Assembly: GCA_028275825.1 (NCBI GenBank)
Contig: JAPWTX010000017.1
Coordinates: forward strand, 1-33,913
Reading direction: 5' to 3'
DNA from: Ignisphaera sp.
Lineage (GTDB): Archaea; Thermoproteota; Thermoprotei_A; Sulfolobales; Ignisphaeraceae
Length of the DNA stretch: 33,913 bases
Shown: positions 1 to 33,913 of the stretch, piece after piece
Position numbering within the stretch: position 1 is the stretch's first letter
Layout: every line of letters begins with the position of its first letter
Position numbers and translations under genes: made by a program
Notes under the pieces: model-generated
Told to the model about the DNA's origin: nothing
The model's input: the letters and a program-made list of their open reading frames with translations, nothing else
Database searches by the model: none

Positions 1-23
1 GTGATTTAGACATGGAGATTCTC

Positions 24-37
24 TTTAAATTTATAAA
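24..37 (+). promoter_or_regulatory. TATA-like promoter of the archease gene
   Basis: An AT-rich block reading TTTAAATTTATAAA lies about 40 bases before the GTG start at 77. This fits an archaeal TATA box with a short leader of about 15-20 bases. It is called by motif and spacing only. Confidence 0.45.
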
Positions 38-76
38 TGCATGAGATTGTGTAGAGTTGTCTAGGGTGTAAAATCT

Positions 77-514
77 GTGGGTTTTGAGCATCTTGGGCAC
101 ACAGCTGATATTTTGATAAAAGCTTGGGGGAGGGGTTTGGAGGAGCTCTTTGAATACGCTGCTAAGGGCATGTTTGAAGTTATTACTGATACTGCGAAGG
201 TTGAGCCAAGGGTAAGCATATCCATACGCATCTGCGGTTTTGATTTAGAGAATGCTCTCTACAAATGGCTTGAAGAGCTACTGTATTATCATGATAGCAG
301 GAATCTTGTTTTCAGCAGATTTGAGGTTAGCAGAATTTATGAGTTGATTGCTGAAGGTGAGAAGCAGATTTGTGTTGAGGGCATTGCTAAAGGTGAGGAG
401 TTTCAGCGAGGGAAGCACGAACCTAGAACAGTTGTTAAGGCTATTACATACCATGAGATGAGAATTTGGAGTGAGGGTGAAAAATTATACGCGACATTTG
501 TTGTAGATATATGA
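77..514 (+). CDS. Archease (RtcB tRNA-ligase activator family)
   Basis: Archease is a small protein that stimulates guanylation and turnover of the RNA ligase RtcB in tRNA splicing and RNA repair. The 145-residue product has the family's usual length. It shows the N-terminal G-F-E-H-L-G-H-T-A-D-I signature (residues 2-12), a central beta/alpha core, the segment V-V-K-A-I-T-Y-H (about 119-126) and a C-terminal end in V-V-D-I, where the family carries a conserved metal-binding aspartate. The start is GTG at 77, placed so that the signature follows at once, as in other archeases. There is no strong Shine-Dalgarno, and the TATA box at about 24-37 suggests a short leader. No rtcB is in the window. 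The next gene has its own promoter, so this is probably a single-gene unit. Confidence 0.9.
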   Translation: MGFEHLGHTADILIKAWGRGLEELFEYAAKGMFEVITDTAKVEPRVSISIRICGFDLENALYKWLEELLYYHDSRNLVFSRFEVSRIYELIAEGEKQICVEGIAKGEEFQRGKHEPRTVVKAITYHEMRIWSEGEKLYATFVVDI

Positions 515-584
515 GCTCCTGTACCCTGATAGAAGAGGTTGCAACCCTTTGTTCATGGTTTTACCGTTCTTTTGAGGCTATGAG

Positions 585-594
585 CTTTTAAATT
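585..594 (+). promoter_or_regulatory. TATA-like promoter of the isomerase-fold / flavin-reductase pair
   Basis: CTTTTAAATT lies about 33-42 bases before the ATG at 627, which predicts transcription starting only about 10 bases before the start codon. This is a motif-and-spacing call. Confidence 0.4.
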
Positions 595-626
595 CTATGT
601 GTTATTCATAGTCTTTGTGACTCTCT

Positions 627-1889
627 ATGAAGCCTATAATTGTTGTGCCTTTCGCTTCTGAGATCCATGGCAAGGAGTATTACGCTAATGTGCTAGAGGT
701 TTTCAGGAAGCATTTTAGCAGGTATGGTATAGATTTTCACAGTGGTATTGTGACCAGTGTTGAGGAGGCTGAGAGTCTTGGCAGAAGGTATCAAAAATTT
801 TTGCCGCTAGCCCTCGTGTTGACTGGTGGTGTGAGTAGTCTCGTGCATAGGTTTGCTACTGGTGGTTCTATAGATAGGGTGTTTATTGTTGCTCATAGTG
901 AGCATAATAGCCTCGCATCTGCTATTTCTGCTAGGGCTAAGCTAGAGCGTGATGGTATTGCTGCTGGGCTTTACTGGTGTAATGAGTACTATTCTCTGGA
1001 CTGTGAGAGCACTATTGATAGGATTATGAGTGTTGCGAAAGGTGTTGCACAGGTTTTGGGCTCTAGGGTTGCTGTTGTTGCCAATAGGGATAAGGGTGAG
1101 GTTGAGGAAACATTTGAATCTAGGTTTGATTCAACAGTAGACATTATTCCTTTGGAGCAATTCGCTTCAATGATGGACTCTGCTAATAGTGATAGGGTAA
1201 AGGAGGCTATAAATGAAGTTGAGAAGAGCTTTGAGTTTGAAGCCTCTAAGCAGGCTTTGGAAAAAGTTGCAAGAATTTATATAGCCTTTGAAGAGCTGGC
1301 TAATAAAGGCTACGACGTGGTCTCCATAGACTGTTTCCCATTTATACTAAAGTATGGAGTCACACCTTGCATACCCCTCTCACTACTAAACAGCAGAAAC
1401 ATTGTTGCTGTCTGTGAGGCTGATCTCCAAGCAGCGCTGGGTATGGTGATTGCAAGGACTTTGACTAAGAGGAGTGGTTGGATAGGGAACTCCACCTCAT
1501 TCAAGTCTAACAAGGCCATGCTAGCACACTGCACCATAGCCCTAGACCTTCTCAAGGGAAAGGCCATTGCCATGCAGCACTTCGAAACCTCTGCACCCTA
1601 CGCTGTGGTTGGGGAGGTTGAAAACAGTGTTGTGACACTAATATCTATTGACAGAGACTTTACAACGCTTTTCATGGAGAGGGGAAGAGTTGTGAAATCA
1701 GGGCTCTTAACTTATGCTGCTTGTAGAATGCAGATGATGATAGAATTCGATGTGCCTATAGAGGTTGTCCCGAGGTATGCTCCTGCAAACCACCATGTGG
1801 TCATGGTTGGAGACTGGGTTGAGGAGCTTAGAGAATTAGCATACATGCTCAACATGGATGCTATTATGTATAGCGAGCTCTTAGCATAA
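627..1889 (+). CDS. L-fucose/L-arabinose isomerase-fold protein
   Basis: The 420-residue protein resembles the archaeal branch of the L-fucose/L-arabinose isomerase fold, in which a metal held by two carboxylates interconverts an aldose and a ketose. The N-terminal half looks like the Rossmann-type substrate-binding region: a strand at residues 3-8, L-V-L-T-G-G at about 63-68, and H-S-E-H-N-S at about 90-95. The C-terminal half has V-C-E-A-D-L-Q (about 262-268), the probable metal-ligand glutamate region, followed by H-C-T-I-A-L and H-F-E-T-S-A-P-Y, which recur in this family. No signal peptide or membrane segment is seen, so it should be cytosolic. The true substrate cannot be told, and no sugar kinase or transporter sits beside it. 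The flavin-reductase-like gene follows after 14 bases, so the two are probably co-transcribed. Confidence 0.7.
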   Translation: MKPIIVVPFASEIHGKEYYANVLEVFRKHFSRYGIDFHSGIVTSVEEAESLGRRYQKFLPLALVLTGGVSSLVHRFATGGSIDRVFIVAHSEHNSLASAISARAKLERDGIAAGLYWCNEYYSLDCESTIDRIMSVAKGVAQVLGSRVAVVANRDKGEVEETFESRFDSTVDIIPLEQFASMMDSANSDRVKEAINEVEKSFEFEASKQALEKVARIYIAFEELANKGYDVVSIDCFPFILKYGVTPCIPLSLLNSRNIVAVCEADLQAALGMVIARTLTKRSGWIGNSTSFKSNKAMLAHCTIALDLLKGKAIAMQHFETSAPYAVVGEVENSVVTLISIDRDFTTLFMERGRVVKSGLLTYAACRMQMMIEFDVPIEVVPRYAPANHHVVMVGDWVEELRELAYMLNMDAIMYSELLA

Positions 1890-1903
1890 CCCGTGGTGAT
1901 AAG

Positions 1904-2464
1904 ATGAACAACGCCTCCAGACCTAGGAACTTTTACTACCTCTTACATCCAAGACCTGTTGTAGTGATAATAACTCTCTGCGAGGGTGGAAAAGTCAACG
2001 CTATGCCAGCCTCTTGGATAACACCAATATCTGAAGAACCTCCAGCCCTGGCTGTGGCAATAGATAGAGAAAACTATACATTTAAATGCATTGAGCAATT
2101 AAGAGAAGCAACATTTAACATACCATCGCAGGAACATGTAAACACTGTTTATGGGCTTGGAACAGTCAGTGGAAGGGAGGTGGATAAGGTGAAGATGTTC
2201 AGCCTCAAGCTTGGAAAAGCAAGCAAAGTCTCAGCACCCATATGGCTAGACGCAATAGGATGGATAGAGGGTAGGGTAGTGAACAGAGTCGACATTGGCG
2301 AAACCGCATTATACATCTTTGAAGTGCTAGACTACTACGCAAAACCAGATACGGTATCTGAATGGGGCTGGAGACTAGACAAAACCAGCCCCCTACATCA
2401 CGGAACAGGAAGGGGATTCCACACAGTAGGAAAACTAATACTAGCATCAAAACCAAAGCAATAG
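1904..2464 (+). CDS. Flavin reductase-like FMN-binding split-barrel protein
   Basis: The 186-residue length and the early motif N-A-M-P-A-S-W-I-T-P (about residues 32-41) are typical of the DIM6/NTAB flavin-reductase family. These bind FMN in a split barrel and use NAD(P)H or act as flavoproteins of unknown partner. The segment E-E-P-P-A-L-A-V-A-I-D that follows is the usual second strand of this fold, and F-N-I-P-S (about 70-74) matches the FMN-phosphate region. The start ATG at 1904 has a Shine-Dalgarno-like GTGGTGATAAG directly upstream. It follows the isomerase-fold gene by 14 bases, so the two form an operon. Which substrate or partner it serves is unknown. Confidence 0.8.
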   Translation: MNNASRPRNFYYLLHPRPVVVIITLCEGGKVNAMPASWITPISEEPPALAVAIDRENYTFKCIEQLREATFNIPSQEHVNTVYGLGTVSGREVDKVKMFSLKLGKASKVSAPIWLDAIGWIEGRVVNRVDIGETALYIFEVLDYYAKPDTVSEWGWRLDKTSPLHHGTGRGFHTVGKLILASKPKQ

Positions 2465-2502
2465 CCCTTCACAACTCTTAAACTAATACAACATTACAAC
2501 AT

Positions 2503-2518
2503 TTAAAACGCGTTTTAA
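2503..2518. repeat. 16-base perfect palindrome
   Basis: TTAAAACGCGTTTTAA is perfectly self-complementary and lies 39 bases after the flavin-reductase stop codon. It could be a hairpin at the transcript end or an operator left without its gene. No nearby start codon clearly uses it. Confidence 0.6.
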
Positions 2519-2613
2519 GATAGGAATGAAAAACAGAACTCGAACTCAATACACTATACTTTATGGCGATGAAAGAAGAGAAACAAATCCATTTCAACAT
2601 CTCCCTGAGCTCC

Positions 2614-2654
2614 ACAACTGAAAGCCTCTCCCTTTAACATAGGGAGGAAGTCAG
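2614..2654 (+). mobile_element. Collapsed IS605-type end pair (relic)
   Basis: This 41-base unit begins with ACAACTGAAAGCCTC, identical to the left end of the two larger elements at 2663 and 13452. It finishes with GGGAGGAAGTCAG, close to their right-end GGGGAGGAGGTCAG. The two ends are joined by a short CCCTTTAACATAGGG hairpin, as if an element lost nearly all of its interior. Confidence 0.45.
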
Positions 2655-2660
2655 ACTCAT

Positions 2661-2926
<266 letters not shown>

Positions 2927-3021
2927 ATAGAGCTTTATGAACCCTATAAGCACAAAATGCTACTTTGGGCTGTTTCGTGGCTGATGTCTAAGAGTTAGAT
3001 TTATAATCTCCAATATTACTA

Positions 3022-3329
3022 CTGTTGTTAATGAGGGGCAATGCCCCAATAAATCGGTGTAACAACTCCCAATGAGCTTGTGCAGCTAGCCCCAATGCCC
3101 ATTGAACCCTCTTCAGAAGGTAACAGTGCCACCACTGAAGGGATGGGTGAGGAGAAAGTTCCCAGATGCAACAAACAAACATGAAATGATGGGAATAGGT
3201 ATCTAGAGAGAAATGGATCTCTGATTGCCTCAAATGCTTTGTAGATGACGGATATAAATATGGATAGATGTAGGGAACTTGTGAACCACCTAAGGGAGGT
3301 CCTAGCCTTTTAGAGTGGGGAAGATGTCA
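3022..3329 (+). mobile_element. IS605-type right-end relic abutting the CDF gene
   Basis: It starts with a GGGGC-AAT-GCCCC hairpin at 3035-3047 and contains GC-rich stretches (about 3090-3160) like the RNA-scaffold region next to tnpB. The last 114 bases (3216-3329) align with 13608-13720 of the second element: shared blocks include GATCTCTGA, AGATGAC, ATGGATAG, GTGAACC and a GTGGGGA-GA-GTCA terminus. The relic terminus at 3315-3329 covers the GTG and the first ATG start of the CDF gene, and a TATA-like GATATAAATATGG (3250-3262) inside it is well placed to drive that gene. Confidence 0.5.
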
Positions 3330-4244
3330 AATATGGGTGGGAACTGGAAGTTGCATCCAGTGCTAATCCTATTTTTAATAAACTTGGTATCAGTATTGCT
3401 TAAACTGATAAGCATGACTGGCACAAATGCGTCAAGTGTTTTTATTGATGCACTTAACGATATTGGTGACATGGTTGGGCTTGGTCTTCTTCTTCTTGGG
3501 CTAAGCTATGAGAGAAAGAGGCAAAGCATATACTATCCTTTTGGTAGGCGTAGAGCTGTATACATCTTTACACTCCTTTCATTGATGATTTTCAGCGGTC
3601 TCATTTTTGCAGTAGCAATATTCAAAGTTGTTGCAATTATGTCAGAGACTATATCAATTGATGTGAAGCCCTATTCGCAATATGCTTTCTCACTAGCATT
3701 TCTCATTAATATTACAGGCTTTGCAATCGTTTTTCTATCTCTGCTAGACAAACAAAGAGACCCTACTCTCTCAAGTAGTTTAATAGATTCGGCTAGTGAT
3801 GTTAGTGGAAGTATAGTTGCGCTAATCACGCTAATAACACGTAACCCTGTGCTGGATATGCTAGGAAGTCTCATAATATCTGGTGTAATTCTTGTTTCGG
3901 CAATTAGTCTTGGGTATAGATACTTTCATGTATTAATTGGAAGAGCTCCATCAAAGGAGGTGCTTATGAAGATTATAAGTAAAGTTCTCGAGTTTAGGGA
4001 GGTTAGAGATGTGAATGTGTTTAATGCAATTATGATAACAGAGGATGAATATATGCTCATACTCGAAGTTGAGGTTGATAAGGATATGGAGGTTGAAGAT
4101 GTTGAAAAACTTTCTACACAGATTGAGATTGAGATAAGGAAACTTGAGCCAAAGTTTAAACATGTTATCATAGAGTTTGTGGGAGAGAGGACTGGGTCTA
4201 AAACCTATAAAGAGATTCTCAAGCAAATTGAATCTCATGAATAA
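3315..4244 (+). CDS. Cation diffusion facilitator (CDF) metal-efflux transporter, probably Mn/Fe type
   Basis: CDF proteins export divalent metals by proton antiport, as dimers in the cytoplasmic membrane. The 309-residue product has about six hydrophobic segments (residues 14-34, 40-63, 81-105, 122-143, 153-173, 180-200) and a cytosolic C-terminal domain (about 205-309) rich in E and D. TM2 carries D45-A-L-N-D49 and TM5 carries D158-S-A-S-D162. Zinc CDFs usually have a histidine at the first TM5 position, so an Asp there suggests manganese or iron, by family knowledge. The start may be GTG 3315, ATG 3324 or ATG 3333. The first codons lie inside a transposon right-end relic, so the N-terminus or at least the start signals may be element-derived. 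The gene is convergent with the hydrogenase operon. Confidence 0.88.
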   Translation: MGKMSNMGGNWKLHPVLILFLINLVSVLLKLISMTGTNASSVFIDALNDIGDMVGLGLLLLGLSYERKRQSIYYPFGRRRAVYIFTLLSLMIFSGLIFAVAIFKVVAIMSETISIDVKPYSQYAFSLAFLINITGFAIVFLSLLDKQRDPTLSSSLIDSASDVSGSIVALITLITRNPVLDMLGSLIISGVILVSAISLGYRYFHVLIGRAPSKEVLMKIISKVLEFREVRDVNVFNAIMITEDEYMLILEVEVDKDMEVEDVEKLSTQIEIEIRKLEPKFKHVIIEFVGERTGSKTYKEILKQIESHE

Positions 4245-4353
4245 AGCTTCAAAAATGTAGCAAAACTGCTTCAATATGGAGATGAAAACAGTGCTTCAAG
4301 AGCTCTGATTTGATGTTCTTGTATAGTAAATGTTGCTAACTATGTTAATGTTT

Positions 4354-5634
4354 TCAAGCTGTGATTATTTTTACTGGTAGTGCATGCACAGAACATGATA
4401 TGCATGGATCGAAGGATATAGCAATTCTCTTGGCTATGGCTATAGAGCTGGCATCAGCCTTTCTTCCACGTATAGCTACTGTTGCTATATCACTCATAGC
4501 TGCCAGGTTTTGGGCTGTTGGCGTTATTATGTCACATACTTTCACCTTTCCTATATCGACTATATACCTGTGGTAGAGTATTCCTCTAGGAGCTTCTACA
4601 GCATATTCACATACAGCACCACTTTTCGTAGATGCAATACTGCTGGTATTTGTTATTGCACTGCTTTTGAATGTGTCTAGGTATTTTTCAAGTGTTAGAA
4701 GAGCATCGTAAGCCTCTGCTATGCGGGCAACATAACTATGCATTATGCTATGCAGTGGGGGGCTCCAATCATACATCTCCACAAAGTCTCTAACCTCTTT
4801 AGATAGCTTGCTATAGCTTTGATTAAATCTTGCAAAAGGTCCTACAACAAAGCTTTCAACACCTTTAACCCTGTAGTGTAATGCTGTTGAATATTGCACT
4901 TGCATTGCTCTTGAGATGCTCTTATAGAATTCAGCAACGCTATACACATCCCCATCTAAACTCACTCTATCACTAAGGTGTGGATATTCAGATGATGAGC
5001 TATATAGCGAGACTTGATGAATCTTTACATTCTGAACTACATCAGACGGCTTAATACTTAGCACAAAACTGGCAAACTCTGTAAATGCCTTTATTACCAT
5101 AGCTATTTCCTTTTCAAGCTTTTCCACATCGCTTTTGTCCGGCACCCTATAAACCCCACCTATCTTTATATTGACAACATTGTGAAACCTTCCACCAAAC
5201 ACCTCCATGGCTTTTCTCGACCACATCAACACATCTTGAGCATACCTTGAAATTTGAGGATTCCGTTGTAGGAATTCTGCAAATGACTTTGCTTGTGCAA
5301 TTTCCGGCAGGTTCATGTAGAACACGTGAATCACATGACTCTTTACTCTTTCCGCTAGATGCAAAGCCGCTCTAAGCATGCGAATCTCAGGATCTACCTC
5401 TATACCAAGACATTTTTCAAAAGCTTCTGCAGCAACAAGACTATAGGAAACCCCACATAAGCCACATACCCTACTCACAATATCAACTACTCTCTCCGCA
5501 TTCCTCCCAACCACAATGTACTCGAAGAACCTCGGCGCTTCAGAAATCTCATAAAACACGTTTTCTACATAACCACCTCTCTCTACAACTAGTATACCGC
5601 CCTCTCCCTCAACCCTGGTCAACACAGCCTTCAT
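4354..5634 (-). CDS. hydA: Sulfhydrogenase alpha subunit (NiFe hydrogenase large subunit)
   Basis: This is the catalytic subunit of a cytosolic NiFe hydrogenase, resembling group 3b sulfhydrogenase (NADP-linked in Pyrococcus). The 426-residue length matches. R-V-E-G at residues 7-10 supplies the conserved proton-relay Glu. The L1 motif is R-V-C57-G-L-C60 and the L2 motif D-P-C411-I-S-C414-S-V-H417 is intact. The nine residues after H417 would be the peptide removed after nickel insertion. The usual L1 histidine (CxxCxxxH) is replaced by Tyr64. It is the last gene of hydBGDA and overlaps hydD by 4 bases. No maturation genes (hypA-F, peptidase) occur in the window and must lie elsewhere. Confidence 0.92.
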   Translation of the reverse strand: MKAVLTRVEGEGGILVVERGGYVENVFYEISEAPRFFEYIVVGRNAERVVDIVSRVCGLCGVSYSLVAAEAFEKCLGIEVDPEIRMLRAALHLAERVKSHVIHVFYMNLPEIAQAKSFAEFLQRNPQISRYAQDVLMWSRKAMEVFGGRFHNVVNIKIGGVYRVPDKSDVEKLEKEIAMVIKAFTEFASFVLSIKPSDVVQNVKIHQVSLYSSSSEYPHLSDRVSLDGDVYSVAEFYKSISRAMQVQYSTALHYRVKGVESFVVGPFARFNQSYSKLSKEVRDFVEMYDWSPPLHSIMHSYVARIAEAYDALLTLEKYLDTFKSSAITNTSSIASTKSGAVCEYAVEAPRGILYHRYIVDIGKVKVCDIITPTAQNLAAMSDIATVAIRGRKADASSIAIAKRIAISFDPCISCSVHALPVKIITA

Positions 5635-6398
5635 GCTTCCCCACCTCTCATAATTGCCGAATATACCTTAAAACCATAGCCTTTGAGAAGAGCATCAATA
5701 TCATCCCTATCCATGCCCAACTCTGCTAAGCGACGTGAAAAAGCTTCAAGCTTCTCTCTATTCAAATCAAAATATTTAATTCCATAGCACCCATAACACC
5801 CCCTACCAAAAGATGGGCAAATAGCTCCACACCCACTAACAGTTACTGGACCTAGGCATGGAACTCCTCTTGCAACCAACACACATTCTAACCCCCTTCT
5901 CTTACACTCAGCACACACAGACTCATGAACCGCTATGGGAAGACCTCCAAAAGCGTATTTCCTCAGAAATGACGTCAGGGCACTGCCATTAATAGGACAG
6001 CCTGGGATAACAAAATCCACTTTTATAACATCAGTAACAGGCTTTACATCACTATAAACCTCTATGTACTGAGGCTCTGCATAAACAGCTTTTTTAACAT
6101 CATTTACATCACTACCCACCCTCAAGCTCTGTACACCCCCCATAACAGCGCATGTCCCTATAGCCACCACAAACCCTGCCTTAGCTCTAACACTTTTCAC
6201 AAGCTCTTCCTGATGCTTATTAGATATAGAGCCCTCTATGAAAACTATATCGACACCCCCCATTTCCTCAACATCTACAAGCTCCGTGAAGTACTCAATT
6301 CTATACTTACTAACTATATCGCTAAATGTAAAGGCATACACAATTTCATTTATGCAACCAGAGCACGAAGTTAATTTGACTACAGCCACTCTATACAT
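5631..6398 (-). CDS. hydD: Sulfhydrogenase delta subunit (NiFe hydrogenase small subunit)
   Basis: The electron-transfer small subunit links the NiFe site of HydA to the iron-sulfur chain of HydG and HydB. The 255 residues carry the proximal 4Fe-4S ligands S-C12-S-G-C15, G-T-C83 and P-G-C134. A second cysteine group follows (C162, C165, C172, C181, C190, C194, C201, C204), enough for two further 4Fe-4S clusters. No twin-arginine or other signal peptide is present, so the enzyme is cytosolic, as expected for group 3b. The gene starts one base past the hydG stop and overlaps hydA by 4 bases, so translation is probably coupled. Confidence 0.92.
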   Translation of the reverse strand: MYRVAVVKLTSCSGCINEIVYAFTFSDIVSKYRIEYFTELVDVEEMGGVDIVFIEGSISNKHQEELVKSVRAKAGFVVAIGTCAVMGGVQSLRVGSDVNDVKKAVYAEPQYIEVYSDVKPVTDVIKVDFVIPGCPINGSALTSFLRKYAFGGLPIAVHESVCAECKRRGLECVLVARGVPCLGPVTVSGCGAICPSFGRGCYGCYGIKYFDLNREKLEAFSRRLAELGMDRDDIDALLKGYGFKVYSAIMRGGEA

Positions 6399-7259
6399 CT
6401 ATATCCCCTCAACCCACAGGTAATCCTCAATATCGCTATACCTAAAAACAGGTCCATCTCTACAAACAAAGTAGTGACCAAATTGACAAGTACCACAAAC
6501 ACCAATACCACACCTCATTCTTCTCTCAAGCGATAGATATATATCTTCCTTTCTAAATCCCCTCCCTAGAAGCTTCTTAACAGCCACCCTCATCATGACC
6601 TCAGGGCCGCAAACAAAAACTACAGAATTCTTTATATTCACATCTATGTTGTTTATCAAATCCGTGACGAAACCCACATGATGCACCCACCCATCTGCAG
6701 GGGTGTCTGAAGATAAAAGCAATTTGGTGTTCAAAATTGCGCCATACTTATCAAGCTCATATTTATAGGGCATATCTCTAGGAGTTCTAGCACCAAGCAG
6801 TATATTCATTCTTCCAAACTTCTCACGCTCACGCTCAACATACTTTATTATCGGTCGTAGAGGTGCTATTCCAATGCCTCCACCAACAATAGTTATGTCC
6901 CTGCCCTCAGCATCCTTCAAAGGCCATCCATTTCCATAGGGTCCTCTAATACCTATGAAAGATCCTATCCCCAATCCCAAGGTAATAGCCTTCGTCACAG
7001 CACCCATAACCCTAACTGTGTGTTCAAGTAGAGTATAACCATTTCTAAATATCGGAAGATTTGATAGTGATATAGGCACCTCGCCAAGCCCATAAACATA
7101 CAACATGTTGAACTGCCCAGGCAAAATCTTGAACTCTCCATCAAATTTCAAGAAGTAGGTATATATCCCAGGAGCTTCTTCTACCTTATTAACAACCAAT
7201 GCTTTTCTAAACACAAATGGATTAGCTGTGTAATTGTCTTTCTGAAGCTCCACCTTCAT
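6399..7259 (-). CDS. hydG: Sulfhydrogenase gamma subunit (FAD/NAD(P)-binding, 2Fe-2S)
   Basis: This subunit exchanges electrons with NAD(P)(H). The 286 residues follow the ferredoxin-reductase/dihydroorotate-dehydrogenase electron-transfer layout. An FAD-binding barrel spans about 15-112 (P-G-Q-F at 47-50, P-I-S-L-S at 62-66). The nucleotide-binding domain starts at I-V-G-G-G-I-G-I-A-P-L-R-P (124-136) and has V-C-G-P-E at 216-220. A 2Fe-2S site lies at C250, C255, C258 and C266. It overlaps hydB by 4 bases and abuts hydD. NADH versus NADPH preference cannot be read with confidence. Confidence 0.9.
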   Translation of the reverse strand: MKVELQKDNYTANPFVFRKALVVNKVEEAPGIYTYFLKFDGEFKILPGQFNMLYVYGLGEVPISLSNLPIFRNGYTLLEHTVRVMGAVTKAITLGLGIGSFIGIRGPYGNGWPLKDAEGRDITIVGGGIGIAPLRPIIKYVEREREKFGRMNILLGARTPRDMPYKYELDKYGAILNTKLLLSSDTPADGWVHHVGFVTDLINNIDVNIKNSVVFVCGPEVMMRVAVKKLLGRGFRKEDIYLSLERRMRCGIGVCGTCQFGHYFVCRDGPVFRYSDIEDYLWVEGI

Positions 7260-8467
7260 CGAGTTCCCCCCTCGACCAAGAGATTTAGCGTATCTCTCAA
7301 ATCAACTCCAAGAGGACACCATGTTATGCACCTCCCACAGCCAACACACCCAACGTCACCCACTTGCTTTGGGTAGAACAGGAACTTGTGTAACACAAAG
7401 TGTCGATACCTTGTATACAGCTCTTGCCTAAAGTGACCTCCTGCTACAAGTCCATAGGTATAGGTGAGGCAGCCCAGCCACATCCCAATTCTCTTACTAT
7501 AGCCTTCCTCAACAATATCATTTATCTCAGTACAAAAACAAGTTGGGCACACATAGTTACAGTTTCCACACCCTACACAATTAGATGACACCTTCTCCCA
7601 AAAACTCTTATCACCAATCCTTTCCTTAAGAGCTTTTTGCAGTTCCTCGACTCTCGAAATCCTGCTGTTCATCATGGAAATAGCGTTGGCAACCATTTCA
7701 AAATACGCTTTAACATGACTATCTTGAGCTTTTTGAAGCCCTGCTTTAACCAATATCTTTTCCCCCAATGAACTGCCATACTTAAAAACTAAGGTGTCTT
7801 TGTAAAGCCTTGCATAAGCTATATCAAAACCACTCGATATAGTGGGACCTGCTTTTACAGCACTACAAAAACATGTTTCTCCAGGTTCTAAGCACTCTTC
7901 AACAATAATCGCCTTTATAGAGTCCCTTCTCTTGGTATACACAGGGCTCTTACCATATAGAATGCCATCGAGAATGCTCATGGCTTTCCTATCACAAGGC
8001 TTAATACCGAGAAACACAACGCCCATCTCTCCATCACCATCTTCCACAATTTCATAGCCTTGAGAAACTGTTAAGATGCTGTGCTCAGGAGGTAAGAGAA
8101 ATGCTTTGGGGGAGCTGAAGCTATGTCTAAACCTATACCCAGTTGATGAGATTCTGAAGTAACCAGGTTTCTGAATATCTGCTACTGTAGTAGGAATCTC
8201 GTCGAAGTCTTTCATCTCACCAAATTCAATCCTATCATTATGAAGCTTATAGCCAAAGAGCCTCACACCACCTAAATCCTCCTGCAGCAACTTAACTACA
8301 GTCCCAAGATCTTTGAAACCGCCAACAAAAAGATTGCAATTATTACCACATAGCTCATTAGTATTCATAGTACTGCAACTCCACACCTTCTTTGCTAGCC
8401 CTGTGTTTAAAAGCCTAGTTTCTAACATAACGTACTTAGCTTTGTGTAAATAACATTCATTATCCAT
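7256..8467 (-). CDS. hydB: Sulfhydrogenase beta subunit (4Fe-4S protein)
   Basis: The first gene of the operon encodes an iron-sulfur subunit related to anaerobic sulfite reductase subunit A. In Pyrococcus it takes part in sulfur reduction and in electron transfer to the flavin subunit. The 403 residues include I-K-P-C-D-R-K-A (155-162), further cysteines at 192, 199 and 201, and two ferredoxin-type clusters: C297-x2-C300-x2-C303-x3-C307, and C374-x2-C377-x2-C380-x3-C384. ATG 8467 is used here. A second in-frame ATG 13 codons on (within A-K-Y-V-M-L) is an alternative, because relatives often begin near that Y-V motif. A TATA-like box at 8500-8510 precedes the gene. Confidence 0.9.
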   Translation of the reverse strand: MDNECYLHKAKYVMLETRLLNTGLAKKVWSCSTMNTNELCGNNCNLFVGGFKDLGTVVKLLQEDLGGVRLFGYKLHNDRIEFGEMKDFDEIPTTVADIQKPGYFRISSTGYRFRHSFSSPKAFLLPPEHSILTVSQGYEIVEDGDGEMGVVFLGIKPCDRKAMSILDGILYGKSPVYTKRRDSIKAIIVEECLEPGETCFCSAVKAGPTISSGFDIAYARLYKDTLVFKYGSSLGEKILVKAGLQKAQDSHVKAYFEMVANAISMMNSRISRVEELQKALKERIGDKSFWEKVSSNCVGCGNCNYVCPTCFCTEINDIVEEGYSKRIGMWLGCLTYTYGLVAGGHFRQELYTRYRHFVLHKFLFYPKQVGDVGCVGCGRCITWCPLGVDLRDTLNLLVEGGTR

Positions 8468-8499
8468 GTACGAGATGTTGCATGTGGCATCTGAAGAAT

Positions 8500-8510
8500 G
8501 CTTAAATTAC
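8500..8510 (-). promoter_or_regulatory. TATA-like promoter of the hydBGDA operon
   Basis: On the minus strand the sequence reads GTAATTTAAGC, centred about 38 bases upstream of the hydB ATG. Genes downstream overlap or abut, so this one promoter probably serves all four. Confidence 0.4.
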
Positions 8511-8587
8511 CTTTTACTACTACTAGCTGCAGGATGATTTGTTCTAGCCAGTCTGAAGCTCGATGTGATGATCGGACCACGAAATGA

Positions 8588-9511
8588 CTATGTGAGCACA
8601 ATGCTTTTCCTAATATACTCATCGACATGCTCAGCCTCTAAGAACTCCTTCGCGTCTATGATAAGAGCCCCTGCACGCTGATTACCGTAGTACCCCTTCA
8701 TTGAGAACAGTGTAAGCACCTTCCCTCTATGATTAAGCTTGTACCCCTCACAAGGTTCATGACCCCTGATAACAATCTTTGCATCAACCTTCTTTAAAAA
8801 CTCTTCAGTAACTTTGGATCCCCAGAGCAGTCCTGCACCCCTAATAAAGTTGAATTCGTAGTTCTCAATATCTTCACTTGGATCGCTCCATAAAACCTCT
8901 TCATAATCCTCCTTACCCACATTCAGCATATCTTCAGTGTTGCTGTACTTCAGCATTCTTGTTACTGGTGGTCCTCCATGGAACGCTACTAATCTTCTCG
9001 GCATGTAGAGTATGAGGGGCAGTGATTCAAATACCTTCTGAAGCGAGGTATAGAGTTGTTCTGCATTGGAAGGCCCGAATAGTTCTATGAGTCTATATGG
9101 AAAGTCGTGTGGCGATGGTACAAGGTGTGGTGGAGGCTCGTGGTTGCCCCTCAGCAAAACTACTCTATCTCTCCAACTAGTTTTTAGTAGTGCTACTAGA
9201 GCTAGTGTTCTGATCTGCTCCTCTCCCCTATCAACATAATCGCCGAGGAAAACTATGTAACCTCCATTTCTAAGAACATTAAAAGCATCTGTTTTTTCCA
9301 GTATGTCAAGCAATGTATAGAAATCCCCATGAACATCACCTATAAACACCGCCTTACAGTTGCAATCCAGTTTAATATACTTCTTCCCATCTCGTAGATT
9401 CAGCTCAAATAGCAACTCATTTAACATATCTTCTATAAGTACTTCAAGCTCTGCATAGCTTCTAACAATAAGCTCAACTTTTGATATATATCCATCCAGT
9501 TCTTCGATCAA
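8588..9511 (-). CDS. PPP-family serine/threonine protein phosphatase
   Basis: The 307-residue protein carries the metal- and phosphate-binding motifs of the PP1/PP2A-type family in order: G-D-V-H-G (58-62), G-D-Y-V-D-R-G (90-96) and R-G-N-H-E (121-125). Later come H-G-G-P-P and R-G-H-E-P-C. It should hydrolyse phosphoserine/phosphothreonine with two metals in the cytosol. A helical N-terminal lead of about 45 residues precedes the catalytic core. The start is TTG at 9511. A TATA-like box at 9531-9539 on the minus strand would put transcription close to this codon, so the mRNA may be leaderless. The gene is divergent from the UPF0210 gene and has no kinase beside it. Confidence 0.9.
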   Translation of the reverse strand: MIEELDGYISKVELIVRSYAELEVLIEDMLNELLFELNLRDGKKYIKLDCNCKAVFIGDVHGDFYTLLDILEKTDAFNVLRNGGYIVFLGDYVDRGEEQIRTLALVALLKTSWRDRVVLLRGNHEPPPHLVPSPHDFPYRLIELFGPSNAEQLYTSLQKVFESLPLILYMPRRLVAFHGGPPVTRMLKYSNTEDMLNVGKEDYEEVLWSDPSEDIENYEFNFIRGAGLLWGSKVTEEFLKKVDAKIVIRGHEPCEGYKLNHRGKVLTLFSMKGYYGNQRAGALIIDAKEFLEAEHVDEYIRKSIVLT

Positions 9512-9530
9512 GTCATTTAACCTGCAACAG

Positions 9531-9564
9531 ATATTTATTGCACCTAATCAAACAAAGTATACTT
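9531..9564. promoter_or_regulatory. Divergent promoter region, phosphatase (-) and UPF0210 (+)
   Basis: The 81-base gap holds an AATAAATAT box for the minus-strand gene (9531-9539) and an AAGTATACTT block (9555-9564) placed about 30 bases before the plus-strand ATG. Both starts would have little or no leader. Motif-level evidence only. Confidence 0.35.
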
Positions 9565-9592
9565 GCTAAAAGTTAAAAATCTGTGAAGCTCC

Positions 9593-10672
9593 ATGCCTTT
9601 GGTGAGAGCACTCACAATATTCATACCCGTTCATAGCTGGAGAGCTGAAGAAATTACAGGTACTTCAGTGGCTTTAGCAGAGCGTGTGCTTAGCTGTGCA
9701 GAGAAGGCAAATTTGAGTGCATGGACCAGTAGAATTGTTTTGCCAGTCATACCTCAAATAGCTCTAGAGTGTAGTGATGTGAAGCGAATAGCTAAGGAGG
9801 TTGGAAGCGTGTTGAAGGATAAAAGAGTTTTAATCGCTTTTCCTCTGAGTTATGAGCATAAGTGCCTAGCTGAGGCCAGGGATCTTCTAACCCTGGAAAA
9901 TGCCTATATATCAACAGCATGCTCTACAGCAGAATGTCTTCAAAGAGTTTACGAAGCTGTTTACAGTGCTAAAAATGTTGAGCCAGATCTATTCACACGT
10001 TTTGCAATATCTTTTGGCACATGGTTAGAGACACCATATTTCCCAGCTACAGCAAATATTTCGAATACTGCTGGCTTTAGTCTCTCCCTACGCTATGTAG
10101 ATGTTGTTGCAAATGCTATTACTGGGGATAAGGAGACCCTCTTCGAGTTTCTCAAAAATGTTGGTGAAAAGGCTGAGGCTATAGCGTCATGCAGCTCTAT
10201 TCCATTTCTTGGCATAGACTTCTCGTTATCTCCCTGGATAAACAATGATGAGAGTGTGGCTTTGTTGGTGGAGTCTCTTCTCAAAGCCCCATTAGGGTCT
10301 CTCGGAACTCTAAATGCTTTGTATAATCTCAACGCCTTGATAAAGGCATTGCCAAAGAGGGTTGGAATCAGACATACAGGCTTTAACGAAGTTATGCTTC
10401 CCGTAGCTGAGGACTCTGTGCTTTCCCAACGTGTGAAAGAGGGGTTTGTCAGAGTAAGGGATTTGGTGAGCTATAGCTTTGTGTGTGTTGCTGGCTTAGA
10501 CATGGTTGCATTACCGCGTGGAGTTGATGTACTTATGCTTGCAGGTGATATGCTTACAGTGCACAGGGTTAAGGGTAGGGTTGTGGCTATGAGGGTTATA
10601 CCAACAGATCTAGAGGAGGGAAGCGAGGTTAGGTTGAGGAACTTTGGAGCTACATATGTAGCAAAGATGTGA
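9593..10672 (+). CDS. UPF0210 / DUF711 family protein
   Basis: The 359-residue protein matches the UPF0210 (DUF711) family, whose members adopt a glycyl-radical-enzyme-like fold and have no agreed reaction. Family landmarks are F-L-G-I-D-F-S-L-S-P (about residues 205-214), the following E-S-V-A stretch, G-F-N-E-V-M-L-P-V-A-E-D (about 264-275), G-L-D-M-V-A-L-P (about 302-309) and M-R-V-I-P (about 335-339). It is shorter than many bacterial members of about 450 residues, mainly in the N-terminal half. The ACT-domain partner found beside bacterial homologues is absent. The nurA-like gene follows after 6 bases, so the two are probably co-transcribed. Confidence 0.8.
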   Translation: MPLVRALTIFIPVHSWRAEEITGTSVALAERVLSCAEKANLSAWTSRIVLPVIPQIALECSDVKRIAKEVGSVLKDKRVLIAFPLSYEHKCLAEARDLLTLENAYISTACSTAECLQRVYEAVYSAKNVEPDLFTRFAISFGTWLETPYFPATANISNTAGFSLSLRYVDVVANAITGDKETLFEFLKNVGEKAEAIASCSSIPFLGIDFSLSPWINNDESVALLVESLLKAPLGSLGTLNALYNLNALIKALPKRVGIRHTGFNEVMLPVAEDSVLSQRVKEGFVRVRDLVSYSFVCVAGLDMVALPRGVDVLMLAGDMLTVHRVKGRVVAMRVIPTDLEEGSEVRLRNFGATYVAKM

Positions 10673-10678
10673 TGCAGT

Positions 10679-11692
10679 ATGTCCACAATGTACCCAGAAT
10701 TGGCAAATACTTTAATTAAGCTCAGGGAAAGACTTTACAGCTCTGTGAAAGAGCAGAAAAAGAGTGTTGCAGAAGAGCTTGTCAAAGTTGAATGGGTTTC
10801 GCTATTGGAGAGTGAGGCGAGCAAATGCCGAAGCATTGCAGCAGTGGACTCCAGCTTCATACTTATTGAATCCAGAATACTCCCGCTATACGCTATCCAA
10901 GGAATTTCACAGATGTTTGTAATTGATGGAGGAAAAATTGCTATGAAATTCTCTAATAGGTTTTGCGATGCTGGAGTGATGGAGGTTGTGACAGGGAAAC
11001 ATGCAAAGAGATCGTACTTCAAAAAAGCATTGACTATGTATGCCTACTCACTCGAGCTAGAATCCATGGAGAAATTATTAAGAGATTCGCCTGCAGATCT
11101 AGCTCTCTTTGACGGCTCTCTTCTCTCCTTCATGCTGACGCGAAGAGATATAGCTGAGTTTGTGAAGCTGAGGAACTTGGAAAGCGAGATAAAGCTGAGC
11201 GAATTGCTCAGAAGCAAAGTAAGGCTTATAGAGAGTCTTGTAGAGAGGTTTACAGTGGCCTTCGTTGCAAAATCTAGCTCTGTAAACTTCTACAAACTGA
11301 GCTACACAGATTTTCAGCTCTTTGAACTGGCTAAAATCCATGCCATGAAGCCCTATAGCAATCCTGGATACAGCAAGCCTGTGGACATTTCAATGAGTGG
11401 AGAGATCCTGAAATTTCTAGGGTTGAGAGAAACATCAATAAAGGGCTTCCTAGTAACATATGTTAGGCTTGGCACAGGCTCTCAAGTGTTTCAGCTCTCA
11501 GTGCCCTACATAGAGAAGAGACCTGATGTGAATGACATGGTGTCGTGCATCAAGATGTTTTCTCCAGCTGGATACCCACTACCACTAGAAACAGTTCATA
11601 GACTGAGCAAGCTGTCTAGAAGAACATTAAAAGAGTTCCTCATCAGAATAGGCATGCCTATAGCATCTGGCAGAGAGATCTTAGAAATATGA
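10679..11692 (+). CDS. nurA: NurA-domain nuclease
   Basis: NurA is an archaeal Mn-dependent 5'-3' exonuclease and ssDNA endonuclease that works with the HerA translocase in DNA end resection. The 337-residue protein shows I-A-A-V-D57-S-S (family A-V-D-G-S), L-A-L-F-D145-G-S-L, A-K198-S-S near residue 198, and the C-terminal signature G-Y-P-L-P-L-E-T-V-H (about 302-311). Together these are the acidic and basic active-site positions of the family. In most archaea nurA lies with herA, mre11 and rad50; here none is in the window and the partner gene is UPF0210. The start ATG 10679 is 6 bases after the upstream stop. It converges on the thioredoxin-like gene with 1 base between the stop codons. 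Confidence 0.82.
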   Translation: MSTMYPELANTLIKLRERLYSSVKEQKKSVAEELVKVEWVSLLESEASKCRSIAAVDSSFILIESRILPLYAIQGISQMFVIDGGKIAMKFSNRFCDAGVMEVVTGKHAKRSYFKKALTMYAYSLELESMEKLLRDSPADLALFDGSLLSFMLTRRDIAEFVKLRNLESEIKLSELLRSKVRLIESLVERFTVAFVAKSSSVNFYKLSYTDFQLFELAKIHAMKPYSNPGYSKPVDISMSGEILKFLGLRETSIKGFLVTYVRLGTGSQVFQLSVPYIEKRPDVNDMVSCIKMFSPAGYPLPLETVHRLSKLSRRTLKEFLIRIGMPIASGREILEI

Positions 11693-11693
11693 T

Positions 11694-12233
11694 TTAATTA
11701 GATAAGCACTTTGCATACTTCAAAACCTCTTCAACATAACCTCTGAAGTGTGGGTATGGCATAAAACCTACTACAGCATCAACAGCCTTTCTATCCACAA
11801 TTGTAATGGTGGTAGGAGTAGAGTAAACCCCAAACTCCTCTGCTACTTCTGGCACATAGTCAGCATTAGCCTCTATAAATGCAGCCATTCCACCAAACTC
11901 TTTAGCAACTCTAGCAAAAATAGGTTTAAACATTTGGCAGTAAGGACAGAACGTGGTTGTAATCAATACGAAGATTACTTTGCATCTAGATAAAGCATCT
12001 GTCAACTCCTCATAGCTCCTAATAGATTTAAATCCTGCAAATGCTTTGCAACATTTAACACTCCTTGTCTCACTAGGTTTCCTCACAAATTCAACTGTAA
12101 TCCTATTGAGCACCTCCCTTAACTCAGGCTCTACCTCAGCTTCGCCTTGCTCCACCATTAAACACCAAAAATTTTTCCCCTTAGCTAGGTTTAAAAGCTC
12201 TAGCTCTATGAACCGCCATGAAGCATACAACAT
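11694..12233 (-). CDS. Thioredoxin-like protein with CPYC active site
   Basis: The C-terminal 100 residues form a thioredoxin fold: F-C-P-Y-C-Q-M-F with active cysteines C96 and C99 (numbered from the ATG at 12233), and Y-S-T-P-T-T-I with the cis-proline. It probably reduces or exchanges disulfides in the cytosol; no signal peptide is seen. CPYC is the glutaredoxin-type active site. About 80 N-terminal residues precede the fold, with a C-C pair near residues 61-62, and I do not recognise this part. The frame stays open to a TTG at 12272 (192 residues). I prefer ATG 12233 (179 residues) because TATA-like AATTATAAATT and AAATATAAATT blocks lie at about 12255-12290, where the TTG would be upstream of or at the transcription start. 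Confidence 0.8.
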   Translation of the reverse strand: MLYASWRFIELELLNLAKGKNFWCLMVEQGEAEVEPELREVLNRITVEFVRKPSETRSVKCCKAFAGFKSIRSYEELTDALSRCKVIFVLITTTFCPYCQMFKPIFARVAKEFGGMAAFIEANADYVPEVAEEFGVYSTPTTITIVDRKAVDAVVGFMPYPHFRGYVEEVLKYAKCLSN

Positions 12234-12347
12234 TGCTACTTTTTCACATCTCCATGAATTTATATTTGCCAATACTGTTGCAATTTATAATTCATTGCAT
12301 TACCAAAGTGAGTTGCACATATTAGTAAGTTTAGCTATGCTATATCC

Positions 12348-13142
12348 ATGTTAGGGTTCAGAGGTCTTGATTATCTTATGGTAAGATCTCTGCTTGAGTG
12401 CCTTACTTATGTTGACTCAGTGTCCTCCTATATTCAGCTATTTGAAGCTAAAACTAGGTACGCTGATTTAACTAGTCTTGCTAGTAGATACTACATAGTT
12501 GTTCATGATGTGCTATACCCTGTTGCAGTAGAGCTTGACACCCCCCTTACACTGCGTGTTTTTCTAGAACCCATAACAACTCTATATATTCAGGAAAACA
12601 AGATATATGCACACATAAGGTTAAACTATTTGGAGAATCACTTCAGAGACCTTGACTTAAGCAAAATACCTGTTATTAATGTAGATGAGAATGAGAAGCT
12701 AAGCATACTTGCCGCCATATCCATAGCTGACAAGATTGTTTCCATGCCTAGCGAACGAAGCTTGCTAAAGGTTTTGCCAGGAAACTTGAGAACATATATT
12801 GAAGCTGCTATCGATATGCTTAGAGCAGGCAATAAAAAAGAAAATTCGATAGTGAGACAGGAAGGGGGTAAACAGAGAAAGATTTTAGAATATGTTCTGT
12901 GGCTAAGCAGATCACCACATGAAACAATTAAGGAGATTGACTATGTACTTGGGCTCACAACAAAAGCTCTACAAATACGCTACACAGCCTTTGACATAGA
13001 GGTGAAAAGCGGTACAAAAACAGGTTTTGCTGAAGCTGTAAACTATATAGAGAGGCTGCTGCCAATCAATACACTGATGTACATAGAGAGAAACACAACA
13101 AAAGCACAGAGAATTATTGGCGTAGCAGCCTCAATGATCTAA
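12348..13142 (+). CDS. Unrecognised protein, 264 residues
   Basis: I do not recognise a family. The protein is soluble-looking, with no signal peptide or membrane helix. An N-terminal half mixing beta strands (for example Y-Y-I-V-V-H-D-V-L-Y-P-V-A-V-E-L, about 48-63) and helices is followed by a charged linker near 160-175 (K-K-E-N-S-I-V-R-Q-E-G-G-K-Q-R-K). A mostly helical C-terminal segment follows (about 176-264). Composition and codon use match the neighbours, and the ATG at 12348 sits on a plausible leaderless promoter, so it is probably real. It is divergent from the thioredoxin-like gene and followed by a 738-base gap, so context does not suggest a role. Confidence 0.65.
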   Translation: MLGFRGLDYLMVRSLLECLTYVDSVSSYIQLFEAKTRYADLTSLASRYYIVVHDVLYPVAVELDTPLTLRVFLEPITTLYIQENKIYAHIRLNYLENHFRDLDLSKIPVINVDENEKLSILAAISIADKIVSMPSERSLLKVLPGNLRTYIEAAIDMLRAGNKKENSIVRQEGGKQRKILEYVLWLSRSPHETIKEIDYVLGLTTKALQIRYTAFDIEVKSGTKTGFAEAVNYIERLLPINTLMYIERNTTKAQRIIGVAASMI

Positions 13143-13451
13143 AACAGCTATAAAACTTATTTCTACTGATTCATACCAACTAATATGATGAACATCTAGA
13201 AATATAATAGAACCACTTTTTAAATAGGGATGGAAGAAAACCAAAGCTCTTCTAAAATAACAATGAGCTGTCTCTGTTCAACTGAAAGCTGTTGTTTATA
13301 ATGTTTTGCACTCTTTTAAGACCAGTTTCAAGCTCATCACACCTCCCCAAACTCCTCCACCCTTCTTGAGCTGATCTCAGAGACTCAGGATAGACATAAA
13401 CACATGAGCTTTGTAGAGCTCATAGATCTTCTCATAGCTCTATGAAGTCTT

Positions 13452-13720
13452 ACAACTGAAAGCCTCGCCATTTATAGCAGGGATGAGTAGAAAAGCCTAT
13501 GAACTTCCTCTACTTTGATTGCTCTTGGTGATGAGTAATTGAAAATGTTGTTGCCTCTAAGCATTTGGATGCTGGATTGACAACCACATGAACTGGTTGA
13601 AATGTGGGATCTCTGACCATCTCGAATGCTCCTCAGATGACATATATAAACATGGATAGGAGAACCAGTGAACCGTTCCGAAAGGAGCCGCCCAGCACTT
13701 CAGGGTGGGGAGGAGGTCAG
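13452..13720 (+). mobile_element. TnpB-less IS200/IS605-derived element, copy 2
   Basis: The first 90 bases align with copy 1 at 2663: ACAACTGAAAGCCTCGCC, then GGGATGAGTAGAAAAGC, then GTGATGAGTA. The last 113 bases align instead with the relic in front of the CDF gene (3216-3329). They end in CACTTCAGGGTGGGGAGGAGGTCAG, like copy 1. The total is 269 bases with no transposase gene. The left-end hairpin has decayed (GCC-ATTTATA-GCA), so mobility is doubtful. It contains a TATA-like CATATATAAACATGG (about 13640-13654), matched in the CDF-upstream relic. feoB starts 160 bases downstream. Confidence 0.6.
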
Positions 13721-13806
13721 ATATCTAGAGTATGTGGGTGTTGTGAGCAATTATGAAAGCTGTAGAGCTCATCTGGGTAAGGAGGCTGGTTTTATTCAAT
13801 TCTTGT

Positions 13807-13836
13807 TAATAAATTTAGACTCATCTAAATTTATTA
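13807..13836. promoter_or_regulatory. 30-base palindromic operator upstream of feoB
   Basis: Two perfect 13-base arms, TAATAAATTTAGA and its exact complement, flank CTCA. The core TTTAGA-N-TCTAAA resembles sites of DtxR/MntR/IdeR-type metal regulators in general form. It lies 45 bases before the feoB ATG. Two AT-rich boxes could be the TATA element, one inside the right arm (AAATTTATTA) and one at 13848-13857 (CTTTATATCT). Either way the palindrome covers or abuts the basal promoter. Iron-dependent repression is the natural inference. Confidence 0.6.
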
Positions 13837-13880
13837 GGCTTGCAATTTCTTTATATCTTGGCAGATGGTGAGGAGTCTCA

Positions 13881-15983
13881 ATGAGTATGCTGAAGAATAT
13901 GTGTAAATATGTTGTGGCCGTTGTTGGGCAGCCGAATGTTGGAAAGTCAACGCTTTTCAATATACTTACAGGTAGAGTAGAGAGAGTAGGTAATTTTCCT
14001 GGAACCACTGTAACTATGAATGTTGGTACGCGAGTTTATGGAGGAGAGAGTATATGCTTTGTTGATTTGCCGGGGATCTATGGACTTAAAGCTGTCTCTT
14101 CTGATGAGAAAATTGCGCGGGATTTTATTATATGGGGTGACTGGGACGCTATTCTAGTGCTTGTCGATGCTACTGTAGGTGTGAGTGGGTTCTACCTTCT
14201 AGTGCAAGTGCTTCAGTTTACTAAGAGAGTTGTAGTTGCTTTGACAAAATGGGATGCGGTACAGAAGCAGGGTATTGATGTAGATTTGGAGAGATTGAGA
14301 AAAGTGTTTGGATTACCTATTGTAACTGTTTCTGCTTTGAAAGGTGAAGGAATTGAAGAACTCCTAGAAGCAGTAATGTCTATGATTCGGTCTCCAGAGT
14401 CTTCTAACGACGGTCTATATATAGATTATGGCCCTCTAGAGCCATTCCTCACAATACTTACTGAAGCTGTGAAACAGAGGGCTGTGGTGAGACAGGGAAT
14501 TGCGTTGAGAGGGGCAGCTGTTTTGATTGCCATGGGCGATAGGGATCTTGCTAAAAGACTTGGTTTAGATTTGGAGCACACATATGCAGAAGTATTGGCA
14601 AAGGTTAGAGAAGCTGTAGGAGGTGATATAGAGGAGTACATTGCTGATAAAATAGATGTGTTTCTAGAGGAGGCCATAGGCAGTGCCATGAGGTTTAGAG
14701 CTGGGTATCGCGAACCAGTTGCAATACCAAGAATTTTTCGAAACCCTGTTACAGGATTTCTAACCTCATTTGCTATACTCCTCTCAGCAATTTTCACTGC
14801 TTTTGCCATAAACACGGGCTTTCCCTTTACAACAATTCTTGAAATGCTTGGGCAAAGCAGTGTTGCTACAGCTCTAGAGAGATATACGATATCAGGTATT
14901 ATAGGCATGACCTTCGATTACTTGAAGGTGTTAGTACACAACGCTTTAGATTCTTCAAACTCTGTATTAGCAAGTCTCTTAGCAGATGGTGTTATTGAAG
15001 GTGTTGGTGTAGTAACTTCCTTCATGCCATTAATACTCATAACACTAGCAATAATGTCAGCTATAGAAGACTCTGGCCTTGGCCCACTCATGGCTATAAC
15101 GCTTCACAGACTCTTTGCCAGGTTTGGGTTGAGTGGTAGGGCTGTGTACCCAATGTTCATATCGCTAGGATGCAATGTGCCAGGGGTTATAGCATCTAGA
15201 GCTGCTCTTGACGATGTTGAGCGATTTGGTATAATAGCCTCTGCGTCTTTTATACCATGCCAAGCAAGACTTGTGGTAATGCTAGCCCTTGTAGGCTATA
15301 TCCTAGCTGGATACCCACTCCTCCAGGCCATAACCATTGTTGGGATTTACTTTGGTGGTATGATACTCTACCTAATCACAGCTAAGCTATTTAGGAGAGC
15401 CGTATTTAGGGTGAAGAACCCTCCTGAACTCTTACTGGAGATACCAAGACTTAAAATACCTAGTCTAAGGGTTGTGTGGTGGAATAGCTGGGCACTCACA
15501 AAACACTTTGTGATTAGAGCTGGAACAGTGCTAACACTACTCGTAGTTGTTGTATGGAGCTTAACACATTTCGGTTCACAAGGCTTTATAACAGATCCAT
15601 CTCAAAGCTTTGCTGCTGGTATTGGAGCTGCTATAGGTAATGCAATAGCCCCGCTATATAGTTTGCCTCCTGAAACCAGTTGGAAGATAGGGTTTGCATT
15701 GCTCGCAGGATTCATAGCCAAAGAGAATCTATTAGCAACACTAGCAGTTTTAACTGGTGTTGAAGAGGGGAAGACAGCAATCGAACAACTTGGAATTACC
15801 CTACCTCAAGGACTAGCACTACTAGCCTTCTTCATGTACTATGTGCCTTGCATGGCCACTGTCGCAACAATATATGGTGAAACAAAGAACTTAAAATTAA
15901 CACTTCTAGTAGTAGCTTATATAATTGGTATAGCATTAACCCTATCACTAGTACTCTATAGAATAGCTGTGATCCTCCATTGA
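13881..15983 (+). CDS. feoB: FeoB ferrous iron transporter
   Basis: FeoB imports Fe2+ through the cytoplasmic membrane using an N-terminal G domain. The 700 residues begin with G1 G-Q-P-N-V-G-K-S-T (16-24), G2 around T42-T43, G3 D-L-P-G (62-65), G4 T-K-W-D (122-125) and G5 S-A-L-K-G (151-155). A helical spacer follows to about 280, then about nine to ten membrane segments. The conserved gate motifs S-L-G-C-N-V-P-G and I-P-C-Q-A-R are present, with a later Y-V-P-C-M-A-T motif. The G4 asparagine usual in GTPases is Thr here. ATG 13881 is preceded by a Shine-Dalgarno-like GGTGAGGAG. It is translationally linked to feoA. A 30-base palindrome upstream suggests metal control. Confidence 0.95.
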   Translation: MSMLKNMCKYVVAVVGQPNVGKSTLFNILTGRVERVGNFPGTTVTMNVGTRVYGGESICFVDLPGIYGLKAVSSDEKIARDFIIWGDWDAILVLVDATVGVSGFYLLVQVLQFTKRVVVALTKWDAVQKQGIDVDLERLRKVFGLPIVTVSALKGEGIEELLEAVMSMIRSPESSNDGLYIDYGPLEPFLTILTEAVKQRAVVRQGIALRGAAVLIAMGDRDLAKRLGLDLEHTYAEVLAKVREAVGGDIEEYIADKIDVFLEEAIGSAMRFRAGYREPVAIPRIFRNPVTGFLTSFAILLSAIFTAFAINTGFPFTTILEMLGQSSVATALERYTISGIIGMTFDYLKVLVHNALDSSNSVLASLLADGVIEGVGVVTSFMPLILITLAIMSAIEDSGLGPLMAITLHRLFARFGLSGRAVYPMFISLGCNVPGVIASRAALDDVERFGIIASASFIPCQARLVVMLALVGYILAGYPLLQAITIVGIYFGGMILYLITAKLFRRAVFRVKNPPELLLEIPRLKIPSLRVVWWNSWALTKHFVIRAGTVLTLLVVVVWSLTHFGSQGFITDPSQSFAAGIGAAIGNAIAPLYSLPPETSWKIGFALLAGFIAKENLLATLAVLTGVEEGKTAIEQLGITLPQGLALLAFFMYYVPCMATVATIYGETKNLKLTLLVVAYIIGIALTLSLVLYRIAVILH

Positions 15984-16027
15984 ATAACCCTAACAACTTT
16001 CAGTATATAGACCTTGAGGCGAGATAT

Positions 16028-16258
16028 ATGATCATACCTCTATCCAAAGCCCCTACAAATAAAATAGCAACAATTATTCAAGTAAATACAGGGCCTGGAT
16101 TAAAGACGAGGTTGCTAAATATGGGTTTTGTGAATGGCGCTAAGTTGAAGGTCCTAGAAAATAATGGTCACCATATAGTAGTTGCACTAGAAGGTGGCTC
16201 TGGTAGAGTTGTAGCATTATCGAGAGGCATTGCAATGAAAATCCTTGTAGAGGTATAG
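16028..16258 (+). CDS. feoA: FeoA-like SH3-fold protein
   Basis: FeoA is a small cytosolic SH3-like protein that supports FeoB. From ATG 16028 the product is 76 residues, the usual length. It has the family pattern L-L-N-M-G-F-V-N-G-A-K-L-K-V-L, then a hairpin, then G-I-A-M-K-I-L-V at the end. The frame is open upstream to a TTG at 15980 that would overlap the feoB stop and add 16 residues. I choose the ATG because it gives the family length and has GAGGCGAG about 10 bases before it. FeoA usually precedes feoB in bacteria; here it follows. Confidence 0.88.
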   Translation: MIIPLSKAPTNKIATIIQVNTGPGLKTRLLNMGFVNGAKLKVLENNGHHIVVALEGGSGRVVALSRGIAMKILVEV

Positions 16259-16616
16259 AACTAACATCGTTAAAGGGCTTCCCTTTCTGCTGCACACCAA
16301 GCACTATTTACTTGTAGATGAACTTCCTCAAGTTATTCATCTGCATAGCTGTTGATTATTGCTCCAAGATCTCTTCAACCACTTTTTGCAAGAGGCTATG
16401 GACTTGACAACGTTTAGAGACAGGTATAGGGGGTTGCAAAACCTTGCCAAGTGCTTATCACGAGTTAGAGTAGAAAATAACTATAACTAACAAAAGTTGC
16501 TACTATAAACTGCTACGGGTTCATTGTAATTCTCTTGAACTCCCTCATTACAGAGGGTGCAACAAGTGATTAAGTATTTATACTGGTTTCAATAATTTGT
16601 TTTAAGCTTATACCAG
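16259..16616. other. 358-base interval between feoA and pyruvate kinase
   Basis: I see no gene. A weak hairpin, AGATGAA with TTCATCT (about 16316-16344), follows feoA and could be near its transcript end. A 30-codon open frame from the ATG at about 16396 has no support. The pyruvate kinase promoter lies at the right end (TATA-like AGTATTTATACT at about 16573-16584). Confidence 0.5.
16573..16584 (+). promoter_or_regulatory. TATA-like promoter of pyruvate kinase
   Basis: AGTATTTATACT is centred about 38 bases before the GTG at 16617, giving a leader of roughly 10 bases. A second AT-rich block (TTTAAGCTTATA) nearer the start is less well placed. Motif-level call. Confidence 0.4.
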
Positions 16617-18041
16617 GTGTGGATAATGCCTATGTTTGTAAAGGTCATAGCATCGCTAGGACCTGCAAGTAGCGATACTGCTACTATTTTTGGCATGGTT
16701 AAGCAGGGGGTATCTGGCTTTAGAATAAACTTTTCGCATGGTGCTCCAGATGACTGGGCCAAGTATGTAGATGTGGTTAGGTCTGCTGAAGCTAGGTTTG
16801 GGAAGGCTATTGCTCTTATAGGTGATTTGCAGGGGCCCTCAATTAGAATTGGTAAGGTTGAGCAACCAATTGTTTTGAAGAAAGGTGAATCTGCTAAGAT
16901 TGTATTTGGTGGTGAGGCTAAGGGGGGTGATGAGAAGGTTATTCCAGTGCCTATTCAAAGATTTTTTGAGTTTATTGATGAGGGTGATATCCTTGTTATG
17001 GATGATGGAAGGACTAGGCTAAGAATTGCTGATGTGCAGCCAGATTATGTAGAGGTTGTTGCACTTACAGATTCTGTTATAACTTCTAGGAAAGCTATTG
17101 CTACATATGGTAAGGAAATAGATCTGCCCCCACTTAGTGAGAAGGACTTTGAGAATGTGAAGTTTGCCCTCGAACACAACTTTGATTATATAGGGCTTAG
17201 CTATGTGAGGAGCGGAAGTGATATAGATATTCTCAGGGATTATCTTAGGAGGATTGGAAGAGAAGATATTGGGGTTGTAGCCAAGATAGAGACTAAGAGC
17301 GCTGTAAAGAACCTTGACGAAATTGTTGAAAAATGCGATGTTGTTTTAGTTGCTAGGGGGGATCTCGGCATGAATTTCGGTCTTGAGGAGATACATGCGT
17401 TGCAGAGTAGGATAGTGGCTAAAGCCCTTGAAAGCAGGAAACCAGTTATAGTAGCAACCCAGCTTCTAGAGTCAATGGTAGAGAAACAAGTGCCTACAAG
17501 AGCAGAGGTTGTTGATGTTAGCACAGCTATTGAAATGGGTGTAGATGCCCTCATGCTAACTGGAGAAACATCTGTAGGAAAATACCCTCTAGAAGCTGTT
17601 TCATGGCTCACTAAAATAGCTAACTTCATTGAGAAGGAGACGCTGAGAAAGCAGTTAAAGGTAGTTGTAGAAAAAGCTAGGAGTAGGATAGATAACCTTC
17701 CAATAATGTTTGCAAAAGGTGTTTTGGAGCTCGCAGAAGATATGAATGCAAAGCTCGTGGTTTTCAGCATGCATGGAAACACCGCGAGGAGGTTATCAAC
17801 ATTAAGACCATCAATACCAGTTTATGTAGGTTCATCTAATGTGAATGTATTGAGAAAACTCGCTATTCTATGGGGGCTTCAGCCACTATATGTCGAAGCT
17901 CAGGGATATGAAGATGGATTGCAAAAAACTCTGCAAAAAGCTATAGAGTCGAATTATGTGAGTTATGGGGATCTTGTAGTAGCGACCTACGGTCTTAAGG
18001 AGCCTAGGCAGAGAATAGAGATTCAAAGAGTTGTGCACTAG
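16617..18041 (+). CDS. pyk: Pyruvate kinase
   Basis: The last step of glycolysis: phosphoenolpyruvate plus ADP gives pyruvate plus ATP, in the cytosol. The 474-residue length is normal. The order of motifs is K-V-I-A-S-L-G-P-A-S (9-18), R-I-N-F-S-H-G (about 37-43), D-L-Q-G-P (about 69-73), and M-D-D-G-R. The catalytic region V-V-A-K-I-E-T (about 220-226) holds the active-site lysine. A-R-G-D-L-G-M, A-T-Q-L-L-E-S-M and P-T-R-A-E-V follow, then a C-terminal regulatory-type domain (about 355-474). The start may be GTG 16617, ATG 16626 or ATG 16632; the last two match the usual distance to the first motif. The stop codon shares the palindrome CTAG with the stop of the convergent VWA gene. Confidence 0.96.
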   Translation: MWIMPMFVKVIASLGPASSDTATIFGMVKQGVSGFRINFSHGAPDDWAKYVDVVRSAEARFGKAIALIGDLQGPSIRIGKVEQPIVLKKGESAKIVFGGEAKGGDEKVIPVPIQRFFEFIDEGDILVMDDGRTRLRIADVQPDYVEVVALTDSVITSRKAIATYGKEIDLPPLSEKDFENVKFALEHNFDYIGLSYVRSGSDIDILRDYLRRIGREDIGVVAKIETKSAVKNLDEIVEKCDVVLVARGDLGMNFGLEEIHALQSRIVAKALESRKPVIVATQLLESMVEKQVPTRAEVVDVSTAIEMGVDALMLTGETSVGKYPLEAVSWLTKIANFIEKETLRKQLKVVVEKARSRIDNLPIMFAKGVLELAEDMNAKLVVFSMHGNTARRLSTLRPSIPVYVGSSNVNVLRKLAILWGLQPLYVEAQGYEDGLQKTLQKAIESNYVSYGDLVVATYGLKEPRQRIEIQRVVH

Positions 18042-19351
18042 CTTTGCACTACTTGCAAAATCTCTTTATCGGAAAGCTTCACAACCTTCATATACTCATC
18101 ACTCACTGTTTTGAGATCTTCGTTGTCACCCAAAATCATGACTGAGAGTAGTCTTGCCTTAGCATGTTGCAAAGCTTTTTTCACAAGGTTTTTCGCTATC
18201 CTGTCCTCCCCATCTGTAATTAAAATCACATCACTAGCTTCTTTAAAACCAAGCTTCATCATATCATTGCAAGCTGTGAGAAGAGCCTTTGATATATCTG
18301 TACCTCCACCATTTCTCACCATAGCTATGTACTCCAAGAACTTGACAACCTGACTTGGCTTAGCATTTGGTCTAACAGCTATGGATTCATAGGGCTCAGA
18401 GTCAAAGAACCTCATGTAAAAAGCCCTCCTCTCAAGCCTGCTCCTAATAAAGAGAGCTAGTGCAGTTGCTTTTGCCCACAGAATCTTGTTTCCATCCATG
18501 CTCCCTGATTTATCCAGTAAAACATATATAGGCCCCATGGTCAAGTACATCACCTTTTCAAACAGCAGTAAATCACCTTCTGCTACCTTTGTATAGAAGT
18601 ATACATCTGGATAAGCGAGCTCTGTATATACTATTCTTTCAACATCTGAGCCCCTGGTATACCCCTCGATCTCGCCTCTCTGATACCCAACCCTCCTCTT
18701 TTTCACAGCCATTGTTACATCAGGTATTCTGCTCAATACATTTAAAAGATTCCTTATATCAGTGTTTTTAGCAAGCTTTAGCACAGACGCTACATCATCA
18801 TCTAGATTCAACATGTGCCCTACACCAGCTTTATATCCATAAACAAAATTCTGAATCTCCTTCACATTTTCAGCTGCTTCCATACTTTTTCTAGCAGCAT
18901 TCTTAACAGCTTCCTCTAGACTCTTTCCACCCTCACCTGTGTCATCATGCTCTTTCTGCTGATTCCTCATACCATTCTCCCCTTTTCCACCACCCTGAGC
19001 ATAATTTTTCTCATTCCCTTCACTAAGCTCAGATAGGAGGTTAAGCAAGAATAGCGTGCCAATGGCGACAGAAGAAAAGCTGTCAGCAACAGTATATAGT
19101 CTCAGCTTCTTTACCTCCTCATCCATTAGAATAGTTTTTACAATCCTATACTGATCGTTTCTACCTAGAGAAACCTCAGAAACATCAGCTAAGCGTGGAA
19201 AGGGTAAGTAGAGACTGTAATATATATCTATTGCTAGATCTAGCGAAATATTTCCCCCACTCCTCAACTTCCTCAAGTTATCTAGTATCTTCTGCCCCTT
19301 GTACCTGGTGAACGGATCTTGGTAATCTATGTTCTTAAGTACCCCAGGCAT
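18038..19351 (-). CDS. VWA-domain protein (ViaA/CoxE-like), partner of the MoxR ATPase
   Basis: The C-terminal half is a von Willebrand factor A domain with an intact metal-ion-dependent adhesion site: D280-K-S-G-S284, G-G-G-T351-D and I-T-D380-G-E-D. The overall pattern resembles bacterial ViaA and CoxE-like proteins, which work with a MoxR/RavA AAA+ ATPase as a chaperone pair acting on metalloenzymes or membrane complexes. The N-terminal 250 residues are mostly helical, with a low-complexity, G/E/K/N-rich stretch at about 109-145. There is no signal peptide, so it is cytosolic. The ATG follows the moxR stop codon with no gap, and GGTAGGT upstream serves as a ribosome site. It is the last gene of the ABC/giant-protein cluster. 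Confidence 0.88.
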   Translation of the reverse strand: MPGVLKNIDYQDPFTRYKGQKILDNLRKLRSGGNISLDLAIDIYYSLYLPFPRLADVSEVSLGRNDQYRIVKTILMDEEVKKLRLYTVADSFSSVAIGTLFLLNLLSELSEGNEKNYAQGGGKGENGMRNQQKEHDDTGEGGKSLEEAVKNAARKSMEAAENVKEIQNFVYGYKAGVGHMLNLDDDVASVLKLAKNTDIRNLLNVLSRIPDVTMAVKKRRVGYQRGEIEGYTRGSDVERIVYTELAYPDVYFYTKVAEGDLLLFEKVMYLTMGPIYVLLDKSGSMDGNKILWAKATALALFIRSRLERRAFYMRFFDSEPYESIAVRPNAKPSQVVKFLEYIAMVRNGGGTDISKALLTACNDMMKLGFKEASDVILITDGEDRIAKNLVKKALQHAKARLLSVMILGDNEDLKTVSDEYMKVVKLSDKEILQVVQS

Positions 19352-20530
19352 TTACCTACCCTCTATCTTTCTTCTTATCTTCTCAAGAAGCTCATTTATC
19401 TGCTCAACTACCTCCACAGCCTTTTTATGTACATTCTCATCCTCACTTTCTTTAACTATAGACAAGACGCGGTCTCTTGTGGATTCAAGGTCACGGTATA
19501 TCTCAAGAAGTCTATACTCAACAAATCTAGAATTGACTACAGGGAAGGATGCTATGTAGTTGCCCACCTCTCTAACACTTATCTGTATCTCCTCAAGTTC
19601 CCTAAGATACTTGTAGGGAGTCTTTAACTCCTCCGCCAGAATTATGTTGACTTTCTCAAAGTCGTCTATGTCATGGGGTGCTACAAACTTTAATACAATG
19701 AGATCTTCTTCAATGGCCTTGAACCTTCCATTAAGTAGAGCATTTGCAGCTATTACTTTAAGTATTTTGCCCTTTCTCCTATCGGTTAAATGTATATTCT
19801 TTGATTCCAGCACAGAAAATAGCTTAAGAAGTTTTGACTCTACAGTACTCAAATCCACTTCAAATACAGCGCCTTGTAATCTCTGTAAAACACTTTTATC
19901 AATTGTTGCTTCAGGCTTTGGATAACCACTCTTCTCTATTTCCCACGCCTTTCTGAGCAAATTCTTCCAAAGCTCGTCTGGCACAGGCTTTACATAGTGT
20001 CTTAGCAAGAACCTATCATAGAGAGCTTCTAGTTCAGGCTCCTGGGGAACCTCATTGCTTGCTCCAAACAGGCTCCATAAAGCTACTCTAATCTCTGTGT
20101 AGCCATCATAGAAAAGCCTCTCATTCATAATGGTTAAGAGGGTGTTGAGTATAGCTGAGTTAGCCTTGAAGATCTCATCGAGAAACACTATCTCTGCTTC
20201 AGGAAGCTTGTTTGTAGTTATTCTCACATACCTGCCCTCCTTCAATGCATTTATATCCAGGGGTCCGAAGAGCTCTGCTGGCTCTGTGTATTTTGTCAAA
20301 AGGTAAATAAAGCATTTCATGTTGAGGAGCTGCGCAATTCTCCTAATCAATGCACTTTTTGCTGTGCCTGGCTCTCCTATTAATGTTGCATGCTCTTTTG
20401 TTAAAAGAGCTAAGAGGATTACCCTGGCTTCCTCCTCCCTTCCAACAAAAGGCTTTGATAACTCCATCAAAAGCTTTTGCAAAGTAGATAGCTCGCCACC
20501 ATCATGCTGGTTATCCACTTGTTTCGCCAT
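19352..20530 (-). CDS. MoxR/RavA-type AAA+ ATPase
   Basis: AAA+ ATPase with Walker A G-E-P-G-T-A-K-S, Walker [11 protein letters not shown] and the N-E-R-L-F segment. A sensor-1 region G-A-S-N-E-V-P-Q and L-E-A-L-Y-D-R-F follow, a combination characteristic of the RavA branch of MoxR. About 150 C-terminal residues are helical and probably carry the lid. Such ATPases couple ATP hydrolysis to the VWA partner encoded immediately downstream. I choose ATG 20530; the frame extends to a GTG at 20551 (7 more residues). Either start overlaps the end of the peptidase gene, so translation is probably coupled. The stop codon abuts the VWA start. Confidence 0.92.
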
Positions 20531-22076
20531 GCCCACACTTACAGACCTCACACACTATATACTTTAGTAAATCTATATTAAATTTATAGCTTTCATAACA
20601 CTCAACAGCATTCCGCAAGCCGTTGACAGGAATGTTAAAAGTATTACTGAAGCACTGTAGAAAAGCTGTGAATTCTCTTACCCCAAACTTATTACCTATA
20701 TCAGAATTGACAAAAGTCCTTGTAGACACTCTTGTAAAAACCTTGAAAATACTCCAAACACTGTACTCACTGCATTTCCTTAACTCCTCAAAGAATGAGT
20801 AAAGCGATTCTGCAACATCAAGATTTACACCACCTTGCCTCACTATCTCATTACTCAAAACAGACTCAACATCTCTAAGCACATATCTATCTCTATACTC
20901 AGCTATCTTCTTAAGTATCTGCACAGCTTTTTCAGTAAATACCTCAATAGTGTTTATACTGATGGACTCGAGGGCATCTAACTCACTGTGGTAAATACCC
21001 CTAGTGATAGCTTCTTGGAATGAGTGAAGCGTTAGTGATGGTAGACCTGCTTGGGTAAATGAGAAAGAGTCGAAGACTATGCTATCATTTTCAATAGTGT
21101 TCAAATCCCTTAGCACGCTCATGAGGATGGGATTTGATGTTGAAATCCTTGCATTCTCCCCATAAACCACATCTATGTTTACAGCCGCTAACAACTCCTC
21201 AATGAGTTTATCATAATGCTTTGCCACAAAGTGTCTAGATCCTACAAGCCAGTAAAACGAGTTCAATGTCTCTGGAAACCCTTCTTCAGCCGTGAAAAGG
21301 GCTAATGATATATCAGTATTCTTCAGGAACCTCTCTAAACATCTCCTATACAAATTTATTGCTAGTGCTACGCCTAGCACATTATCTGAGGCTCCTGTTA
21401 GCCAATGGTCGTGGTGTGCAACTAGAATCACGTTGCCCCCACCACTATGCCTCCTAGCGAGCAGGTTATAACCATGGGACTTGAATGTATGTGATGAACC
21501 AAGAACTCTGCTGGCTGATGCAGCAAGCACCCTTCTAACAACGCTTCCTGGCAGCACAATGGTGGGGATATCTAAGCTCTCTGCATTTTCATACATCGCT
21601 ACAAGCTTGTTTAAAACAACAATCCTTCTAATAGTTTCACTAGTATCAGACAATATCAGTAGCCTTGGATTTCTCGTAGATAGAATAGCTGCTATTGTTG
21701 CAATATCGTCAGGGTCTCTAGGCGTATTCACAACAACTACTTTGCCATATATTTTCTTCTCTGGTAACTCTCTGCTGAGCACTTTATCATGGTTAAGAAA
21801 AATAGTTTCACCTTCTCTAAACTCGATATCTATGCTTCCACTATACGGAGGTTGTATTGCACATCTATATGTCTTACCTTCAACCTCTACATAGCAGTAG
21901 TCCTCAGTCCATGTGGTAACAGGGACAGGTTCTAACACCACTTCATCCGAACTTTCCTCCACAAAGCTCCTGATGTACTCAAGTAAGGAGAGCTCACTTT
22001 GCATACCTCCAACAACTTCTCCAAACCTCGCTATAGAACTAGCAGTATTCAGAACATCTCTAAAATCTATAATCAT
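20511..22076 (-). CDS. M28-family-like zinc metallopeptidase (cytosolic)
   Basis: The 521-residue protein has the ordered two-zinc ligands of peptidase family M28: H221-H-D223 in A-H-H-D-H-W, D231 in A-S-D-N, E264-E265 in F-T-A-E-E-G, D302 in N-I-D-V-V, and H363 in I-Y-H-S-E-L-D. It should be an aminopeptidase-type hydrolase. Residues about 80-200 form a separate alpha/beta insert of PA-domain type ahead of the catalytic core. The C-terminal 150 residues are helical, and the last nine hold C-x-C-x-H. There is no signal peptide or membrane segment, so it appears cytosolic, unusual for a gene next to an exporter. It starts 6 bases after the permease stop and overlaps moxR. Confidence 0.85.
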
Positions 22077-22082
22077 CTCTCT

Positions 22083-23309
22083 TCACTCATATCTGAGGGC
22101 AACGGCTGGAGGTATTCTAGAGGCTCTGTAAGCAGGAAAAATACCGCCTGCAAGACCTATCAAGATTGTTAAAGTCATTGTTCTGGCTACATTTATTGGA
22201 GTTATTTTTGGAGGGGCTTTTATGACCATAACTGTAGTTGCAGCAGCTCTAATCTCGAATCCACGTGATGCAAGCATGTGGGCTCCTACAACCCCTAAAA
22301 ACATCCCTATAAACCCTCCAATTAGGCTCATAACAATGCTTTCCATAAGTATCATTACCAATACCTGTATATCGGTAAAACCCAGGGACTTGAGGAGCCC
22401 TATCTCCCTAGTTCTCTCAATTACAGAAGTTATCATTGTGGCAGCAACTCCTGCAATAGCAACAGCAAAGGCTGATAAAGATGCTGCAAACGATATAAAA
22501 TTCATTGCACCTATTATAGAGTTTGCTATGTTCGCTATACTCTGGAATGAGATTATGTTTGCAGAGTTTCCAAAAATATTTTGCAGCTGCTTCATAACCT
22601 CTGGGACATAGGCACTACTCTCTACAAGAACAAATACACCACTCCACTCACTTAAACCAAGCACTCTTTGCCCAGCTACAAGAGGTAAAAATATAGTGGT
22701 ATCGGGGCTCAGAATAAATGCACCGCCAAACTCATTCAGAACCCCTGCAACAGTTATAGATGCTCTCTTCACCTCTGACTTACCCTCAGAGGTCTTGATA
22801 TATGTTATTGTAATTACATCGCCAAGATCGTAAACCATGTTCCCATTATCATCGTAAGCAATCTTGTAGCCCACGAGAGCCTTAAGATAGTCAGTATCTG
22901 AAGGGATTGAGCCTTTGAGTACCTCAAGCCCTTTTATAGCCTCAAAAACTATATCAATGGGTATAGCATATATGAAAACTACTTTTGTTTGCGTACCTAC
23001 CTTGGCTTGAGCTTGAAGAGTGTAGAAAGGCTCAGCTCTCTTTACATGAGGAAGAGCCCTTATTGTGTCTAAATCTTTTTGAGTAAACCTATAGCCGCTT
23101 TCTGGAAAAAGCACTATTGCGTTTTGTCCAAGACCCTCAATTTGCGATATTACATAGTCTCCATAGCCATCTATAACACTAGATATCATCACCATGGCTA
23201 GAGGACCTATTGCAATGCCTACTATGGTGAGCAAAGCTCTAGCTCTTCTCTCTGTCAAAGCCTTGAATGCCAGTCTAAATATGTCGAAAACGAACTGCGT
23301 TACCGACAT
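22083..23309 (-). CDS. MacB/FtsX-type ABC transporter permease
   Basis: Four-helix permease of the MacB/LolC/FtsX class: a first membrane helix near residues 23-46, then a large extracellular domain (about 50-265, MacB core-domain like). Three helices follow at about 270-295, 315-345 and 370-395. These proteins do not form a channel for small solutes; they transmit ATP-driven motion to an extracytoplasmic partner. The segment E-R-T-R-E-I-G-L-L-K-S-L-G-F after the second helix is the typical coupling region for the ATPase. The start ATG has a strong GGAGAGG 1-2 bases upstream and lies 13 bases after the giant-protein stop, so the two are co-transcribed. Confidence 0.92.
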   Translation of the reverse strand: MSVTQFVFDIFRLAFKALTERRARALLTIVGIAIGPLAMVMISSVIDGYGDYVISQIEGLGQNAIVLFPESGYRFTQKDLDTIRALPHVKRAEPFYTLQAQAKVGTQTKVVFIYAIPIDIVFEAIKGLEVLKGSIPSDTDYLKALVGYKIAYDDNGNMVYDLGDVITITYIKTSEGKSEVKRASITVAGVLNEFGGAFILSPDTTIFLPLVAGQRVLGLSEWSGVFVLVESSAYVPEVMKQLQNIFGNSANIISFQSIANIANSIIGAMNFISFAASLSAFAVAIAGVAATMITSVIERTREIGLLKSLGFTDIQVLVMILMESIVMSLIGGFIGMFLGVVGAHMLASRGFEIRAAATTVMVIKAPPKITPINVARTMTLTILIGLAGGIFPAYRASRIPPAVALRYE

Positions 23310-23322
23310 CCTCTCCTATCCT

Positions 23323-26300
23323 CTAGTTCTTAGTGATTTCAGCAAAGCTCTTTTCAAGTGCTTTTGAATGGATCCTCACATATCTATACAAAATAATGCC
23401 TATTACTATGAGGAACGCTGCTACAAGACCTATAATGATGGTGTTATTGTATGTCACTACCTGTTGTGGAGCTGTTGTTGAGGACTCTATCTGCCTTATA
23501 GCTAGCGGTATTGTGTAGTTTAAGGTGTTTACACGCCCATAATCATCTCTATATATTAGCTGAAGCACAACTACATTGCTAGTCACACTATTTACATTCA
23601 TATCCAGTCTAAATGATGATTGCGAGGCTGGATCCACATCACCTATGAGAGTCTCTTGCCCAATGCTGCCATACATAGCTTTAATGACAACACTTCTCGC
23701 TGAGGCTATGCCATAATTTGCCACAGTTCCGGAAACAGTTATTGTTGATCCCTCAGCATTTGCTTTCGTCTCGATTAGCATGAGCTCTATGAATGGCTCT
23801 AGGATGAATGCTAGTGATGTGTTAAATACCTGAAGATCACCATAGACATCTCTATAGACAATTGATAGTGAGAATGGAACAGACATGTATCTGAGGTAAG
23901 TCTGGGTAGCTCCCATAGAAACTGCGAATGGGTTGTAAACCAGTGTAAAGCTGATATTTGTGAGCATGTATGGATTCAAAACATCTACATATTTAACTGC
24001 TTGCTGAGGTATGAGCATAGCTGCATATGGAACCAGATAGACATAGACGTTGTAGAGAGGTGCTGAACCCCTGTTTATCAGCCCTATGCTAACGCTTGCC
24101 ACCCCCCTCTTCACAGCTATGCTTGTTGGAGCCACGACATCTACGATTTTTGCTGAGCCCAGTACATCGATCTCAAAGCTTATTGGCAGCCTTCTGATGT
24201 TATTCCACTGGTCAACAAAGTTGATAATGGCATTTGCTTTAAATGCTCCTGTCCTATTCGTAACTATGTTTAGCCTAAGGTAAAAGTACATTAAATCCCC
24301 ATAGCTAAACCCTTCTGTAGGTGTCTGCACTTGTTGTGCGAGCATTGAGGAAAGCAGTTGCGTTACTTGAACAGGTGTCATCTTCGCAACCTGGATTTGC
24401 TGCAATATATTGGTGGCTGAAGCAGGAACCCTAGTAATTGATGTGTTAGTATCTGCAGATACTATTCCAGGCGGTAGCTCCACCTCCATCACAACACCCT
24501 TCATACTTGGGTTATAGTTGTCTCTCACTACAACCATTAACAAGGCGCCGTATTCTGGAGGCTGTGGAGATCCCCCAACCCAGTAGACATTAACAACACC
24601 AATGCTGTTGTTCAAATCGTTTATGACAAGACTTATGTTAAGTTCATCCTCAACAAGCGTGTTTGGAGTCCCTGTTTCAACCACGTATTTTGCTAGAAGT
24701 TTTGCTGCATACCTACCCGGCTTAATGTTGCCAACAGATAGCTGGAGCTGTACTGTAAACTGTTGGAGACTATTTATAGGACCAGCTACATAGGCCTTGG
24801 CTGTGTTGCCCCACTTTGTGTAGAAGCCTTGTGGTAGAAGGAGATCAATGTCTATTCCAGAGACTCTGTAGGGCCACCTATTTGCTAAGGTTATTACTAG
24901 AGTTGCGTTTTCTGTATCAGGGTAAACAGGCCAGTTGTTGTTCCAAGAGGCATCAACTAGTTCAAGCCCTCTACCACTAGCAGGTTCTTCGACTGGTAAG
25001 GAAACTGTGAACTGCTTTGAATCACTTATTGCTGTGCCAAATTCTGTAAACAGATACTCTGTTACTACACTAAATATTATCATCCCTCCTCTACCTACAT
25101 AACCCAGATCAGCGTATAACGTTGCTGAGCAGAAAGCTCCTGAAGCAAGTTGCATTGAACACGCTTCGGAGCTCTTCACCATCATTACACTGGTGTTGAG
25201 GGGGCTAACCTTAATTACAACTGCTTCAACTGGGTAATAACCTAGATTGCTAAGCGTCACTGTCAAAGCAACATTTCTCTGCCCAACTAAGGCTCTAGAT
25301 GGTGTTTGGGTCCCCCAATATACTGATGCAATAGCTATTGATGGTCTGTAATATTTGTAGCTAGCTATAGGCACAGTGACTCTATGTCTCTCTGCAAATA
25401 GTGAGAGTGTTGAACCACTTCTCACTGCATATGTTAGATTCAGCAGAATTTCAACATTCTTTGCTGTGGCATTTGGAGATACATCAACATCTAGATCAAC
25501 ACTACATGTACCCCCAGCCGCAACACCATTAGCACACGTACCGCTAACATCATTTATCCTTAGCTCTGCTGGAGCTATAACCTCTGGTTTTACCCATGCA
25601 ACTTGTGTGCTCTTTGCATTGGCAAGGTCAATGGATATTGTTATTCCTCTAGCTGATGGGAGTAGGGGTGCATAAACCCCTCTAAGCGATGTGTGTAAAG
25701 AGGTTATCCGAAATACTGCTAGACTTTCAACAGTTGATAGCGTTAGGTTAAACACTTTCAAGGCCTTGTAAAAGGCATTTCTACCTGTTGTCAATACTGC
25801 TGAGATTACTAGTGTTACATGAACAGTCTTATTCTTTACCTCAACATCGCTAAACCTCATAGTCTGAATCTCACCATAATTAATAGGCGTTGTAATTACC
25901 TGAACAGCCTCGCTCAAACCACTCAAGAAACTTGCGCCAGCAAGTCTAGCCTGAGTCACAACACTTTCTATGGTGTCTATTGAGAATGACTGCAGAGTTA
26001 TGTATATCTCAGCACCACTAGAATCTACACTAATAGGGTTGTTCACCCAGCCAAAATCGGCTACTGACACATTGAGAATTGGGCTATCTATACGTAGGAG
26101 AATCGTGAAGTATTGTGTAAACCAGTATTCACTAGGAGCCCTTGCCAAGGCCTCTACCTTTACAACTACTGGGTAGAAACCGCTTTCTGGCGAGGTAACA
26201 TCTATACCTCCAACCTCAACATTTATGTACTGTCCATACCTATAATCACCGTTTACAGCAATTGTTCTACTCCTATTCCCACTCTCAAAAATCATTTGAT

Positions 26301-28029
26301 TGGGTAAGTAAATAGTGATCCTCGGGCTGGAGACTGTATATCCGGGTGCTGTAACCTGGAGGTAGAGGTATGCAGAGGCATCGATAGTTGTTGTATAAGC
26401 TCTGTCTCCACTCCAACCATAGGAGATCAGCGCTATGATATCCTTGCTAGGCTCTTCAAAAACCTTTACAGAGATTGTAAGCGTTAGGGATACTGTGTAG
26501 AAGCTGTTACTCGAAGCATCATATGCAACACCGCTTAAAATAAGCTTCGCTGGGTATTCACCTGGTAAAATGTTTGTATCTATGGATATCCCTGAGAACG
26601 CTATTTGCGTCATTGTGCCTCTACCAATATTTATTCCTGATGTAGATAATTGTTGTGGGTGAAAACCGTTAGGCAAAGTAATTGTTGCTGTGCCACTCCT
26701 AAAGTCAACAACATCGTTATTGAGTAGAACTATGTTTAGTGTTGCCCCTTCTGTCCCGGGATACACTTCGCCTGAGCTCCAGTAGGTGTTAGTCACATAC
26801 AGACTTAGTGTGGGTATAGATAACCTCACTTCAAAGCTGTACCACTGCTCACTCCAGAACTCAGCACCATTATTATCGCCAAATATGACGAGCTTTACAG
26901 AAATTAGCATGTAATTAACATTGCTAACTGTAATGGGGTCTGAATATATTGTCGTGATATCACTATAGCCAAGAGCTTGCTGAGATACTGTAACTGATGT
27001 TGTAGATGAATTTGCAAATATTGCTCCAGGAGACTGTATCTTGAAGTACGTTACAATGCTTCTAACGTTCTTGAAATCCATGTTCCTAATAACTATGTAG
27101 AACCTCGCTAGATTAACTCCTTGAACAGGCTTCAGTGTTTCAATACCATAATCAAGAACTTGTATGTTTATTGCTGGGGCTGAGGATACAGTAACGTAAA
27201 AGGAGGTATTTCCTTTAGTATAGTAATACACATTGTCATCTGTAGACATTGTCGCATTTAAGCTAATTATAGTAAGATATGCTGTGCCTGGCGATGCATT
27301 TGGATATATAGAGACTGGGCCTATTGAAATTGTTGTTGTCTGGTTTTTGCCGAGGTTATTCGTTACCTGAAACCTATTTGCTGATTGTGTGTATAGGAAG
27401 GTATTTTGTGGAAGCATAACCTTGCCTGCGGCTTGAACAACTGTTGAGTTGCCTATATTGCGAAGTGTTATATATAGATATACCCCCTGGCTCCCAGGAT
27501 AAGCATCAGGACTCCAGTACCAGTCTGTTACAACTAGTTTAAGTGGTGGATATGGAGATACTGTTATGGTTATACCAGGAACTACATTAACGAAGGGTTG
27601 TGTACTACCCTGCAACCTATAATAAATTGTTATATTTGTACTATATGTTCCAGGACTTGTATCACTATTTACATCTATGTGATAGGTAAACACAATTATA
27701 TCCCCTGGCTCTGCAATTGTATGCGTAGAGCCATTTGCTGACTGTGGTGGAGCGCATGAGCTATAGCCTCTAGATATAGAAAAGCCTTGAGGCAGGTTGA
27801 TGCAGCCCGCAGATATGTAAGCTGGTGACGAACCGTTGTAAACTGTGTTCACTGTGATAATAACGTTTCTACTACCAGGATATATTGTATTGGTGTTTGC
27901 AGATGACTTGTAGCTATAACTCTGAAGTGCGAACACCTGGCTCTGTGCTTGGATACGCGAAATAAAGCTGAGTTGGCTTAATATGAGCATGAGTAAGAGT
28001 ATTGCTGCATAGACTCTCCTTAGGCTCAC
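23323..28029 (-). CDS. Giant secreted, membrane-anchored protein with about 12 tandem beta-sandwich domains
   Basis: The 1568-residue product starts with a signal peptide (S-L-R-R then a hydrophobic stretch at about 8-24, likely cut after A-Q-A-Q-S near 28-30). It ends in a membrane helix (about 1530-1549) followed by a short basic tail. Between them a pattern of the type W-(x)n-Y-P-G-T-E-G-A-x-L-x-I-x-L-x-N recurs at about 45, 164, 289, 408, 531, 651, 771, 897, 1022, 1142, 1293 and 1415. That is about 12 domains spaced 119-126 residues apart, with one of 151. The type resembles the NEW3/CARDB-like repeats of archaeal COG1361 proteins. Cysteine pairs (C76/C92, C832/C842, C957/C967) fall within single domains and probably form disulfides. 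Many N-x-S/T sites suggest glycosylation. The start is GTG with adjacent GAGGT. Confidence 0.85.
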   Translation of the reverse strand: MSLRRVYAAILLLMLILSQLSFISRIQAQSQVFALQSYSYKSSANTNTIYPGSRNVIITVNTVYNGSSPAYISAGCINLPQGFSISRGYSSCAPPQSANGSTHTIAEPGDIIVFTYHIDVNSDTSPGTYSTNITIYYRLQGSTQPFVNVVPGITITVSPYPPLKLVVTDWYWSPDAYPGSQGVYLYITLRNIGNSTVVQAAGKVMLPQNTFLYTQSANRFQVTNNLGKNQTTTISIGPVSIYPNASPGTAYLTIISLNATMSTDDNVYYYTKGNTSFYVTVSSAPAINIQVLDYGIETLKPVQGVNLARFYIVIRNMDFKNVRSIVTYFKIQSPGAIFANSSTTSVTVSQQALGYSDITTIYSDPITVSNVNYMLISVKLVIFGDNNGAEFWSEQWYSFEVRLSIPTLSLYVTNTYWSSGEVYPGTEGATLNIVLLNNDVVDFRSGTATITLPNGFHPQQLSTSGINIGRGTMTQIAFSGISIDTNILPGEYPAKLILSGVAYDASSNSFYTVSLTLTISVKVFEEPSKDIIALISYGWSGDRAYTTTIDASAYLYLQVTAPGYTVSSPRITIYLPNQMIFESGNRSRTIAVNGDYRYGQYINVEVGGIDVTSPESGFYPVVVKVEALARAPSEYWFTQYFTILLRIDSPILNVSVADFGWVNNPISVDSSGAEIYITLQSFSIDTIESVVTQARLAGASFLSGLSEAVQVITTPINYGEIQTMRFSDVEVKNKTVHVTLVISAVLTTGRNAFYKALKVFNLTLSTVESLAVFRITSLHTSLRGVYAPLLPSARGITISIDLANAKSTQVAWVKPEVIAPAELRINDVSGTCANGVAAGGTCSVDLDVDVSPNATAKNVEILLNLTYAVRSGSTLSLFAERHRVTVPIASYKYYRPSIAIASVYWGTQTPSRALVGQRNVALTVTLSNLGYYPVEAVVIKVSPLNTSVMMVKSSEACSMQLASGAFCSATLYADLGYVGRGGMIIFSVVTEYLFTEFGTAISDSKQFTVSLPVEEPASGRGLELVDASWNNNWPVYPDTENATLVITLANRWPYRVSGIDIDLLLPQGFYTKWGNTAKAYVAGPINSLQQFTVQLQLSVGNIKPGRYAAKLLAKYVVETGTPNTLVEDELNISLVINDLNNSIGVVNVYWVGGSPQPPEYGALLMVVVRDNYNPSMKGVVMEVELPPGIVSADTNTSITRVPASATNILQQIQVAKMTPVQVTQLLSSMLAQQVQTPTEGFSYGDLMYFYLRLNIVTNRTGAFKANAIINFVDQWNNIRRLPISFEIDVLGSAKIVDVVAPTSIAVKRGVASVSIGLINRGSAPLYNVYVYLVPYAAMLIPQQAVKYVDVLNPYMLTNISFTLVYNPFAVSMGATQTYLRYMSVPFSLSIVYRDVYGDLQVFNTSLAFILEPFIELMLIETKANAEGSTITVSGTVANYGIASARSVVIKAMYGSIGQETLIGDVDPASQSSFRLDMNVNSVTSNVVVLQLIYRDDYGRVNTLNYTIPLAIRQIESSTTAPQQVVTYNNTIIIGLVAAFLIVIGIILYRYVRIHSKALEKSFAEITKN

Positions 28030-28048
28030 ACCTCAGCACCATAACTAA

Positions 28049-28072
28049 TTTGTGTGTCTATAGACACACAAA
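28049..28072. promoter_or_regulatory. Palindromic operator upstream of the giant-protein gene
   Basis: A perfect 24-base palindrome with half-site TTTGTGTGTCTA lies 20 bases before the GTG start at 28029. On the minus strand a TATA-like GCTTAAAAAC (about 28078-28087) sits just upstream, so the palindrome covers the expected transcription start. Its core GTGTCT-N2-AGACAC is shared with the site at 28867. Confidence 0.7.
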
Positions 28073-28093
28073 ATTGTTTTTAAGCTTTTGCTT

Positions 28094-28801
28094 CTATTGC
28101 AATATATTGAGAATGCACTTGCTTTTATCTGGCTCTCTAACGCCAATTATCATACCGTCTCTAATCATGTAGATTTTCTGTGTGCAGTTCGCTACTTCAG
28201 GGTCGTGTGAAACTAGAACTATTGTTGTACCCAATTTGTTGAGGTCTAGAAAGGTTTTCACCACAATCCTTGCACTTGCTCTATCTAGGTTTCCCGTGGG
28301 CTCGTCTGCTAGAATCATCTTTGGATTGCCCACTATAGCCCTAGCTATAGCAACTCTCTGTTGCTGACCTCCAGATAATTGTAGTGGCTTTTTCGGGAGC
28401 CAGGAAGGGTCCCCAGCTGATTTAATTAGTGCTTCCCTAGCCATTTCAACTCTCTTAGGCTTCGGTATTCCCCTAGGTATCAGAGGCATTTCTATGTTTT
28501 CCAGCACTGTAAGTCTATTTATTAAGTTGAAGAGCTGAAAAACAAAGCCTATCTTCAGGTTCCTTATCTTAGCAATATCCTTGTCTCTAAGGCGAGTTGC
28601 ATCAATACCATCTATAAGTATCCTCCCACTTGTTGGCCTATCTAAAAGCCCCATCATATTTAAAAGTGTTGTCTTTCCAGAGCCAGAGGGGCCCATTATC
28701 GATACGAAGTCTCCCTCATATATCTTTAACGAAACTCCCTGGAGTGCTCTAGTGACTATCTCTCCAGCTCTATAGATTTTGACAACATTCTCTAGAACCA
28801 T
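28094..28801 (-). CDS. MacB/LolD-type ABC transporter ATPase
   Basis: This ATPase drives the MacB/FtsX-type permease encoded two genes downstream. Counting from ATG 28831, the motifs are Walker A G-P-S-G-S-G-K-T-T (47-55), Q-loop F-Q99, signature L-S-G-G-Q-Q-Q-R-V (152-160), Walker B M-I-L-A-D-E-P-T-G (172-180) and V-S-H-D. All residues needed for ATP hydrolysis are present. I place the start at ATG 28801 because family members begin with a sequence like M-V-L-E-N-V-V-K-I-Y and GAGAGGTT lies directly before it. ATG 28831 (10 more residues) is possible. A palindromic operator and TATA box lie upstream. An operator and possible second promoter lie between this gene and the giant-protein gene. 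Confidence 0.94.
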   Translation of the reverse strand: MVLENVVKIYRAGEIVTRALQGVSLKIYEGDFVSIMGPSGSGKTTLLNMMGLLDRPTSGRILIDGIDATRLRDKDIAKIRNLKIGFVFQLFNLINRLTVLENIEMPLIPRGIPKPKRVEMAREALIKSAGDPSWLPKKPLQLSGGQQQRVAIARAIVGNPKMILADEPTGNLDRASARIVVKTFLDLNKLGTTIVLVSHDPEVANCTQKIYMIRDGMIIGVREPDKSKCILNILQ

Positions 28802-28866
28802 AACCTCTCTAGCCAACACCCTCCACCTCATCGACTACTGTAAAGCTTTTCTTACAATGCTTTTCA

Positions 28867-28884
28867 TTGTGTCTACAGACACAA
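28867..28884. promoter_or_regulatory. Palindromic operator upstream of the ABC ATPase gene
   Basis: TTGTGTCT-AC-AGACACAA has two exact 8-base arms and repeats the core of the site at 28049-28072. It lies 36 bases before ATG 28831. On the minus strand it directly follows a TATA-like TTTATAAGG, so it overlaps the expected transcription start. TGT-N-ACA dyads of this kind are usual targets of PadR-family winged-helix regulators, and such a gene is divergent at 29023. Confidence 0.68.
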
Positions 28885-28886
28885 AA

Positions 28887-28898
28887 CCTTATAAACTT
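28887..28898. promoter_or_regulatory. TATA-like box between the ABC cluster and padR
   Basis: CCTTATAAACTT can be read as a TATA box in both directions. For the minus strand it gives an ATPase leader of about 35-65 bases. For the plus strand it would give the PadR gene a leader of about 110 bases that includes a GC-rich structured segment. Confidence 0.45.
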
Positions 28899-28919
28899 TT
28901 AGCTATAGAAACTAATTCA

Positions 28920-29005
28920 CAGGCTCCTCAGACACCTCGGGAACCGAGGAGAATGAAGAAGGCAGCCGACGGGGTCGAACACCCCCTCCTTACACTGATT
29001 TCGGG
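28920..29005 (+). ncRNA. GC-rich structured island upstream of padR (candidate RNA or TnpB-tail relic)
   Basis: This segment is far richer in GC than its AT-rich flanks. It contains a perfect 6-base-pair hairpin CCTCGG-GAA-CCGAGG (28935-28949) and a second stem GGGGT-CGAAC-ACCCC (28971-28985). In hyperthermophiles such islands often mark structured RNAs. One frame reads D-T-S-G-T-E-E-N-E-E-G-S-R-R-G-R-T and stops after Y-T-D-F-G, which could be the tail of an archaeal TnpB gene, so an IS605 relic is equally possible. The second stem resembles a tRNA T-arm, but no acceptor or anticodon arm can be drawn. Confidence 0.35.
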
Positions 29006-29022
29006 TAGAAAGGTTGTAGCTT

Positions 29023-29571
29023 TTGACCAGAAGCACTAAGCATTTGGATGAAACCAGAAGCATCATCGATATAGAGTTTCTGCTTGTAAATGTAAGAGGG
29101 TTTTTCAGAGACCTCGTGCTCTACACAATTGCTAAGTTAGGTAAAGCCTATGGCTATGCTATAAGGAGATTTATATCCCAGAACATGAGGATATATGTGC
29201 CAAGTAGTGGTATTCTTTATCCAACACTCCATGAGCTTGAAAAAGAAGGGTTATTGAAATCAAGTACTGAGGGTAAGAGAAGAGTATATATGCTTACAGA
29301 AAAAGGTTGTGAGTATTTATCTATAAGGATTGAATCAATAGAGAAGATGATTAGGAAGATTAGCAGAACCATCGAATTAATGGAGTATGTAGGTTTTAAA
29401 GAACTCTTTGAAACCCTAAAGAAATTATGGGAGTTAGAAGTAGAACCTCCAAAACCTGTGCTTGATGCTATAAAGGTTAAGATAATGGAAATAAATGCAA
29501 TTCTAAGCGAACTACCTAGATCCCCACCCACATCAACAGATATTTCAAATCCAGCCACCTCCACACCCTAA
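29023..29571 (+). CDS. PadR-family winged-helix transcription regulator
   Basis: The DNA-binding domain spans about residues 28-100: D-L-V-L-Y-T-I-A-K-L-G-K-A-Y-G-Y-A-I, then S-G-I-L-Y-P-T-L-H-E-L-E-K-E-G-L-L (recognition helix and following helix), then the wing R-R-V-Y-M-L-T-E-K-G. This is the PadR signature. The remaining 80 residues are helical and probably form the dimerisation region. The start is uncertain: TTG 29023 gives 182 residues, TTG 29044 gives 175, and no ATG lies in frame before the domain. It is divergent from the ABC/giant-protein cluster, whose two promoters carry matching palindromes, so it most likely represses that cluster and perhaps itself. Confidence 0.9.
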   Translation: MTRSTKHLDETRSIIDIEFLLVNVRGFFRDLVLYTIAKLGKAYGYAIRRFISQNMRIYVPSSGILYPTLHELEKEGLLKSSTEGKRRVYMLTEKGCEYLSIRIESIEKMIRKISRTIELMEYVGFKELFETLKKLWELEVEPPKPVLDAIKVKIMEINAILSELPRSPPTSTDISNPATSTP

Positions 29572-29927
29572 ATGAACAAGACCTTTGATTATAAAACCCA
29601 CTAGACCTTCAACTGTTTACCCAAGGCCAATTGTTTTAGCACTTTTCTCTCATAAAACAATATCCAGTTTAAATATATAGAGGCTTTTACCTTGAGCTCT
29701 TCTCATTGAGCCATGGAGCAACAATGTCTCTGCAATGAACCTTCTCACTAAGTAAAGTTTGCTTGTTACAACATTTACCACTCTTTTACTGCTCTTGTTG
29801 TATATAGTCTTTGAGGATTTAGTATGCTTTATGGTTAAAGGTTGTTTAAAGCATTTAAACTACTGTCTGTTTGATGTCTTTAAATAGCTAGCTATAAATG
29901 TTTGGCGTTGTTATCTAGCAGTTTTTT
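29572..29927. other. 356-base interval between padR and the phosphoribosyltransferase gene
   Basis: I find no gene. AT-rich boxes such as GTTTAAATATATAG (about 29668-29681) have no start codon at a suitable distance. The right end holds the promoter of the next gene: TATA-like CTTTAAATAG (29878-29887) overlapping a 12-base palindrome ATAGCTAGCTAT (29884-29895). Confidence 0.5.
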
Positions 29928-30701
29928 GTGAGTAGCACCATGGTTATATACCCTGTTAAGCATGTTTCGTGGGATGAGGTTGTTGATTGGAGTTTTAGGC
30001 TTGGTAATAGAGTGATGGAGAGTGGGTTTAGGGCAGATGCCATTGTTGCTGTTGGTAGGGGTGGATATGTTGTCAGTAGGATGCTGAGTGATCTTCTCGA
30101 CGTTGATAAAGTCATTGCCTTGCCTATTAGGTGGGTTGGTCAGAGAGGTAGGAATTACTTGGTTGACTTAATCAAATGTTTTCACAGGTTTAGAGGTGCT
30201 GAGGTAGCAGAGTGTATAGCTGATGTTGTGAAAGGGCTTAGAGTTGAGATAGCTGTTGATGTTGAGGCTAAGCTTATGGGGCTAAATGTACTAGCCGTTG
30301 AAGAGATATCCGCTACAGGAATGCACCTAGCTAAAGCTAGGGAGATACTCCATAGGTGGGGAGCAAGAGAGGTTAGAACAGCCACTCTAGTGTGGAAACG
30401 CTCAACAGCTACCCTAAGACCCGACTACATATTTATTGAAACCCCGAGTTTTGTGTGGTTCCAGTTCCCATGGAGCAGATTATCAGACTACACACAATTC
30501 GCCTTAGCGCTCATCGAAGAGAGCCTCACTAAAAACAATAATAATGCATTCAGCATATGGGATGTAGAGAAGCTATTTATTGAGTGGTATGGCTTCAAAC
30601 CAGAGAGAAGATACTTGGTAAAGGCTCTTGATAAACTAGCTGAAAAAAGACTTCTGAGAAAAATAGATGTAGAGAGATACGCTACATCCACACAAACATA
30701 G
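29928..30701 (+). CDS. Phosphoribosyltransferase-like protein with C-terminal extension
   Basis: The N-terminal 190 residues match the type-I phosphoribosyltransferase fold of archaeal purine-salvage-like proteins: a strand plus G-R-G-G-Y (43-47) and the PRPP-loop region V-E-E-I-S-A-T-G-M-H-L (124-134). The usual acidic pair of the loop is E125-E126 instead of Asp-Asp or Glu-Asp. It may transfer phosphoribose to a base, but the substrate is not evident. Residues about 205-257 are a helical, winged-helix-like tail not found in short HPRT enzymes. The start is GTG 29928 or ATG 29940. The promoter has a short palindrome next to the TATA box. The gene stands alone. Confidence 0.78.
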   Translation: MSSTMVIYPVKHVSWDEVVDWSFRLGNRVMESGFRADAIVAVGRGGYVVSRMLSDLLDVDKVIALPIRWVGQRGRNYLVDLIKCFHRFRGAEVAECIADVVKGLRVEIAVDVEAKLMGLNVLAVEEISATGMHLAKAREILHRWGAREVRTATLVWKRSTATLRPDYIFIETPSFVWFQFPWSRLSDYTQFALALIEESLTKNNNNAFSIWDVEKLFIEWYGFKPERRYLVKALDKLAEKRLLRKIDVERYATSTQT

Positions 30702-31028
30702 CTTCCACCCCCTATTCACCATCCTCACCACCAACCATCAATCAACACACTTCCCACCATGCCTCCATATCTAGCTTAACTAAGCAAATATAAAAGCTGA
30801 GCTCTCCATGAATAACATCCTAAGCGCATAAAACCATCATCAAATGTTTCTTGAGAACATCTGTGCAATAACACTTTCTTGCAGACAGATAGATTGGTTG
30901 AGATTGCGTTCACCACTCGCTAACTATTTAAATAATGTTTACAGCTGATTACAAATCACTTCAAACTTATAACAGCCTCTTCTTATTCTTAATTAACTAT
31001 ATTCCTGTGTTTAGAAAACCTAGTTACT
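30702..31028. other. 327-base interval between convergent genes
   Basis: The first 80 bases are C-rich and T-poor on the plus strand, and the rest is AT-rich. I see no gene, repeat or structured RNA. It probably holds the ends of two convergent transcripts. Confidence 0.5.
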
Positions 31029-31985
31029 TTACAGCCTTAGCTCCTTGGCCATTACATAGTAATGCTTAATTCTCTCGACTCCCGGCACTTGTGTGTAGAA
31101 GTATAGATGTGATGTCCAGGGTATTACAGCATATCTGAATCCCGCCTCCTTTAGATTATTCAATGATTTGAATAGTAGTATTGTGCCTATCCCCTGCTTT
31201 CTCTTATTTGGGTCTACACCTATGGGGCCAAATTCATTTCTGCCCATTCTAAGGTAAACAGCAAAACCAAGTATCTCACCTCCTTTCTCAGCAACCCAGA
31301 TTGTTGGAGGTTTATTTCTATAGGCGTAGAGAACCTCTAGTCGCCAGAATGGAGAGAAGATCTTTCCAGCCCAGCTACTAATTGTTTCAGCCTCTTCTTC
31401 CCTACCCCTCCTAAAAACAATGCCTTCAGAAGTAAGCCTATTCTCCAACCTCGAAACCCTCCTCGGATAAAAGTAGTGTGCTAAGTTAACCTCATAGTTA
31501 ACATTCTCCTCCTTCTTAAAATACCCTCTACCCTCAAAAAACTCTAGATAATCCTCATACAAAATATTTATGCCAGGCATAAAGTAGTAGGGTGCATATG
31601 CATAGAGAGAAACAAACTTCTTGCCCCGCTCCCTAGCAACACCCTCAAATACGCTTAGCAGAGAACTAATAACGTTTAGCCACTCATCTCTAGAGAGCTG
31701 GGGATCTATAGCTAAGTCCTTAACCCAAATAATATCTTTATATGTTTCAATAGCCTCTCTAGGTTCCTTAACCATCTCCACTCCAAACAAAAACCCCTTA
31801 ACAACATCAGAGTCATCTAAAGCGAAGAGCATTAACTCTTCACTAAGGTTTGGATCACTGAGAATAAACGAATTGAATATATTGCACTCAACATTATCAA
31901 ATGGAAAAGCCTTGTTATGAATCCTGCACGCCTCCTCCAAATAGCTACCCTCTCTTAAATCCCTAAACACAATAATCTTAACCAA
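31029..31985 (-). CDS. GNAT-family acetyltransferase, apparently two-domain
   Basis: The C-terminal half (about residues 190-318) is a GNAT domain. I-W-V-A-E-K-G-G-E-I-L-G-F-A-V-Y is strand 4, and the acetyl-CoA motif is G-V-D-P-N-K-R-K-Q-G-I-G-T (R/Q-x-x-G-x-G/A), followed by helix 3. The N-terminal half (about 1-165) has a similar strand-helix order (W-V-K-D-L-A-I-D-P and a helix after it) but no clear acetyl-CoA loop, as in tandem GNAT proteins with one inactive copy. The substrate is unknown. The start is ATG 31985, with a minus-strand TATA-like CTTTATATAT at about 32021-32030. It is divergent from the GH2 gene. Confidence 0.85.
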   Translation of the reverse strand: MVKIIVFRDLREGSYLEEACRIHNKAFPFDNVECNIFNSFILSDPNLSEELMLFALDDSDVVKGFLFGVEMVKEPREAIETYKDIIWVKDLAIDPQLSRDEWLNVISSLLSVFEGVARERGKKFVSLYAYAPYYFMPGINILYEDYLEFFEGRGYFKKEENVNYEVNLAHYFYPRRVSRLENRLTSEGIVFRRGREEEAETISSWAGKIFSPFWRLEVLYAYRNKPPTIWVAEKGGEILGFAVYLRMGRNEFGPIGVDPNKRKQGIGTILLFKSLNNLKEAGFRYAVIPWTSHLYFYTQVPGVERIKHYYVMAKELRL

Positions 31986-32020
31986 AGGTATTCGCCTAAC
32001 AATGATAAATAAGTGAAGAG

Positions 32021-32030
32021 ATATATAAAG
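32021..32030 (-). promoter_or_regulatory. TATA-like promoter of the GNAT gene
   Basis: The minus strand reads CTTTATATAT about 36-45 bases before the ATG at 31985, predicting a leader of about 10-15 bases. Motif and spacing only. Confidence 0.4.
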
Positions 32031-32181
32031 CTTGTTACAATGGAATGCCTTGTGCTCAATATTTAATTCTACTTGTCACATAGCACTAAAGTCTTTTTCA
32101 TATTTATTTTCAGGGCGAACTAATACAAAGCCAAAATGTGCAAAGAGCGTGAGCTGCTGTAGGAAAGTAGTTGATAATATT

Positions 32182-32201
32182 TATTAAAGCTAGCTTTAAT
32201 A
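32182..32201. promoter_or_regulatory. 20-base perfect palindrome in the GH2 promoter
   Basis: TATTAAAGCTAGCTTTAATA is fully self-complementary and lies 20 bases before the TTG start. An AT-rich TATA-like run (about 32173-32186) leads into it, so a bound protein would block the transcription start. A sugar-responsive repressor site is the simplest reading. No regulator gene adjoins it in the window. Confidence 0.55.
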
Positions 32202-32221
32202 TAATTGCTGTGTGAGGTAAG

Positions 32222-33913
32222 TTGAAATCTTGGTTCAGACCTAGGGTTTCGCTTGATGGTTTCTGGAAATTTAGAGTTGATAAAGAGCTGTTGGGTGATA
32301 GGGAAGAGTGGTTTAGAGGGTTTACCTCTAGCGACTTAATCTACGTGCCTTCTTCTTGGAATGAGCAGAATCCTGAGTGGGATCAGTTTACAGGTGTTGC
32401 TTGGTATCAAAAAGATGTATATATTGATACAAATCTAAGAGATAAGATGGCTTGGATTGTGTTTAAAGGTGCTGGGTATAGAACTAAGGTGTGGGTAAAT
32501 GGCAGTTTTGTAGGAGAGCATGAAGGCTCTTTTACACAGTTTAGGTTTAGAGTTAATGAAGTTGTGTATGGCGGTTTTAATAAGGTTGTTGTTAGAATAG
32601 ATAACACCCCTTCAATAGATGCATTACCGCCTGCAAGAGAGCTTAATGCAACGGCTTATGACTTTTTCCATTATGGCGGTATTCATAGACCTGTATACCT
32701 TGAGTTTACAGATACTTGTTACGTTGACGACATGACTATATATACCGATGCTGAGGGCTTGCTAAAAGCATCTATTAGCATCATTTGTGATAGAGATGTT
32801 GATTTAAGGATTAGGTTAATGGATAGAGAACTGAATAGGGTTATTCATGAAGAGATTGTGAAGAGTGTTAAGCCAGGTCTGTTTACATATGAGAAGAGGT
32901 TTACTGGTGTTAAGCCATGGAGCCCTGAAGAGCCCAATCTCTACAACTTTGCTGTAGAGCTACATGTAGATGGCATGGTAAAGGATATTGTACATGAACG
33001 CATAGGTTTTAGAAGTGTTGAGGTTAAGAATGGTAAGATTTATCTCAATGGAAAACCTGTTTATCTTAAAGGTTTTGGTAGGCATGAAGATTTCCCAGTA
33101 ACAGGGAAGTATCTACCTGGATCTGTTTTAGTGAGAGACTTTTACTTAATGAAGAAGATCGGGGCAAACTCATTCAGAACATCGCATTACCCATACTCAG
33201 ATGAGCACCTAGATCTAGCAGATGAATTCGGGTTCATGGTAATACTAGAGCCTCCAACATGCTACTCAGGTGTAGAACGCATTCTTAGTAGAGATGAAAT
33301 TGCAAAGCTGTTTAGCAGTGAGGAGTATGTAGCAAAGGCAAAGAAATTTATCGAAGAGATGGTTAAACAGCATAAGAACAGACCTTCAGTAATAATGTAT
33401 AGTGTTACAAATGAGCCGCCAAGCGATGTACCAGAGGTAGCAGAGTTCATAAGGAGGCTGTCCAAATTCTTCAAAGAACTAGATCCATCAAGACCAGTAA
33501 CATTTGCATCCCATAGATCTGTAAGAGATCTTGCTCTAGGCTACGTTGACGTAATATCACTTAACTACTACCGTGGATGGTACTCCGAGTGGGGTGATAT
33601 AAATAGGGGTGCAGAATCCATGCTAAAGGAAGTGGAGGAAATACATCAAAAATTCCCAGAGAAACCAATCATCATAACAGAGTTTGGTGCAGATGCAATT
33701 CTAGGCCTACACAGCGATCCCCCGCAGATGTGGTCAGAAGAATACCAAGCAGAGTTTATTAGAAGCTACATAGAAGCACTGATAAAGAGGAGCTATGTAG
33801 TAGGGTTGCATATATGGAACTTTGCAGACTTCAGAACACCCCAGAACCCTGGGAGAACTATACTAAATAGAAAAGGAATTTACAGCAGGGATAGACAACC
33901 AAAACTAGCAACA
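32222..33913 (+). CDS. Glycoside hydrolase family 2, beta-glucuronidase-type (3' end beyond window)
   Basis: GH2 enzymes remove beta-linked glucuronate or galactose. The open frame continues to the last base (564 codons), so the C-terminus is missing; the family norm is about 600 for beta-glucuronidase. The sugar-binding domain comes first, with L-D-G-F-W-K-F, V-P-S-S-W-N-E, G-V-A-W-Y and H-Y-G-G-I-H-R-P-V-Y. An Ig-like domain follows, then a TIM barrel. The acid/base is the Glu in V-T-N-E-P-P and the nucleophile is the Glu in I-I-I-T-E-F-G-A-D-A. W-N-F-A-D-F and the K-G-I-Y-S-R-D-R-Q-P-K end are typical of beta-glucuronidases rather than LacZ. There is no signal peptide. The start is TTG 32222, fixed by GAGGT just upstream and the L-D-G-x-W distance. 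Confidence 0.88.
   Translation, partial: MKSWFRPRVSLDGFWKFRVDKELLGDREEWFRGFTSSDLIYVPSSWNEQNPEWDQFTGVAWYQKDVYIDTNLRDKMAWIVFKGAGYRTKVWVNGSFVGEHEGSFTQFRFRVNEVVYGGFNKVVVRIDNTPSIDALPPARELNATAYDFFHYGGIHRPVYLEFTDTCYVDDMTIYTDAEGLLKASISIICDRDVDLRIRLMDRELNRVIHEEIVKSVKPGLFTYEKRFTGVKPWSPEEPNLYNFAVELHVDGMVKDIVHERIGFRSVEVKNGKIYLNGKPVYLKGFGRHEDFPVTGKYLPGSVLVRDFYLMKKIGANSFRTSHYPYSDEHLDLADEFGFMVILEPPTCYSGVERILSRDEIAKLFSSEEYVAKAKKFIEEMVKQHKNRPSVIMYSVTNEPPSDVPEVAEFIRRLSKFFKELDPSRPVTFASHRSVRDLALGYVDVISLNYYRGWYSEWGDINRGAESMLKEVEEIHQKFPEKPIIITEFGADAILGLHSDPPQMWSEEYQAEFIRSYIEALIKRSYVVGLHIWNFADFRTPQNPGRTILNRKGIYSRDRQPKLAT

Follow-up and report, generated by a model that had tools for sequence, protein, structure and literature searches.

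Features of the locus

The window analyzed here is a stretch of 33,913 nucleotides from the heat-loving archaeon Ignisphaera sp. (assembly GCA_028275825.1, contig JAPWTX010000017.1, forward strand). An open reading frame with a GTG start on its minus strand (23323–28029) encodes, as judged with the help of a family alignment, a 1568-aa anchored multi-domain extracytoplasmic protein, referred to below as the long protein. The signal peptide covers residues 1–29 (27943–28029, minus strand; hydropathy, with an AF2 helix at residues 3–23), and the C-terminal membrane helix covers residues ~1533–1555 (23365–23433, minus strand; hydropathy and AF2), followed by a short basic cytoplasmic tail. Both segments had been proposed in the initial annotation and both were recovered.

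Between these two segments twelve domains were delimited on the minus strand by profile comparison and AF2. Domain D1 (residues 30–159, 27553–27942) would form the membrane-distal tip and carries Cys76 and Cys92, both invariant in family alignment A1, and it is followed by D2 (160–285, 27175–27552). The middle block D3–D7 (286–894, 25348–27174) shows the most whole-domain gain and loss, as seen also from domain counts and a permease tree. Next come D8 (895–1017, 24979–25347), D9 (1018–1142, 24604–24978), which from conservation per domain is the most conserved of all domains, the long unit D10 (1143–1294, 24148–24603) and the membrane-proximal D11–D12 (1295–1518, 23476–24147), a separate domain class. 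Further cysteine pairs lie inside D7 (Cys832/Cys842) and D8 (Cys957/Cys967), and the pairs are thus confined to single domains, as had been noticed earlier.

A recurring motif had been described at a spacing of 119–126 residues, which is right within 1–2 residues: by profile alignment its equivalents in D1–D10 are at residues 51, 178, 303, 424, 546, 668, 791, 915, 1037 and 1157, giving intervals of 127, 125, 121, 122, 122, 123, 124, 122 and 120 (range 120–127). The literal YPG/YPD-S/T motif is present in 4 of the 12 domains; the motif profile gave no position in D11 or D12, and the single interval of 151 residues was checked by eye only. A longer domain 11, possibly with a distinct insertion, had also been reported; the long unit exists, but it is D10. 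Its extra piece (residues 1208–1233, 24331–24408, minus strand) is predicted at low confidence by AF2 as two short helices, 1208–1215 and 1219–1233 (pLDDT blocks 54–60), at a site common to the members of alignment A1.

Directly upstream of the long gene, on the same strand, lies an ABC ATPase gene of MacB/LolD type (28094–28831, minus strand) with a Pfam ABC_tran match of 5e-34, NCBIfam matches of LolD/MacB/FtsE type and the Walker A, LSGGQ and Walker B motifs. A permease gene (22083–23309, minus strand) begins 13 bases past the long gene, and its product has the MacB periplasmic core at residues 26–244 (PF12704, 9e-21) and the FtsX C-terminal domain at 275–401 (PF02687, 2e-17), both far above cutoff; its hydropathy gave three strong and two marginal stretches at the threshold used, with no clear fourth near the C-terminus. 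By these sequence matches the two neighbours qualify as components of a Type VII ABC system, that is, a permease of MacB_PCD plus FtsX and an ATPase of LolD/MacB/FtsE type. The initial annotation had read the long protein as a stalk, tether or ruler. The long anchored beta-sandwich chain stands and a spacer role is favoured, but a free-standing stalk or S-layer ruler is disfavoured: the gene lies inside an ABC-transporter operon, and the reading therefore shifts to a partner arm of the transporter.

Genes for an M28 peptidase, a MoxR ATPase and a vWA protein (18038–22076) follow closely after the permease gene on the same strand, and this order is kept in six related loci (L034, L035, L038, L040, L043 with a gap of 1.6 kb, and L051). 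The source genome also holds a second, distinct module of ATPase, NEW3-CARDB protein and permease (L112, G000:C84:40660-51892), whose partner protein of 1131 aa, at 1603–4998, consists mostly of D11-like domains.

Domain homology and predicted fold

The family alignment was cut into twelve units and all 66 profile pairs were compared. Probabilities above 90% were obtained for 38 pairs and above 50% for 47, and none of the 66 pairs passed 50% in the column-shuffled and reversed control profiles, so by profile comparison the repeat units are homologous beyond chance. D1–D10 belong to one class, and D11–D12 form a pair of their own (96%) which is weakly tied to the other domains.

AF2 was run on two overlapping halves, residues 1–900 (33 sequences) and 778–1568 (45 sequences), giving mean pLDDT of 89.0 and 86.7, respectively, and 6–10 strands per unit. 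The earlier count of about twelve beta-sandwich domains in one anchored protein is borne out by the profile relations and by AF2, which builds all 12. The domains themselves are confident, and the pTM of 0.42–0.49 in the two halves means that AF2 leaves the relative orientation of the units undefined, so the chain may bend. Beyond the signal peptide and the anchor, neither model contains a long helix fit for a coiled coil. In a fold search both halves matched many long multi-domain beta proteins, including those of the axoneme central apparatus, alpha-2-macroglobulins, mastigonemes and S-layer proteins, with large rmsd (~13–77 among the matches listed); run on predicted models, the search confirms chained beta-sandwiches and singles out no one relative. 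Pfam NPCBM_assoc/NEW3 (PF10633) matched only once in the long protein, at residues 797–860, with 24.8 bits against a cutoff of 24.4, that is, just above. NPCBM_assoc and CARDB matches were found in its relatives, and among eight relatives scanned for PF10633 six were above the cutoff, one was below and one had no match.

Variation of domain number

For the close class, per-domain profiles were counted in 51 rows, fragments cut by contig ends having been dropped. These rows have 13, 12, 11, 10, 9, 8 or 7 domains, while distant relatives have about 3–10, their detection being less sure. The last three domains (D10-D11-D12) are present in 51/51 rows, the first domain in 50/51 and the first two (D1-D2) in 47/51, and most of the length differences lie in the stretch from D3 to D9; in the 13-domain form D5 occurs twice. 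One 8-domain member (L047), which has lost D5–D8, is nested among 12-domain relatives in a branch of the permease tree that has full support. This tree of 50 rows requires the domain number to have changed nine times or more, a rough minimum, since the tree was built quickly and some of its long branches were flagged. Over 20 rows the best-conserved domains are D9, D11 and D12, and D1-D2 are somewhat better conserved than D5–D7, the differences being modest. The chain has most likely been lengthened and shortened across lineages by gain or loss of whole domains, and the constancy of both ends around a middle that varies by entire domains favours a spacer role.

Distribution of the gene triad

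The search covered 98 genomes, namely the window's own and its relatives, with a permease match threshold of E 1e-10 or better. Matches to the long protein were found in 56 of them and to the permease in 72; in a wider sample of the phylum 236 of 349 genomes gave long-protein matches, many of them weak and partial. A single scan yielded 48 named loci from Desulfurococcales, Desulfurococcaceae, Ignisphaera, Thermosphaera, Zestosphaera, Pyrodictiaceae, Thermoprotei/Thermoproteota, Sulfolobales and one Nezhaarchaeota; these rows are not all independent: judged by length, L059 and L145 come from one contig and L044 and L138 from another, and further duplicates may exist. The permease gene is directly downstream on the same strand in 47 of the 48, often with a 4-base overlap, and the remaining locus stops 101 bases past the long gene. 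Fifteen loci had no room for an ATPase gene and were left out of that count; among the 33 with room it adjoins in 28 (25 upstream, 3 divergent) and is not adjacent in 5. The Nezhaarchaeota module has 7 domains, and its permease is almost identical to that of another genome of the same phylum (L067, L131).

The reverse test started from 39 permease rows of the same order, weaker than the orthologues; G063:C80 was left out as a piece of an orthologue by identity, and 37 loci (38 rows) were examined. A NEW3-type neighbour was found in 26 of these 37, with 10/10 in a first set chosen mostly from the stronger rows and 16/27 in the rest. The 11 loci in which this partner is missing comprise six in which the ATPase gene comes directly after a MacB-type permease gene with no long partner (L178, L180, L181, L182, L187, L188), three short permease frames (L189, L190, L192), one with no ATPase in view (L184) and one cut near the contig end (L186). 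A separate armless permease class thus exists, and this makes the pairing of arm and permease in the other class more telling.

In 29 other regions chosen for long-protein matches (L148 not counted) the permease adjoins in 26. The order in L128 and L129 is permease, ATPase and a short NEW3 protein, with the three genes still together, and L125 has no permease at the threshold used. The ATPase gene of L135 stands just after the permease gene and not before the long gene. Overall the module recurs across the phylum with 3–13 detected domains.

Since the gene is nearly always beside ABC genes, its product is most likely the long outer arm of that machine. A surface adhesin or receptor, in which the ABC linkage would be mere co-regulation, was considered because CARDB/NEW3-type domains are found in surface proteins, CARDB being described as an adhesion module. 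The linkage nevertheless persists in many families, even where the gene order has changed, and the tip and membrane-proximal domains are both conserved, unlike those of a fast-changing adhesin, so that this explanation is very improbable.

Comparison with S-layer dimensions

A beta-sandwich domain is about 4 nm long. The 5–7 domains detected in the f11 genomes, which we take to be Sulfolobaceae and whose arm proteins have about 830–880 aa, would therefore span ~20–28 nm. This length fits the Sulfolobales envelope, for which passages of two papers give a width of about 25 nm (PMC5744192) and maps of 25–28 nm (PMC6911244). The agreement, together with the repeated beta domains and the C-terminal anchor, speaks for a stalk or ruler which, like SlaB in Sulfolobus, would hold the S-layer at a set distance from the membrane; the ABC genes would then be helpers of secretion or assembly.

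Two other cases point the opposite way. At the same length per domain, the 12 domains counted in Staphylothermus (G035, taken as S. hellenicus, and its congener G075) would extend less than 50 nm, which is too short for the S-layer stalk of 70 nm given for Staphylothermus marinus in a passage of PMC5744192. The genome taken as Thermosphaera aggregans (G085) keeps a member of 1187 aa, a 9-domain size, and a passage of PMC3035292 describes this species as having no detectable S-layer. A lattice protein, moreover, would not need the permease that is linked to the gene in nearly all named loci. A ruler length should track the height of the S-layer and a ruler should be absent where no S-layer exists; of the three cases compared, Sulfolobales would agree with this and the other two do not. 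From the Thermosphaera and Staphylothermus cases a simple ruler is not supported, the plain S-layer ruler was rejected as the main reading, and we regard a stalk or ruler of this kind as quite unlikely.

PadR gene and putative operator

A gene for a PadR-family regulator (29023–29571, plus strand; PF03551, 9e-14) is divergent from the ATPase gene, and a phosphoribosyltransferase-domain protein (PF00156, 29928–30701) is encoded next to it on the same strand. The palindrome TGTGTCTGTAGACACA lies upstream of the ATPase gene (28868–28883) beside a TATA-like stretch and the palindrome TGTGTCTATAGACACA lies upstream of the long gene (28053–28068); by eye, both are just downstream of TATA-like stretches, where a bound repressor would block transcription. 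They share the pattern TGTGTCTRTAGACACA, for which shuffles expect 0.01 matches in the window, and elsewhere in the genome only one other match was found, with two mismatches.

A divergent PadR gene is present in 9 of the 33 loci examined. In these nine the operator pattern occurs before the long gene in 7 and before the ATPase gene in 8, against 2/24 and 0/16, respectively, in loci without a divergent PadR gene; as the pattern was defined after inspecting the loci, these counts are descriptive and not an independent test. A palindromic putative operator common to the linked promoters is what a PadR-controlled operon would be predicted to have, and the two palindromes of the window agree with this. 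Given such control in part of the lineages, the substrate may plausibly be a noxious hydrophobic compound or peptide, and the confinement of the PadR link to these few loci means that inducible detoxification cannot be the whole story.

A regulator like FtsEX-EnvC, in which the ABC complex would pull the arm and so switch an envelope enzyme or remodel the S-layer in growth, was also considered. The ABC class is the same as that of FtsEX, the broad distribution in the phylum suits a housekeeping function better than detoxification, and an M28 peptidase gene stands downstream of the permease in 6/48 loci. Against this, the M28 gene is found in few lineages, no enzyme accompanies the module in all of them, and in some lineages PadR control points to inducible use. 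We consider such a regulator unlikely, though less so than a stalk or ruler.

Interpretation

The reading which we prefer is that of a dedicated extracytoplasmic partner arm of a Type VII (MacB/LolCDE/FtsEX-like) ABC complex, and taken whole it is probable. That the long protein is a partner of the ABC complex is very likely, whereas an arm which carries motion or substrate outward has somewhat less than an even chance. More speculative, and on balance doubtful, is a Type VII machine acting tens of nanometres from the membrane, in which ATP-driven motion would run through the chain to a conserved tip and the reach would be tuned by duplication and loss of whole domains between fixed ends.

In the proposed mechanism the C-terminal domains and the membrane helix would stand beside the permease, whose ATP-driven movements would do work at the outer membrane surface of the cell. 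Either this motion or a substrate taken from the outer leaflet would be passed along the chain, tens of nm out to the conserved tip D1-D2, and the long protein would thereby take the role of a MacA-type adaptor without forming a tube. PadR would repress the transcripts of the ATPase and of the arm and permease until a ligand comes, plausibly a toxic hydrophobic compound or peptide. The long protein has no pore, lipoyl or long hairpin part for conducting a substrate, which counts against this reading, as do the 5 of 33 loci with no adjacent ATPase, the 11 of 37 weaker permeases that lack the partner and the possible bending of the chain; its build, one anchored chain with neither barrel nor hairpin, favours an arm or tether over a tube. 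The partner role is drawn by analogy from Type VII and Gram-positive MacAB-like systems. Contact with the permease, stoichiometry and substrate are likewise inferred, gene order being indirect evidence for the contact.

Known systems and value of the data

A passage of PMC12646458 describes Type VII ABC systems as using ATP to drive work outside the membrane and as being usually defined by a partner protein, and a passage of PMC5985334 states that Gram-positive MacAB-like systems keep an adaptor and that SpMacA corresponds in height to the extracytoplasmic zone. Type VII ABC systems and proteins of the NEW3/CARDB class are each known; searches of open-licence papers brought up no description of a conserved archaeal triad of this kind with an arm of variable length. 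The word 'archaea' is absent from the text of a MacB review, and in passages of another paper a COG1361 protein of Thermoplasmatales is treated only as a putative S-layer protein.

Transport or force across the space between membrane and S-layer is poorly known in single-membrane archaea. The conserved ABC triad, whose arm differs in length by whole domains, provides a concrete system for such studies, in which arm length, operator and permease contact are all testable. It also places a large class of proteins, until now named no more precisely than S-layer-domain or hypothetical, in a setting linked to function.

Like MacAB, YknXYZ and SpMacAB, the triad joins an ATPase and a permease of MacB type to an extracytoplasmic partner that is anchored in the membrane and encoded beside them. 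It differs in that the partner here is a linear beta-sandwich chain with a C-terminal anchor and without TolC, whereas theirs is an HlyD-type adaptor with hairpin, lipoyl and barrel parts; an HlyD-type adaptor was rejected for the long protein, which has no such Pfam match and for which AF2 gives beta-sandwiches in all twelve units. LolA, EnvC and TesA have a domain make-up unlike that of the long protein. LolCDE-LolA, FtsEX-EnvC and YbbAP-TesA share with the triad the ABC class and a function defined by the partner, according to a passage of PMC12646458, and the triad differs from them in belonging to the phylum Thermoproteota. Archaeal surface proteins with COG1361/NEW3/CARDB domains have the same domain type, but the long protein is tied to an ABC operon and barely reaches the Pfam cutoff. 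Lastly, SlaB and the tetrabrachion stalks, as described in passages of PMC5744192 and PMC6911244, are membrane-anchored, beta-rich and extended outward, as is predicted for the long protein, while the latter is ABC-linked and shows no long helix for a coiled coil in the AF2 models.
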